Source: Truepera sp. (GTDB taxonomy: Bacteria; Deinococcota; Deinococci; Deinococcales; Trueperaceae). Taken from it: a stretch of 43,051 bases of DNA. The notes beneath the pieces were generated by a model, which did no database searches, was not told the origin of the DNA, and saw only the letters and a program-made list of their open reading frames with translations. The translations under genes and the position numbers were made by a program. Shown here one piece after another: positions 1 through 43,051 of this stretch. The stretch is taken from NCBI GenBank assembly GCA_018333895.1, contig JAGXSJ010000042.1, forward strand, positions 1 to 43,051. The letters are read 5' to 3'. Each line of letters starts with the position of its first letter. The first letter of the stretch is position 1.

Positions 1-564
1 ATCCGCGACCTGCGGCTCGGCCACTTCGACGTGCTGGTGGGGATCAACCTGCTGCGCGAAGGTCTAGATCTGCCCGAGGTCAGCCTGGTAGCCATCCTCG
101 ACGCCGATAAGACCGGCTTCTTGCGCAGTGAACGAAGCCTGATTCAGACCATCGGGCGGGCGGCCAGAAACGTGCGCGGCGAGGTGTTCCTCTACGCTGA
201 TACCATCAGCGAGGCGATGCGGGCAGCAATTGAGGAGACCCAGCGCCGCCGCGACAAGCAGTTAGCCTATAACCTCAGCCACGGCATCACTCCGGAGAGC
301 ATCAAGAAGCGTGTTCATGACGTGATTCGCAGCGAGAGTGGCGAGGCGGCAGCAGAGCTTGCCCCGTGGGAGCGCGAGCTGCTCCATGACGACCTTAAGC
401 AGGAGCTGGCAGCGCTCGAGGTCGAGATGTGGGAGGCCTCTGAGGCGCTAGATTTCGAACGGGCTGCGGCGATTCGTGACCGCATCCGTGAGTTAGAAGC
501 CAGGCTCCAGGGCCAAGAGCTCCCGGTCGTGGTGGTGCCGGGCGCGGCCAGGCGCAAGCGCTAG
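1..564 (+). CDS. uvrB: UvrABC excinuclease subunit B, C-terminal part (5' end outside window)
   Basis: This is the last 187 residues of UvrB, the DNA-loading helicase subunit of nucleotide excision repair. The frame is open from base 1, so the gene starts before the window. The visible part begins in the second helicase domain, with REGLDLPE (motif V) and QTIGRAARN (motif VI, arginine finger). It ends with the UVR motif that binds UvrC ([16 protein letters not shown], around residues 150-165 of the fragment). After that come only a short Val-rich and basic tail and TAG. The assignment is secure. carD follows 35 nt later on the same strand, so the two may be cotranscribed. Confidence 0.97.
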
Positions 565-599
565 GGCGCATGGTAGGCTGGCCCCAGGAGGGTCGAGCT

Positions 600-1082
600 G
601 TGACGTTTCAAGTAGGCGACCGCGTAGTCTATCCCAGCCAGGGGGCGGGCGTCGTCGAAGAGATTGTGACGCGCACCATCCTGGGTGAGTCTCAGCAGTA
701 CCTCAAGATCAGCTTCGTGCGGGGCGGGATGGATATGCTGGTTCCGCTCAGTAAGGGGCGCGAGGTAGGGCTGCGCCACACCGTTAAGCACGAGGAGATC
801 GCCGCCTTGCAGCAGGCCATGAAAGACGCCGACCTGACGCTGCCAACCCAGTGGCCGCCGCGCTACCGGGCGGAGCAGGAGATCCTCTCCGCTGGGCAGG
901 CGCTGATGTTGGCCAAGCTCATCGGGGTGCTAACCCAGCGCGACTTAGAGCGCGGGTTGGCCGGGACCGAGCGGCAGGTGCTCGAGACCGCCAAAACCAT
1001 GCTGGCCAGCGAACTGGCCATCGTGCAAGAGATCGACTTTGCTGAGGCGCTGCTGCAGGTCGAGGCGGCCGTGGCCGAGTAG
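600..1082 (+). CDS. carD: CarD/CdnL-family RNA polymerase-binding regulator
   Basis: A 160-residue protein of the usual CarD/CdnL length. The N-terminal Tudor-like RNA polymerase-interacting domain is visible as FQVGDRVVYPSQGAGVVEEI, followed by QQYLKISF and a LVPLSK strand. The C-terminal half is helical, as expected for the part that touches the upstream edge of the transcription bubble. By family knowledge it stabilises open complexes at rRNA and housekeeping promoters. An in-frame ATG lies at 570, but AGGAGGG at 586-592 is spaced 7 nt from GTG600, so GTG600 is chosen. It lies between uvrB and rsmA, all on the same strand. Confidence 0.93.
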   Translation: MTFQVGDRVVYPSQGAGVVEEIVTRTILGESQQYLKISFVRGGMDMLVPLSKGREVGLRHTVKHEEIAALQQAMKDADLTLPTQWPPRYRAEQEILSAGQALMLAKLIGVLTQRDLERGLAGTERQVLETAKTMLASELAIVQEIDFAEALLQVEAAVAE

Positions 1083-1088
1083 GGCCTG

Positions 1089-1907
1089 GTGGTGACAGTT
1101 CTCTACTCGCCAGCGGTGGTGCGGGAGTTGCTTGGGCGCTATAGCCTGCAAGCCGATAAGGCCTTGGGGCAGAACTTCTTAATCGACGGCAACATTCTCA
1201 AACAGATTGTGGAGGCAGCCGAGCTAGCCCCCAGCGATACCGTGCTGGAGATTGGCCCCGGCTTGGGAGTGTTGACCCGTGAGCTAGCGGTGAGAGCGCA
1301 GCAGGTCATAGCCGTAGAGCTAGATCGCCGGTTGCTGCCGGCCCTAGCTGAGACTTTGGTCGACTCTAATAATGTGACGGTAGTTCACGGTGATGGGCTT
1401 AAGTATGACCTCACTCAACTCCCGCTGGCTAGCGTGCTGGCTGCTAACCTCCCCTACCACGTGGCTACCCCCTTGGTGGCTCGAGCCTTAGCCTCGGGGC
1501 GCTTTAAGCGGCTGGTGTTTCTGGTGCAAAAGGAGGTGGCGCAACGTATGGTCGCAGCGCCGGGAGGCGAAGCTTATGGCGTGCTAAGCCTGATAGTGGC
1601 GCACTTTGCCACGGCCAAAATCGTTCGTGACGTGCCAGCTGCTGCCTTCTGGCCGCCGCCGGAGGTAACCAGCAGCCTGGTCAGGCTAGCGGTAAGGCCC
1701 CATGTCGCGCCCGACCCAGAGCTGTTTGCGCTGATCCATGACGGCTTTCGCCACCGCCGCAAGACTCTCAAGAAGAACCTGCTGCTGGCTGGCTATCTGC
1801 CGGAGCGGGTCGCTCGGGCGCTGAGCACACTAGGGCTGGATGAGCGCATCCGGGCCGAGGCCTTGGGATTAGCGCAGTTTAAAGAGCTGCAGGCGGCCTT
1901 GCGCTAA
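1089..1907 (+). CDS. rsmA: 16S rRNA (adenine1518-N6/adenine1519-N6) dimethyltransferase
   Basis: KsgA/RsmA dimethylates two adjacent adenines in the 3' terminal helix of 16S rRNA late in 30S maturation. The 272-residue product has the family motifs in order: ALGQNFLID near residue 25, the SAM-binding EIGPGLGVLT near residue 55, an acidic VELDRRL, and the catalytic NLPYHVATP near residue 120. The C-terminal part has FRHRRKTLKKNL, typical of the RNA-binding domain. It starts at GTG1089 (an alternative GTG is at 1092), 6 nt after the carD stop, so it is probably translated from the same message. Length and motifs are complete. Confidence 0.96.
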   Translation: MVTVLYSPAVVRELLGRYSLQADKALGQNFLIDGNILKQIVEAAELAPSDTVLEIGPGLGVLTRELAVRAQQVIAVELDRRLLPALAETLVDSNNVTVVHGDGLKYDLTQLPLASVLAANLPYHVATPLVARALASGRFKRLVFLVQKEVAQRMVAAPGGEAYGVLSLIVAHFATAKIVRDVPAAAFWPPPEVTSSLVRLAVRPHVAPDPELFALIHDGFRHRRKTLKKNLLLAGYLPERVARALSTLGLDERIRAEALGLAQFKELQAALR

Positions 1908-2087
1908 GGCCTAAGCTTGAGGCCGTGCTGCTCAGAGCTGCCGGAAGACGGTGCCGACAATTTCGGAGTAGTGCCCCTGATGGCACCCGGCCTGTTGGCA
2001 CTCTTGAGTTGGGGAGGCTTTCACATCAAATCAGGGTGGGCTCGGGGAATATACACCTATTGCGATACGCTTGACTTAATTTGGGAG

Positions 2088-2093
2088 TATACT
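2088..2093 (+). promoter_or_regulatory. -10 element TATACT for the PfkB-kinase gene
   Basis: TATACT is a near-perfect -10 box, 104 nt before the chosen kinase start. A TTGACT at 2071-2076 lies only 11 nt away, too close for a standard -35. If TTGACT is used, the matching -10 would be the poorer GTTTAA near 2094. The palindrome at 2106-2122 lies just downstream. Confidence 0.5.
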
Positions 2094-2105
2094 GTTTAAG
2101 AATTT

Positions 2106-2122
2106 CGTTGACCTGGTCAACG
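2106..2122. promoter_or_regulatory. 17-bp perfect palindrome, candidate operator
   Basis: The arms CGTTGACC and GGTCAACG surround a single T. The site starts 13 nt after the TATACT -10 box, so a bound dimer would cover the transcription start or block initial elongation. The symmetry and spacing suit a dimeric helix-turn-helix repressor. No regulator gene is adjacent, so its identity is unknown. Confidence 0.55.
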
Positions 2123-2197
2123 GCGTGCGGATAATGATGGCCGCGAACCGGTTTGGCGCCGGGGCGGCTCTGAGCTTGGTTATAGGAGATGAGGTGG

Positions 2198-3142
2198 ATG
2201 TCGAAGTTCTTTGTGATTGGCGATGTAACAGTCGATCAGACCTATTTTGTCAATGCGTTACCAGAGTCGGGTGGCGAAGCCTCGGCTACCCGCGCCATTA
2301 TGGAGCCGGGTGGGGCGGGCGGCACGATAGCTACCGTGCTGGCCCGTCTCGGCAATCGGGTGGTGCTAGCAGCGCGGGTCGGTAAAGGGCCGTTCGCCGA
2401 GTTGGCGCTGAGCCGTGTGCGCGAAGCAGGCGTGGACACCGGACTGATTCAGGTTGACAGTGAGGTACAGACCAGCAGTGTTACCTTGCTGATAACCCCT
2501 GATGCTCAGCGCACCATGATCAGCGCCGGTGGGGCTAGCCGTCGGCTCAATGCCGCTGAACTAGTGGCCAGTGACGTCACCGACTGCGACGCTTTGATAA
2601 TGAGCGCCTATAGCCTGATCGGTGGTTGGCAGCGTGAATACGCTCTTAGGGCTTTAGAGCTAGCCAAGCGCGCGCGCCTTACTACCTTCATCGACATGGG
2701 CAGTGGAGCGGTAAACGCGCTAAAAGACCGACTGATCAACCTGGTACGGGACGTGGACTACCTGCTGATGAACCAGCGTGAGCTGGTTACCTTAACCGGC
2801 GAGAGTTCGATCTCGGACGCCGTGGTCGGCTTAGCGGCGCGTGGCATCAAGCGGGTCATCGTCAAGGTCGGCGAGCTGGGCTCGATCGTGATCACCCCCG
2901 AGTTGACCGAACTTATAGAGGCCTGGCCGGTTAAGAGCGTCGATTCGACCGGCGCTGGCGACTACTACACCGCCGCTTTTGCGCATGGCATCATGCAGGG
3001 CTACGATCTGCACTATGCTGCCCGCATGGGGAATGTGGCCGGGGCCTTAAACGCCACCTTCATCGGGGCTCAGACGTGTGTCTTTGATGCCGCCACGCTA
3101 CAAGTCCATGTGCAGCAGATGATGAATGCGCAACATGCTTAA
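2198..3142 (+). CDS. PfkB/ribokinase-family carbohydrate kinase
   Basis: A 314-residue ribokinase-fold kinase that transfers phosphate from ATP to a sugar or nucleoside hydroxyl. The start has the family strand FFVIGDVTVDQ, then the substrate-site glycines EPGGAGGTIA near residue 40. The C-terminal PfkB signature DSTGAGDYYTAAF carries the catalytic Asp and anion hole near residue 250. The motifs do not identify the substrate. ATG2198 is preferred over ATG2189 because AGGAG at 2184-2188 is 9 nt upstream of it. A palindromic operator candidate lies upstream, and a small unknown gene follows after 35 nt, probably in the same operon. Confidence 0.88.
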   Translation: MSKFFVIGDVTVDQTYFVNALPESGGEASATRAIMEPGGAGGTIATVLARLGNRVVLAARVGKGPFAELALSRVREAGVDTGLIQVDSEVQTSSVTLLITPDAQRTMISAGGASRRLNAAELVASDVTDCDALIMSAYSLIGGWQREYALRALELAKRARLTTFIDMGSGAVNALKDRLINLVRDVDYLLMNQRELVTLTGESSISDAVVGLAARGIKRVIVKVGELGSIVITPELTELIEAWPVKSVDSTGAGDYYTAAFAHGIMQGYDLHYAARMGNVAGALNATFIGAQTCVFDAATLQVHVQQMMNAQHA

Positions 3143-3177
3143 CGCGGACTGATTGCAGGGACTTTAGGAGGAGAACC

Positions 3178-3558
3178 GTGAAAGCACCAGACTACCAAGC
3201 TCTAAGCAAAGCCAAACGCCTGGATTGGGCCTGCGGCGAGATCTTGATCGGCATCGGCGCCGGCGAGTTCCGTGCTGCGGTCGAGCGCGTGCTGTTAGCA
3301 GTGGAGGCCACACGGACTCGTGCGCGCGGCAAGAAAGCTCGCCCGTCGCCTCGTCAAGGGAAGGCCACGAGCTCCGGGCTGACCCCGCTGCAAGAAGAGA
3401 TTTTGCGCCGACTCGCGGCGGACGATCCGCACCCGGTGGCGCTAGGGCGTGGTGCCGGACCGGCGGCGCGCTTCTTGATCCAGGGTGGCCTGGTGGTCCG
3501 CGACGAGCAGGGCTACTCCCTAACTGACGCGGGTCGGGCCTGGCTGGTGCAGCCCTAG
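3178..3558 (+). CDS. Small protein of unknown function, possible C-terminal winged helix
   Basis: The 126-residue product is not recognised. It has a helical N-terminal part (residues 1-45), a short basic linker rich in Arg/Lys/Ser (about 46-65), and a C-terminal part from LTPLQEEILRRL to LTDAGRAWL. The last part resembles a winged helix: a helix pair, then a turn through GGLVVRDEQGYSLTDAG. That would suggest DNA binding, but this is only a pattern impression. AGGAGGAG at 3166-3173 strongly supports GTG3178. It follows the sugar kinase by 35 nt and probably shares its message. Confidence 0.7.
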   Translation: MKAPDYQALSKAKRLDWACGEILIGIGAGEFRAAVERVLLAVEATRTRARGKKARPSPRQGKATSSGLTPLQEEILRRLAADDPHPVALGRGAGPAARFLIQGGLVVRDEQGYSLTDAGRAWLVQP

Positions 3559-3585
3559 TCTCACCTTTAGTGGGATGGCCTGGCG

Positions 3586-3591
3586 TAGACT
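3586..3591 (+). promoter_or_regulatory. -10 element TAGACT placed for a leaderless start
   Basis: TAGACT ends 6 nt before GTG3598 and there is no Shine-Dalgarno sequence. This is the geometry of leaderless transcripts in Deinococcus. No good -35 is present. Confidence 0.5.
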
Positions 3592-3597
3592 GAGCTG

Positions 3598-4515
3598 GTG
3601 AAATACCTTCTAATCGCGGCGCTCTTGCTAGCCACGGCTGCCGCGCAAGGGGATTACGCGCAGCGCTTTGACCTTGCCTGGCGGCTGGTGGCCGAGCGCT
3701 ACTGGGATCAGAACTTTAACGGCGTCGATTGGCAGGCGGTGCGTGAGGCCTACGAACCTGAGGCGCTAAGGGCTGGCGATGACGCCGCCTTTTATGCCGT
3801 GTTGGAGGCGATGTATCAGGCTCTGGGCGATAACCACACGGTCTTTGTGCCGCCCCACCGGGTGCAAGAGATCCGTGAGAGTTTCGGTGATCTCCCTTGC
3901 TTACCAGTTTTTATGCAGGCCGGTGAAACGCGTTTCGGCACGGTGCGCTACGAGCTGCTCGAGCCCGGCATCGGCCTTATTCAACTCCCTGACTTGGCGT
4001 CGGCCAATGTGGCGGGCAACCTCCGCCAAGCGGTGCGGTCGCTTATCGCTAAGCAGGCCGAGAGCCTGATCCTCGACCTGCGCGGCAATCCCGGTGGGCG
4101 ACTACTGGAGATGATGCAGGCGGCGGGGGTCTTTACCGGCGGCTTGTTGTGGCGCGTAGTGACGCGCTGGATGCTCCCCATCCCCTACCCGGCCATCGGT
4201 CCGACCGAAACCGGCCTGCCGCTGGTGGTGCTGATCGACGGCGGTGTGAACAGCGCCGCCGAAGGGCTGGCCGGAGCACTGCAAGCCCAAGAGCGGGCGG
4301 TGCTAATTGGCGAGACTACTGCGGGTAACGTCGAGGCGGTGCTGCCATTTTGCCTGCCCGGCGGTTCACAGGCCTGGATCGCTACCGGCGTGCTGGCCCC
4401 GCTGCGCGGCCCGACCTGGGAGGGGCGTGGGGTTGAGCCCGATATCGCCGTCCCAGCTGCGGAAGCGCTGGAAGCGGCCTTGCGCTATCTGCACGACCGC
4501 CGTGCCGGACGCTGA
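3598..4515 (+). CDS. Secreted S41-family serine peptidase (tricorn/IRBP-like subtype)
   Basis: The 305-residue product begins with a signal peptide (Leu/Ala core, cleavage near Ala16-Gln17), so it probably acts outside the membrane. The S41 core is clear: LILDLRGNPGG around 157-167, GGVNSAAEGLAGAL around 215-228 with the nucleophile Ser219, then GETTAGN. In classical CtpA enzymes the latter motif carries the catalytic Lys (GERTYGK); here that position is Asn244. Instead LGDNHT with His80 matches the Ser/His arrangement of tricorn-like S41B members. No PDZ domain is apparent. It is probably transcribed alone from a leaderless promoter. Confidence 0.88.
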   Translation: MKYLLIAALLLATAAAQGDYAQRFDLAWRLVAERYWDQNFNGVDWQAVREAYEPEALRAGDDAAFYAVLEAMYQALGDNHTVFVPPHRVQEIRESFGDLPCLPVFMQAGETRFGTVRYELLEPGIGLIQLPDLASANVAGNLRQAVRSLIAKQAESLILDLRGNPGGRLLEMMQAAGVFTGGLLWRVVTRWMLPIPYPAIGPTETGLPLVVLIDGGVNSAAEGLAGALQAQERAVLIGETTAGNVEAVLPFCLPGGSQAWIATGVLAPLRGPTWEGRGVEPDIAVPAAEALEAALRYLHDRRAGR

Positions 4516-4610
4516 AATTACCACTCTACCGGGTCTCCTGGGGAGAGTTCTTGACTGTGCATCGATCCTCAGTAAGGCGTGCTATCCTTACCCTAAAGAG
4601 GCATAGTAAG

Positions 4611-4847
4611 ATGCGCATCACCGCCACTGTCACCAGCAAGGGACAGGTCACCATCCCGCAACAGATCCGCCAGCGACTAGGGCTCAAACAGGGCGATCGA
4701 GTTGAGTTCATCATCGAGAATGGTGGGGCTGTCATTCGCCCCGCCCGTGCCGACGGCAACCCCTTTGCCGCCTATACCGGCGCGCTGGGGGGGTTCGCGA
4801 CTGAAGCCGACATCAACGCCTGGCTGCGCGCGCTACGGGACGACTGA
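4611..4847 (+). CDS. AbrB/SpoVT-type antitoxin
   Basis: A 78-residue protein whose first 45 residues are a swapped-hairpin AbrB DNA-binding domain (TVTSKGQVTIPQQIRQRLGLKQGD). The C-terminal tail would bind the toxin. The open frame extends upstream to 4551, but ATG4611 aligns with the family N-terminus and has AGAGG upstream. The partner PIN toxin frame begins 2 nt after the stop and is a remnant (4850-4981), so this antitoxin is probably an orphan. A TATCCT -10-like box lies at 4583-4588; no well-spaced -35 was found. Confidence 0.88.
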   Translation: MRITATVTSKGQVTIPQQIRQRLGLKQGDRVEFIIENGGAVIRPARADGNPFAAYTGALGGFATEADINAWLRALRDD

Positions 4848-4849
4848 CA

Positions 4850-4981
4850 GTGCTAAGCGCCATCGACACCAACGTCATCCTTACCCTCGATCCGGACCGC
4901 TATCGCCAGGACTTCCCTAAGCTCACGCTCGTCACCTCGACCAGGGCAGTCCGGCCAAACCAGCTCGAGCTAGATAGCTGA
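4850..4981 (+). pseudogene. PIN-domain (VapC-like) toxin remnant with internal deletion
   Basis: This 43-codon frame begins 2 nt after the antitoxin stop. Its first residues SAIDTNVIL are the start of a PIN domain with the first catalytic Asp. The frame then passes straight into DPDRYRQDFPKLTLVTS, which resembles the C-terminal strand region of VapC proteins. The middle, about 80-90 residues with the other acidic residues, is missing. The simplest reading is an in-frame internal deletion that inactivated the nuclease while leaving the antitoxin. It is too short to act as an RNase. Confidence 0.75.
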
Positions 4982-4983
4982 GT

Positions 4984-6279
4984 CTACCGCGTAGCTAGAT
5001 CGCGCAGTACCGTGCGCAGTGCCGCCGGGTCAGCCTCAAGCGGGGTGACGCTGACAGGCTGTTGCCAGAGTTGTGTGAGTGCAGGATCGGGGGGTGCTGT
5101 GAGTCCGAGCGTCCGCTGTACTACTTCCGGGAACTTAGCGGGGTGAGCGGTCGCCAGTAGCACGGTGGGGGTTAGGTCACCGCTCTCCTGGCGATAGCGC
5201 TCGATAGCCTCCAAGCCGACGCTGGTATGGGGGCAGAGCAAGTAGCCAAAGCGCTCGTAGCACCAGCGCAGGCGCGCCAGCATGGTCTGATCGTGGACGC
5301 TGGTGGCCCAGATGCGACTAGGCAGGTCGCTCTGGAGCTGATAGAGCCGCTCAAAGTTGCTGGGCGCACCGACGTCCATGGCGTTAGAGAGCGTGGCAAT
5401 GGTCGGCGCAAAGGCAAAAGGCTCGGCTAAACCGCGTAAGAACTTAGGAAAGTAATCATTGGCATTATGGGCGGCAATAAAGCGCTTAACCGGCAGCCCC
5501 ATCAACTGGGCCAGCACGCCGCCGGTCAGGTTGCCGAGATTACCGGAGGGGACGCAGAAGGTTATCGGATCGGCAAAGTGTCTGGCCGCCCACAGGTAGT
5601 AGAGCGACTGCGGTAACAGCCGCCCGATGTTGATCGAGTTGGCCGAGCTCAGCGGCAGATCGACTAGTGCCGTATCCACGAAGGCGGCTTTGACCAGCTC
5701 TTGGCAATCGTCAAACGTCCCGGCGACCTTAAAGGCGTGTACGCCGGGCCGGGCCACGATTAGCTGCCGCTCCTGCACCGGGCTGACCAGCCCTTGGGGA
5801 TAGATGATAACCACGGTGATGTTCGGCTGCCCCGCGAAGCCGTCGGCCACGGCGCTGCCGGTATCGCCCGAGGTAGCGACCAGGACGATGCGGCGCTCGC
5901 CCCGCCGGGTCAAAAAGTGCCCCATCAGGCGGGCCATCAGGCGCGCTCCAAAATCCTTGAACGACAGCGTGGGGCCGTGGAACAGCTCGAGCACCCACAG
6001 GTCATCGCCCAGCCGCACTAGCGGCACCGGGAAGTCAAGCGCCGCAGTAACGGCTGCTCTTAGCGCGCCCTCGGGCACCTCGCCGCCAAGCCAGCGCGAC
6101 AGCACCGCGGTGCCTAGCTCAGCCAGCGACGGCGCAGCGCGCCAGTTTTCAGGGAGCGCCGGAATGGCGGTGGGCAGATAGAGCCCGCCGTCGGGGGCTA
6201 AGCCCGCCAGCAGCGCCGTCTCAAACGACACCGGGTCGGCGGCCCGATTGCGGCTGCTGACATAGCGGGGGTAGCTCAC
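4984..6279 (-). CDS. thrC: Threonine synthase
   Basis: PLP enzyme that converts O-phosphohomoserine to threonine. The 431-residue length fits the long bacterial form. The N-terminal YVSSRN and FETALLAGLAPDGGLYLP are typical. The PLP lysine is in GPTLSFKDFGA (Lys108), and TSGDTGSA (136-143) and PSGNLGNLTGG bind the cofactor phosphate. The GTG start overlaps the stop of the upstream hom gene (GTGA at 6276-6279), implying translational coupling. Both enzymes act consecutively in the aspartate pathway. The gene is complete. Confidence 0.97.
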   Translation of the reverse strand: MSYPRYVSSRNRAADPVSFETALLAGLAPDGGLYLPTAIPALPENWRAAPSLAELGTAVLSRWLGGEVPEGALRAAVTAALDFPVPLVRLGDDLWVLELFHGPTLSFKDFGARLMARLMGHFLTRRGERRIVLVATSGDTGSAVADGFAGQPNITVVIIYPQGLVSPVQERQLIVARPGVHAFKVAGTFDDCQELVKAAFVDTALVDLPLSSANSINIGRLLPQSLYYLWAARHFADPITFCVPSGNLGNLTGGVLAQLMGLPVKRFIAAHNANDYFPKFLRGLAEPFAFAPTIATLSNAMDVGAPSNFERLYQLQSDLPSRIWATSVHDQTMLARLRWCYERFGYLLCPHTSVGLEAIERYRQESGDLTPTVLLATAHPAKFPEVVQRTLGLTAPPDPALTQLWQQPVSVTPLEADPAALRTVLRDLATR

Positions 6280-7268
6280 AACACCTCAAACGTCGGCTTG
6301 GTGGGTGGCTCGTTAGGGACCGGAGCTGCTTGGCGCAGCGGGGCCGGGCCGGGCTGCCCGGTTGCTGCCGCGATGATATCGGCCAGCACCGCGCTGGCGG
6401 TAGGGTTGGCACCAGCTCCAGCCCCGGCGATAAAGACCTCGCCTACCGCGTCGCCTACAAAGAGCAAGCCGTTGCGGGCGCTAGTTGCGTTGGCTAAAGG
6501 ATGCGCCAGTGGCAGCGCTAGCGGCCGTACCGCCGCTCGCCAGGCGCCGTGCTCAGGCCAGATGCTGCCCACTAGGCGCACCCGCTTCCCCTCGGCTAAC
6601 GCGCTCTGCACCACCTTGGGGCTCAAGTGGGTAATGCCGCGGGTAGCAGCTTTGACGCTCTCCCAGCTTATGGCCGGATCGAAGGCCAGCCGCGCCAGGA
6701 TGGTGAGTTTGTGTGCCGCATCAAGCCCTGTAACGTCCAGAGTGGGGTCGGCCTCGGCGTAGCCCAAGCGCTGCGCTTCGGCCAGCGCCTCGGCGTAGCT
6801 CACGCCCGCTTCAAGCTGCCCTAGGATGTAGGCGCAGGTACCGTTTAAGGTGGCGTGAAGTTCAAGCGGCTGCGAGCCACGCAGCGCGCCGGTCAGCGGC
6901 CCGATTACCGGCGTGCCGGCCATCACGGCGGCTTCGCAATAGAGGCGGCCTTGCGCCAGATACGGCGCAAACTCGTCCCAACGCTCGGCTAGCGCGGCCT
7001 TATTGGCGGTCACTACGCGCTTCCCAGCTGCCAGTGCGCGCAGCATCAGCTCGCCGGCCAAGGTGGTGCCGCCCATCACCTCGACTAGTAAATCGGCGCT
7101 AAGCACGTCGGCTGGGTCGGTAGTGATGGGCACCGTGACCTCACGGGGTTGGTGGAGGTCGCGCACCAGTGCTCGCGTTACCCGCAGCTCGAGCTCAGGT
7201 CGCCGTGCGATCAAGCGTGCCAGGGCTGAGCCGACATGGCCGACTCCCAAGAGTCCGATACCCGTCAT
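6276..7268 (-). CDS. hom: Homoserine dehydrogenase, short form without ACT domain
   Basis: NAD(P)-dependent reduction of aspartate semialdehyde to homoserine. The Rossmann motif GLLGVGHVGSAL is at residues 5-16, VMGGTT and VVTANKAAL follow, and the catalytic-domain signature GYAEADPTLDVTGLDAAHK is near residue 170. At 330 residues it ends after the catalytic domain plus a Pro-rich tail. The C-terminal ACT domain that gives threonine feedback in many bacteria is absent, so feedback control must differ. It is the first gene of the hom-thrC unit; TATCCT at 7276-7281 ends 7 nt before its ATG, which suggests a leaderless message. Confidence 0.96.
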   Translation of the reverse strand: MTGIGLLGVGHVGSALARLIARRPELELRVTRALVRDLHQPREVTVPITTDPADVLSADLLVEVMGGTTLAGELMLRALAAGKRVVTANKAALAERWDEFAPYLAQGRLYCEAAVMAGTPVIGPLTGALRGSQPLELHATLNGTCAYILGQLEAGVSYAEALAEAQRLGYAEADPTLDVTGLDAAHKLTILARLAFDPAISWESVKAATRGITHLSPKVVQSALAEGKRVRLVGSIWPEHGAWRAAVRPLALPLAHPLANATSARNGLLFVGDAVGEVFIAGAGAGANPTASAVLADIIAAATGQPGPAPLRQAAPVPNEPPTKPTFEVL

Positions 7269-7275
7269 GCTGCGA

Positions 7276-7281
7276 AGGATA
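7276..7281 (-). promoter_or_regulatory. -10 element TATCCT for hom-thrC, leaderless geometry
   Basis: On the minus strand TATCCT lies 7 nt upstream of the hom ATG (7268), with no Shine-Dalgarno between. The region also carries the oppositely oriented ychF promoter, so the two face away from each other in about 60 bp. Confidence 0.5.
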
Positions 7282-7291
7282 CCACGCCTGC

Positions 7292-7297
7292 TATACT
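7292..7297 (+). promoter_or_regulatory. -10 element TATACT for ychF
   Basis: TATACT lies 33 nt before the ychF ATG. A weak -35 (CTGCGA, 7270-7275) is 16 nt upstream. Unlike hom, ychF has a Shine-Dalgarno (GGGAG at 7321-7325) and a leader of about 28 nt. Confidence 0.5.
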
Positions 7298-7330
7298 TGC
7301 AGGTTGGCGCAGCGGGGTTAGGGAGCAGTC

Positions 7331-8416
7331 ATGTTAGGTCTTGGCATCGTGGGCTTGCCGAACGTCGGCAAGAGCACTCTTTTTAACGCTCTGGCAAGGG
7401 CGCGGGCGCTGGTCGCTAACTACCCCTTTGCCACCATCGACAAGAACGTCGGCGTGGTAGCGGTACCAGATTCGCGCCTAGAGGTTTTGCAGCGGCTCTA
7501 CTTAAAGGATGGGCGGCAGCCGCCCATAGTCCCCACCGCAGTCGGATTTGTGGACATCGCTGGCCTGGTCAAGGGGGCGAGCCGCGGGGAGGGGTTGGGC
7601 AACCAGTTTTTGGCTCACATCCGCGAGGTCTCGGCCATCGCTCATGTGGTGCGTTGCTTTGATGATCCCAACGTGACTCATGTCTCGGGTCAAGGGGATC
7701 CGCTTTATGACATCGAAATAATCAATACCGAGCTGGCGCTGGCCGATATCGCCACCCTGGAGAAGCGGCTTGACAGGCTGCGCCGCAGCGCCAAAGCCAA
7801 CCAAGAAGATGCGCTCTTGGTCGAGGTGGGTACGGTGCTAATGGCGGAGCTATCCCAAGGCATTCCGGCCCGCCGCAGTAGGCTAAGCGTTCCGCCAGAC
7901 TTCAACCTGCTTACCGCCAAGCCGGTTGTCTACGTCTGCAATGTGGCTGAGAGCGACTTGGCCACCGGCAACCAGCAGGTTGCAGCGGTGCAGGCGCTGG
8001 CCCAGCACGAGGGGGCCGAGGCGGTGGTCATCTCTGCCAAGATCGAGGCCGAGCTAGCTGAGCTAGGCATTGAGGAGGCCCGCGAGTTTCTGCGCGACCT
8101 GGGGCTCTTCGAGCCGGGTTTAAGCCGCTTGATCCACGTTGGCTACCGGGTGTTGGGGTTGATCACCTTCCTGACCGCCAACGAGAGAGAGGTGCGAGCC
8201 TGGACCGTCCGGCGGGGGACCAAGGCGCCGCAGGCCGCGGGCGTAATTCACAGCGACTTTGAGCGGGGGTTTATCCGAGCCGAGGTGATTGCTTTGGACA
8301 AGCTAGTCGAAGCCGGCGGCATGCTCCAGGCCAGGACCAAGGGCTGGTTGCGCAGTGAAGGGAAAGAGTACATGGTGCAAGACGGCGATGTGATCCACTT
8401 CCTGTTCAACGTCTAG
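7331..8416 (+). CDS. ychF: Redox-regulated ribosome-binding ATPase/GTPase YchF
   Basis: The 361-residue protein matches YchF/EngD length. It has the P-loop GLPNVGKST at residues 8-16, the effector region NYPFATIDKNVG, and the G3 motif DIAGLVKGAS near residue 72, followed by GEGLGNQFL. A coiled-coil insertion lies around residues 130-200. The C-terminal TGS domain includes TFLTANEREVRAW, the IHSDFERGFIRAEV segment and the final DGDVIHFLFNV. The family binds ribosomes and prefers ATP to GTP. It stands alone between its promoter and the convergent lipoprotein gene, with which it nearly abuts. Confidence 0.97.
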   Translation: MLGLGIVGLPNVGKSTLFNALARARALVANYPFATIDKNVGVVAVPDSRLEVLQRLYLKDGRQPPIVPTAVGFVDIAGLVKGASRGEGLGNQFLAHIREVSAIAHVVRCFDDPNVTHVSGQGDPLYDIEIINTELALADIATLEKRLDRLRRSAKANQEDALLVEVGTVLMAELSQGIPARRSRLSVPPDFNLLTAKPVVYVCNVAESDLATGNQQVAAVQALAQHEGAEAVVISAKIEAELAELGIEEAREFLRDLGLFEPGLSRLIHVGYRVLGLITFLTANEREVRAWTVRRGTKAPQAAGVIHSDFERGFIRAEVIALDKLVEAGGMLQARTKGWLRSEGKEYMVQDGDVIHFLFNV

Positions 8417-8417
8417 T

Positions 8418-8822
8418 TTAGCGGAGCTCTAACCGGAAGCGCCCGTCGGGGCGCTCGAGCACCAGCTTAAGCCACAGCCGCTCGTCGCCGCGGCGGTAGC
8501 TGGCACGGACTTCGCTAACCCCCTGGTGGTTAAACGTTAGCGCCTGCCAGCCAGCAGTAACTAACTGAGCAGCAAAGTAATGGTAGAGCGTTAGGGCGTC
8601 AGCGTAGCTGACAAACCAGGCGGTAACGCGCGAGCCCTGGTCGCAGAGTTTTAGCAGGCCGGTGCCGGGATAGGCCGTGAGCGCTAGGCGTTCGCTGAGC
8701 ACAATGGGCGTGTTTGGCCAGGCGTAAGCGGTTGGCAGCGCGTTATCAGCCGGGGCGGGCAAACAGCCGGTCGCCATCAGGACTGCGATTAGCAGGGAGG
8801 CTAGTAGGGGATGAAAGCGCAT
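8418..8822 (-). CDS. Putative lipoprotein of unknown function
   Basis: A 134-residue protein with an N-terminal hydrophobic segment ending in the lipobox-like LMATGC, so the mature chain would start at Cys20 and be lipid-anchored. The rest has alternating hydrophobic strands ending in RLWLKLVLERPDGRFRLELR, an all-beta look. No family is recognised. The frame is open to an ATG at 8855, but the shorter start gives a normal signal peptide and has a purine-rich stretch upstream, so ATG8822 is preferred. The stop lies 1 nt from that of convergent ychF. It faces away from the sugar-transport promoter. Confidence 0.75.
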   Translation of the reverse strand: MRFHPLLASLLIAVLMATGCLPAPADNALPTAYAWPNTPIVLSERLALTAYPGTGLLKLCDQGSRVTAWFVSYADALTLYHYFAAQLVTAGWQALTFNHQGVSEVRASYRRGDERLWLKLVLERPDGRFRLELR

Positions 8823-8918
8823 TTTAGCTATCCCGCCCGGCAGAACGATCTTCATGATGGCAGTTTAGCGCCGCGGTGGTCGCGAGGGGATGAGCGATCT
8901 CTCATAATCAGCAAAGCC

Positions 8919-8947
8919 TTGCATGAGACACGAGAGTCTGTTATATT
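8919..8947 (+). promoter_or_regulatory. Promoter of the sugar ABC importer operon
   Basis: TTGCAT (8919-8924) and TATATT (8942-8947) are separated by exactly 17 nt, the best sigma-70-type promoter in the window. About 115 nt of leader follow before the binding-protein ATG. The leader contains two short inverted repeats, CTGCA/TGCAG (about 8961-8975) and GGTGA/TCACC (9041-9056). The second ends beside the Shine-Dalgarno and could bind a regulator or fold in the mRNA. Confidence 0.75.
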
Positions 8948-9067
8948 CATGGAGCAAAACTGCTGCAAGTGATGCAGGTTTGCCGGGCAAATCAAGCGGT
9001 TTGTTGGGCGAGCTGGGTCAATTTGCTGCTTGCAGTATTAGGTGACACAGTTCACCAGGAGGTAAGC

Positions 9068-10375
9068 ATGAAAAAGTTAGCGGTGTTGGTAATACTCTTG
9101 TTAGGGGTAGCGTTGGCACAGCAGAACGTGACCGTCACCTGGATGACCGGTAACGTTGGGCGCAATGTCGATTTCGCCCGCAGCATGGCGCAGCGCTACA
9201 TGGATCTGAACCCGCACACCATCGGTGGGCAGCAGTTTAACGTGACGGTCAACGTCATTCCCGGCCCCGAGTCGGCCACCGACCGGCTCGCGCTCTACCT
9301 GCAGTTCTTCCAGGTGCGCTCGACCGAAGTGGACATCTTCGAGATCGACGTGATCTGGCCCGGCGATTTGGCCGAGCACCTGGTAGACCTCTATCAGTTT
9401 GAAGGCTTCCGCGAAGCCGCCCCGGCGTTCTTCCAGTCGATTATTCAGAACAACACTGTGGACGGCAGACTGGTCGGCATCCCCTACTTCACCGACGCGG
9501 GCATCCTCTACTACCGCACCGACCTGCTTGAGAAGTACGGCTTTGACGGCCCGCCTGCTACCTGGACCGAGCTGACCGAAATGGCTCGGGTTATCCAGGA
9601 AGGCGAGCGCGCCGCCGGCAACCGCGACTTCTGGGGCTTTGTCTGGCAAGGCAACGCCTATGAGGGCCTAACCTGCAACGTGCTCGAGTGGTTCTACTCC
9701 CACAACGCCGGTCAGTTTGTCGAACCCGCAGGCATCATCACCGTTAACAACCCCAATGCGATCGCGGCTCTCGAAATGGCCGCCGGTTGGGTCGGTACCA
9801 TCAGCCCGACCGGTGTCACCGGCTTCCAGGAAGAGGACGCCCGCGCTATCTGGCAGGCCGGCAATGCCGCCTTTATGCGCAACTGGCCCTATGCGTTTAG
9901 TCTGGGCCAGGCTGAAGGTAGTGTTATCCGCGGCCTGTTCAATGTCGCCCCCTTGCCTTCGGGCGATGTCGAGGGTGGTAGGCCTGCCGCTACCCTGGGT
10001 GGCTGGCAGCTCGGCGTCGGCGCTTACAGCCTCAATCCGGCTGTCGCTGCCGATGTGGCGTTGTTCATCACCAACTACGAAGGACAGCTCCGGCGCGCCT
10101 TGGAGTTGAGCCAGTTCCCCACCATCGCTGCCGTCTATGAAGACCCCGCCCTGCTGGAGTCCGAAGTGGCCTGGTTGGCTGAGCTGCTGCCGGTGTTCCT
10201 TAACTCGGTGGCCCGCCCCTCGACGATCAGCGCGCCGCAGTACGGTGAAGTCTCGCGCTTGGTGTTTAGTGCCACCCATGACGTGCTAACCGGACGTGAA
10301 GACGCTGAGACAGCGCTAGCCATTCTTGAGCTCGACCTCGAAGCGATCCTGGGCCTGCCTACTGGCCAACCGTAG
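9068..10375 (+). CDS. Sugar ABC transporter substrate-binding protein (family 1, trehalose/maltose type)
   Basis: A 435-residue extracytoplasmic binding protein. The signal peptide MKKLAVLVILLLGVALAQ is cleaved near residue 17. The mature part has the family-1 solute-binding pattern: VTWMTG strand, DIFEIDVIWPGDLAEHL near residue 85-100, GIPYFTDAGILYYRTDLLEKYG, and GGWQLGVGAYS late in the protein. By resemblance to Thermus proteins it probably binds trehalose, maltose or similar disaccharides, but specificity is inference. AGGAGGT at 9057-9063 fixes ATG9068; the frame is open further upstream. Two permease genes follow after a strong hairpin. Confidence 0.9.
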   Translation: MKKLAVLVILLLGVALAQQNVTVTWMTGNVGRNVDFARSMAQRYMDLNPHTIGGQQFNVTVNVIPGPESATDRLALYLQFFQVRSTEVDIFEIDVIWPGDLAEHLVDLYQFEGFREAAPAFFQSIIQNNTVDGRLVGIPYFTDAGILYYRTDLLEKYGFDGPPATWTELTEMARVIQEGERAAGNRDFWGFVWQGNAYEGLTCNVLEWFYSHNAGQFVEPAGIITVNNPNAIAALEMAAGWVGTISPTGVTGFQEEDARAIWQAGNAAFMRNWPYAFSLGQAEGSVIRGLFNVAPLPSGDVEGGRPAATLGGWQLGVGAYSLNPAVAADVALFITNYEGQLRRALELSQFPTIAAVYEDPALLESEVAWLAELLPVFLNSVARPSTISAPQYGEVSRLVFSATHDVLTGREDAETALAILELDLEAILGLPTGQP

Positions 10376-10395
10376 GCGCCTGACAGCGTGAAGTG

Positions 10396-10426
10396 ACAGG
10401 CTAGGGGTTAACCCCTAGCCTGTTTT
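10396..10426 (+). terminator. Intercistronic terminator/attenuator after the binding-protein gene
   Basis: A 28-nt perfect palindrome (10396-10423, half-site ACAGGCTAGGGGTT) followed by TTTT. It lies between the binding protein and the permeases. Such hairpins typically let most transcripts stop or protect the 3' end, giving more binding protein than permease. Confidence 0.85.
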
Positions 10427-10463
10427 GCTTGCGGTAACCGGTGCTGTCATGGTAGACTTGGCT

Positions 10464-10475
10464 CAGAATATTCTG
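10464..10475. promoter_or_regulatory. 12-bp perfect palindrome upstream of the first permease
   Basis: CAGAATATTCTG is fully palindromic and lies 36 nt before the permease ATG, in an AT-rich stretch. It may be an operator or part of an internal promoter. Nothing else supports a function. Confidence 0.35.
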
Positions 10476-10511
10476 TCGGTAAAAAGTAAAAATATGGATT
10501 GAGGTGATCCT

Positions 10512-11591
10512 ATGGTGCAGACGCCGGTAGGTGCTGGCAAGCAAAAAGGGATATCCAACCTGGCTCAGGCGGAAGAGCGCACGGCCTGGTGGTTGCTGTT
10601 ACCCTCGTTACTGGTCTTGGTGGCAATTGCCATCTATCCGTTGGGACGGGTCTTTTATTCGAGTTTTACCAACGAACGCTTCGCTAGCCCCGGCCATCAG
10701 ACGCAGTATGTCGGCTTTAACAACTACCAAACCCTGCTTACCTTTACCATCCGCGCCATTCCCTATGAGATCGACCCGGCTACCGGTGAGCGCATCTACC
10801 AGAACCCCCGCCTGTTTTTAAGAAGGCTCGACACGCCCCGGCCATTTGACCAGGTACGGACCTTTGAGCTGTTTGGCAATCGCTATGTCCTTGGCGCCAC
10901 CAATGCCCGGTTTGTTAATGCGGTCATCGATACGCTAATCTTCACCGTGGCCAATGTCACGTTTACTACGCTGCTCGGCCTGATCGTGGCGCTGACGCTA
11001 GCGACCAAGTTTTTTGGCCGCAACGCTATGCGCACCGCTATGCTGGTCCCCTGGGCGATCATCACCGTGGTATCGGCCTTGATCTGGGAATGGATGTTCA
11101 AGTCGAATCGCAGCGGCTTCTTCAACGCGCTCTTCGACCACCTTAACTGGGCTGATGGCAATATCGGTTTTCTTACTGAGCCTGCCCTGCAGCTTCCTAG
11201 CGTACTGATGATGGATATCTGGAAAACCACGCCGTTTATGGCGCTGTTGCTGCTAGCCGGGCTTTCCACTATCCCCAAAGAGCTTTACGAAGCCGCCGAG
11301 GTCGACGGTGCCTCGAAGATCAGGCGCTTTTTCTCGATTACGCTGCCGCTCTTGCTGCCGACGTTGGCCGTGGCGCTGGTGTTCCGCACCCTTGACGCGC
11401 TCAAGGTCTTCGACCTCTTTCAGGTGGTCTTTGGTGAGCGTCGCTACTCGATGGCTAGCTTTGCCCAGGACATGCTGATTAGCAATCGGGATGTCGGACT
11501 TTCGTCGGCAGCCAGTGTGGTCATCTTTTTAGCCATCTTCATCTTTGCCATCTTCTACATTCGGCTTTTGGGGGTGGAGCGCAATGCCTAA
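10512..11591 (+). CDS. Sugar ABC transporter permease (MalF-like)
   Basis: A 359-residue inner-membrane permease with an N-terminal transmembrane helix (WWLLLPSLLVLVAIAIYPL), then a periplasmic loop of about 90 residues, then about five more helices. The EAA loop that docks on the ATPase is clear: EAAEVDGASKIRRFFSITLP near residue 258-277. GAGGTGAT at 10501-10508 fixes ATG10512. Its stop overlaps the next gene by 8 nt (ATGCCTAA). With its partner it forms the channel for the upstream binding protein. No ATPase gene is nearby. Confidence 0.92.
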   Translation: MVQTPVGAGKQKGISNLAQAEERTAWWLLLPSLLVLVAIAIYPLGRVFYSSFTNERFASPGHQTQYVGFNNYQTLLTFTIRAIPYEIDPATGERIYQNPRLFLRRLDTPRPFDQVRTFELFGNRYVLGATNARFVNAVIDTLIFTVANVTFTTLLGLIVALTLATKFFGRNAMRTAMLVPWAIITVVSALIWEWMFKSNRSGFFNALFDHLNWADGNIGFLTEPALQLPSVLMMDIWKTTPFMALLLLAGLSTIPKELYEAAEVDGASKIRRFFSITLPLLLPTLAVALVFRTLDALKVFDLFQVVFGERRYSMASFAQDMLISNRDVGLSSAASVVIFLAIFIFAIFYIRLLGVERNA

Positions 11592-12429
11592 AGCGACCCG
11601 CAAACTGTTCGGCAGCGTCTTCTTCTACCTGCTGGTCATCGCCATCTTTATCTACCTAATGTTCCCGTTCTACTGGGCCTTGATCTCGGCGCTCAAGCCC
11701 GAGAGCGAGCTGATTCGTACCCCCGCGACCTTCTTCCCTGAGCAGATCACCTTGATTAACTTTGAGGCGGTCCTCAGTAACCCACGCTTTTTGCGAAGCA
11801 TCCTTAACAGCGTGATCGTCGCCTCGTTAGCCACCCTCTTGAGCCTGCTGGTCGGCAGCTTCGCCGGGTTTGCGCTTGGCAAGATGCGCTTCCGTGGCCG
11901 CACTCCCACCATGTACGCCATCTTGGCTATGACCATGTTTCCACAGGTGGCCGTGTTGTCAGGCCTCTTTGCCGTCATTACCGTCTTGCAACTGCCGGTG
12001 ATGATGAGTCTGGTGCTCTCCTACCTGATCTTCACTTTGCCCTTCACCGTCTGGGTGATGACAGCGTTTTTCAAAGGGCTTCCCGTTGATCTCTTACAGG
12101 CGGCTCAGGTAGACGGCGCGAGCTTTATGCAGACCTTCTGGCATGTGCTGCTGCCGCTGACTGCGCCGGCGCTGGTTACTACCGGACTGTTGGCGTTCAT
12201 GGGCGCCTGGAACGAGTACCTCTTTGCGCTGACTTTTACCGCCACGCAGCCGCAGTACCAGACGGTGCCGGTAGCCATCGCTAGCCTCTCGGGGCAGTTC
12301 GCCATGCAAGAGCCGGTCGGCGAGATCATGGCCGCAGCACTTATTGTCACGGTACCGCTAGTCATCCTGGTGCTGATCTTCCAAGGGCGGATTGTCGAAG
12401 GGCTTACTGCGGGCGCAGTCAAGGGTTAG
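11584..12429 (+). CDS. Sugar ABC transporter permease (MalG-like)
   Basis: A 281-residue permease with six predicted helices, beginning FFYLLVIAIFIYLMFPFYWAL, the typical MalG start. The EAA-type loop appears as QAAQVDGASFMQTFWHVLLP near residue 180-200, followed by WNEYLFALTF, conserved in sugar permeases. ATG11584 overlaps the previous gene's stop, so the two are translationally coupled. The longer frame from 11545 lies inside the upstream gene and is rejected. The operon ends here without a malK homologue, so the ATPase must come from elsewhere, as with shared MsmX/MalK-type ATPases in other bacteria. Confidence 0.92.
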   Translation: MPKATRKLFGSVFFYLLVIAIFIYLMFPFYWALISALKPESELIRTPATFFPEQITLINFEAVLSNPRFLRSILNSVIVASLATLLSLLVGSFAGFALGKMRFRGRTPTMYAILAMTMFPQVAVLSGLFAVITVLQLPVMMSLVLSYLIFTLPFTVWVMTAFFKGLPVDLLQAAQVDGASFMQTFWHVLLPLTAPALVTTGLLAFMGAWNEYLFALTFTATQPQYQTVPVAIASLSGQFAMQEPVGEIMAAALIVTVPLVILVLIFQGRIVEGLTAGAVKG

Positions 12430-12483
12430 CCGCCCGGTGGGGGAGCTGTAGGCTAAACGCCGGTCTTAAGTAGGCCGACGCAG

Positions 12484-12489
12484 TACACT
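12484..12489 (+). promoter_or_regulatory. -10 element TACACT with leaderless geometry
   Basis: TACACT ends 5 nt before GTG12495 and no Shine-Dalgarno is present. It matches the pattern at several other genes of the window. Confidence 0.45.
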
Positions 12490-12494
12490 GCGGC

Positions 12495-14288
12495 GTGTTC
12501 GTGCGCAGATCAGCTTTAACCAACTCCCCAGCCGAGCGTACCCCGCTCGAGCTGGGGCAGTTCCGCCGCCTGTTGGCCTTTGTCGGGGCCTACCGCCGCC
12601 AGTTAGCTGTCGGTATGGTGGCCACTTTGATCTCTGCGGCGCTAGGGCTGGTGTTCCCGCAGTACGTGGGGGCGTTTTTTGATACCTTCGTAGCTGGCGG
12701 TACCGGGCAGCTCGACCGGGTGGTGCTGATCTTACTCGGCATCTTTCTGGTCCAGGCGGTGTTTAACTTTTTGCGGAGCTATTTGCTGGCGCTGGCTGGC
12801 GAAGGCGTGGTAGCCGACCTGCGCACCGCCCTGTATCGCCACCTGCTGAGGTTGCCGGTGCGCTTTTTTGAAACGCGCAAGACCGGCGAGATCACCTCGC
12901 GGCTCACCTCTGACGTGGCGGTGGTGCAAGGCGCAGTGTCGCAAGCTCTGCCGCAGCTCGTGAGCCAGACGGTCTTCTTGTTGGGCAGTGTGGCGCTGTT
13001 GTTTGTCACCAACTTGCAGCTCACACTGCTGATGCTAGCAGTGGTGCCGGTGGCGGTGCTAGCAGGGGCCTTCTTTGGCCGCAAGCTGCGGGCCATTAGC
13101 ACCGACTTTCAAGACCGCGTAGCTGAGGCCAACGCCAGCGCCGAGGAGGCCATCGTCGGGGTGCGGGTGGTGCAGTCGTTTACCGCCGAACCGCTCGAGC
13201 TTAAGCGCTATTCCGACCAGGTGCAGGCGTCGTACCGGGTGGCGCTGCGCCGTGCTGTGTTCCGGGCGGTCTTCGTAGCGGGCATCGTCCTGGCCATGTT
13301 CAGCGCCATCAGCGTGGTGCTGTGGTACGGGGGTCGGCTGGTAATCGCCGGCAGCTTAAGTCCCGGCAACCTAGTTACCTTCTTGCTCTACACCTTATTC
13401 GTGGCAGGGGCGGTGGGCACCCTGACCGGCTTGTACAGCCAGTTTCAAGAAGCGCTGGGCGCGACCCGGCGCATCTTCGAGCTGCTCGACGAAACCAGCG
13501 ATCTCGTTGAGCCTACTGATCCCGTTACCCCTCATCCCAAGGGCGAGGTGCGCTTCGAGGCGGTGGCCTTCCGTTACGGTGACCGTGGCGACGCGCACGT
13601 ACTCAAGGAAGTTTCGCTGCTGGCCCGTCCCGGCGAGGTGATTGCCCTGGTAGGGCCGTCCGGCGCGGGCAAGAGCACACTCATTAGCCTCATCCCGCGC
13701 TTTTACGACCCCAGCCAGGGGCGCATCCTGCTCGACGGGGTGGAGCTACGCGACTGGTCCCTGCGCGAGCTGCGCGCCCAGATCGGCATCGTCCCGCAGG
13801 AGACGCAGCTTTTTTCAGGCACCATCCGCGAGAATATCCGCTACGGTCGGCCCGAGGCGACCGACAGCGAGGTGGAGGCAGCCGCCCAGGCGGCCAACGC
13901 GCACGATTTCATCACCACCTTCCCCCAAGGATACGACACGCTGGTCGGCGAGCGCGGCATCAAGCTCAGCGGCGGTCAGCGCCAGCGCGTGGCGATCGCC
14001 AGGGCGCTGCTGAAAAACCCGCGCATCTTGATCCTGGATGAGGCGACCAGTTCGCTCGACAGCGAGTCCGAGGCGCTGGTGCAAGAGGCTCTGGAGCGGC
14101 TGATGCAAGGCCGCACCACCTTTGTTATTGCCCATCGCCTCAGCACGGTGCGGATGGCCGACCGGATCCTGGTGCTGGATAACGGAAAGATCGTCCAGGA
14201 AGGGACGCACGAGGCGCTACTGGCCCAAGGAGGGCTCTACCGCGACCTCTACGAGTTGCAGTTCAAGGCCGATCCGGCTTGGGGGTAG
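12495..14288 (+). CDS. ABC exporter, fused transmembrane and ATPase domains
   Basis: A 597-residue half-transporter of the MsbA/LmrA type. Residues 25-320 form six helices with the coupling segments FETRKTGEITSRLTSDV and NASAEEAIVGVRVVQSF. The nucleotide-binding domain follows: Walker A GPSGAGKST near residue 390, Q-loop VPQETQLFSGTIRENI, signature LSGGQRQRVAIARALL, Walker B LILDEATSSLD and switch IAHRLSTV. It would act as a homodimer, or a heterodimer with a partner elsewhere. The substrate (lipid, drug or peptide) cannot be told. The 3' end overlaps the convergent anmK by 40 nt. Confidence 0.93.
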   Translation: MFVRRSALTNSPAERTPLELGQFRRLLAFVGAYRRQLAVGMVATLISAALGLVFPQYVGAFFDTFVAGGTGQLDRVVLILLGIFLVQAVFNFLRSYLLALAGEGVVADLRTALYRHLLRLPVRFFETRKTGEITSRLTSDVAVVQGAVSQALPQLVSQTVFLLGSVALLFVTNLQLTLLMLAVVPVAVLAGAFFGRKLRAISTDFQDRVAEANASAEEAIVGVRVVQSFTAEPLELKRYSDQVQASYRVALRRAVFRAVFVAGIVLAMFSAISVVLWYGGRLVIAGSLSPGNLVTFLLYTLFVAGAVGTLTGLYSQFQEALGATRRIFELLDETSDLVEPTDPVTPHPKGEVRFEAVAFRYGDRGDAHVLKEVSLLARPGEVIALVGPSGAGKSTLISLIPRFYDPSQGRILLDGVELRDWSLRELRAQIGIVPQETQLFSGTIRENIRYGRPEATDSEVEAAAQAANAHDFITTFPQGYDTLVGERGIKLSGGQRQRVAIARALLKNPRILILDEATSSLDSESEALVQEALERLMQGRTTFVIAHRLSTVRMADRILVLDNGKIVQEGTHEALLAQGGLYRDLYELQFKADPAWG

Positions 14289-15430
14289 CGAAGAGCTGGG
14301 ACCAGCCGCTTCCCCGCTACCACCGGGTGCTTAGCGCCGGTGGCCTGGGGCAGGGTGTTGGCCAGGCCGTAGCCGGCGTAGTAGGCCATCACCGCAAAGG
14401 CCAGTGCCTCGCGGTCTTTAGAGACCCAACCGCGCTCCTCGAAAGTCGTTACCGGCACCGGCAGGCGCGCACGCAGCTCCCTTATCAGGGTGGGGTTGAG
14501 CGCTCCGCCACCGGCCACTAGCACCTCATCGAGGCCCAAGGGGAGGAGATGAGCCTGATAAGCCGCCGCTATCGACGCCGCAGTAAAGACCGTGAGCGTG
14601 GCTAACACATCCTCGCCGCGCAGTCCAGTGAAGCTGACCTGGGGCTCGAGCGCGTCTAAGCTAAATACCTCGCGGCCTGTGGTCTTAGGCGGCGGCAGCT
14701 TCAGGTACGGGTGTTGCAGCAGCGCCTCAAGCCGTGCCGTATCCACTCGCCCTTGTGCCGCTAACTTGCCGCCCGCGTCATACGGGAGGCCGAAATAGCG
14801 CGCCGCTGCTTCGTCGATTAAGCAGTTGGCCGGGCCGGTGTCAAAGGCCAGCACCCCGGCGGGGTCGCCATCAGTCGGCAAGTAGGTGAGGTTGGCAATC
14901 CCGCCTAAGTTCTGCACCGCCCGCGCCACACCGGGCTGGTGATAAAGCGCCAGGTCGCCAAAGGCCACCATGGGGGCGCCCTCGCCGCCGGCGGCCAGGT
15001 CTGACTGGCGGAAGTCGCACATTACCGGCAGGCCGCAGCGCTCCACTACGTAGGCCGCCTCACCGAGCTGGAGGGTGCTCTTGATGAGCCAGCCGCGCTC
15101 AGGCTCGAGGCGTGGGATGTGATAGACCGTCTGGCCGGAGAGGGCCACCAGGTCCACCGGATAGCTATCGCACAGCTCACCGGCCAGCGCTGAGTAGGTC
15201 TGCCCGACCTCGGCGTGGAGCTGGGTAAGGAGCAGCACATCGGAGCTAGCCGGATTAAGCGCTCTGAGCAGCCGTTCCCGTAGCGGCGGCGGATAATCGT
15301 GCGAGGCCCTGGCCAACACCGCCCAGCGCAGCCCGGCAGCGGTCAGCTCCAGGCGCGCTAAGACCGCATCGATGCCGTCGCAGGAGGTGCCCGACATCAG
15401 ACTGAGGACGTTCATGGGAGGGTAAGTCAT
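14249..15430 (-). CDS. anmK: Anhydro-N-acetylmuramic acid kinase
   Basis: AnmK opens and phosphorylates 1,6-anhydro-MurNAc to MurNAc-6-phosphate in peptidoglycan recycling. The 393-residue product has the N-terminal nucleotide-binding loop LSLMSGTSCDGIDAVL, the HSP70/actin-like SGQTVYHIP, the catalytic-region VMCDFRQSDLAAGGEGAP, NLGGIANLT, AFDTGPANCLID and the late LVAGGGALNPTL. The C-terminus runs about 13 residues past the usual TGA..PVVAG..P end into the opposite-strand exporter gene. The ATG overlaps the upstream gene's stop (ATGA, 15427-15430), so it is coupled to the AmpC-like hydrolase. Confidence 0.95.
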   Translation of the reverse strand: MTYPPMNVLSLMSGTSCDGIDAVLARLELTAAGLRWAVLARASHDYPPPLRERLLRALNPASSDVLLLTQLHAEVGQTYSALAGELCDSYPVDLVALSGQTVYHIPRLEPERGWLIKSTLQLGEAAYVVERCGLPVMCDFRQSDLAAGGEGAPMVAFGDLALYHQPGVARAVQNLGGIANLTYLPTDGDPAGVLAFDTGPANCLIDEAAARYFGLPYDAGGKLAAQGRVDTARLEALLQHPYLKLPPPKTTGREVFSLDALEPQVSFTGLRGEDVLATLTVFTAASIAAAYQAHLLPLGLDEVLVAGGGALNPTLIRELRARLPVPVTTFEERGWVSKDREALAFAVMAYYAGYGLANTLPQATGAKHPVVAGKRLVPALRYPQAGSALNCNS

Positions 15431-16473
15431 CGTGCCTCCGACAGAGCTTCATGAAACGCTGCTCGTAACGACTGGATGCGCTGCCCGCCAAGGCGGCTGG
15501 GGTGGATACGGTTGGTTAAGAGCACCCCGAACCAGCCTTGGTCGGGGTCGAGCCATAAGCTGGTGCCGGTAAAGCCGGTGTGGCCGAAGGCCGCCCTGCT
15601 GGCATAGCGCCCGGCGCTGCTGCCAGGAGCGCTGAGCTGCCAGCCGAGCGCCCGCCGTGCCCCTGCGGCATCCCTGGCCTGTTCGCGGATGGCCTCAAGC
15701 AGCAGCGCCTCGGAACCTAGGCGGGGGTCGAAGTTCAGCCAAGCCTGGGCGTAGCGTGCTATGTCCTGAGCTGGGGCGAATAGCCCGGCGTGCCCGGCTA
15801 CGCCGCCCATGACGTAGGCGTTCTCGTCGTGGACCACGCCGCACAGCACAGTATTGCGCCAGCCGCAGTCTTCAGTGGCGGCTACCTCACCCGTCACCGG
15901 GCCGTAGCTTGTGCGGTCCATGCCCAGCGGCGCGTGTACATAGCGCTCCACGAAGGCGTCTTGGCGCAGGCCGCTGACCCGCTCGATAATGAGCCCTAGC
16001 AGTATAAAGCCCAGGTCGCTGTAGACGACCTCCCCCGGTGTATGGGCCAGCTCGCTCTGGAGCACGCTGGCCGCCAGTACCGCGCGGCTGTCGCTCACTG
16101 CAAAGAGCGGCTTCCAGGCCGGGAGCCCTGCCGTGTGAGTCAAGAGCTGCCGGATCGTCACCTCGGCCACAGACGGAGTCTGGAACCAGCCAGCGCTAGC
16201 AAAAAAGCGCCTCACGGGGTCGTTCAGGGCGATCTCGCCGTGTTCGACCAGGCGCAGCAGTGCCGGCAAGGTCGCTACCACCTTGGTCAGCGAGGCGAGG
16301 TCGAAAAGCGTCTTAGCTGTCACCGGCGCTGCCTCGGGCGTACCTAGGCGAGTCACGCCACAAGTTGTTAAAAGAACGACCCTCTCCCGGCTGCCGGCAC
16401 AGGCTACCGCCCCCGGCACCTCCCCGGCGGCAACGGCGGCTTCGACTAAAGCCTTAGCCTGCTCGGTGTGCAT
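15427..16473 (-). CDS. Serine hydrolase of the beta-lactamase/AmpC-like family
   Basis: A 348-residue class C-like serine hydrolase. The SxxK nucleophile motif is SLTK at 61-64, the second motif is YSD at 150-152 (YxN in AmpC), and a HTGFTG segment near residue 290 takes the place of KTG. No signal peptide is visible, so it appears cytoplasmic. It is more likely an esterase or D,D-peptidase than a true beta-lactamase. It is coupled to anmK, and related genes sit in MurNAc-recycling clusters such as that of Bacillus (ybbE). A role in processing muropeptides is inferred from that context only. Confidence 0.88.
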   Translation of the reverse strand: MHTEQAKALVEAAVAAGEVPGAVACAGSRERVVLLTTCGVTRLGTPEAAPVTAKTLFDLASLTKVVATLPALLRLVEHGEIALNDPVRRFFASAGWFQTPSVAEVTIRQLLTHTAGLPAWKPLFAVSDSRAVLAASVLQSELAHTPGEVVYSDLGFILLGLIIERVSGLRQDAFVERYVHAPLGMDRTSYGPVTGEVAATEDCGWRNTVLCGVVHDENAYVMGGVAGHAGLFAPAQDIARYAQAWLNFDPRLGSEALLLEAIREQARDAAGARRALGWQLSAPGSSAGRYASRAAFGHTGFTGTSLWLDPDQGWFGVLLTNRIHPSRLGGQRIQSLRAAFHEALSEAR

Positions 16474-16476
16474 GAC

Positions 16477-16505
16477 CTGACGCTACCACACATAAGGTGT
16501 ATGCT
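16477..16505 (+). promoter_or_regulatory. vapB promoter with overlapping inverted repeat
   Basis: CTGACG (16477-16482) and TATGCT (16500-16505) are 17 nt apart, and the -10 ends 6 nt before ATG16512, giving a leaderless start. ACAC and GTGT half-sites (about 16488-16500) lie in the spacer and could be the VapB operator. Confidence 0.6.
16480..16485 (-). promoter_or_regulatory. -10 element TAGCGT for the hydrolase-anmK unit, leaderless geometry
   Basis: On the minus strand TAGCGT lies 6 nt upstream of ATG16473, without Shine-Dalgarno. It overlaps the divergent vapB promoter, so VapB binding could affect both directions. Confidence 0.45.
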
Positions 16506-16511
16506 AGGTTT

Positions 16512-16724
16512 ATGGGTTCCACAAGGACCAACATCGTGATTGACGACGAGATGCTAGCCATGGTCATGCGCCGGTACGGCCTGAGCACCAAGACGGAGGC
16601 CGTGGCCCTGGCCCTGAAACGGCTCGCCGGCGAGCCCATGACGCGCGAAGAGGCGCTAGCGATGCGCGGTGCAAAGGCGCTGCAAGGCGTTCCGGAAGAC
16701 ACTCGGCCGCCTTCAGGCGAGTGA
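16512..16724 (+). CDS. vapB: VapB-type antitoxin (ribbon-helix-helix)
   Basis: A 70-residue antitoxin. The start [34 protein letters not shown] is a ribbon-helix-helix DNA-binding domain, and the acidic/Pro tail would contact the toxin. The frame begins at GTG16497, but ATG16512 fits the family and lies 6 nt after a TATGCT -10 box. Its stop overlaps the toxin's GTG start (GTGA at 16721-16724). The antitoxin is intact although its toxin is broken. Confidence 0.85.
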
Positions 16725-16921
16725 AAAGGGTTCTAGTCGACACTTCTGCCTGGGTGGAGTTCGACCGGGCAACCGGCAGCAGCGCCGAGGCCCGCCTGAC
16801 GGCACTGATTGCCTCAGACGGTCCGGTGGCCGTGACGGAACCGGTGATCATGGAAGTGCTGGCTAGGGCTCGTAACGACCAAAGGGAGCGAGACCTGCGG
16901 CGACTCCTCTTGCGCTTCGAA

Positions 16922-16940
16922 ATTACTCGGGCGAAGCCTT
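16922..16940 (+). repeat. 19-bp element inserted in vapC
   Basis: ATTACTCGGGCGAAGCCTT. It is the frameshifting copy; the flanks rejoin to an uninterrupted VapC frame when it is removed. Confidence 0.9.
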
Positions 16941-17113
16941 CTGATCCCTTTCGACGCAACCACCGACTTCGACAGCGCCGTACGTATCTACCGAACCTGC
17001 CGAGCACAAGGGATCACGCCTCGTGGCCTGGTCGACTGCCTGATCGCCAGCGTGGCCATTCGCGCCGAAGCCACGCTCCTGGCCTTCGATCGCGATCTCG
17101 CCGCCATCGCCAC

Positions 17114-17132
17114 AAGGCTTCGCCCGACAATT
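17114..17132 (-). repeat. 19-bp element, inverted copy in the vapC tail
   Basis: On the plus strand AAGGCTTCGCCCGACAATT, the reverse complement of the 19-bp unit with the GT-for-AC variant. It lies in the toxin's last coding part and reads in frame as TRLRPTIV. Confidence 0.85.
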
Positions 17133-17171
17133 GTGATGCATCTGCACCTCGACGAGGCCAGCCTGAGCGCA

Positions 17172-17209
17172 ATTACTCGGGCGAAGCCTTATTACTCGGG
17201 CGAAGCCTT
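17172..17209 (+). repeat. Two tandem 19-bp elements
   Basis: Two exact head-to-tail copies of the unit. Because 19 is not a multiple of three, successive copies are read in successive frames. All three plus-strand frames of the array are free of stops. Confidence 0.92.
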
Positions 17210-17244
17210 TCAAGTGACAGCCCTCAAACAATCTCGCCTCCGAA

Positions 17245-17320
17245 ATTACTCGGGCGAAGCCTTATTACTCGGGCGAAGCCTTATTACTCGGGCGAAGCCT
17301 TATTATTCGGGCGAAGCCTT
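17245..17320 (+). repeat. Four tandem 19-bp elements
   Basis: Units start at 17245, 17264, 17283 and 17302. The first three are exact and the last has one change (ATTATTCGG). A decayed partial unit may follow (17321-17336). The array ends about 40 bp before the 3' end of the convergent helicase gene. Confidence 0.92.
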
Positions 17321-17357
17321 AAACTCGGGGCGATTCAGCAAGAGAGTTTTGTCAGGT

Positions 17358-20087
17358 TCAGGTACGCCCCTTTTTGTCCAGCGCCAACAAGGCCTGCCCA
17401 AGTATCTCCTCCGGCACCCGGATAATCTCCTTGTGCCGCAAGAAGACTAGCTGCACCTGCGGCGTCACGCCGCGCACCGCCTGAATCGCCTGGAGGTAGA
17501 CCGCCAACTGAAAGTGATACTGCTCAGGGCTTACCTCCTGGTCGGTCTTGTAGTCCTCTAGGGTCCACTGCTCGCCCACGCGGTAGAGGCGGTCGATGAT
17601 CCCCTGCCAGACAGTGGTGCCTTGCGGCAACGCCATCGGCAGTTCGGGGTAGTCCTCATCGCGCGCTGCGACAAGCGGGAGCTTAGTGCCGAGCAGGCTC
17701 TGGTAGTTCGTTAGCAATTCCTTAACCTCCTGCAAAAGCTCCTGCTGTTCGTCGTAGGCAAAGGGGAACATCACCTCTTGGGCGCGCAAGTTTTCGATAT
17801 GGACAGGATCTTCGGCGCGCCAGCCCTGGCTGATGGCGTAGTGGACCAGCGTGCCGACGGTAGCGGCGCGGCCGGGGAGCGCTTCACCTTCGTCCGGGTC
17901 GGAGATGGGGAGCGGTTCGTGGATAGCCTCTTTGAAGCGTGAAGGGGAGAAGACGGGCGGATAGGGGTGGGGCTTGAAGGCATCGTCGATATACGGGGCG
18001 GGGGTAAGTTGGTTGTCGGTTAACGGCTGAGAGCTAACAGCTGCCACTGGTTGATAGGGGTGCGTCTGCAACACGAAGTCGGGGCGGTCGTAGGGCTTGG
18101 CGTCGGGGCCTAGCTCCATGGCGGCGAGCACCTTGGCCCAGCCGCCGGGCTTGCCGTTCTTGACACTGCCGGTCATCACCAGCACGTCGCGCGGGCGGCT
18201 GGCAGCGACGTAGAAGAGGCGGTAGCCCTCCTGCTCAGCGCGGGCCTCGATGGCCTCGCGGGCGGCCGCAAAGCCATCTGAGCTTTTGTGATGGAGATGG
18301 CCATCGTCAGGGGTGAGAATTACGCTTTGCGGAGGGTGATAGGTCGTCCGGCCCAGGTCGAACACCCCGACCACCGGCCACTCCAATCCTTTGGCGCGAT
18401 GAACGGTCAGGAGCTTCACTCCCTCGCCGCTTTGCGGCACGTCGCCGGCATCGGCCTGCCGGGCAAGCAGCTCGAGCCGGTCCAGCAAGATGGCCAGGTC
18501 ACCGGGGGGCTGCTCGGCTACGGTGAACAGCAAGGCGTCCACGTTTTCGCGGGCGCGCGAGTCCAAGAACTCCACATAGCGCTTACCGTCGATGAAGGGT
18601 TCGCGGATCAAGAACTTAAGAGCCTCTAGGGGCACGCCCGCCACCTGGGCCTTGATGGCCTCATAGCGGCGATAGACCGCCGGGTGGGCTTTGAGCTGCT
18701 CCAGCGGCTCATCGGCAGCTAGCACGGCATCGGCCTCGGCTAGCGACAGTTGGGCCCAGGGGCTGCGCAGCCAGGCGCCCAGGCTCACACCCTGCGGGTC
18801 GATCCCGACCCGGAGCGCGTGATAAAGATCGCGCAGCTCGAGCCGGTCATAGTAGCCCCGCCCCTGAATGAGCACATACGGCAGCCCGGCTGCTAACAAC
18901 GCCTCCTCCAGCACCCTTAAGCCGTCGTAGCTGCGGGCCAGCACCGCCATGTCGTTAAAGTCGTAGCCGTGCGCGTCGTGTAGAGCCCGCAGCCGCTCGG
19001 CTAACAGCCGCGCCTCCTGCCGCCGCAGATCGGCGATACCGGCTTCGCCCACCACCCAGTGCAGCTCTAGGCGGCCCTGCTTGTCAGCTTGCGGCCCAGC
19101 CGGACTCACCTCGGGGGCCTCTTCCGGGCCAAAGCCCTGGCCGCCCGCTGCCAACGTCTCGGTCAGGCGATTAAGAAAGCGCGTCAGCACCCTGGCATGG
19201 CGCCGCGTCTGCTGCAACGGCGGGAGAACGACTCCGCGCTTAAGCGCCCGGCGGAAGACCTCCACGTCGGCGTTGCGAAAGCCGTAGATCGACTGTTTGG
19301 GGTCGCCCACCACCTCCACGGCTAGGCCGCCCGCCTCAAGCTGCTCGAAGACCTGTCCTTGCAGAGGGTTGACGTCTTGAAACTCGTCAACGAGCACCAG
19401 GCGATAGCGACTGGCTAGGCGGGCTAGCAGCTTGGGCGAGCGGACCATCATCAGGGCGCGCCGCTCCACCTCGCTAGGGGGCAGCAGCGCGGCCCCTAGG
19501 CGCACCGTAAAGCGCGCATAGGCCGCCTCCCAGAGCTTGAGCAGGGCCTGGTTGCGGGGGTCGGCAGCGGCGGCGAAGCGCTCGGTCAGTGAACGTTGCG
19601 AGAATAGCTGGAGCAGTATCTCGGCCTCCGGGCCCAGCAGCGTCCGTGCCGGGTTAAGGCCGTGGCCCGGTTCGGCGGCCAAGAACAGCACCGTCTTTAA
19701 CTCCTCCTCGAACAGCGCCGTAGCCTCCCACTCGCCTAGCACCGTAAAGTCGGGGTCGAGGCTAAGCAGCGGCGCCACTAACCGCAGCGCTTCGATCAGA
19801 AAGCCGTGGATGGTAGTTAGGGTCGCCCCGTCAAGCTCGCGCCGCGCCTCCTCGAAGGCCGGCCGCTCCTCTTCGGTCAGGGTTGCTAGGCCGCCGAGGT
19901 AGCTCCCGTGCTCGAGCAGCTCGTAGAGCGCTGCGCCAACGCGCTGGCGCAGTTCGTCGGCGGCTTTGCGGGTAAAGGTCACCCCGGCGATGCGGCGCAG
20001 AGGGGTCCCCGAGGCGATCAGCTCCAGGTAGCGCAAGACCAGGCTGGTGGTCTTGCCGGTACCGGCGGAGGCGACGCGGACTTTCAT
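17358..20087 (-). CDS. UvrD/RecB-type ATP-dependent helicase-nuclease (AddA-like)
   Basis: A 909-residue SF1 helicase with a C-terminal RecB-type nuclease. The helicase motifs are in order: Walker A ASAGTGKTT (6-14), FTRKAADELRQRV, TIHGFL, DEFQDVNPLQ, GDPKQSIYGFR and LLTVHRAKGLEWPVV. Near the end, WQGIIDRLYR and LEDYKT with QLAVYLQAI supply the metal-binding D...DYK residues of the nuclease. Such proteins process double-strand breaks, usually with a partner (AddB, AdnA or RecC); none is present here. A low-complexity stretch before the nuclease (SSQPLTDNQLTPAP) may be repeat-derived. The last codons approach the 19-bp array. Confidence 0.9.
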   Translation of the reverse strand: MKVRVASAGTGKTTSLVLRYLELIASGTPLRRIAGVTFTRKAADELRQRVGAALYELLEHGSYLGGLATLTEEERPAFEEARRELDGATLTTIHGFLIEALRLVAPLLSLDPDFTVLGEWEATALFEEELKTVLFLAAEPGHGLNPARTLLGPEAEILLQLFSQRSLTERFAAAADPRNQALLKLWEAAYARFTVRLGAALLPPSEVERRALMMVRSPKLLARLASRYRLVLVDEFQDVNPLQGQVFEQLEAGGLAVEVVGDPKQSIYGFRNADVEVFRRALKRGVVLPPLQQTRRHARVLTRFLNRLTETLAAGGQGFGPEEAPEVSPAGPQADKQGRLELHWVVGEAGIADLRRQEARLLAERLRALHDAHGYDFNDMAVLARSYDGLRVLEEALLAAGLPYVLIQGRGYYDRLELRDLYHALRVGIDPQGVSLGAWLRSPWAQLSLAEADAVLAADEPLEQLKAHPAVYRRYEAIKAQVAGVPLEALKFLIREPFIDGKRYVEFLDSRARENVDALLFTVAEQPPGDLAILLDRLELLARQADAGDVPQSGEGVKLLTVHRAKGLEWPVVGVFDLGRTTYHPPQSVILTPDDGHLHHKSSDGFAAAREAIEARAEQEGYRLFYVAASRPRDVLVMTGSVKNGKPGGWAKVLAAMELGPDAKPYDRPDFVLQTHPYQPVAAVSSQPLTDNQLTPAPYIDDAFKPHPYPPVFSPSRFKEAIHEPLPISDPDEGEALPGRAATVGTLVHYAISQGWRAEDPVHIENLRAQEVMFPFAYDEQQELLQEVKELLTNYQSLLGTKLPLVAARDEDYPELPMALPQGTTVWQGIIDRLYRVGEQWTLEDYKTDQEVSPEQYHFQLAVYLQAIQAVRGVTPQVQLVFLRHKEIIRVPEEILGQALLALDKKGRT

Positions 20088-20128
20088 GACTGGATCGGCC
20101 TGACCTCAACCCGCAGGTCGGGGGGCTA

Positions 20129-20149
20129 TCCTGCGAGTAAACCGCAGGA
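20129..20149 (+). repeat. CTGCG hairpin element, AGTAAAC loop
   Basis: Arms TCCTGCG and CGCAGGA around loop AGTAAAC. The reverse complement recurs at 21818-21856, so it is a dispersed family. Confidence 0.8.
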
Positions 20150-20159
20150 CCGGGCACCC

Positions 20160-20215
20160 AAGGCTTCGCCCGGCAATAAGCCCTGCGCACAAGTCGCAGG
20201 GTCGCCCAACCATTC
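20160..20215 (+). repeat. Composite element: inverted 19-bp unit plus 38-bp hairpin unit
   Basis: AAGGCTTCGCCCGGCAAT is followed directly by the 38-bp unit (20178-20215), whose arms CCCTGCG and CGCAGGG flank loop CACAAGT. The tail TCGCCCAACCATTC varies slightly from other copies. Confidence 0.9.
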
Positions 20216-20326
20216 CGTCAACACCGGCACGCCGAAGCATCGATCACCATGCTTTCTGCTCGACTCGCTCCGGGATCTTGGACATGACAACCTTCTACTG
20301 GCGCCAAGTATAACACGAAGGTTAAG

Positions 20327-20350
20327 CCCTTCGGCTTCGCTCAGGACAGG
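20327..20350 (+). repeat. 24-bp direct element (family encoding FDFAQDR-like peptides)
   Basis: CCCTTCGGCTTCGCTCAGG plus ACAGG. Copies lie at 22140-22164 (same strand) and 23473-23496 (opposite strand), both inside the methyltransferase gene. Confidence 0.85.
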
Positions 20351-20377
20351 CCCTACAGCAGCCCCGCCCCCCCTCGG

Positions 20378-20397
20378 TCCCCCCCAAGGTTGGGGGG
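20378..20397. repeat. C/G-run hairpin at the MFS 3' end
   Basis: Arms CCCCCCAA (20380-20387) and TTGGGGGG (20390-20397) around GG, followed by another G run. It is translated as the Pro-rich MFS tail on the minus strand. It may be another repeat family or a barrier to the end of transcription. Confidence 0.55.
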
Positions 20398-20655
20398 ATG
20401 AAAGGGGGGGGGCGGGTAGCGCCTGAATAAGCGCACCATAGCCAGCAGCGCGGCGGCCATCAGCAACGCACCGGCAAAAAAGGGCGCACCGGGGATGCTC
20501 AGCGGAGCTACCGTGGTGAAATAACCGAACAGTCCGGTCGAGATCAGCGGGGCGATCACGGCGCTGAGACTAAGGAGTGAGGTAAGGGAGCCCTGCACCC
20601 GGCCTTGTTCCGAGGGGGGGACCGCCCCAGCTACCAGCCCCTGGATGACTGGAGC

Positions 20656-20714
20656 ATCCTGCGTCCTGCGCACATCCTGCGTCCTGCGCACAAGTCGCAG
20701 GATGTGCGCAGGAC
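20656..20714. repeat. Duplicated CTGCG element with 19-bp inverted arms, inside the MFS gene
   Basis: An 18-bp unit ATCCTGCGTCCTGCGCAC occurs twice in tandem (20656-20673, 20674-20691). The second copy lies in a large hairpin whose 19-nt arms (20663-20681 and 20696-20714) are perfectly complementary. The site coincides with the break in the MFS reading frame. The core resembles the 38-bp hairpin unit. Confidence 0.9.
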
Positions 20715-21670
20715 GCCCAGAGCGGTGAACACAATGACTGCCAGCATCATCCAGCCCTGATAGGCCAAGCCGTAGAGCAAAAATGCCACTGTCGAGATGG
20801 TGAGGCCCAGTAGGACGGCCCGCCGCTCGCCAAGTCGGGGGATAATCAGGCGTAATAAAAAACCTTGTACTAAGACGGCCATCACCCCTACTAAGGCCAG
20901 CGCCAAGCCGTTTTGCAGCTCGAGCCAGCCAAAGCGGTAGGTGGTGTAAAGCACCCAGACGCTCTCCAACCCGCGCTGGGCCAGCCCTAGCAAGACAAAG
21001 GCTACAGCCAGCCCCGCCACGATGGGGTAGATGCGGAGCTGCAATAGGCTTAGCGGGTTGGCCTTGTGCCAGGAAAAGGGGCGGCGCTTATCGGGCGGGA
21101 GCGATTCGGGTAGGATCAGTAGCCCATAGAGCCAGTTCAAGAGCGCCAACGTGGCGGCGGCGTAGAAGGGGAGGCGCGGCGAGATTGCTCCCAAGATCCC
21201 CCCCAGAGCTGGACCGAGGATAAAGCCAAGGCCGAAGGTCGCACCGACTAACCCGAAGTTCTGAGCGCGGTTTTGGGGGGTTGAGATATCGGCGATATAG
21301 GCGTTAACGGTGGTGATGCTGGCCCCCATGACGCCAGAGATTACTCGCGCCACGATAAGCCAGGTTAGATTAGGGGCCAAGGCCAGCAGCAGATAGTTGA
21401 TACCGAGGCCCAAGAGCGCGATGAGGATGACCGGGCGTCGGCCGAAGCGGTCCGAGAGCGAGCCCAGTACCGGAGCAAAGATAAACTGCATCAGTGCGTA
21501 GACCGCCACTAGGAAGCCATAAGTGAAGGCGGCTTGCGCGGCGCCACTGCTGGTTAGGTCGATGACGAGTCGGGGCAAAATGGGGATGATAAGCCCAAGG
21601 CCGATGACATCGAGCAGCAGAGTAATCAGGATAAAGGCCATGCCGGCCCGGTGCTGCCTCATAGAACTCC

Positions 21671-21744
21671 AAGGCTTCGCCCGACAATAAGGCTTCGCCC
21701 GACAATAAGCCCTGCGCACAAGTCGCAGGGTCGCCCGACCATTC
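21671..21744 (+). repeat. Composite element: two 18-bp units plus 38-bp hairpin unit
   Basis: AAGGCTTCGCCCGACAAT occurs at 21671-21688 and 21689-21706, then the 38-bp unit at 21707-21744. It lies 8 nt upstream of the MFS start, between the Shine-Dalgarno and the divergent methyltransferase, so it could affect MFS expression. Confidence 0.92.
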
Positions 21745-21817
21745 AGGACGCTGCCAGCGCTTAAGATACCGCACTTGGCAGGGCTCCCCACAAGGCTTTG
21801 CCCTGAGGCCTGCCCTG

Positions 21818-21856
21818 TCCTGCGGTTTACTCGCATCCTGCGGTTTACTCGCAGGA
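21818..21856 (-). repeat. Duplicated CTGCG element, GTTTACT loop
   Basis: TCCTGCGGTTTACTCGCA occurs twice (21818-21835 and 21836-21853). The second copy completes a hairpin with arms TCCTGCG and CGCAGGA (21836-21856). It is the reverse complement of the 20129 element, and the two lie on opposite sides of the MFS gene. Confidence 0.85.
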
Positions 21857-21882
21857 GAAGTGAAGGGGCTCAGCCCAAAGGG

Positions 21883-21888
21883 TAAAAT
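21883..21888 (+). promoter_or_regulatory. -10 element TAAAAT with leaderless geometry
   Basis: TAAAAT ends 6 nt before GTG21895 of the methyltransferase gene. No Shine-Dalgarno is present. Confidence 0.5.
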
Positions 21889-21894
21889 GCCACG

Positions 21895-23700
21895 GTGGCA
21901 AAGCTAAGCCGAGCGAAAGCCGAACGTAAGGCCCTGGGCGAGTTTTATACCGCCGAGCCGGTAGCGAAGTATCTGGTTGACTGGGCTCTTAGGCAGCCTA
22001 CAGACAGCATCTTAGACCCAAGCTTTGGTGGCGGGGTGTTCTTGCAGGCGGCAGCGGAGCGGCTACGGCAGTTGGGTGGCAGTATTGACAACATCCACGG
22101 TGTCGAAATAGCTGAAGCGGCATATAACCGGGTGGCCCTCTCCTTCGATTTCGCTCAGGACAGGACTATTGGTGAGGCGCGCCTCCATCGCGCCGACTTT
22201 TTGGCGCTCACACCTGGCCAATTGGGGCTATTCGACAGCGTGGTGGGCAATCCCCCCTTTATCCGCGCCCCGCGCCTGAGCGCTGCTAGCCGGTCGCTGG
22301 CTCTGAGCCAGGCGGCAGCGCAGGGTGTGCGGCTCAGTAAGCGCTCGAGCGTCTGGGCGCCCTTCTTGGTCCACGCCAGCGCCTTTGTCAAGCCTGGCGG
22401 GCGCATGGCCATGGTGGTGCCAGCCGAGCTAGGACACGCCGTCTATGCCAGAGCGGTCATCGAGCACTTAACCCAAAGCTTCGCCCAGGTCACGCTGCTC
22501 AGCCCTCGCGAGCGCCTCTTTCCCGAGCTGGATCAGGATACTTTGCTGCTGTTGGCAGAAGGTCGAACATCACTCCCTCGGCAAGCCCTGCCCCATAAGG
22601 GTTGGGACGGCGCCTCGCTTCGCTCGGGTCGCGGGGTGGTGGTTGGTCAGTGGTTGGATCAAGCGCTAACCGTGGCGAGTGGCGAGTGGCGAGTGGCTAT
22701 CAGTAAGCCCTGCGCACAAGTCGCAGGGTCGCCTGACGATTACTTGCCAGCTAACAGCTCCTCTCGGCTGGTCGGCGCCTTGCTGCCGGAGCGTGTCTTG
22801 GCCCTGTACCAGGAGCTAGCCGTGCAGCCGCGCGTCAGGCGGCTGGGCGCGCTGGCCGAGGTCGGTATCGGCTACGTCACCGGTGCTAATCGCTTCTTTC
22901 ATCTCAGCCCCGCTGAGGTGGCGCGATGGGAGCTGCCGCCGGAGGCGCTGCGTCCGGCAGTGTGGCGGAGCCGTGCGCTAGTGGGCTTGCGGCTGAGCCG
23001 CCAGGACTGGCAAAGGGCGTGTGCTAGCGGTACGGCGGGTTACCTGCTGCAGGTAAACGGCGATCCGCTGAAGCCCTGCGCACAAGTCGCAGGGTCGCCC
23101 GACAATTCAGAAGCGGTCTGGCGCTACCTGGCCCACGGCGAGGCAAGCGGCGTGGCGCAGGGTTATAAGGCGCGCGAGCGGCGCTGCTGGTACCAGGTCG
23201 GCAACGTCAAGGTGCCCGACCTGCTGCTGGCCGCGATGGGCTTACGGCTAGCGCTGGTGACCAATGAGGCTAACGTGACGGTGCCGAATACGCTGCACGT
23301 GGTGCGGCTCTACCCTCACGCCCAGACGACGGCCTTGGACCTAAGCCTAGGGTGGCAGAGCACACTGACGCGCCTTAGTCTGGAAGTAGAGGGGCATGCG
23401 CTAGGCGGCGGGTTGCTCAAGCTCGAGCCCAGTGAAGCTAGGCGGGTGCTCGTAGCGTTGCCGGATCCGAGCCCTGTCCTGAGCGAAGCCGAAGGGGAGG
23501 CGAGAATGACTTTTGATGAGCTCGAGCCGGAGTTGGATCAACTCCTCCGGCAGCGCCGCTTTAGCGAGGCCAGGGAGCTGGCCGACCAGGCGATACTGCA
23601 AGGCGGACTCGGCCTAACGCAGCGAGAGTGCCGCTTGCTGCGCGAGGGCTACCGCCTGCTGTGTGAGCGTCGGCTCAAACGCGCCGCAGCTTTTAGCTAA
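21895..23700 (+). CDS. N6-adenine DNA methyltransferase (Eco57I/TaqI-like) carrying several repeat-derived peptides
   Basis: A 601-residue SAM-dependent methyltransferase, with GEFYTAEPVAKYLVDWAL, motif I DPSFGGGVFL (41-50), VEIAE, and the catalytic NPPF (119-122) that marks amino-methylation of adenine. The C-terminal half has the target-recognition look of type IIG/orphan enzymes (GIGYVTGANRFF, CWYQVGNVKVPDLL). No restriction nuclease is adjacent. Four segments come from dispersed repeats: FDFAQDR (84-90), KPCAQVAGSPD twice (271-281 and 393-403), and SPVLSEAEGE (526-535). All keep the frame. Whether the enzyme still works is unclear because two insertions lie in the recognition region. Confidence 0.85.
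   Translation: MAKLSRAKAERKALGEFYTAEPVAKYLVDWALRQPTDSILDPSFGGGVFLQAAAERLRQLGGSIDNIHGVEIAEAAYNRVALSFDFAQDRTIGEARLHRADFLALTPGQLGLFDSVVGNPPFIRAPRLSAASRSLALSQAAAQGVRLSKRSSVWAPFLVHASAFVKPGGRMAMVVPAELGHAVYARAVIEHLTQSFAQVTLLSPRERLFPELDQDTLLLLAEGRTSLPRQALPHKGWDGASLRSGRGVVVGQWLDQALTVASGEWRVAISKPCAQVAGSPDDYLPANSSSRLVGALLPERVLALYQELAVQPRVRRLGALAEVGIGYVTGANRFFHLSPAEVARWELPPEALRPAVWRSRALVGLRLSRQDWQRACASGTAGYLLQVNGDPLKPCAQVAGSPDNSEAVWRYLAHGEASGVAQGYKARERRCWYQVGNVKVPDLLLAAMGLRLALVTNEANVTVPNTLHVVRLYPHAQTTALDLSLGWQSTLTRLSLEVEGHALGGGLLKLEPSEARRVLVALPDPSPVLSEAEGEARMTFDELEPELDQLLRQRRFSEARELADQAILQGGLGLTQRECRLLREGYRLLCERRLKRAAAFS
22140..22164 (+). repeat. 24-bp element in frame in the methyltransferase
   Basis: TCCTTCGATTTCGCTCAGG plus ACAGG, read as SFDFAQDR at residues 83-90, between motif I and the NPPF motif. 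Confidence 0.8.
22672..22699 (+). repeat. 7-bp tandem repeat, four copies
   Basis: GTGGCGA three times then GTGGCTA, directly before a 38-bp element in the methyltransferase gene. A 7-bp unit makes copy-number change frameshift the gene, as in phase-variable methyltransferases. Confidence 0.8.
22705..22742 (+). repeat. 38-bp hairpin element in frame in the methyltransferase
   Basis: Arms CCCTGCG and CGCAGGG, loop CACAAGT, slightly decayed tail. It is read as KPCAQVAGSPD, starting exactly at codon 271. Confidence 0.9.
23071..23108 (+). repeat. 38-bp hairpin element, second in-frame copy in the methyltransferase
   Basis: A full consensus copy with tail TCGCCCGACAATTC. It is read in the same phase as the first copy (KPCAQVAGSPDNS, from codon 393). 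Confidence 0.92.
23473..23496 (-). repeat. 24-bp element, inverted copy in the methyltransferase
   Basis: CCTGTCCTGAGCGAAGCCGA plus AGGG is the reverse complement of the 20327 copy. On the gene strand it is read as SPVLSEAEGE. Confidence 0.85.
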
Positions 23701-23710
23701 AGGAAGCGGG

Positions 23711-23748
23711 GAATTGTCGGGCGACCCTGCGACTTGTGCGCAGGGCTT
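23711..23748 (-). repeat. 38-bp hairpin element, inverted exact copy after the methyltransferase
   Basis: Exact reverse complement of the copy at 23071-23108. It begins 11 nt after the methyltransferase stop. The hairpin could also act on the 3' end of either convergent transcript. Confidence 0.92.
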
Positions 23749-23811
23749 GTGGGACCCCTACAACCCACATCCCACTACCCACATCCGCAAGGCTAAGGGC
23801 TAAGCCCCCAT

Positions 23812-23847
23812 CCTCTCCAATCAAGGCTTCGCCCAACAATTGAGAGG
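23812..23847. terminator. Possible terminator hairpin with a 19-bp element in its loop
   Basis: CCTCTC (23812-23817) pairs with GAGAGG (23842-23847). The loop is occupied by the element AAGGCTTCGCCCAACAATT (23823-23841). The site lies between the convergent methyltransferase and kinase genes. There is no T-run, so intrinsic termination is doubtful. Confidence 0.4.
23823..23841 (-). repeat. 19-bp element, inverted copy (AACAATT variant)
   Basis: AAGGCTTCGCCCAACAATT; identical copies lie at 28872-28890 and 32869-32887. Confidence 0.9.
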
Positions 23848-23859
23848 GACGGTGCCGGC

Positions 23860-24762
23860 TCAGGCGAGCTGCCGGGCCAGCAGCAGCGCTCCTTCAGCGG
23901 GGCTATAGTGCGCCGGTTGGAAACGCTCCCTAAAGCGTGCCGGCGCCAGCGCCAGCAGCTCCTCGGCCAAGGCTAAGGCCAGGTTGCCGGTCAGCGAGAA
24001 GGGCAGCGGCGGGGTGTTGCGCTCGAGCGAGCGCAGGTGCTGCACTAGTTGTGACAGCGCGCGCTGCTTGAGCCGCCGCGCCACCTCATCGCCGGCTCCA
24101 GCGGCCTCCAACACGCGCGGCGCCCAGCTAGCAAAGTCGCCCGGGCCAGCGGTGCGGACCCGCTCGAGCAGATCGTCTGCGGTCGGCCCCCACACTCCCA
24201 ACACCGCATCGCTAAGGGCAGTAGCCGGGCCGCGGCCGTCCCAGTGCTGCAAGGTCGCTCGCACCGCCTCGCGCCCCAGCCAGGCCCCGCTACCTTCGTC
24301 GCCGACCTCGAAGCCCCACCCCCCCACGCGATAGCGTTGCCCCGCACTATCGACCGCGTAGGCGATGCTGCCGGTGCCAACTGCTAGCAGCGCCCCCGCC
24401 TCCTGCGCCAGCGCCCCGACTAGCGCCACGTGAATGTCGGGCTCGAGCCTAATCGCTGTGAAGGGGTGCGCCACGCTCAAGAACCGCTCGCGGTCGGCAG
24501 CGCGGCCCACCCCGGCCAAGCCCAGGCAGGCGTACACCGGCGCGTACCCCTCGGTAAGCCCTGCGCACAAGTCGCAGGGTCGCCCGACAATTCCGGCTCT
24601 CCGTAAGGCCTCAAGGATGGCGCGCCAGGCCGCCTCAGCACCGACGGTGCGCGGATTGGCTGGTCCCCCCTCGGCCCGGCCCAGCACCGCGCCATCGTGC
24701 CCTGCCACCACCACCCGGCAGCCGCTTCCCCCGCCATCGACACCGACAAAGAGCCTGTTCAT
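23860..24762 (-). CDS. BadF/BadG-type amino-sugar kinase (N-acetylglucosamine or MurNAc kinase-like)
   Basis: A 300-residue ASKHA-fold kinase. The phosphate-binding loop FVGVDGGGSGCRVVV is at the N-terminus, then PANPRTVG, CLGLAGVGR, VALVGALAQEAGALLAVGTGSIAY and GGWGFEVGDEGSGAWLGR, the pattern of GlcNAc/MurNAc kinases. Residues 57-69 (GIVGRPCDLCAGL) are encoded by an inverted 38-bp element, an in-frame addition between helix one and the CLGLAG strand. The start abuts the stop of dppC, so the kinase is the last gene of the dppABC-kinase operon. Peptide uptake plus an amino-sugar kinase suggests import of cell-wall fragments. Substrate is inferred. Confidence 0.85.
   Translation of the reverse strand: MNRLFVGVDGGGSGCRVVVAGHDGAVLGRAEGGPANPRTVGAEAAWRAILEALRRAGIVGRPCDLCAGLTEGYAPVYACLGLAGVGRAADRERFLSVAHPFTAIRLEPDIHVALVGALAQEAGALLAVGTGSIAYAVDSAGQRYRVGGWGFEVGDEGSGAWLGREAVRATLQHWDGRGPATALSDAVLGVWGPTADDLLERVRTAGPGDFASWAPRVLEAAGAGDEVARRLKQRALSQLVQHLRSLERNTPPLPFSLTGNLALALAEELLALAPARFRERFQPAHYSPAEGALLLARQLA
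24556..24593 (+). repeat. 38-bp hairpin element in frame (antisense) in the amino-sugar kinase
   Basis: Consensus copy. Relative to the gene it is read backwards, giving GIVGRPCDLCAGL rather than KPCAQVAGSPD, so both strands of the element are open. Confidence 0.92.
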
Positions 24763-25851
24763 TTAAGCCAACTTGGTGTCGGCGGCGTCGCGCAAGGCGT
24801 CGCCGACAAAGTTAAAAGCCAAGACCGAGATGACGATCAGCAGCCCAGGGGTAAGCAGCCAGGGGTGGAGGCGCAAGCTCTCGAAGCTCTGCGCGTCGCT
24901 AAGCAACAGCCCCCAGCTCGCCATCGGCTCCCTAATACCCAGCCCCAGGAAGCTCAGCGCGCTCTCGCCCAGAATATAGCCGGGCAGCGCCAAGGTGGCG
25001 GCGATCACCAGATACGAGGTCAGATTGGGCATGACGTGGCGCAGAATAATGCGCAGATCGCTCGAGCCCAGCGCCTTGGCAGCCTGGACGAATTCGATCT
25101 CGCGGGCCGAGAGCACCTGACCGCGGATTACCCGCGCTAGACCGGCCCAGCCGATCAGCGCCAGCACCGCTATAATCCCCACGTAGATCCAGGTCGAAGG
25201 CCACCTTGGCGGGATGATCGAGGCTAGTGCCAGTAGGATCGGCAGGCGTGGGAACGACAGCAGCACCTCGATCAGCCGCTGCAAGGCGGTATCGACCCAG
25301 CCGCCGTAGTAGCCGCTGATGCCACCGATCAAGATACCGATGGAGAACGAGAGCAGGATACCGATTAAGCCCACCGTCAGCGAGACTTGCGACCCCACCA
25401 GAGTGCGCGAGAACAGGCAGCGCCCGAAGCGGTCGGTGCCGAGTGGGAAGAAGCGGCCCTCGCTGACGCCGAACAGCCGCAGGTCGGTGGTGAACACGCC
25501 CAGCAGGCGATAGCGCTCGCCGCGCACCAGGAAGCGGATCGGCTGGGGGTTGCGCTGGTCCTCGACGTAGAGGTTGCGAAAGGTTACCGGGTCGCGCTCG
25601 CGCACCATCGGATAGGTAAAGGGGCGCATCAGCCGCCCTTCGTGCAGCAGCAAGATCCGCTGCGGGGGCTGAAGAGGATATTGGCGGTGTTGGGTGGCGA
25701 TGTTATAGGGGGCGAGAAAACCGGCGAACAGCGCCATGAGGTAAAGAGCAAGCAGGATCACCCCCCCTGCGATGCCGACTTTAGAGCGCTTAAACCGCCG
25801 CCAGGCCAGCGCCAGCGGGCTCAGCGACTCGCGCTGCCGCACCTTAGTCAT
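24763..25851 (-). CDS. Peptide ABC transporter permease (DppC/OppC-like)
   Basis: A 362-residue permease, longer than typical DppC (about 300). The N-terminal helix is KVGIAGGVILLALYLMALFAGFLAPY. A periplasmic loop of about 90 residues precedes FPLGTDRFGRCLFSRTLVGSQVSL, the OppC signature. The EAA-type loop AKALGSSDLRIILRHVMPNL is near residue 260-280, and the end GDALRDAADTKL is typical. Its start overlaps dppB by 8 nt. It pairs with DppB to form the channel. No ATPase genes (dppD/F) are in the window. Confidence 0.93.
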   Translation of the reverse strand: MTKVRQRESLSPLALAWRRFKRSKVGIAGGVILLALYLMALFAGFLAPYNIATQHRQYPLQPPQRILLLHEGRLMRPFTYPMVRERDPVTFRNLYVEDQRNPQPIRFLVRGERYRLLGVFTTDLRLFGVSEGRFFPLGTDRFGRCLFSRTLVGSQVSLTVGLIGILLSFSIGILIGGISGYYGGWVDTALQRLIEVLLSFPRLPILLALASIIPPRWPSTWIYVGIIAVLALIGWAGLARVIRGQVLSAREIEFVQAAKALGSSDLRIILRHVMPNLTSYLVIAATLALPGYILGESALSFLGLGIREPMASWGLLLSDAQSFESLRLHPWLLTPGLLIVISVLAFNFVGDALRDAADTKLA

Positions 25852-26815
25852 AGCGGATCCGTGGATCGACCCAGGCCAGTGCCAGGTCGGCCAGCAGGTT
25901 GCCGAGCATCAAGAACAGGCTGGAGAACAGCAGCATCGTCATAGCCACGAACTGATCTTGGGCCATCAGCGATTGAAAGAGTAGCGGCCCGATGGTCGGC
26001 AGATTGAGCACGATAGAGACAATGATGGTGCCGTTAATCAGCTCCGGCAGAGACAAGCCCGCCAGCGATACTAACGGGTTAATAGCGTTGCGCACGGCAT
26101 GACGGTAGGTCACTGTCCGCTCGCGCAACCCCTTGGCGCGGGCGGTGCGCACGAAATCGGCATTTAGCACATCAAGCAGATTAGCGCGCATCTGCCGCAT
26201 CAAGACGGCGATAGTGGAAGTTCCAACAGCCAAGATCGGAATCCATAGGTGGTTTAGCAGGTCGATAAGGCGGGCCCATGACCAGGGGGCACCGATAAAC
26301 TGCGGGCTATTCAGCCCGCCCACGTTGGTCCCGCCCAGGTTCAGCACCAGCGCCACCAGCAATAGCGCCACCAGAAAGTCGGGCGTAGCCAAGCCGATGT
26401 AGCCAAAGAAGCTGGCCACAGCGTCGCTGAAGCCATTGCGGCGGGTAGCGACATAGATGCCTAAAGGGATAGCCACCAGCCACGAGAACAGCATGGTCAG
26501 GCCGGCAATCAGTACCGTCCAGCCCAGCAGCTCGCCGATAATCGAGGTTACCGGGCGGTTGGCGAAGAACGAAAAGCCGAAGTCGCCGCGGGTAATAATC
26601 CCTGTTACCCAGCGCCAATACTGTTCCCAGACCGGTCGATCCAGGCCCAATTGGGCTTCCAGGCGGGCTACCGTCTCAGGGCTGAAGCGGGGGTCTTCGA
26701 GATAGCGATCGGTAAAGCGGCCGGGCTGGAGCTGAATCACGCCAAACGACACGATTGAGACCAGCACCAGCGTAGGGAAGACGATCATGATCCGGCGGAT
26801 AGTAAAGCTCAGCAT
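25844..26815 (-). CDS. Peptide ABC transporter permease (DppB/OppB-like)
   Basis: A 323-residue permease starting with IRRIMIVFPTLVLVSIVSFGVIQLQPG, the usual DppB N-terminal helix. LEAQLGLDRPVWEQYWRWV and GDFGFSF follow, then six helices. The EAA-type loop appears as TARAKGLRERTVTYRHAVRNA near residue 225. The protein ends in LADLALAWVDPRIRYD, the standard C-terminus. It is 53 nt downstream of the binding-protein gene across a hairpin, and overlaps dppC. Confidence 0.93.
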   Translation of the reverse strand: MLSFTIRRIMIVFPTLVLVSIVSFGVIQLQPGRFTDRYLEDPRFSPETVARLEAQLGLDRPVWEQYWRWVTGIITRGDFGFSFFANRPVTSIIGELLGWTVLIAGLTMLFSWLVAIPLGIYVATRRNGFSDAVASFFGYIGLATPDFLVALLLVALVLNLGGTNVGGLNSPQFIGAPWSWARLIDLLNHLWIPILAVGTSTIAVLMRQMRANLLDVLNADFVRTARAKGLRERTVTYRHAVRNAINPLVSLAGLSLPELINGTIIVSIVLNLPTIGPLLFQSLMAQDQFVAMTMLLFSSLFLMLGNLLADLALAWVDPRIRYD

Positions 26816-26836
26816 GACGATAGATCCGTTAGATAA

Positions 26837-26862
26837 GGGGCTTAAGAGGTGTCTTAAGCCCC
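26837..26862 (-). terminator. Intercistronic hairpin between dppA and dppB
   Basis: 11-nt perfect arms GGGGCTTAAGA and TCTTAAGCCCC around a 4-nt loop. On the minus strand it is followed by TTATCTAA rather than a clean T-run, so it is more likely a 3'-end stabiliser or partial attenuator. The same arrangement occurs in the sugar importer operon. Confidence 0.75.
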
Positions 26863-26868
26863 AAAGAC

Positions 26869-28635
26869 TTACTCGCTAATGAAGAACAGCGGCACCGGGT
26901 TGTAGCCAGGGATAACTCCAAGGCTGAAGATGTAGTTGGCGACTCTATCGTGGACCGCACCGATGCTATTGGGCTTGGCGATCACGATCACCGGCAGGAA
27001 CTCAGCTCCTAGGCGTTGCCACTCCTGATAGGCTGCGACCCGCGCTTCATGGTCCACCATCCGCGAGCCTTGGTCGAAGATCTCCCAGATCCGCCGCTCC
27101 CAGTCTGCCATAGCGTCAAAGTTAGGCTGGCCGCCAGGCTCGGCCGGTTGGGTGGCGCGGTGCCAGTAGTAGAGCGCGCCGCCCGGCTGCCAGATCGGCT
27201 TGCGCAGTTCGGGATCGGGCTGATCGCCGAAGCCGATCATGATGGCTTCAAAGTCGCCAGCTAGGCCGGTAGCCAGCAGTTGAGCCACCGGGACCCCGCG
27301 CAGGTGAACCCTGACACCCGCCTGGGCAAAGTCGCTCTGGATGATAGTGGCCAGATCGGTCCAGACCCGTGAGTCGGAGCCGTAAGTGAGCGAAAACTCC
27401 AGCTCGCGGGTAGGGGAGATGTTGCGCACACCGTCGTTATTAGTATCCACCAGACCCAAAGCCTCGAGCCCTGCGCCGGCAGCTTCGAGGTCGAACATCC
27501 GCATCAGGCCGGTGACATCTTCGTGGAAGGTGACATCGGCCGGGGCAGTGCCCATGCCGGGAAGCGTAGCTAGGCCGTTATAGACATCTTCGATGATGCG
27601 CAGCCGATCGACAGCATGCTCCATGGCGCGCCGGAACTCGACGTTGGCGAAGAGCTGGGCTAGCTCGGGGTCAGCCGCGTTAAAGTTGAAGGCCAGGTGG
27701 GGCGTAGCACCGAACAGCGCTACGCTGGCGATCACTCGGAAAGGTTCGCCCGCCAGTTCGCGGCTCTTAAAGTCGGGGAACTGCGCGCCACCGATATTGA
27801 GCTGATCGACATTTCCAGCCAGGAATTGGGCCGCTTGCGCCTCGGTGCCGCGGACGATCAAGTACTCGAGCATGTCTAGGTAGGGCAGCGGTGTCCCGGC
27901 AGCATCGACCATCCAGTAGTTGGGATTGCGCACCAGCCGCACTAGCTGCCCCGGCACATACTCGGCCATCATGAACGGCCCGGTGCCGACGATGTCGGTC
28001 AGGGGGCCGTCGGTCGGCCAGGCGTTGTTAATATCCGCCGGTTGAGCGCCACCTTCGACGCTCAGATGGAGCAGCTTATGCTTGGGCATGATCGGGAAGG
28101 AGCGGATCTGTAGGATAAAGACCGGCGAAGGCACCGGCAGCGTCATGCGCACCGTGTGCTCGTCAAGGGCTGCAAAGGTGACTTTGCGCTCTACGCCGTC
28201 TACGTTGAAGGTGAACTGCGCCGCGTCGCCAGCTCGAGCCTCGGGGTTGGTGACGATCTGCTCAAAGGTAAAGACCACATCATCGGCGCTAAACGGTACG
28301 CCGTCGTGCCAGGTAACGCCCTGGCGCAGATGGAAGGTGTAGACCAGGCCGTCCTCACTGACTTCCCAAGAAGCGGCCAGCGCCGGGATGATCTCGTAGG
28401 TCGCCAGGTTGAACGTAACCAGCGGATCGAACATCTGATGGGTCAGGGTCTGGATCAGCGCACTGATCTCGCCGTAGATGAAAAATCGCGGCGGCGTGTC
28501 GCCGAGCACCAGGCGCAGCGTGCCGCCGGGGGTGCCGGGCACGATACCGAGCGCGCTGTAGTCAGGGACGACCTTAACCTGTGCCAGAGCGGTCATTAGC
28601 AGCGCGGCGAGTATAGTCAAAGCTAGCTTTCTCAT
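26869..28635 (-). CDS. Peptide ABC transporter substrate-binding protein (family 5, DppA-like)
   Basis: A 588-residue extracytoplasmic binding protein. The signal peptide (LTILAALLMTALAQ) is cleaved near residue 19. The mature part has GTPGGTLRLVLGD, FDPLVTFN, PALAASWEVSEDGLVYTFHLRQGVTWHDG (the family-5 signature), SADDVVFTFE and a C-terminal lobe with RRAMEHAVDR. It would bind oligopeptides, or here perhaps muropeptides, judging by the amino-sugar kinase in the same operon. AGGAGGT lies 4 nt from ATG28635. The operon is served by a promoter at 28663-28691. Confidence 0.93.
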   Translation of the reverse strand: MRKLALTILAALLMTALAQVKVVPDYSALGIVPGTPGGTLRLVLGDTPPRFFIYGEISALIQTLTHQMFDPLVTFNLATYEIIPALAASWEVSEDGLVYTFHLRQGVTWHDGVPFSADDVVFTFEQIVTNPEARAGDAAQFTFNVDGVERKVTFAALDEHTVRMTLPVPSPVFILQIRSFPIMPKHKLLHLSVEGGAQPADINNAWPTDGPLTDIVGTGPFMMAEYVPGQLVRLVRNPNYWMVDAAGTPLPYLDMLEYLIVRGTEAQAAQFLAGNVDQLNIGGAQFPDFKSRELAGEPFRVIASVALFGATPHLAFNFNAADPELAQLFANVEFRRAMEHAVDRLRIIEDVYNGLATLPGMGTAPADVTFHEDVTGLMRMFDLEAAGAGLEALGLVDTNNDGVRNISPTRELEFSLTYGSDSRVWTDLATIIQSDFAQAGVRVHLRGVPVAQLLATGLAGDFEAIMIGFGDQPDPELRKPIWQPGGALYYWHRATQPAEPGGQPNFDAMADWERRIWEIFDQGSRMVDHEARVAAYQEWQRLGAEFLPVIVIAKPNSIGAVHDRVANYIFSLGVIPGYNPVPLFFISE

Positions 28636-28662
28636 GCCTACCTCCTAAGGATCTCAAGCTTT

Positions 28663-28691
28663 AGGATATACCTATTCAAGACCACCTGCAA
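28663..28691 (-). promoter_or_regulatory. Promoter of the dpp operon
   Basis: On the minus strand TTGCAG (28686-28691) and TATCCT (28663-28668) are 17 nt apart. The leader to the dppA ATG is about 20 nt and contains a strong Shine-Dalgarno. Confidence 0.65.
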
Positions 28692-28976
28692 GTATCGCAG
28701 GTATCGCACTAGAAATCTTAATAACCATTTAAGGGCGCAGGCGAGCGGAGCAAGTAGGCTTAGAGTCACAAGAACGCGGTCAGTTAGCCTAACCGCCAGG
28801 GTCGGCGAGCACCGCTTATACCGGCGTCTGTATCGAGGTTCAAGTAGGGGTCAGTTGAGGGCGCGATTCTCAAGGCTTCGCCCAACAATTCTGTCCCTGC
28901 GATACCATCACCCTACGCGACCTCCTCCCGGCTGACGTTTTGTGAAGATCGCTGGATTAGCGCATCTTGCGCCACT
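28692..28976. other. Intergenic region between dppA and the heme genes
   Basis: About 285 bases with no recognisable gene or RNA. The only structured item seen is a 19-bp element copy at 28872-28890. No clear terminator for the heme operon was found. Confidence 0.6.
28872..28890 (-). repeat. 19-bp element, inverted copy (AACAATT variant)
   Basis: AAGGCTTCGCCCAACAATT in the intergenic space, 86 nt after the oxidase stop. Confidence 0.9.
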
Positions 28977-30380
28977 TCAAGAGTTGGCTGGCCTGATCGC
29001 TGTGGCAATGGCTCGGGTAACCCGCTGGGCGTCGCGCACGCAGTCGTTGAGGCCGACGCCGTAGTAGGCGTTGCCGGTAAGGTAGAGGCCCGGCAGCGCC
29101 TGCGTGGCCGTCATGATACGCGCTACCCGTGCGCTGTGCCCCACCAGGTACTGCGGGATCCCCTGGGGCCAGGTGACCTGATGCACCAGCTCCGGCGCTT
29201 GGGTAAGGCCGAGGCTTAGCCGCAGGTCGTGTTGAACGATTCGCAGCGCCTCGGAGTCGTCGATGGTCACGAAGTCCGGATCGAAGACGCCGCCTCCGAT
29301 GACCCTTAGCAACACCTTGCCGGGCGGGGCCTGGGTGGGGAAGAGGCTAGATGTCCAGAGGCACCCCAGGATCTGCTGGCCCTCGCCGGGGACGACGAGG
29401 TAGCCGAAGCCGTTAAGCGGATGCGGCACGTCCTGGCGATTAAAACCTAGCCCCAGCACCCTAACCCCAGCGTAGGGGATAGCCGCTAGCTCGGCGGCGG
29501 CCTCCGGGAGGAGCGGCGCTAACAGGTCGGCGCTCACGAAGGCCGGAGTAGCCAGCACCACCGCGCTTGCCTGGCACTGTTCGCCCGAGGCCAGAGTGAG
29601 GGTGTAGGTGCCCGTGTCGCAGCGCCCGCGCTGCGCGTAGTCGCAGCGCTGAAGCCCCACCACCGCCGCGCCGGTGCGGACCCGCTGCCCTAGCTGTTCG
29701 GCCAGAGCACGCGTGAGGCGCGCTATGCCGCCGTGCTTGAAGCTGGTTAAGCGCCCGCCGGGGCCGGCCGGCCCGCCAGTGCCCTGGCGGCGCTTGAGCA
29801 CGGTGGCGAGCAGGGCACGAACCAGACTGCCGTAATCATCTTCGAGCCGGCGCAGCCGCGGGAAAAGCGCCGCCAGGCTGATGGCCTTGGCGTCGCCTGC
29901 GGTAATACCTAAGACCATGGCGCGCATAAACACCTCGGCGAACTCCGCGCCGACCCGCCGTTGGGCAAACTCATAGACGGTCTCGTCGACACCGGGCGGG
30001 CGTTTGGGGGCAAAAGGTTCACAGAGTAGCCGCGCTTTGGCCCTGCCCGAGACGAGCCGGGTACGCAAGAAAGCCATCGGTGAGGTGGGAAGAGCTTGCA
30101 GTGTGCCGTGGTGATAGAGGAAGCGGTGCTGAGCTAGCTCGCCAGCGACCGCTAGCTCGTCCGCTAGGCCGAGCGCCTTAGCCAGCTCAAGCGTCTCGGG
30201 GACGTTGGTGAGAAAGCCGTTGGGCCCCCGGTCGATGGTGTAGCCCTGGAGCTGATCGCTCTGGGTAATGCCGCCCGCTGCGGCCTCACGCTCAAAGACG
30301 ATCACCTTGCGGCCTTGTCGGTTGAGGTAGTAGGCGGTAGCCAGCCCGGCGATCCCCCCGCCGACGATCGCTACGGTCAC
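28977..30380 (-). CDS. hemY: Protoporphyrinogen oxidase, HemY type
   Basis: A 467-residue FAD flavoenzyme that takes six electrons from protoporphyrinogen IX, probably at the membrane face. The dinucleotide-binding motif VAIVGGGIAGLATAYYL is at the N-terminus, followed by EREAAAGG and TIDRGPNGFL. The C-terminal FAD site is LYLTGNAYYGVGLNDCVRDA. GTG30380 starts 1 nt after the hemN stop; the longer frame lies inside hemN. An insertion near residue 245 (QRCDYAQRGRCD) is encoded by a CTGCG hairpin element. HemF and HemN alongside favour the protoporphyrin-dependent route over coproporphyrin oxidation. It is the last gene of the cluster. Confidence 0.9.
   Translation of the reverse strand: MTVAIVGGGIAGLATAYYLNRQGRKVIVFEREAAAGGITQSDQLQGYTIDRGPNGFLTNVPETLELAKALGLADELAVAGELAQHRFLYHHGTLQALPTSPMAFLRTRLVSGRAKARLLCEPFAPKRPPGVDETVYEFAQRRVGAEFAEVFMRAMVLGITAGDAKAISLAALFPRLRRLEDDYGSLVRALLATVLKRRQGTGGPAGPGGRLTSFKHGGIARLTRALAEQLGQRVRTGAAVVGLQRCDYAQRGRCDTGTYTLTLASGEQCQASAVVLATPAFVSADLLAPLLPEAAAELAAIPYAGVRVLGLGFNRQDVPHPLNGFGYLVVPGEGQQILGCLWTSSLFPTQAPPGKVLLRVIGGGVFDPDFVTIDDSEALRIVQHDLRLSLGLTQAPELVHQVTWPQGIPQYLVGHSARVARIMTATQALPGLYLTGNAYYGVGLNDCVRDAQRVTRAIATAIRPANS
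29628..29649. repeat. CTGCG hairpin element in frame in the oxidase gene
   Basis: Arms GCGCTGCG and CGCAGCGC around loop CGTAGT. An adjacent half-copy GTCGCAGCGC lies at 29616-29625. A related copy lies upstream of hemE (34479-34498). Confidence 0.75.
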
Positions 30381-30381
30381 C

Positions 30382-31800
30382 TCACACCGTCCTTGAGAAG
30401 CTGGGCTTGGAGCGTTTGGCACGTAGATACTTGTCAAAGACCATCGCCACGTTGCGCGGGAAGAGTCGGCCCAGTGGGGTTGCGGTGAGGGCTTCGGGGG
30501 TGTTCGTGACGAAACCTTCCCCGTCCAGTTGAGCCAGAGCGTCCTGCTCCTCGGCGAAGTAGTCGTCGAAGCGGACGCCGTAGCGCCGCGTTAACTCACC
30601 CTTGTCTACCTTGAAGTTGCACATCCACTCGCGGATGGCGTGCCCGCGGATGATATCGTCCTGCGAAAGCAGGTAGCCGCGCTCAATAGGGAGGCGCCCT
30701 TCGTCGAGGGAGCGGTTGTAGCGGCTCAGCTTCTTGTGGTTCTGGAAGAAGCCGCCGACCAGTGCGCCGATAGCGGATAGGCCGAAACCGAGCAGTGCCG
30801 TGGCCTTGGCGGTGGTGTAGCCCATGAAGTTGCGCGCTAGGCGCCCCTGCCGCTGTGCTAAGGCCAGCTCGTCGCCGGGCAGCGCAAAGTGGTCCATGCC
30901 GATGTCCTGATAGCCCGCTGCTAACAGCCTTTCGCGGGCAGTAGCGAGCAGCTCGAGCTTAGCTTGTCCTTGCGGCAGAGCCTCTGGTGGCAGGCGCAGC
31001 TGGTGAGGCTGTAGCCACGGCACGTAGGCGAACGAGTAGATGGCCAGCCGCTCCGGCTTTAGGGCGATGACCTGGGCAATAGTGCGGGCAAATGAGGGGG
31101 GTGTCTGATAGGGGAGCCCGTAGATGAGGTCGCAGTTAATCGAGTTAAATCCCACCCTTCTGGCCTCCGCTAGGAGCGCCTGGGTAGCGGCAAACGGCTG
31201 CTGCCGAGCAATGGCCGCCTGCACCTGCGGATCGAAGTCCTGCACCCCGACCGACAGGCGATTGAAGCCCTCTTCCGCTAATACCTCGAGGTGCGCCGCA
31301 CTAGTGACGCGCGGATCGACTTCGACGGCGATCTCGGCATCATCAGTGAAGGCAAACAGCTCGCGGTAGACCGCCATCAGCTGTTTAAGCTGCTGCGGGG
31401 TGAAATAGGTAGGCGTACCGCCGCCGAAGTGAAGCTGCTGCACGCGCTTACCCTCGCCCAACTGCTGTATGACCAGCCGGATTTCCCGGGTGAGGCGGGT
31501 TAAATAAGGCTCGGCGATCTCCGGGCGCGGGCTGATCACCACATTGCAGGCGCAATAAAGGCAGCGGGCGCGGCAGAAAGGGAGGTGGGTGTAGAGCGAG
31601 AGCGCCTCGTCGTCGGCAATCTGGCGCAGCGCGGTCAGGTACGCCGCCTCGTTCACGCCGCTATGGAACTCGAGCGCGGTCGGGTAGGAGGTGTAGCGCG
31701 GTCCTGGCCGGTCGTAGCGGTGCAGCAGCGCGGCATCGACCACCGGCGGGGCAAGGGCCATAGCCGCCAGCATAGCCGAGCCTGCTGCTAAAAGTGTCAC
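30382..31800 (-). CDS. hemN: Oxygen-independent coproporphyrinogen III oxidase
   Basis: Radical-SAM enzyme that decarboxylates coproporphyrinogen III without oxygen. It is true HemN rather than the HemW look-alike: it has the N-terminal GPRYTSYPTALEF, the cluster motif CRARCLYCAC (Cys76, 80, 83), FGGGTPTYF, VDPR, SVGVQDF, LIYGLPYQTP, GMDHFALP, and a full C-terminal domain ending RPLGRLF..VAMVFDKYLRAK-like. The 472-residue length assumes GTG31800; an internal ATG at 31761 aligns better with E. coli HemN and may be the real start. It lies between hemF and hemY, so aerobic and anaerobic forms are encoded side by side. Confidence 0.95.
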   Translation of the reverse strand: MTLLAAGSAMLAAMALAPPVVDAALLHRYDRPGPRYTSYPTALEFHSGVNEAAYLTALRQIADDEALSLYTHLPFCRARCLYCACNVVISPRPEIAEPYLTRLTREIRLVIQQLGEGKRVQQLHFGGGTPTYFTPQQLKQLMAVYRELFAFTDDAEIAVEVDPRVTSAAHLEVLAEEGFNRLSVGVQDFDPQVQAAIARQQPFAATQALLAEARRVGFNSINCDLIYGLPYQTPPSFARTIAQVIALKPERLAIYSFAYVPWLQPHQLRLPPEALPQGQAKLELLATARERLLAAGYQDIGMDHFALPGDELALAQRQGRLARNFMGYTTAKATALLGFGLSAIGALVGGFFQNHKKLSRYNRSLDEGRLPIERGYLLSQDDIIRGHAIREWMCNFKVDKGELTRRYGVRFDDYFAEEQDALAQLDGEGFVTNTPEALTATPLGRLFPRNVAMVFDKYLRAKRSKPSFSRTV

Positions 31801-31829
31801 AAAATTCTCTCGCCTGCTCGAGCCCTGCC

Positions 31830-32729
31830 TCAGAGCCAGTCGCGGGGCTGATAGCAGGCCAGCGCGGCTGCTTCAGCGCTGCCCACCTCGGGCCGGTAAG
31901 CGAACTGCCAGCGGGCGTAGGGCGGCATTGACATCAGGATGGCTTCGATATCTCCTTGGGTCTGCAACCCAAACAGCGTCCCCCGGTCGTAGACCAAGTT
32001 GAATTCGACATACCGCCCGCGCCGGTAGAGCTGCCACTCCCGTTCGCGTTCGCCGTAGGGGGTCTCCTGGCGCCGTTCGACGATGGGCAGGAAGCTCGGC
32101 AAGATAGTGTCGATGCCGTCTTGCACGAAAGCGAAGTCGGCCTCCCAATCGCCCTGGCCGGCAGGGGACAGTTGATCAAAAAAGATCCCGCCCACGCCGC
32201 GCATTTCATGGCGGTGCTTGAGGAAAAAGTAGCGGTCGCACGCCTCTTTGAGCTGCCGGTAGTCAGCTTGGTGGTGGCGGTCGCAGAGCGCCTTGAGCGT
32301 CTGGTGGAAGTGGATGATATCTTCCTCAAAGGGGTAAGCAGGCGTCATATCGGCGCCGCCGCCGAACCACCAGACCTCGCTGCCGCCGACTTCGAAATAG
32401 CGGTAGTTGGCATGAAACGCCGGGATGTAAGGGTTTGTCGGGTGCAGCACCAGACTGAGGCCGGTAGCGAAAAAGGGTCGGCCCTCGCTGGCGGGGTGCT
32501 GTTTGGCCAGGCTCGGCGGCACCGCGTCGCCGTAGACGGCAGAGACGTTGACTCCTGCGCGCTCAAAAACAGACCCACCCTCGAGGATGCGTGCCATTCC
32601 ACCACCTCCGCCAGGGCGCTCCCAGGTGTGAGACTTGAACTTCGCCTGACCGTCAAGCGCTTCAAACGCCGCGACAAGTCTGGCTTGGCCAGCTTGCATC
32701 AGGTGGGTGACGCGTTCTTTACGGTTCAC
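31830..32729 (-). CDS. hemF: Oxygen-dependent coproporphyrinogen III oxidase
   Basis: A 299-residue cytoplasmic enzyme that converts coproporphyrinogen III to protoporphyrinogen IX using O2. Family segments are intact: ERPGGGGGMARILEGGSVFERAGVNVSAVYG, HPTNPYIPAFHANYRYFEV, WWFGGGADMTPAYP, and near the end GRYVEFNLVYDRGTLFGLQT. The GTG start overlaps the stop of the upstream PIN toxin reading frame (GTGA, 32726-32729). The toxin and hemF were therefore coupled before the toxin gene broke. GGAGAG lies just upstream of the start. Confidence 0.96.
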   Translation of the reverse strand: MNRKERVTHLMQAGQARLVAAFEALDGQAKFKSHTWERPGGGGGMARILEGGSVFERAGVNVSAVYGDAVPPSLAKQHPASEGRPFFATGLSLVLHPTNPYIPAFHANYRYFEVGGSEVWWFGGGADMTPAYPFEEDIIHFHQTLKALCDRHHQADYRQLKEACDRYFFLKHRHEMRGVGGIFFDQLSPAGQGDWEADFAFVQDGIDTILPSFLPIVERRQETPYGEREREWQLYRRGRYVEFNLVYDRGTLFGLQTQGDIEAILMSMPPYARWQFAYRPEVGSAEAAALACYQPRDWL

Positions 32730-33151
32730 GGACTCTCCTCGATCAGAGTGAGCGGGAGCACGGTGGCGTAGGTCTCAAAGTCCTTGTCGGTCGTCAGGAT
32801 CGGCAGCTCGTGGTTGATCGCCTGGGCGCAGATCAGGAAGTCCACCGCGCTCCCCTGAATGCCCCCTCAAGGCTTCGCCCAACAATTGCGACAGAGGTTG
32901 TAGCATTGGGCTGCCAGAACGTGATCTCGAGTTGTGGCGAGGAGGTCCGGCAGTCCGGCCAGCGCCTCCCGCAGGTGCTCAAATTGGCTCTGCTCGCCAA
33001 TGCCCGAGAGGAGCTCTTGGCGGATGATGCCGAGCAGCTGCACCCTGCCTGTCCGCAGGTAGCGCTCGAGCGCGAGGATCTGCCAGCTACCTCGCGGCGC
33101 CTTGCGGCGCAAGAAGAGCGACCAGACCGAGGTGTCGACGATGACCTTCAC
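32726..33151 (-). pseudogene. vapC: VapC-type PIN toxin interrupted by a repeat-borne stop
   Basis: The N-terminal part is a normal PIN domain (KVIVDTSVWSLFL with the first Asp; IIRQELLSGI with the Glu), to AAQCYNLCR. A 19-bp element (32869-32887) then adds NCWAKP and a TGA at 32867-32869. Beyond that stop the same frame continues with GIQGSAVDFLICAQAINHE and ILTTDKDF, the missing third acidic region, to TGA at 32726. The whole is 142 codons in one phase. The stop removes the last 40% of the domain, so the toxin should be inactive. Read-through would restore it. Confidence 0.9.
32869..32887 (-). repeat. 19-bp element inserted in vapC
   Basis: AAGGCTTCGCCCAACAATT on the plus strand. On the gene strand it is read as NCWAKP and, with the next bases, gives the TGA stop. 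Confidence 0.92.
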
Positions 33152-33348
33152 TGGCGCTGGCGGAGCTGCTGGTAGTCGTAATCGTCGTCGTAATCGATCT
33201 GCCCTTGGAGCTTAAGCACATCGAGCTGCTTTTGGTGCTCAATGAACGCCTTGAGCGCTTCGTTGACGGTCTCCTTCTTGGGCTTGAAGCGCCCCAGCCT
33301 CTGCGCTTCACTCAGCAGCTTTTCGTCGATGTGGAGGTTCGTCGCCAT
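33148..33348 (-). CDS. vapB: VapB-type antitoxin (ribbon-helix-helix)
   Basis: A 66-residue antitoxin with an N-terminal ribbon-helix-helix (TNLHIDEKLLSEAQRLGRFKPKKETVNEALKAFIEHQ). An unusually acidic, Tyr-rich tail (QIDYDDDYDYQQL) is the likely toxin-binding segment. It overlaps the toxin start by ATGA (33148-33151). A leaderless promoter with an operator-like inverted repeat lies directly upstream. The antitoxin looks functional even though its toxin is interrupted. Confidence 0.9.
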   Translation of the reverse strand: MATNLHIDEKLLSEAQRLGRFKPKKETVNEALKAFIEHQKQLDVLKLQGQIDYDDDYDYQQLRQRQ

Positions 33349-33354
33349 ACGACT

Positions 33355-33383
33355 ATTCTACACAGACCCTTGTGTACTTTCAG
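33355..33383 (-). promoter_or_regulatory. vapB promoter with inverted repeat
   Basis: On the minus strand CTGAAA (33378-33383), 17 nt, TAGAAT (33355-33360), then 6 nt to ATG33348. TACACA and TGTGTA (33359-33376) form an inverted repeat across the spacer, a likely autoregulatory operator. Confidence 0.65.
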
Positions 33384-33412
33384 CAACTGGGTCGACCTGC
33401 CACACTGAGCGA

Positions 33413-34453
33413 TCAGGAGGCTGAAGCTTCGCGCACCTTGACGCGGTCGTAGCGCCTTACCAATTCAACTAACTGCGCCACGCTATCGGGATCCGTCTGC
33501 CTCATGATGCCGTGCCCCAGGTTAAAGATATGCGGCCCGCCGAGCCCTTCGCGCAGGACGCGCTCGGCCTCCTGTGCGATGACCCCCTTGGGAGCCAAGA
33601 GCACAGCGGGATCGAGGTTGCCTTGCAGGGTTTTGCCGCCGAGCAGGGGCCGCACCTGGCTTAAGGGCGCCCGCCAGTCCACGCTTACCACTTCGCAAGG
33701 CAGCTCCTTGATCTCGCCGTAGAGGTGCAGCGCGTCCACGGCCAGATAAAGACGCGGAATCCGGTAGGGCGCCAGCGCTTCGAAGATGCGCCGGTTGTAC
33801 GGCTTGGCGAAGGCGCGGTAGCTGCGGGCGTCGTGCAAGCCCGCCCACGAGTCGAAGAGCTGAATCGCCTGGGCGCCTGCCTCAACCTGCATCGTTAGAT
33901 AGCGGATGCTGACTTCGGTCAGTTTGTCGAGCAGGCGGTGCGCAGCTTCGGGCTCTTGGCGCAAAAACCCTCGAAACGCCTCAAAATCCTTGCTGCTGCC
34001 GCCCTCGATCATATAAGTAGCCAGGGTCAGGGGGGCGCCGCCGAAGCCGATCAGGGGCACCGGGCACGCCTCGCGGATGAGCTTAATAGCCTCGGCCACA
34101 AAGGGAGCGATCTCATCCTTGCCGGGCACGCGCAGCGCGTCGATCGCCCTCGCCGAGCGTACCGGCTCGGCGAAGACCGGGCCGGGGGCAAACTCGATCT
34201 TGACCCCCATCGGCGGCAAGGGGGTCATAATGTCCTGAAACAGAATAGCGGCGTCCAGGCCGAAGCGCCGGAGCGGTTGCAGGGTGATCTCGCAAGCCAG
34301 CTCGGGCGTGCGGGCCATCTCCCAGAAAGAGTGCTTGGCCTTGATCGCCCGGTATTCCGGCAGGTAGCGCCCGGCCTGGCGCATGATCCAGATGGGGGCG
34401 CGCTCGGTGTTGTGGCCGTTAGCAGCCGCTAGGAACAGACTGGTGTCAGTCAT
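33413..34453 (-). CDS. hemE: Uroporphyrinogen decarboxylase
   Basis: Cofactor-free cytoplasmic enzyme that decarboxylates uroporphyrinogen III to coproporphyrinogen III. The 346-residue product has the N-terminal signature PIWIMRQAGRYLPEYR near residue 20, then LFQDIMTPLPPMG, GFGGAPLTLATYMIEGG (second signature), FDSWAG, and NLGHGIMRQTDP near the C-terminus. AAAGGGG lies about 10 nt upstream of ATG34453, so unlike its neighbours it appears to have a leader and Shine-Dalgarno. A CTGCG hairpin element lies in that leader. It is flanked on both sides by vapBC loci. Confidence 0.96.
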   Translation of the reverse strand: MTDTSLFLAAANGHNTERAPIWIMRQAGRYLPEYRAIKAKHSFWEMARTPELACEITLQPLRRFGLDAAILFQDIMTPLPPMGVKIEFAPGPVFAEPVRSARAIDALRVPGKDEIAPFVAEAIKLIREACPVPLIGFGGAPLTLATYMIEGGSSKDFEAFRGFLRQEPEAAHRLLDKLTEVSIRYLTMQVEAGAQAIQLFDSWAGLHDARSYRAFAKPYNRRIFEALAPYRIPRLYLAVDALHLYGEIKELPCEVVSVDWRAPLSQVRPLLGGKTLQGNLDPAVLLAPKGVIAQEAERVLREGLGGPHIFNLGHGIMRQTDPDSVAQLVELVRRYDRVKVREASAS

Positions 34454-34478
34454 CGACTTAGTACCCCTTTACGTCCCG

Positions 34479-34498
34479 TGCTGCGCGTAGTCGCAGCA
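34479..34498. repeat. CTGCG hairpin element upstream of hemE
   Basis: Arms TGCTGCG and CGCAGCA around loop CGTAGT, within the likely hemE leader about 26 nt from the start. It could influence hemE translation. Related copy in the oxidase gene. Confidence 0.7.
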
Positions 34499-34550
34499 TC
34501 TCAAGGACATCTGTGCTACCCTTACGGAAAGGACTGAGGATTCTCGGTCG

Positions 34551-34590
34551 GCAAAGAGCCTCGGTGAAGATCGGGGCTCTTTGCTTTTAT
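34551..34590 (+). terminator. Intrinsic terminator on the plus strand with no plus-strand gene before it
   Basis: Arms GCAAAGAGCC (34551-34560) and GGCTCTTTGC (34575-34584) around a 14-nt loop, followed by TTTTAT. No coding gene on the plus strand ends near it. A short TACCCT -10-like box lies at 34517-34522 with a smaller stem (CTGAG/CTCGG) between. This may be a small RNA of about 60-70 nt; see findings. Confidence 0.7.
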
Positions 34591-34621
34591 GGAAATAGAC
34601 GATGTAGGGCACGCAACCTCC

Positions 34622-35020
34622 TCACACCCACTGCTCGAGCTTCAGGTCGGGGATGCGCCCGAACTCGCTTAAGTTGTTGGTGACCAGCGTCGCACCGAGG
34701 CTCAGCGCATGGGCCGCGATCAGCGTGTCGAGCGGGCCGATGGGGGTGCCTTGGCGCTCGAGCCCTGCCCAAAGTCGCCCATACACACCGGCTGCGTCAA
34801 CACCGAAATCGAAAATGTGCAAGGGGGCGATGAAATAATCGAGTGCCACCAGATTCAACTCAACCCTGGCGCTTTTCTCCATGCCGAACTTGAGTTCGGC
34901 CACGGTGATGCTTGAGAGGCCTAGGTTGTCAGGATGCTCCTTTTCAAAGCGCTGCACCAGGTGCTCGAGCTGCCTTTTCATAAGATAGATGCAGATGTTG
35001 GTGTCAAGCAAGTAGATCAT
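34622..35020 (-). CDS. vapC: VapC-type PIN ribonuclease toxin, intact
   Basis: The only complete PIN toxin of the window. The 132-residue product has [12 protein letters not shown] (first Asp, residue 6), [13 protein letters not shown] (Glu) and [22 protein letters not shown] with the third Asp; the fourth position is Asn in VTNNLSEF, common in VapC proteins. Family enzymes are Mg-dependent RNases that cut tRNA or rRNA and stop growth when freed from antitoxin. It overlaps its antitoxin by ATGA (35017-35020). The C-terminus IPDLKLEQW is standard. Confidence 0.95.
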
Positions 35021-35253
35021 TCGAACCAGTCGCGTTTGTCAGGCTCGGTGGGTTGTTGGCGACCGTCTGCGAAGATGTCGTCGCTGAACATTTCGAGGCT
35101 TTTGCGAAAGCGGTCCCAGCGGTCATGGTAGGGAGTCAGGATCACCTCGTCCCCCTCTTTGCGGATGTACACCTTATCCCCCTCAAAGCGGAACTCCTTG
35201 GGGAGCCTGACCGCCTGGCTGTGGCCGTTCCTAAAGAGCTTCGCCGTTTTCAT
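35017..35253 (-). CDS. vapB: VapB-type antitoxin (AbrB-fold)
   Basis: A 78-residue antitoxin. [41 protein letters not shown]-like N-terminus is the classical AbrB/MazE-fold VapB sequence, followed by a polar, acidic tail ending in KRDWFE that binds VapC. The frame is open for 64 codons upstream, but ATG35253 matches the family start and lies 6 nt after a TATACT -10 box. The promoter overlaps a 10-bp palindrome (AGTATATACT), the likely autoregulatory site. It follows the response-regulator gene by 22 nt but has its own promoter. Confidence 0.93.
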
Positions 35254-35259
35254 GATCAC

Positions 35260-35271
35260 AGTATATACTAT
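35260..35271 (-). promoter_or_regulatory. vapB -10 element and palindrome
   Basis: TATACT (35260-35265) lies 6 nt before ATG35253 on the minus strand and is part of the palindrome AGTATATACT. No convincing -35 was found at 17 nt. Confidence 0.6.
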
Positions 35272-35275
35272 ATGT

Positions 35276-35983
35276 CTATACTTTGCTTGCAATAGGCCGG
35301 CCTTCCGGGGTGAACCGGTAGCCCACCCCCCATACGGTGTGGAAGTAGCTGGGGCTGCTCGGATCGGGCTCAAAGAGCTTGCGCAACCGCAGGATGAAGT
35401 TGTCGATAGTGCGGCTGCTAGGGAAGGCATCGTCGCCCCAGACACGGTCGAGGATGTCGTCGCGGCTGACTACCTCGCCCTGCCGCTCGGCCAACAGCCG
35501 CAAGATAGCCAGTTCGCGCTCGCCCAGCATCTCGCTGCGGCCATTAGCCAGGGTGGCTGTCCAGCGCCGGAAATCGACGGTATGCCCGCCGAAGGTAAGC
35601 TCGAGCGGTTGATCGTTCGACCAACGCCGCCGCCGGAGCATGTTCTTGACCCGCAGCAAGAACTCCGGCAGGTGAAACGGTTTGGCTAGGTAATCGTCGC
35701 CACCAGCCGCTAGCCCCTGGACGCGCTCCTCGGGTCGGCCCTTGGCGCTGAGGAATAGAACCGGTGTCTGGTCGCCGCTGGCGCGCATCTGGCGGCACAG
35801 CGCATAGCCGTCGAGCTTGGGCAGCATGACGTCCAAGACCACCAGGTCGGGGGAGGCAGCACGCCAGCGCGCCGCACCTTGTTGGCCATCAACGGCTACT
35901 TCCACCTGATAGCCTTCGGCCAACAGATTATCGGCCAGCACCTCGGCCAGGGCCGCTTCGTCTTCAATGACTAGGACTCTCAT
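35276..35983 (-). CDS. OmpR/PhoB-family response regulator
   Basis: A 235-residue two-component regulator. The receiver domain has the acidic pocket VIEDE (7-9), the phosphoacceptor Asp51 in [13 protein letters not shown], and the conserved Lys in DYLAKPF near residue 100. The C-terminal winged helix includes [29 protein letters not shown] and [19 protein letters not shown]...VWGVGYRF-type segments. GGAGG precedes ATG35983. The start overlaps the kinase gene's end by 20 nt, so the pair is coupled. It probably controls genes from DNA sites not identifiable here; heme or redox control is suggested by the hem operon context. Confidence 0.93.
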
Positions 35984-37106
35984 AGCCTCCTCCCCGCACC
36001 ACGGGCTCGTGCTCGCCCTGCCGCTCGGGGAAGACCACCGTAAAGCGCGTGCCACGCCCCGCCTCACGGTTAGGCTCGCACTTCACCCAACCGTTCATCG
36101 CCTCGACGATGGTCTTCACCAGGTGTAGGCCCAGCCCGATCCCTTGCGAAGAGCGGGTCATCTCGCTGCCGATGCGGTAGAACTGCTCGAAGACGCGCTG
36201 GCGCTCGCTGTCGGGCACACCGATGCCTTCGTCCTCCACCTGGATCATTGCTAGATGGTCGCGCCGCGTTAGCCTGACGCTAACCGGCTTCTTGGCGTCA
36301 GGGCTGTACTTGACGGCGTTATCGAGCAGGTTGTTCATCACCACATTAAAAGCTGGCGTATCCAGCGATACCCACAGCGGCTCCGGGCTGTAGCTCACCC
36401 GTAAAGTGGCGCCCCGCGCCTCCAGGCCGGCTCTGACCCGGCCGATCACCCCCTGCATCACGCTGTTAAGTTCGACCGCCTCGAGCGCTGGCGCGCTCTC
36501 AGCCTGCTTAAGGCGCGCGCTGGCTAGCACTTGCTCGCTGGTCTGCTCGAGCCGCGTCAGCTCGCGCTCCATCCGTTCCAGATAGCTCCGCTGCTTGTCC
36601 GGCGGCAAGGGGCGGTAGAGGACCGTTTCGATCAGCAGGCGCAACGTGCTCATGGGCGTCTTGAACTCGTGGGTAATGGCCGAGAGGAAGTTCTGCTGGC
36701 GGCGCTTTAGCTCGCGCTCGGCACGCAAGCTGCGGGCGATGATGGCCAGGCCGGAGATAACCACCAGCACGAAGAACGGCCCTTCAAAAACGAGCATCCG
36801 CAACCGGCCCTGCTGCTGCTCGGTAAAAGACGCTATCGCTGCGGGGTCAACCTTGAACCCCTCCGCGCCAAGGCGCAGGTGCGGGTACTGCGCTATCCGC
36901 GCCTCGGCCAGCGCGGGGTCGCGCTGCAGCAGTAGGTTGGCTAGCTCGGCGTCGCGCTGCCAGGCGCTTAGGGTAGTTTGGCTCAGCTCCTGGATAATAC
37001 GGTGTTTGAACACCAGCCACCACGCCACCTGCGCCACCACGAAGACGATGATCACCACGAAGGCGATACGGGTGACGGCCTGTAAGGAGACGACTGGCTG
37101 CTTCAT
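35964..37106 (-). CDS. Sensor histidine kinase
   Basis: A 380-residue membrane kinase. TM1 is at residues 12-33 (IAFVVIIVFVVAQVAWWLVF), then a sensor region of about 70 residues, then TM2 near 110-125. The phosphoacceptor His146 is in SAITHEFKTPMSTLR; the N box is NNLLDNAVKYSP, G1 VEDEGIGVP, and G2 GIGLGLHLV. No PAS or HAMP domain is obvious. It begins 5 nt after hemB, in the hemA-C-D-B unit, and is followed by its regulator. A GTG at 37124 inside hemB is an alternative start. Sensing heme, oxygen or redox state is an inference from location. Confidence 0.92.
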   Translation of the reverse strand: MKQPVVSLQAVTRIAFVVIIVFVVAQVAWWLVFKHRIIQELSQTTLSAWQRDAELANLLLQRDPALAEARIAQYPHLRLGAEGFKVDPAAIASFTEQQQGRLRMLVFEGPFFVLVVISGLAIIARSLRAERELKRRQQNFLSAITHEFKTPMSTLRLLIETVLYRPLPPDKQRSYLERMERELTRLEQTSEQVLASARLKQAESAPALEAVELNSVMQGVIGRVRAGLEARGATLRVSYSPEPLWVSLDTPAFNVVMNNLLDNAVKYSPDAKKPVSVRLTRRDHLAMIQVEDEGIGVPDSERQRVFEQFYRIGSEMTRSSQGIGLGLHLVKTIVEAMNGWVKCEPNREAGRGTRFTVVFPERQGEHEPVVRGGGYESPSH

Positions 37107-37111
37107 CGCCC

Positions 37112-38134
37112 TTACTCTAACCACCCTTGAGATAGCGCCTCTAGGGTGTAGTAACTGATAATAATATCGGCCCCGGCCCGGCGGATGCTGAGCAGGCTCT
37201 CGGCCACCGCCGCCGGCTCAGCACAAGCGCCCGCCGCCGCCGCGGCTTTGAGCATGGCGTACTCGCCCGACACCTGATAGGCCGCCACCGGCAAGGTCGT
37301 TTGGGCGCGTACTGCGGCGATGATATCGAGGTAGGGGAGAGCCGGTTTGACCATCAGCAGGTCGGCCCCCTCCGCCTCGTCCAAGGCTGCCTCGCGCCGC
37401 GCTTCACGGGCGTTGCGGGGGTCTAGTTGATAGGTTTGGCGGTCGGTTGGGGGTATCATCCCGTTATAACGGGATGATACCCCCTGGGGTGCCGAACCCG
37501 CCGCTTCACGAAACGGCCCATAAAAGGCCGAAGCGTACTTGACGGCATAAGACAGGATGCCGACCTCCGTAAACCCTTGGGCATCAAGCGCCTGCCGGAT
37601 GGCAGCCACCCGCCCGTCCATCATGTCCGACGGCGCCACCAGGTCGGCACCGGCCTCGGCATGGGCCAGCGCCATCGCTGCTAAGCCGGCCAGACTGAGA
37701 TCGTTATCGATCACTACACCGCGTGCCGTGGGGTGCAGCAGCCCGCAGTGGCCGTGATCGGTATAGGCGCACAAGCAGACGTCGCTGGTAATCACCAGAT
37801 CGTTGCCGAAGGCGGCGCGGGCGGCGCGGATGGCTTGTGCCACCGGGCTATCGGCAGCGGCAGCGGCCTCGCCACCGGGCGTCTTGAGGTCGTTGGGCAC
37901 TACGCCAAACAGCATGACCGAGCGCACGCCCAACGCTAGTGCGCGCTCGAGCTGCCCCAGCAGCCTGTCCACGCTGTAACGCGCTACGCCGGGGAGGGCG
38001 GCGATGGGCTGCACCTCGTGACTCCCTGGCACCACAAAGAACGGCGCTAGCAGCTGCTCGGGCCTAATCGTGGCCTCCGCCACCATGGTGCGCAGAGCTG
38101 CCGTGGTCCGTAACCGGCGTGGACGCTTAACCAT
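37112..38134 (-). CDS. hemB: Delta-aminolevulinic acid dehydratase (porphobilinogen synthase) with palindrome-encoded insert
   Basis: Joins two 5-aminolevulinates to porphobilinogen. The 340-residue product has the zinc cysteines Cys120, 122 and 130 (VCLCAYTDHGHC), and Schiff-base lysines Lys199 (SYAVKYAS) and Lys263 (LMVKPAL). GGAGG 6 nt upstream favours ATG38134 over ATG38140. Between FREAAGSAPQ and DRQTYQLDP the family has no or very few residues; here about 13 extra residues (GVSSRYNGMIPPT, 218-230) are coded by a 36-bp perfect palindrome. The insert is in frame, next to the substrate-binding Arg/Gln loop. The start overlaps hemD by 8 nt. Confidence 0.93.
   Translation of the reverse strand: MVKRPRRLRTTAALRTMVAEATIRPEQLLAPFFVVPGSHEVQPIAALPGVARYSVDRLLGQLERALALGVRSVMLFGVVPNDLKTPGGEAAAAADSPVAQAIRAARAAFGNDLVITSDVCLCAYTDHGHCGLLHPTARGVVIDNDLSLAGLAAMALAHAEAGADLVAPSDMMDGRVAAIRQALDAQGFTEVGILSYAVKYASAFYGPFREAAGSAPQGVSSRYNGMIPPTDRQTYQLDPRNAREARREAALDEAEGADLLMVKPALPYLDIIAAVRAQTTLPVAAYQVSGEYAMLKAAAAAGACAEPAAVAESLLSIRRAGADIIISYYTLEALSQGWLE
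37449..37484. repeat. 36-bp perfect palindrome inside hemB
   Basis: Half-site GGGGGTATCATCCCGTTA, mirrored exactly about 37466/37467. The hemB reading frame continues through it as GVSSRYNGMIPP. It differs in sequence from the other elements of the window. Confidence 0.95.
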
Positions 38135-38810
38135 GAACATCCTCCAAGGCTGCTAACACTGCCGTCACTTCGGGCCGCGCCGCCTGTACGTACGGCCAGC
38201 CTAGCTCGCGGATCGCTGCGCCGGTACTGGGGCCGATGGCTATTAGGGTGGCGCTGATGCCGACCTCCTCGGGGAGAGCTTCGACCGCCGACGGGCTGGC
38301 CAGGATCACCGCCTGCACTTCGCTCGCCGCCCACGGCAGCAGCCGGGTGCGGTAGATGACCACCGGGCTCACCGCGAAGCCCATTTTTTCCAATAGTACC
38401 GGAAGTGTCGGCAGCGCCCGGTCGCCGCGCGGCAAGCCCACCGGCGAAGCGGCCAGCGGGCTGGCTAAGAACGCTTCGGCCAGCCCCTCCGCGGTGGCCG
38501 GTTGGCCGATGAGCGTGACTTCGCCGCCAGAGCCTTCGATCAACTTGGCAGTCTTGGCACCGACCGCGCCCAGGCGCGCCCGCAAGCCCGCAAGCGGCAA
38601 CGTCAGCGCCTGCCACGCCTCGACTGCGGCCGGGCTGGTAAAGAGCAGCCAGGGGCCGGTCAGCAAAGCGGCGGCCCGCTCTCTCACCGCCGCGCTCAGC
38701 AGCGGCTCGGTGCGGATCAGCGGGCTCCGGACGACCTGGTAACCGTGCGCGGTGAGCGCTTGCTCGAGCCCCACCAGCCGCCCCACCGACTGGGTCAGAG
38801 CGACCTTCAT
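38127..38810 (-). CDS. hemD: Uroporphyrinogen-III synthase
   Basis: Cyclises hydroxymethylbilane with inversion of ring D. Sequences of this family are weakly conserved; here the 227-residue length, the position between hemC and hemB, and segments LLFTSPAAVEAWQAL, LGAVGAKTAKLIEGSG, LPRGDRALPTLPVLLEKMG and the late VILASPSAVEAL...IAIGPSTGAAI all fit. The ATG overlaps the hemC stop (ATGA at 38807-38810), and its 3' end overlaps hemB, so four genes are translated as one coupled chain. Confidence 0.93.
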   Translation of the reverse strand: MKVALTQSVGRLVGLEQALTAHGYQVVRSPLIRTEPLLSAAVRERAAALLTGPWLLFTSPAAVEAWQALTLPLAGLRARLGAVGAKTAKLIEGSGGEVTLIGQPATAEGLAEAFLASPLAASPVGLPRGDRALPTLPVLLEKMGFAVSPVVIYRTRLLPWAASEVQAVILASPSAVEALPEEVGISATLIAIGPSTGAAIRELGWPYVQAARPEVTAVLAALEDVHG

Positions 38811-39676
38811 CGCTCCGCCAAGGCGTCAAGTGCCAGGTAGGCGGCCCCTTCGGCGGTAGGGTGCCGCACCGCAACGCGCCGCCCTTCAAACCACGCGAGC
38901 AGCTCAAGCTCGCCCTCGACGCGCCGCGCGTGCGCCCCCAGCGCCAGTTGACAGCCCGCCTGCATAGCTGCCATCAGACCGCGCTCGGCGGCGATGGCGG
39001 GATAGCCGCGTGCGTCGTGCAGCTCGGTAAGCAGCGCTGCTAGCGCCTCATCGTCCCGCCGGAGCTCGAGGGCTAACGCCCCCTGGGCCGGGGCCGGTAT
39101 TAGCACCTCGGGCGCCAGCACCACCAGCGCTAGATCCGGCAGCTCGAGCGCCAGGCGCTGCAAGCCTGCCGCAGCCAGCACGATGGCGTGATAGTGGCCG
39201 TCGCGCAGCTTCTGGATGCGGGTCAGCACGTTGCCGCGCAGCTCTGTGAGTACCAGATCAGGCCGCAGCGCCCGCAGCTGGGCCTGGCGGCGGATCGCGC
39301 TGGTGCCCACCACCGCGCCGCGCTTCAGAGGGAGAGGCGTAAACCCTGCATCGTAAAACTCGGGGCGGATTACGAGCACCTCGCGCGGATCGGCGCGCTC
39401 CGGCACCGCCGCGACCTCCAGGCCGGGGGTCTGCTGGCTGGGGAGGTCTTTGTAGGAATGCACTGCCAGATCGGCACGACCGGCTAAGAGCGCCTCCTGT
39501 ACCGCTTTGGTAAAGAAGCCCGTCCCCGCCATGGCGGCAAAGGGCTGTTGCTCGCGGTCGCCCTGGGTTTCGACGAGGACCAGTTCAACCCGCTCTCCTA
39601 ACGCTGCGAGTCGCCCCTCGACCCAGTGGGCCTGCTTGATGGCCAGCGCACTCCCGCGCGTCGCTAACCGGATCAC
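38807..39676 (-). CDS. hemC: Hydroxymethylbilane synthase (porphobilinogen deaminase)
   Basis: Polymerises four porphobilinogens on a dipyrromethane cofactor. The 289-residue product starts IRLATRGSALAIKQ and has FTKAVQEALL, AVHSYKDLP, VVGTSAIRRQAQL, LRGNVLTRIQKL, and the cofactor-attaching Cys242 in AGCQLALGAHA. The open frame runs back to 39877, but GTG39676 gives the conserved N-terminus and overlaps the hemA stop (GTGA). It is complete and coupled to both neighbours. Confidence 0.96.
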   Translation of the reverse strand: MIRLATRGSALAIKQAHWVEGRLAALGERVELVLVETQGDREQQPFAAMAGTGFFTKAVQEALLAGRADLAVHSYKDLPSQQTPGLEVAAVPERADPREVLVIRPEFYDAGFTPLPLKRGAVVGTSAIRRQAQLRALRPDLVLTELRGNVLTRIQKLRDGHYHAIVLAAAGLQRLALELPDLALVVLAPEVLIPAPAQGALALELRRDDEALAALLTELHDARGYPAIAAERGLMAAMQAGCQLALGAHARRVEGELELLAWFEGRRVAVRHPTAEGAAYLALDALAER

Positions 39677-40812
39677 GCCAGCCCCGCTTCGCTTAAAAAG
39701 GTCTGCGCCGCCTCCAGGCCGTGCGCCCTGGCCAGCGCCCGCAAGCCCTTGATCGGGATGTGGGCGAACCTGTGCGCCAACCGCGCGGCGTCTTCTGGCG
39801 GGAGCGACTCGGCAATAGTGGCCAGATATTGGTCGCGCAGCTTTTTGATCGACGGGCCAAGCTGCCGCTCGAGCCACTCCAGCAGCGCCTGCTCGAGCTC
39901 TTCATGCACCAGCTGCTCGGCCAGGGCCAGCCGGTCGGTTAAGGTCGCCCGCCGCCGTGCCCCAGCCGCTTGCAGGCTGTCAATATCGAGCACCCTCACG
40001 CCATGCCGCTCCGCCGCGCCCACGGCGACGTTGCGCGGCACGCCCAGATCGACGATGATTTTAAGCCCGGCAAGCCTGTCGAGCATCGCGCCGTCGATCA
40101 GCTCCCCGACTGGCGTTGCGCAGACTAGCCCCGCCACGCGCGGCGGACTCTCCTGAAACGCTTGCAGCACCAGGCAGCTCCCGCCGCACTCCGCCGCCAG
40201 CCGCGCCGCCCGCTCCAGGCTCCGGTTGACCACAATCAGCTTAACCGCCTCGGCCGCCAGCGCTTTAACCACCAGGGCTCCAACCTCGCCAGCCCCCAGA
40301 ATCGCCACCGTGGCCTGCGGCGGGAGGGCCGCTAGCAGCTCCGGTTTAGCCAGGCTAAAGAGCGAGGTGTTTAAGGGGGCCAGCGGCACCTCGCGCCTGA
40401 TCCGCTTGGCGATGCGCAGCGCGGTGTGAAAGGCAAAGGCCGTGAGCGGCCCCACCGCGTTATCGGCCTGGGCGGCAGCGAACGCCTCGCGCACCTGTTT
40501 CATGATCTGGTCTTCGCCGAGGTTAAGTGAATCGAGCGAGGCAGCAATGCGCGCGAGCTGCTCCATGGCCGCCTCACCCTGATAGGCGTAAGGTTGCGCC
40601 GTGACCCCCCGTGGCGTCAACCGGCGGCGCAGCTCAGTCAGCGATAACCCTTCAGGGAGGCTGGCGACCACGTCCCAGCGGTTGCAGGTGCTAAGGAGCA
40701 CCGCATCCGGCAACCCCAGCGAGGCACGCCCAGGAAAGGCCGCCTGCCACCGCTCGAGGGCCGCCGCACCGCCTCGGCGGTGCGACACGCCGATAAGCAC
40801 CAGGCGTTCCAC
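39673..40812 (-). CDS. hemA: Glutamyl-tRNA reductase
   Basis: First committed enzyme of the C5 pathway; reduces glutamyl-tRNA to glutamate-1-semialdehyde with NADPH. The 379-residue product has LIGVSHR at the start, the catalytic Cys43 in LLSTCNRWDV, SLNLGEDQIMKQVREAF, the NADPH site ATVAILGAGEVG near residue 165, and the C-terminal dimerisation helix region. The partner hemL is not in the window. It is the first gene of hemA-C-D-B-kinase-regulator. TATCAT at 40821-40826 ends 8 nt before GTG40812, so a very short leader is likely. Confidence 0.95.
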   Translation of the reverse strand: MERLVLIGVSHRRGGAAALERWQAAFPGRASLGLPDAVLLSTCNRWDVVASLPEGLSLTELRRRLTPRGVTAQPYAYQGEAAMEQLARIAASLDSLNLGEDQIMKQVREAFAAAQADNAVGPLTAFAFHTALRIAKRIRREVPLAPLNTSLFSLAKPELLAALPPQATVAILGAGEVGALVVKALAAEAVKLIVVNRSLERAARLAAECGGSCLVLQAFQESPPRVAGLVCATPVGELIDGAMLDRLAGLKIIVDLGVPRNVAVGAAERHGVRVLDIDSLQAAGARRRATLTDRLALAEQLVHEELEQALLEWLERQLGPSIKKLRDQYLATIAESLPPEDAARLAHRFAHIPIKGLRALARAHGLEAAQTFLSEAGLA

Positions 40813-40820
40813 AACTTTTT

Positions 40821-40826
40821 ATGATA
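40821..40826 (-). promoter_or_regulatory. -10 element TATCAT for the hemA operon
   Basis: On the minus strand TATCAT lies 8 nt upstream of the hemA GTG. There is no Shine-Dalgarno and no good -35 at 17 nt. It would drive hemA, C, D, B and the two-component pair. Confidence 0.4.
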
Positions 40827-40913
40827 GGCGCTAAAGTGTGGTGGAGGTGTCACGGAAGTGTCACCCCCAGGTAGATCATGTAGCCAGGACTCAAGTAGTT
40901 CAGTGAGGTTGCC

Positions 40914-42428
40914 ATGCAGTCCAAGCCCATCGCTCTAGCCCTAGACCTGCTGCACCAGGGGCAGGAGGGGGAGGCCCGGCGGGTGCTATCGGGCTTTGAG
41001 CCCGGTTCCTTGGAGGAGGAAGCCGAAAGCCTGGCCCTGCAGGGCTTCGTGGCCGCACGGCGGGGTGACCTTCAGGCCTACCGCACCCTGACCCTGGAGG
41101 CAGCCCGCCGGGCCGAAACTCCCCTTACCCTCTATCACCGGGGCCTGGCCCTGCCACCCCGGGAGGGCCTCGCCGTCTTGGAGGCAGCCCTGCGCCTCTT
41201 CGACGTAGCTCCAGAAGACACGGCCCGGCTCCACCTGGCCCTGGCTGTGACCTTAGAGCGTCTGGGCCGTCAGGAGGCTCTGGCCCACGCTGCGCTAGCG
41301 CGGCTTCAAGCCCCTTCCCCCTGGACGCTGCTCCACCACCTGCGCCTGGAGCTGCTCTTTGGCAGGATGGCGTTAGAAGAGGTAGAACAGCTGGCCGTCC
41401 GGCTGCTCCCCCATCCCACTAGGGGAGTGCGCCTACTGGCGGGGCACACCCTGGTGCTTCTCCACCTTTTGCAGAATGAGCGGGAGCAAGCTGGAGAGGT
41501 ACTGTTGGCTCTCCTCCCCAGTTGTGGCCCCGGCAGTTTTCCCAGCTTTCTGGTCGAGGGCGTTCTGGCCCTGCAAGGGCGGCCCGAGGTCCAACTTCTC
41601 CTGGAGAGTGCAGCGGCCTTTGTACGGACTAGGGAAGACTACGGCTTGCAGTGCCTGGCCGAGGGCCTTCACCTTTTTCCTCAGGTTGCAGCCGAGCCCT
41701 TCCTGCAGGAGGCCGCGCTACAGTTACAAGACCATGATGAGCTGCAAGCCCTGCGGGCCCAGGCTCACCTGGCAGCCCTGCTGGGCCAGCCGCTAGCCGA
41801 ACCCTACCGAGCTCTGGCCAAGGCCCTGCGCCCAGAGGCCAGGCCACTTTTTCTACCCCCCGGCCTGCTGGAGTCCCGGCCCTCCCTGCAGGTCCTGGGG
41901 GAAGGGCGCTTGCTGAGCTTTCGCCACCTGCGCTTGCGGGGCCTGGAACTTTTGGTGCTCCTGCTGGCCCGGCGTGAGGGTTGGCCGGGAACAGCCCTGG
42001 CCCAGGCCCTCTACGGCGAGGCTAACCTCCCGGCCCTCAGGGTAGAGGTGTACCGGCTGCGGGCGGCGGGGCTGGAGGTGCGCGCCCGCCCCTACCGGCT
42101 CCTCACCCCCCTGGATGCCGACTTTCTGGAGCTTAGGGAAGTCTTGAAGTTCGGCAACCTCCACCGCGCCGTAGAGCTCTACCAGGGCCCACTCCTGCCC
42201 CAGAGCCAGGCCCCCGGGATCGAGGCCCTCCGCTTCGAGCTGGAGGAGGCCGTGAGGTCTAGGGTGCTGCGCGCCACAGACCCTGGCCTCCTTTATGCGC
42301 TGGCGCAGCGCCTGGAGGACGATCTGGAGCTCTGGGAGGCCACGCTGGAAACCCTCCCGCCCCAGGATGCCCGCTACCCAGCAACCCTGGCCTGGGTGCG
42401 GCGGCTCAGGGCCGAGTATCTGGCTTAG
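40914..42428 (+). CDS. TPR-type protein with BTAD/SARP-like C-terminal region, probable transcriptional regulator
   Basis: A 504-residue, very Leu/Ala/Glu-rich protein. Residues 1-330 are paired helices like TPR repeats (EARRVLSGFEP, GFVAARRGDLQAYRTL, LALAVTLERLGRQEALAHAAL). From about 335, LGEGRLLSFRHLRLRGLELLVLLLARREGWPGTALAQALYG resembles the winged-helix start of SARP/BTAD regulators, followed by helices with DFLELREVLKFGNLHRAVELYQGPLLP, typical BTAD text. The order (TPR first, winged helix and BTAD after) is less usual. GAGG precedes ATG40914. Codon use is dominated by CTG/CTC/GCC, unlike the window, suggesting transfer from a Thermus-like genome. Confidence 0.72.
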   Translation: MQSKPIALALDLLHQGQEGEARRVLSGFEPGSLEEEAESLALQGFVAARRGDLQAYRTLTLEAARRAETPLTLYHRGLALPPREGLAVLEAALRLFDVAPEDTARLHLALAVTLERLGRQEALAHAALARLQAPSPWTLLHHLRLELLFGRMALEEVEQLAVRLLPHPTRGVRLLAGHTLVLLHLLQNEREQAGEVLLALLPSCGPGSFPSFLVEGVLALQGRPEVQLLLESAAAFVRTREDYGLQCLAEGLHLFPQVAAEPFLQEAALQLQDHDELQALRAQAHLAALLGQPLAEPYRALAKALRPEARPLFLPPGLLESRPSLQVLGEGRLLSFRHLRLRGLELLVLLLARREGWPGTALAQALYGEANLPALRVEVYRLRAAGLEVRARPYRLLTPLDADFLELREVLKFGNLHRAVELYQGPLLPQSQAPGIEALRFELEEAVRSRVLRATDPGLLYALAQRLEDDLELWEATLETLPPQDARYPATLAWVRRLRAEYLA

Positions 42429-42543
42429 CGTGGTGCCCCTGCTGGGCGCTGGGGGGCAGGCAGTCGGGACTCTTGCAGGCGTAGGTGGGGCTTGGTGCTA
42501 AGGCCAGCAGCCCCAGGAGCAGCAGGATCAAAACCTTGCGCAT
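42406..42543 (-). CDS. Small secreted Cys-containing peptide (45 aa)
   Basis: A short frame on the minus strand: a textbook signal peptide (MRK, then a Leu-rich core to APSPTYA) and a 23-residue mature part (CKSPDCLPPSAQQGHHAK...) with two Cys and two His. TACGCT lies 6 nt before ATG42543, the leaderless geometry used elsewhere here. The last codons overlap the 3' end of the regulator gene. A signal peptide arising by chance is unlikely but possible in this Leu-rich segment. Function is unknown; location beside a TPR regulator allows, but does not prove, a signalling role. Confidence 0.5.
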   Translation of the reverse strand: MRKVLILLLLGLLALAPSPTYACKSPDCLPPSAQQGHHAKPDTRP

Positions 42544-42549
42544 ACTTTA

Positions 42550-42555
42550 AGCGTA
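42550..42555 (-). promoter_or_regulatory. -10 element TACGCT for the small peptide, leaderless geometry
   Basis: On the minus strand TACGCT lies 6 nt from ATG42543. It is close to the direct repeats at 42564-42613, which could act on both directions. Confidence 0.4.
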
Positions 42556-42563
42556 GCCGGAAG

Positions 42564-42613
42564 AAGGTTACCTGGCGGGGCCAAAAGTTACCTTGAAGCT
42601 AAAAAAGATTACC
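42564..42613 (+). promoter_or_regulatory. Three direct repeats AARRTTACC, probable activator sites
   Basis: AAGGTTACC (42564), AAAGTTACC (42584) and AAGATTACC (42605) are spaced 20 and 21 bp start to start, two helical turns. An inverted GGTAACC follows at 42631-42637, next to the -10 box. SARP/BTAD regulators are known to bind short direct repeats near their target promoters. Confidence 0.7.
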
Positions 42614-42644
42614 GCAATAAGCGCCGGATTGGTAACCTAGCCCG

Positions 42645-42653
42645 TGCTAGGGT
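42645..42653 (+). promoter_or_regulatory. Extended -10 element TGCTAGGGT for the beta-propeller gene
   Basis: TGC precedes TAGGGT. The -35 region (CGGATT) is poor, as expected for an activator-dependent promoter. About 25 nt of leader follow, with AGGAGGG at 42668-42674. Confidence 0.55.
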
Positions 42654-42680
42654 GAGCCTGTCCCGAAAGGAGGGATCCAC

Positions 42681-43051
42681 ATGATCGCAGTGCAAGAAGT
42701 CAAGGTCGGCAGCCGGACGCGGCAGGTTCAGGTGAGGCCCTTTGCGTGGAATCTCCATGCTCCAACCCATATGGAGTGGACCTTGGACGGGCGGCTCCTG
42801 GTGGTCGAGCGGACCACCGGCAAGGTTAAGGACGCTACCCAGGGTGGCGACATGGCAGAGGCTAAGCCCTTCGCCTGGGGCCTCGAGGGGCCCGCTAGCA
42901 TGTGCCCTCTGCCAGATGGACGGGTACTGCTCTCAGAGTTCTGGAGCGGCCGGATTATAGACATATCACAAGGTGGTGACGCTGTCTTGATGCCTGTTTT
43001 TGCCGACGGCCTGATACGACCCTACGGCCTGACGTGTCTGCTGGGCCGCGA
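42681..43051 (+). CDS. Beta-propeller repeat protein, N-terminal part (3' end outside window)
   Basis: The frame runs open from ATG42681 (AGGAGGG 6 nt upstream) through the last base. The visible 123 residues contain a repeated motif: PFAWNLHAPTHMEWTLDGRLLVVERTTGKV and PFAWGLEGPASMCPLPDGRVLLSEFWSGRI, then PVFADGLIRPYGLT. A period of about 45 residues with DGR and E.. turns is typical of NHL/SMP-30-like six-bladed propellers, as also seen in ScyD/ScyE-type proteins. There is no signal peptide. Enzymatic or binding role cannot be told. It is the likely target of the direct-repeat promoter. Confidence 0.7.
   Translation, partial: MIAVQEVKVGSRTRQVQVRPFAWNLHAPTHMEWTLDGRLLVVERTTGKVKDATQGGDMAEAKPFAWGLEGPASMCPLPDGRVLLSEFWSGRIIDISQGGDAVLMPVFADGLIRPYGLTCLLGR

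Follow-up and report, generated by a model that had tools for sequence, protein, structure and literature searches.

The question raised by this locus is what the short, hairpin-bearing repeats are that recur along a 43,051-nt contig of a Truepera sp. genome (GCA_018333895.1, JAGXSJ010000042.1), and how they came to be there. This whole stretch, here called the window, makes up contig C42 in a draft, metagenome-type assembly of 2.84 Mb (178 contigs, 98% complete, 8% contamination). The original prediction, made from the letters of the window, described a 19-bp unit and a 38-bp form of it opened by a hairpin, both lying within 20129-24593, and compared them to REP or MITE families. Both repeats exist, but their sizes are 18 and 36 bp. 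This follows from the tandem arrays, in which the units recur with a period of 18 or 36 bp; the flanking A (or T, on the opposite strand) comes from the target, and the spelling given for the 38-bp form has in fact 37 letters.

The plain unit, U (ATTGTCGGGCGAAGCCTT; by parts, 5'-ATTGTCG-GGCGAAGCC-TT), carries a tiny GGC-GAA-GCC hairpin toward its 3' side. In the longer unit, H (5'-ATTGTCGGGCGA-CCCTGCGACTTGTGCGCAGGG-CTT-3'), a 21-bp hairpin with a 7-bp stem (CCCTGCG-ACTTGTG-CGCAGGG) replaces 3 bp (AGC) of U. Both start with ATTGTCG or ATGGTTG and end with CTT, and U alone has a weak fold (-1.5 kcal/mol, z -0.5). There is also a genuine 19-bp variant, U19 (ATTACTCGGGCGAAGCCTT), at 16922 and 17172-17320 of the window, in which the bases ahead of the hairpin are CTCG, those of U18 being GTCG. 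The set of units and hairpin that was first recognized stands and has to be extended, as it also takes in CCTGCG hairpins whose loops differ (20129-20149, 20682-20702, and 21818-21856). Several loops occur (ACTTGTG, AGTAAAC, AGCACC, AGTACC, and AATGCT), and such hairpins are found alone, within U (which gives H), within one another, and within a 145-bp repeat.

All six long copies reported earlier were recovered (0 to 2 changes in 37 nt; chance 0.00), and for the plain unit, of which more than a dozen had been claimed, we found 14 matches with up to 3 changes (chance 0.03). Both orientations are present, as had been noted, and the two composites exist with bounds of 20160-20213 and 21671-21742 rather than 20160-20215 and 21671-21744. 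The family spans 16922-32886 in the window, wider than first given (Table 1). The view of these repeats as nonautonomous, dispersed, modular, and palindromic, with REP-type behavior and no helper in the window, holds. At 16500-17320, a VapB-like antitoxin frame is followed by a PIN-domain (VapC-like) gene with a +1 shift at U19, and the protein of the major facilitator superfamily (MFS) transporter gene resumes in another frame (APVIQGLVAGAVPPSEQGRVQG) past the nested hairpins at 20657-20715.

Table 1. Units, related hairpins, and host genes in the window, in order of position
Feature	Position	Strand	Context
U19	16922..16940	+	PIN-domain (VapC-like) gene; reading frame shifted
U18	17114..17131	-	PIN-domain gene also hit by U19 at 16922; 3' of CACA
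U19 x2, tandem	17172..17209	+	3' of CGCA
U19 x4, tandem	17245..17320	+	3' of CGAA
Free hairpin TCCTGCGAGTAAACCGCAGGA, related module	20129..20149	.	
U18, plain (ATTGCCGGGCGAAGCCTT)	20160..20177	-	3' member of H+U array
H36, variant ATGGTT	20178..20213	-	3' of CGGA; joined to U18 at 20160-20177
Nested CCTGCG hairpins, core 20682-20702	20657..20715	.	MFS gene frame broken
U18 x2, tandem, 18-bp spacing	21671..21706	-	Rest of H+U+U array
H36, variant ATGGTC	21707..21742	-	3' of CTGA; heads H+U+U array just upstream of MFS gene
Hairpin TCCTGCGGTTTACTCGCAGGA holding a second 18-bp self-copy (CGCA/TCCTGCGGTTTACTCGCA/GGA)	21818..21856	.	
Host gene, Eco57I-type N6 DNA methylase	21895..23700	+	Open across two H36 insertions
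H36, in frame (KPCAQVAGSPDD)	22705..22740	-	Inside Eco57I-type N6-methylase gene
H36, in frame (KPCAQVAGSPDN)	23071..23106	-	Eco57I-type N6-methylase gene; 3' of CTGA
H36	23713..23748	+	Intergenic gap after N6-methylase gene
U18, variant ATTGTT	23823..23840	-	Intergenic; 3' of CTCA
Host gene, BadF/BadG/BcrA/BcrD ATPase family (sugar-kinase-like)	23860..24762	-	Open across one H36
H36, in frame (IVGRPCDLCAGL)	24556..24591	-	BadF/BcrAD-family kinase gene; 3' of CGGA
U18, variant ATTGTT	28872..28889	-	3' of CAGA
U18, variant ATTGTT	32869..32886	-	3' of CGCA

The family is dispersed through this genome and is confined to it. The 27-nt core of H has 16 exact copies, all identical, and there are no copies with 1 to 3 changes. 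U matches with up to 2 changes number 72 and lie, with the other units, over dozens of contigs, so the repeats are not a peculiarity of one contig. CCTGCG-N-CGCAGG hairpins occur 214 times genome-wide, compared with 4 for the reversed control pattern; a chance product of GC-rich sequence was rejected because reversed-pattern controls gave only 0 to 4. The stricter pattern TCCTGCG-N5..8-CGCAGGA is found 168 times here, compared with 0 to 2 apiece in the 110 other genomes of the phylum, none of which holds more than 2 copies of U. No copies were found in the 38 relatives or the viral contigs that were searched, and a widely distributed element was dismissed when a scan of 84,980 GTDB species returned a single match, a chance one in an ABC-transporter gene. 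Genomes of the family that bear RAYT genes were also considered as carriers and rejected, as one with several RAYTs (G002) is without such hairpins. The repeats match no Rfam family and no tRNA was found; these results, together with copies in both orientations and without spacers, speak against CRISPR, attC, and tRNA or noncoding RNA genes. Neither outcome that was to refute the original prediction was thus obtained, as copies are spread beyond this contig and an Rfam match is absent. Further short repeats are present in the genome, e.g., strings of AAGTATTCGAGTA and ATCACTCTCGCTTCGCTCGGGTCA (L117 and L069).

A comparison of empty and filled sites, which the original prediction had proposed, gave the exact size of an insertion. 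The 145-bp repeat (AGCGGTTTTCACAAATACTGAG ... GATACCTGCTA, with inner arms GCAGGTATCATCT/AGATGATACCTGC and 1 or 2 CCTGCG hairpins) has at least 29 copies, including those at L066 3840-4110 and L081 3330-3500. Twenty-six copies are empty and read CACAAATACTGA/GTCGCC (that is, CTGA/GTCG), compared with CACAAATACTGA-ATTGTCGGGCGAAGCCTT-GTCGCC in one filled copy (L081), to which exactly 18 bp has been added. The hairpin in this repeat behaves in the same manner, with GCCTA/GGACGTC becoming GCCTA-TCCTGCGGTTTACTCGCA-GGACGTC (18 bp; strand opposite to the printout). Proteins report the same quantum. In a MalZ-type glucosidase, H36+U18 accounts for exactly 18 residues that are absent from 13 of 17 family homologues at that place, and also from PDB homologues. 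Four homologues have CGGA at the empty site, and therefore the tetranucleotide belongs to the target. One U18 adds 6 residues beyond the homologues in PabBC (aminodeoxychorismate synthase/lyase) and again in a lipase (alpha/beta hydrolase); DnaN has exactly 6 residues more than its best PDB match (4trt) at its U18, and a 21-bp hairpin gives D-cysteine desulfhydrase a net gain of 6 residues. The units thus insert as 18 nt or multiples of 18 nt, with no target bases duplicated. Some nested hairpin insertions are of odd size, 27 or 14 nt rather than 18 (L125 and L121).

The target is equally well defined. In about 0.54 Mb of stretches picked for holding copies, which gives array statistics rather than genome-wide fractions, CNNA stands directly 5' of the element in 49 of 58 distinct arrays, against a background of 5.2%. 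The middle positions favor G, positions -5 to -8 are uninformative, and position +1 is G in 38 of the 58. Not one of the 58 arrays is flanked by a direct repeat of 4 to 9 bp, and U and H lack both terminal inverted repeats and target duplications; the MITE part of the earlier assignment is not supported, and a MITE with such repeats and duplications was rejected as a candidate. We take the mobility of the units and their insertion rule as shown. Order within arrays is fixed too, as in each of the nine mixed arrays H is nearer to CNNA and the plain U comes last, at the 3' end. Orientation, compared with GC skew as a gauge of bias toward the lagging-strand template, agrees with the local sign in 19 of 49 arrays. 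Position -2 of the target is A or C in 8 of 11 U19 arrays compared with G or T in 37 of 47 U18 arrays (P = 0.002; a few of the target contexts compared are related), a difference that is suggestive of pairing between guide and target.

Variant letters are often common to neighboring H and U units of an array, which indicates that some copies arose by local duplication. Could the whole family have spread without a transposase, by template switching, slippage, or microhomology repair at replication hairpins, with the arrays growing by slippage? The local distribution of variant letters would fit, as would the odd lengths of some nested insertions and the fact that free hairpins join where three target bases (GGA) complete the stem. 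We nevertheless consider this unlikely. Slippage needs a local template. It is not expected to respect a fixed four-base motif outside which the sequence is random, to add exactly 18 bp at dozens of sites that are unlinked and lie in either orientation, to leave an empty site that matches to the base, or to give an amplification private to one genome.

Insertion into genes is common. Recognized conserved genes hold at least 19 of 60 arrays, and all 19 are multiples of 3 bp and free of stops, compared with 12 arrays that are not multiples of 3 bp among the remaining 41 (hypergeometric by hand, approximately 0.006). The in-frame hosts within the window are the N6-methylase gene (two places) and the BadF-type kinase gene. 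Others encode MalZ, PabBC, lycopene cyclase, DnaN, thiamine pyrophosphokinase, a Na/Pi cotransporter, an MFS transporter, an LptA/LptD_N-domain protein, an alpha/beta hydrolase, another methylase, a calcium P-type ATPase with four KASPDN units, and a TamB-like protein of 3339 residues with several arrays. The dnaN gene (L042 3-1256, minus strand) holds two U-type 18-mers, the second being U-like and following CAGA, as well as nested hairpins that add about 30 residues and a further 13-residue insertion, all of them in frame. The lengths of 18, 36, and 54 bp are multiples of three and the frames used have no stops, so that 6, 12, or 18 residues are added, which is often tolerated. The exact insertion quantum, the CNNA rule, and these in-frame insertions had been missed in the first reading, as had the RAYT genes elsewhere in the genome. 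Two other loci are of note. An IS701-family transposase fragment (L083 10802-11356) carries two in-frame KASPDH units, with similar variants clustering on contig C113, and mnmG (gidA) and rsmG (gidB) form one open frame (L123 1-1482) with a 20-bp hairpin at the junction (852-871).

It might be argued that the insertions are retained for a function, as linker peptides, transcription-level hairpins, or protein-binding sites. The H cores are identical genome-wide, which could reflect constraint, and many copies are intergenic or near gene ends. However, the same DNA encodes at least four unrelated peptides (KASPDN, LSGEAL, IVGRSL, and CRAKP) in unrelated enzymes, indicating that the peptide is not the conserved thing. 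The process breaks genes as well, as seen in the frameshifts caused by the 19-bp copy at 16922 in the PIN-domain gene and by the nested hairpins in the MFS gene, and no relative has kept the family. Retention for function thus seems improbable.

How then would such small units move? The Y1 HUH single-strand transposases of the IS200/IS605 kind put hairpin-folding DNA beside a fixed tetranucleotide without duplication. Site choice by the IS200/IS605 enzymes depends on pairing with a guide that precedes the hairpin on its 5' side, and TnpA_REP cleaves single-stranded DNA at CT or CA beside REP hairpins (PMC8266576). On balance, we favor the interpretation that U and H are minimal nonautonomous elements whose folded single strands are moved in trans by an enzyme of this kind; Y1 chemistry is likely. 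An HUH enzyme, either RAYT (TnpA_REP) or IS200/IS605 TnpA, would cut and join the folded strand. Entry is right 3' of C(G)(G)A and brings in 18 nt or some multiple of it, with the target bases neither doubled nor lost. Related free hairpins go in as another 18 nt. The 4-nt stretch 5' of the hairpin (GTCG or GTTG; GTAG in REPs) would act as the guide that picks the target. New copies or local duplicates may form on the CNNA side of residents, which would yield arrays of the H..H..U type, and the spread would presumably be selfish.

No transposase gene was seen within or adjoining a copy of U or H, and no U or H was seen to flank a RAYT. The search for a REP-associated helper that had been suggested yielded RAYT genes on contigs C37, C16, and C63, and there is a complete IS200/IS605 TnpA-TnpB pair on C110. 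The C37 RAYT (L064 1414-2112, minus strand) has a linker lengthened by a 15-bp tandem expansion (GRPDAGG). Four TCCTGC..GCAGGA hairpins lie within 210 bp upstream of this gene (L064 2180-2383), the only such cluster in 538 kb. The C63 RAYT (L063 1400-2060, minus strand) has one internal TAG and lies between GTAG-GGTGCGC..GCGCACC repeats, and this is a classical REP locus that has apparently decayed. Against a simple assignment, the RAYTs of this genome carry, in or beside their genes, conventional GTAG-tagged REPs of different sequence (GTAGGGGCGACCCCACGTGGTCGCCC near those on C16 and C37). GTAG ahead of TCCTGCG is found only within the 145-bp repeat, and U and H are without it.

Specifically, the helper could be the TnpA on C110 and not a RAYT, since its TnpA-TnpB pair is complete and the IS200/IS605 family is in the habit of inserting 3' of a short fixed sequence with no duplication. 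The hairpins of U and H have no obvious match to the ends of the C110 element, though, and the sole helper-like gene with adjoining TCCTGC hairpins is the C37 RAYT, so that we give this assignment a low probability. An RNA-mediated route, in which a reverse transcriptase would turn transcripts of the elements back into DNA, can also be imagined, as the genome has one in a group II intron maturase on contig C3, and RNA intermediates have reportedly been proposed for the cyanobacterial SDRs. We regard it as very improbable, because an intron-like structure and an A-tail are both lacking, insertion does not depend on a homing site downstream, and the CNNA rule is better matched by single-strand DNA transposition.

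The closest kinds of element are the cyanobacterial SDRs, the REPs, and the RPEs of Rickettsia. The SDRs of Nostoc and its relatives (Elhai et al. 2008, cited in PMC3116915), which are reportedly 21 to 27 nt long, are likewise hairpin-forming mobile repeats of about 20 nt that nest in themselves and in miniature transposons and belong to one lineage; the likeness is one of description rather than of sequence comparison, and U has 18 nt. To our knowledge, neither a fixed CNNA target without duplication nor a set of in-frame gene insertions has been reported for SDRs. The REP comparison made in the original prediction stands as to palindrome size and copy number. Both are palindromes of about 20 to 40 nt in high copy number (here, 214 CCTGCG hairpins, 16 H, and 72 U) with single-strand hairpins, and the genome has RAYT genes, one with four related hairpins upstream. 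It falls short in that U and H lack a GTAG or CGTC tag, the smallest unit is 18 nt, and REPs are mostly extragenic whereas many copies of U and H are in genes. Rickettsia RPEs are palindromic repeats of 105 to 146 bp found in frame in genes (PMC2229807), and intragenic GTAG and CGTC repeats are known, each with its fixed tag (PMC3733652). Like the RPEs, U and H occur in frame in many conserved genes, including those for DNA replication and repair, but they differ from all of these in their size of 18 or 36 bp, in lacking a tag (no CGTC), and in their base-exact target rule. The IS200/IS605 elements share insertion 3' of a short fixed sequence without target duplication, hairpins, and an orientation fixed relative to the target, whereas their normal members have two well-separated hairpin ends and usually a transposase gene; U and H have a single hairpin in 18 to 36 nt and no coding capacity. 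U and H thus work like REP or IS200-type DNA and yet fail the defining tags of REPs and CGTC repeats and the terminal repeats and target duplications of MITEs, and they cannot be filed there. New features are a size of 18 nt, an insertion quantum that is exact, a CNNA rule with its empty sites, a modular design in which a long hairpin replaces a mini-hairpin, and the large number of insertions borne by core genes.

U and H are among the smallest mobile DNA elements recorded. Possibly, they are the smallest mobile DNA yet described: a single-hairpin element that goes in 3' of CNNA by exact steps of 18 nt, has a guide-like stretch in which variants alter the target preference, and colonizes essential genes in frame by virtue of its length and lack of stops, as in the sliding-clamp gene with its two copies and nested hairpins. 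For mobile DNA near its minimum size, where spread has so far been suspected rather than explained, they supply an insertion rule that is exact to the base and comes with both empty and filled sites. One system here joins REP-like palindromes, the target choice of IS200-type elements, and in-gene palindromes of the Rickettsia kind, and the idea of pairing between guide and target becomes testable by short oligonucleotides. Very short mobile units can add 6 to 30 residues to core proteins, by a route that is usually invisible in annotation.

Follow-up and report, generated by a model that had tools for sequence, protein, structure and literature searches.

The N6-adenine DNA methyltransferase gene at positions 21895 to 23700 (forward strand) of the window, by which we mean the whole analysed stretch of 43,051 nucleotides, carries in its reading frame several peptides that are very probably by-products of very short dispersed repeats. 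These would have spread through the genome as selfish DNA, similar to Rickettsia palindromic elements (RPEs) or intragenic REPs, and have been kept at tolerant sites. The reading is carried by the demonstrated dispersal of the repeat units, their absence from relatives, the exact lengths of the inserts, in-frame placement in about 20 genes and the breakage of a frame by a 19-nt variant.

The 601-residue product of the gene, delimited by its open reading frame, Pfam and 18 full-length homologues, matches the N6_Mtase, Eco57I and M_Eco57I_C profiles with scores of 46, 27.6 and 27.2 bits that each exceed the respective cut-off, and motifs I and IV (DPSFGGG and NPPF) are conserved in the alignment with the homologues. 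These domains and motifs mark the predicted protein as an Eco57I-like N6-adenine methyltransferase. The sequence-only reading of this stretch had pointed out four peptides in a single frame of the gene, and translation of 21895-23700 returns all of them: FDFAQDR at 22144-22164 (codons 84-90), KPCAQVAGSPD at codons 271 and 393 in the same phase (starts 22705 and 23071), and SPVLSEAEGE at 23470-23499 (codons 526-535). Its proposal that each is encoded by a dispersed element holds as well, as the 22-mer core of element B, GCCCTGCGCACAAGTCGCAGGG, has 16 exact genome copies and element C, CTGTCCTGAGCGAAGCCGAAGG, has 8 copies within two mismatches, against 0 for the controls (a reversed pattern in the case of B). 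Repeat searches place the 36-nt element B at 22705..22740 (forward strand, read as KPCAQVAGSPDD, with the first KPCAQVAGSPD) and at 23071..23106 (forward strand, read as KPCAQVAGSPDN, with the second KPCAQVAGSPD, within the M_Eco57I_C domain match), and element C at 23473..23496 (forward strand, read as PVLSEAEG within SPVLSEAEGE) and, as a copy with two mismatches read as FDFAQDR, at 22142..22164 (reverse strand). All four of the elements counted in the earlier reading are present, but four is an undercount. Element D (CTCGCTTCGCTCGGGTC), identified through dispersed 13-mers with a consensus from a 1.0 Mb sample, lies at 22614..22633 (forward strand) and is read as part of ASLRSGRG, and a short (GCGAGTG)n tandem, read as VASGEWRVA, lies at 22672..22697 (forward strand) in a region without counterpart in most homologues.

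The core of the smallest unit, A, is the 18-nt sequence AAGGCTTCGCCCGACAAT, which owns the commonest repeated 12-mer in the 1.0 Mb sample of genome stretches; the 92 exact A cores in this sample are the genome-wide count and compare with 2 control matches. Unit B corresponds to A with GCT swapped for a 21-nt hairpin, CCCTGCG-CACAAGT-CGCAGGG. Both occur alone or head to tail, and the 60 distinct arrays that we read are almost all 18, 36, 54, 72 or 90 nt long, to which a rarer 19-nt variant unit ending in GAGTAAT has to be added. Whole A and B units are thus multiples of three, and they are stop-free in most frames. A T directly follows the unit in 53 of the 60 arrays and a G occupies the fourth position in 51, which suggests either a preference for flanks of the TnCG type or an element that extends a little beyond its tandem period. 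Upon folding, unit A forms a 3-bp stem (z = -0.1 against shuffles) and is hardly palindromic, while unit B forms a 7-bp stem (z = -2.6). A strong hairpin formed by the shared GCGAAGC motif was considered and dropped, since unit A folds no better than its shuffles. The hairpin in B belongs to the genome's REP-like CCTGCG family and is flanked by cgacc/ggctt in 16 of 18 cases; related hairpins with an AGTAAAC loop often carry CGTC, overlapping the stem. For element D, the 1.0 Mb sample contains as many as 19 further copies of its 13-mers.

We aligned the methyltransferase with 18 homologues of full length that belong to its own family and order (34-47% identity); a search for close relatives among genome contigs yielded only homologues of 33-37% identity. 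None of the four insert peptides occurs in any of the 18 aligned sequences. The sequence-only reading had named the recurrence of the same peptides at the same positions in distant taxa as a sign of native sequence, and four more distant homologues are likewise without them. Measured between fixed anchors, the query exceeds the homologue median by 11 residues at the second KPCAQVAGSPD and by 10 at SPVLSEAEGE, in both cases surpassing every homologue by 7. In the composite region with the first KPCAQVAGSPD the excess is 24 residues, with one of the 18 homologues longer, and at FDFAQDR it is 2. Because of this small excess FDFAQDR appears to be the weaker case of insertion, and the peptide may replace native sequence or partly consist of it. 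The small change at FDFAQDR and the variable length among homologues around the first KPCAQVAGSPD, where one is longer than the query, are what could be expected if the peptides were native segments of the methyltransferase family merely resembling repeats. We consider this highly improbable, given their absence from all 18 homologues and from the four more distant ones and the presence of the same DNA in unrelated genes, between genes and in different frames. In an AlphaFold model built with five sequences (pLDDT 44), FDFAQDR coincides with a low-confidence loop, and the model is too poor for locating the other three inserts.

Analysis of the stop-to-stop open reading frames around the arrays, together with a Pfam scan, yielded about 20 genes with in-frame units, the methyltransferase among them. 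One and the same DNA is translated in no fewer than four frames (as KASPDN, LSGEAL, VGRSL or CRAKP, according to strand and phase), and conservation therefore concerns the DNA itself. For arrays whose flanks are both clearly coding, the frames on the two sides agreed in nearly all cases, the exceptions being one 19-nt and one N-terminal case. Pfam matches run across the inserts in a lycopene cyclase (54 nt in frame, E = 1e-79), an amylase, a histidine kinase, a thiamine pyrophosphokinase, DnaN and a BadF kinase. In the amylase, which is maltodextrin-glucosidase-like, the 54 inserted nucleotides equal exactly an 18-residue gap against 5bn7. The BadF/N-acetylglucosamine-kinase-like gene (23860-24762, reverse strand) adjoins the methyltransferase and contains element B at 24556..24591 (forward strand), which ORF translation reads in frame as IVGRPCDLCAGL; its Pfam match (6-296) spans the insert, and a gap falls near the site in comparison with the solved kinase 1zc6. 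Four tandem A units lie in frame in a P-type ATPase gene, and two 90-nt arrays in a second N6-methyltransferase (contig C101). PabBC carries the repeat in the linker that joins its two enzyme domains. Further in-frame units occur in the thiamine pyrophosphokinase, the histidine kinase and an E3-binding-domain protein, in MFS, LptA-like, TPR and hydrolase genes, and in a 3339-residue open reading frame that is TamB-like by eye only.

Judged by sequence, the strongest and most telling case of in-frame insertion is dnaN, the gene of the sliding clamp (L164:7368-8627, contig C114), which bears four such insertions; in a profile search of the genome, no other gene matched DNA_pol3_beta. In an alignment with family relatives, whose identity reaches 66% in the N-terminal half, the insertions of 6, 30, 13 and 6 residues appear as clean gaps with well conserved flanks. 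The first is a full 18-nt A unit, and the comparison with the Deinococcus-type clamp 4trt shows a gap of 6 residues there; CCTGCG-type repeats make up the second, the third is similar to element C and the fourth contains the A core in a variant unit. Going by the alignment, all of them would be expected to fall in loops. Since a single-copy essential dnaN is unlikely to be dead, in-frame insertion appears to be compatible with function. For Gmk of R. conorii, a peptide-adding RPE insert has reportedly been shown biochemically to be compatible with activity. We infer that the decorated proteins of the present genome are functional and that the effect of the inserts is near neutral.

Close to the decorated methyltransferase, a PIN gene (window 16544-17422) and an MFS transporter gene (20353-21869, reverse strand) are apparently broken by repeats. 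The PIN gene, which serves as a negative control, is shifted in frame by a 19-nt variant unit at 16922..16940 (reverse strand): residues 1-68 of the PIN profile match before the unit and residues 75-118 in another frame after it. Downstream of the gene, repeat search and array reading place a tandem cluster of 19-nt variant units at 17168..17339 (reverse strand). The MFS gene splits into two frames at a CCTGCG-hairpin palindrome (20661..20716), with the MFS_1 profile matched from 2 to 306 in one open reading frame and weakly in the other. From these two cases it follows that the units break genes if their length or place is wrong. Arrays of 18n nt lie in intact supported genes in 21 of 51 cases and those of the 19-nt variant in 0 of 9 (Fisher p = 0.02), a contrast that is only supporting, as the counts were assigned by hand and the 19-nt variant lies partly within larger repeats. 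In the model that we favour, whole-unit insertion would add 6 or 12 codons and keep the frame, and selection would retain those gene insertions whose sites tolerate their length and place, while the rest would be removed or pseudogenised.

The location of the methyltransferase in a repeat-dense stretch (17-25 kb), beside these two broken-looking genes, is also in line with a decaying gene that gathers repeats, as the sequence-only reading had suggested. This suggestion is not supported, as the gene shows no sign of decay, and we regard it as unlikely: the reading frame stays open throughout its 601 codons, DPSFGGG and NPPF are intact, and 96 of the 104 near-invariant positions are kept, a proportion within the 84-100% found for the homologues in a leave-one-out test; moreover, the single-copy dnaN bears as many insertions. 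The methyltransferase is probably still functional.

Two of the six reading frames hold 17 of the 21 gene insertions (chi-square p = 0.0003, with hand-assigned counts), a bias that could reflect peptide-level selection rather than simple neutrality. This bias, along with the location of the second KPCAQVAGSPD within the M_Eco57I_C domain match, would be compatible with inserts selected for their peptides, for example by altered target recognition or regulation. Such selection seems quite unlikely to us, as the inserts sit in functionally unrelated proteins and the frame bias is equally explained if harmful peptides were purged or if the units favour certain flanks (with TnCG following the unit).

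The units are found on more than 50 contigs of the genome. In the window, repeat searches locate B-type repeats of 36-38 nt at 20178, 21707, 22705, 23071 and 24556, and an inverted one at 23711-23748 (reverse strand), in the intergenic gap past the methyltransferase; array reading shows an A-B tandem at 20160..20213 (forward strand) and, supported by ORF translation, an A-A-B tandem at 21671..21742 (forward strand) at the start of the MFS gene. The genome is a metagenome bin of 178 contigs with 8% contamination, and several contig ends lie in repeats, features that could raise the suspicion of an assembly artefact. The probability of this is minimal: the inserts of 18-54 nt sit within unique flanks inside contigs, the units are spread over that many contigs, the overlapping contigs C86 and C153 (99.99% over 16.6 kb) contain the same two units, and the gaps against homologues equal the unit lengths exactly. 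Outside the genome, unit A (at most 1 mismatch) was found in 0 of 110 other Deinococcota genomes and unit B (at most 3 mismatches) in 0 of 150 genomes, neither occurs in the phage and viral contigs searched, and a literature search returned no published report of these units. Element C behaves unlike A and B, its 18-nt core CCTGAGCGAAGCCGAAGG being present in 9 other genomes from other families, in places beside or inside open reading frames (L195, L197, L199 and others), and by these matches this type of repeat spans distant lineages.

The likeness to RPEs proposed in the sequence-only reading applies to the behaviour of the units, as dispersed DNA adds in-frame peptides in about 20 genes including the single-copy dnaN, but not to their build. 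RPEs and the protein-coding palindromes of Wolbachia are dispersed, inserted in frame in conserved genes and also intergenic (PMC2229807, PMC10969869). The present units share with them in-frame insertion in conserved genes and peptides missing from homologues. RPEs, however, measure about 105-150 bp (PMC2229807), have 12-bp terminal inverted repeats and reside in obligate intracellular alphaproteobacteria, whereas the units described here measure 18 and 36 nt, lack in A (3-bp stem) as in B (7-bp stem) the long stem-loop with terminal inverted repeats, and belong to a Deinococcota host. As they are 18 or 36 nt rather than 100-150 bp long and the 18-nt unit is hardly palindromic, we conclude from their sequence that they are not RPEs by descent. 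Intragenic REPs with GTAG or CGTC tags are palindromes of 20-40 nt, single or grouped, that lie within genes of several species, among them replication and repair genes such as uvrA and dnaE, and the CGTC type is listed in five phyla, with no mention of Deinococcus found by text search (PMC3733652). Unit B, with 36 nt and a hairpin, fits this size and fold but unit A, with 18 nt and a weak hairpin, does not, and both are without a GTAG or CGTC end tag. ERIC/RU-1 and Correia elements are non-autonomous and sometimes fused in frame to genes (PMC2759123, PMC2229807); unlike the present units, they are 100-170 bp long with terminal inverted repeats and occur only occasionally in conserved genes. 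The phenomenon is known, while the 18-nt size, the modular structure, the host phylum and the fourfold-decorated clamp appear to be new.

The units would be selfish or slippage-prone DNA, with near-identical copies, tandem growth by whole units and a lineage-restricted distribution, and presumably move by transposition or by a copying process. Three matches to Y1 transposases are present in the genome; for unit A, no mobilising enzyme stands out as a candidate. A RAYT-like gene on contig C37 (L163) lies near three CCTGCG hairpins, with none of A or B nearby. Groups of three such hairpins are rare in random 300-bp windows (about 0.03%), and it is therefore plausible that a Y1 enzyme mobilises the hairpin portion of B. 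The RAYT-like protein itself carries about six GRPDAG-type repeats. A bolder proposal, which we put forward as speculative and doubtful, is that, of all dispersing DNA elements known to enter genes as a matter of course, the 18-nt unit would be the smallest. It would travel in single-stranded form, either through a Y1 transposase (RAYT or TnpA) or through template switching, and always add multiples of 18 nt, so that essential proteins such as the sliding clamp would lengthen in six-residue steps.

In-frame insertion of repeats had previously been associated mainly with Rickettsia and, as regards intragenic REPs, with a restricted number of species. The present case concerns an uncultured Deinococcota bacterium of ordinary genome size, with insertions of exactly six codons or multiples thereof. 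With four inserts in a single-copy dnaN, it can be tested directly how far an essential protein tolerates them, and the co-occurrence of 18-nt and 19-nt variants represents a natural experiment on frame selection. The findings also call for caution, as DNA repeats, and not protein innovations, underlie some of the lineage-specific peptides of metagenome proteins.

Other repeats are abundant in the same genome. In the 1.0 Mb sample we counted 667 occurrences of the palindrome GCTCGAGC, which is thus about 20-fold over the estimate from base composition and recalls cyanobacterial HIP1. Two families of CRISPR-like repeats, CCGGTTCATCCCCACAGGCGTGGGGAATAGG and CGTTTCAATCCCTCGTAGGAAGGCTAAAAACC, are abundant in the sample as well, and a MITE-like repeat of about 120-140 bp is present in more than 25 copies, on L143, L169, L176 and many other contigs.

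Follow-up and report, generated by a model that had tools for sequence, protein, structure and literature searches.

A SARP-like TPR regulator and an overlapping exported-type peptide form a candidate chemical-signalling system in Thermus and its relatives

The analysed stretch of DNA, hereafter the window, is the whole of contig C42 (43,051 bp) of a 2.84 Mb genome in 178 contigs (98% complete, 8% contamination). Its right end carries a regulator gene, a small peptide ORF on the opposite strand and the start of a beta-propeller-like gene (Table 1). All three had been named in the initial annotation, and all three were recovered as open reading frames at this locus; the initial observation holds and gains strength from the data below.

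Table 1. Positions of the regulator, the peptide, the cargo gene and the putative promoter elements in the window.
Feature	Position	Strand	Basis or remark
Regulator, 504 aa	40914-42428	+	ORF; homologues at 46-57% identity
Regulator N-terminus, helical repeats, TPR-like	~aa 1-312		Structure model; TPR matches in relatives
Regulator C-terminus, wHTH plus helical, SARP/BTAD-like domain	~aa 322-502		Profile comparison
Peptide precursor, 45 aa	42406-42543	-	ORF; its final 23 bases lie within the 3' end of the regulator gene
Putative peptide -10-like element TACGCT	42550-42555	-	Ends 6 bases before the ATG
Site 1, GGTTACC on + (GGTAACC on -)	42566-42572	-	Promoter-proximal for the peptide
Site 2, AGTTACC	42586-42592	+	20 bp from site 1
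Site 3, GATTACC	42607-42613	+	21 bp from site 2
Site 4, GGTAACC	42631-42637	+	24 bp from site 3; promoter-proximal for the cargo gene
Putative cargo -10-like element TAGGGT	42648-42653	+	Sequence pattern
Beta-propeller-like protein start, 123 aa	42681-43051 (ORF to 43049)	+	Cut by the contig end

Structure modelling of the regulator (mean pLDDT 61.6, N-terminal part of low confidence) returned TPR superhelices among the structural matches. HMM searches detected no TPR in the window regulator and single weak matches in its family (TPR_2 in 3 of 21 members), while the relative in genome G012 matched TPR_12 with an E-value of 4.6e-12. Pfam BTAD (PF03704) was found in 0 of 21 family members by hmmscan, and an HMM scan of the 21 members for the OmpR-type wHTH (PF00486) gave no match either; two remote homologues matched the latter weakly (E 7e-4 and 2.6e-3). 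Alignment of the regulator C-terminus with four PF03704-positive proteins using hhalign yielded a probability of 89 (P 2.3e-6, 132 columns). A PDB search by sequence found nothing better than PhoB/response-regulator chains at E 0.2-0.7, and structure comparison of the C-terminal part gave helical look-alikes only (Z <8), with no SARP chain among the matches listed, and is not diagnostic in either direction. The kinship of the regulator to SARPs is likely a remote one. The initial designation as a TPR/BTAD-like regulator thus stands at the level of modelled helical repeats and of profile-level kinship to the SARP wHTH-BTAD part, and not as a Pfam BTAD assignment. As neither sequence nor model contains a membrane part, the regulator is presumably cytoplasmic.

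Full-length relatives at the identities given in Table 1 were found in many genomes of family f4, in which 39 of 50 genomes contained some regulator match, many of them full-length. Named carriers are Thermus thermophilus SG0.5JP17-16 (plasmid pTHTHE1601) and JL-18 (plasmid pTTJL1802), and the Thermaceae MAG S21_6 carries another relative. The 36 relatives searched in the window's own family, f1, gave mostly C-terminal matches, the best being that of G012 (39% over most of the length). Open frames of the relatives' regulators mostly span 485-544 aa. Loci were selected as matches spanning most of the regulator, excluding shorter pieces and also L122, in which the C-terminus is missing. The resulting 45 entries comprise 39 loci (of 40), a second L106 copy, L036, L045, the window, L133 and L134. 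They are not independent, since L106 contributes two copies and L100, L101, L102, L105 and L134 share an identical core and cassette; at a 95% identity cut, 24 entries with a core remain. The labels Thermus-like and Meiothermus-like used below were inferred from named relatives and cover most of the 45 loci.

The peptide precursor combines a basic start, a strong hydrophobic stretch and an AxA-like site before a cysteine, and cleavage is predicted between TYA and C, ahead of the conserved core CKSPDCLPPSA (C-x4-C-x-P-P). Short opposite-strand tblastn matches to peptide residues 21-33 were found at the regulator ends of many loci. A core of the form C-x4-C-x(1-2)-[P/S]-P was present in 38 of the 45 regulator entries, compared with 11 of 316 other gene ends at the same loci. 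The seven entries without it are L036 and L107 (contig end or transposase gene), L118, L119, L120, L132 and L124, the last of which has a shortened form, C-x4-C-P-P; in L123 and L130 the peptide frame has no start codon. Besides CKSPDCLPP of the window, core types include CTRPDCLPP, CTHPDCPPP, CARPDCFPP, CWDPNCVPP, CWSPDCFPP, CLAPHCPPP, CLDLGCWPP, CFRSECMPP and CNNPQCVSP. Precursors of relatives measure ~32-83 aa and vary in length behind the core, with the ORF stopping immediately after it in L093, L094 and the L125 group. Leader and cleavage calls stem from an in-house hydropathy test and not from SignalP; this test called an exported-type ORF at 40 of 69 ends when regulators of every kind were pooled, and also at 61 of 361 control gene ends.

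Substitution analysis outside the regulator overlap revealed dN/dS values of 0.42 and 0.35 for the peptide frame in two groups of relatives (pS 0.41/pN 0.21 and pS 0.33/pN 0.14), whereas the two shifted frames of the same stretch gave ratios of 0.99-1.78; the peptide frame is under purifying selection. Peptide and regulator distances were correlated (Mantel r 0.62; 0 of 5,000 permutations that high). Receptor-ligand co-variation was not evident from the partial correlations, which were 0.20 for the repeat domain and 0.24 for the DNA-binding domain. Peptide distance thus tracks both halves of the regulator equally, which argues against a tight receptor-ligand match.

The three repeats 20-21 bp apart that had been described between the peptide and propeller genes were found at 42566, 42586 and 42607; a fourth site, at 42631, had been missed. 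Across both strands of the 137-bp intergenic region, RRTTACC occurs 4 times versus 0.11 expected, a count that none of 5,000 dinucleotide shuffles reached. The two outer sites each precede a -10-like element by 16 bases, site 1 facing the peptide and site 4 the propeller gene. The corresponding pattern, GTWAC-N11-TAnnnT, was observed twice in the intergenic region (0.009 expected, P 0.0002), and these copies, at 42632 (+) and 42571 (-), are the only ones in the 43,051-bp window. The arrangement points to a pair of facing promoters in which a GTWACC site takes the place of the -35 element. The earlier remark that the promoter lacks a good -35 therefore agrees with our data in that a GTWACC site stands in its place, and has to be amended in that there are two facing promoters and not a single one. 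With its -10 ending 6 bases ahead of the ATG, the peptide gene is predicted to yield a leaderless transcript.

This geometry recurs among the relatives. In the interval 60-360 bp behind the regulator, 36 loci contain 137 GTWAC copies versus 14.9 expected. Under a fixed start rule, 32 of 38 entries have a GTWAC exactly 28 bases ahead of the peptide start codon; counted by distinct contexts that have a start codon, the figure is 24 of 28. The background is 34 of 7,384 ATGs, with the family itself counted. The right-hand promoter follows the strict pattern in 31 of 43 entries and a looser one in 37. Repeat spacing, 20/21/24 in the window, amounts to 20-24 at most Meiothermus-like loci, to 10-11, 19-20 and ~35 at Thermus-like loci and to 11 in G012. 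Extra promoter copies precede further cassettes in L095, L096, L103, L125 and L126. A scan of the window's whole genome showed no enrichment of the promoter pattern (30 sites versus 34 for a reversed-pattern control) and no further regulon. A pattern match on contig C40 was considered as a regulon member and rejected, as peptide and array are both absent there.

The window propeller fragment is 77% identical to Thermus-family propellers over the first 123 aa, to which this comparison is confined. Among the 45 entries, the gene that immediately follows the promoter on the right is of the radical-SAM type in 14 (some of them fragments) and a propeller or propeller fragment in 12, followed by a CGKYRTSC protein (5), a small SCPC precursor (4), a LanM fragment (1) and a QueC-like gene (1); none was recognised in 8. 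Many cassettes also include a transporter (ABC or MFS), and HMM scans of the relatives' cassettes detected Radical_SAM/SPASM, PqqD, DUF4135 (the LanM dehydratase half), QueC, MFS and ABC transporters. The closest NCBIfam models to the radical-SAM cargo, TIGR04463, StsB and WgkB, all scored below their cut-offs. Transposases and truncated copies are common at the family loci. The core CWDPNCVPP adjoins five different first genes and CTHPDCPPP three; the occurrence of an identical core beside up to five unlike first genes indicates that the peptide belongs to the regulator and not to the maturase. The cargo is exchangeable, and the propeller is no fixed part of the unit. Of the four components initially joined into one possible unit, regulator, peptide and repeats are thus mostly kept together in homologues, and the propeller is one of several cargos.

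Several cassettes show further features. In L130 (58-1311) and L126 (10310-11275), an unrelated lipoprotein-like sequence continues from the opening 25-30 residues of the propeller (EVQEVKVGGRTRRVHVRPFAW), a fusion indicative of cassette swapping at the end nearest the promoter. L109 (4762-5064), L115 (8434-9758) and L116 (9448-9705) encode small proteins with a CPC plus G/T-A/V-G-I ending, followed by a 326-aa family of no assigned kind and ABC transporter genes; they possibly represent an undescribed RiPP-like class. In L108 (4579-5364), L112 (7377-8042) and L106, a protein family with a CGKYRTSCWYCP motif adjoins an ABC exporter, and searches of the L108 member against Pfam and NCBIfam gave no match.

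The occurrence of homologous regulators without peptide or repeats had been named as evidence that would speak against the unit. Most full-length homologues retain both, so that the core idea of a regulator-peptide unit with spaced repeats withstood this check; most distant relatives of the regulator C-terminus lack both. The peptide as a general trait of wHTH-BTAD regulators was likewise considered and rejected, as, among the regulator ends re-scanned, the small (258-318 aa) and most of the large (819-881 aa) distant ones are without it. Exceptionally, a small convergent ORF of exported type does occur at L042, L046 (= L181) and L165, and L040 is a further exception. In the window's genome, L165 (259-1551 and ~1550-1800; G000:C89) pairs a paralogous wHTH-BTAD regulator of 825 aa with a convergent exported-type ORF of 44 aa (MKRFLWLLFTLSLLGLALAEKSHPPGKR...), which follows immediately on a 430-aa radical-SAM-like gene; C120 carries a matching regulator. 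In L042 (4405-4602; G000:C48, also of the window's genome), an 836-aa regulator is overlapped by a small exported-type ORF ending in SADGGDSGSGNGTDGLPPPAIIALR, and the GTWAC array is absent. L046 (4027-10099) of Calidithermus chliarophilus combines a larger relative, an 822-aa regulator, and a convergent exported-type ORF with a lanthipeptide synthetase of class III/IV type (RamC_N, Pkinase and LANC_like by HMM). L040 (3922-5631; G012, family f1) features a 569-aa TPR regulator (586-aa open frame), four GTTAC copies, one every 11 bp, within 210 bp after it, and an opposite-strand 44-aa ORF with a single cysteine (RVACPNPIQDALLR), a possible further peptide type.

Regarding the origin of the unit, hemA and the regulator gene (together 39673-42428) lie 100 bp apart and differ in family affinity: hemA is f1-like (63%), as expected for the window's own family, and the regulator is Thermaceae-like. 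This mismatch suggests either that the unit was transferred horizontally into this lineage or that the contig is misjoined from two sources. A viral origin was also considered and rejected, as the viral contigs searched contained no relative and just BTAD tails appeared in two Acinetobacter phage records.

The genes, their conservation, the selection on the peptide frame, the sites, the promoter geometry and the exchange of cargo form the observational basis on which we propose that a TPR regulator with a SARP-like C-terminus, probably controlled by its own exported peptide, switches on cassettes for peptide products. The small peptide would be exported via Sec and cleaved ahead of its first cysteine; the mature form, starting with C-x4-C-x-P-P, would return into the cell and bind to the regulator's TPR-like repeats. 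The C-terminal winged-helix/BTAD-like domain would then activate, rather than repress, the two facing promoters from the GTWACC sites, presumably in a density-dependent manner. One promoter would yield more peptide from a leaderless mRNA, resulting in positive feedback, and the other would turn on the exchangeable cassette, which in relatives often comprises a RiPP-type maturase or small precursor plus an ABC/MFS exporter and in the window the propeller gene, the functions of these cargos being predicted ones. That the mature peptide acts as ligand for the regulator's TPR part, and that the pair auto-induces and drives the cassettes, is the reading towards which we lean; with similar, moderate confidence we regard the unit as a two-gene communication system at the head of a cargo cassette.

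The peptide might instead be a product and not a signal, namely a secreted cysteine peptide (bacteriocin, metal-binding or RiPP precursor) made and modified with assistance from the cargo, the regulator answering another cue. The two cysteines of the peptide fit such a role, as do neighbouring radical-SAM maturases of peptide-modifying families and, in the window's genome, the radical-SAM-like gene directly upstream of the opposite-strand peptide of a larger paralogous regulator. However, one core occurs beside unrelated cargos, some cassettes bring likely precursors of their own (L109, L115 and L116, ending in SCPC or CPC plus G/T-A/V-G-I; L128_2), and the peptide gene overlaps the regulator gene and not the maturase gene; we consider a product role unlikely. 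The exported-type leader and the invariant cysteine pair would also suit an exported co-regulator or sensor part that is retained in membrane or periplasm and does not diffuse as a signal, such as a sensor of envelope or redox state acting through C-x4-C, and so would the variable precursor length behind the core. Such a retained peptide could hardly reach a regulator that has no membrane part and is presumably cytoplasmic, and the ORFs of L093, L094 and the L125 group stop immediately after the core, as expected for a small released ligand; we consider this explanation improbable.

A third reading dispenses with signalling altogether: the regulator would be a SARP-like activator of the usual cluster-situated kind, acting on its operator, and the ORF on the opposite strand a by-product. 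While the promoter layout is indeed SARP-like and GC-rich DNA readily yields antisense ORFs (61 of 361 controls), a by-product would explain neither the purifying selection specific to the peptide frame nor the fixed start-codon geometry nor the frequency of the core (38 of 45 versus 11 of 316 control gene ends), and we regard it as very improbable.

Comparison of the signalling unit with known systems revealed likeness in two directions. RRNPP transcription factors carry an N-terminal XRE-type HTH, whereas here the N-terminus is modelled as repeats and the DNA-binding part is a C-terminal wHTH/BTAD-like domain. As in the RRNPP group (Rap, Rgg, NprR, PlcR, PrgX, AimR, ComR), of which several members control neighbouring genes, a small propeptide gene, here with a predicted Sec-type leader, adjoins the gene of a ~500-aa repeat protein, here a putative and presumably cytoplasmic receptor. 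Five criteria given in PMC10075063 describe RRNPP pairs as a propeptide of 10-100 aa that is Sec-secreted, a receptor of 250-500 aa with HMM-detectable TPRs, and adjacent genes. The window peptide (45 aa) falls within this size range, the two genes overlap in the window in a conserved layout, and the regulator exceeds the receptor range by 4 residues. Unlike RRNPP systems, which PMC9765709 and PMC10075063 place in Firmicutes, the present unit is a convergent overlapping pair with a predicted leaderless peptide mRNA and a cysteine-pair core, found in Thermaceae and relatives. The predicted order of an OmpR-like wHTH followed by a helical domain, and the putative control of natural-product genes, recall SARPs (AfsR, DnrI, EmbR type). 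According to PMC10936776, the 3' repeat in SARP promoters lies 8 bp from the -10 with repeats 11 or 22 bp apart, which is approximated here by a -10 that lies 9 bp after GTAACCT in the window and by a spacing of 20/21/24 in the window and of 10-11 and 19-24 in most relatives. In SARPs, however, the SARP domain is N-terminal, whereas here the SARP-like part is C-terminal and the TPR-like repeats are N-terminal; the 504 aa also include no NOD/ATPase part and no Pfam BTAD match, and the regulator has an exported peptide partner. An established parallel is the control of RaS-RiPPs by Rgg/SHP in streptococci (PMC13361665), where a peptide-gated regulator heads radical-SAM RiPP operons; gating is putative in our case, the regulator and peptide families are unrelated, and here a single regulator-peptide type heads many unlike cargos. 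On balance, the best reading is a unit that is RRNPP-like in plan and SARP-like in promoter and is not filed as RRNPP.

No description of such a regulator-peptide pair in Thermus, Meiothermus or Deinococcota was found in the open full-text literature, and the pair looks like an undescribed bacterial chemical-signalling system. Whether Deinococcota possess here a new peptide quorum-sensing class distinct from the RRNPP families, in which exported C-x4-C-x-P-P peptides of several sequence types gate SARP-like TPR receptors, with a self-reinforcing leaderless promoter and swappable RiPP-like weapon or signal cassettes on chromosomes and plasmids, we judge to be evenly balanced. Cytoplasmic TPR receptors that serve in peptide quorum sensing have been described mostly in Firmicutes. 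If our reading is true, Thermus and its relatives would have such a design by convergence or distant kinship, which would show that a SARP-like activator can be converted into a pheromone receptor. The predicted ligand of ~11 residues is synthesisable, and plasmid-borne copies are present in Thermus thermophilus JL-18 and SG0.5JP17-16. The unit would offer a handle on cell-density control in a thermophile that serves as a laboratory model, and its propeller, CGKYRTSC and SCPCGxGI cassettes would point to uncharted RiPP-like products.
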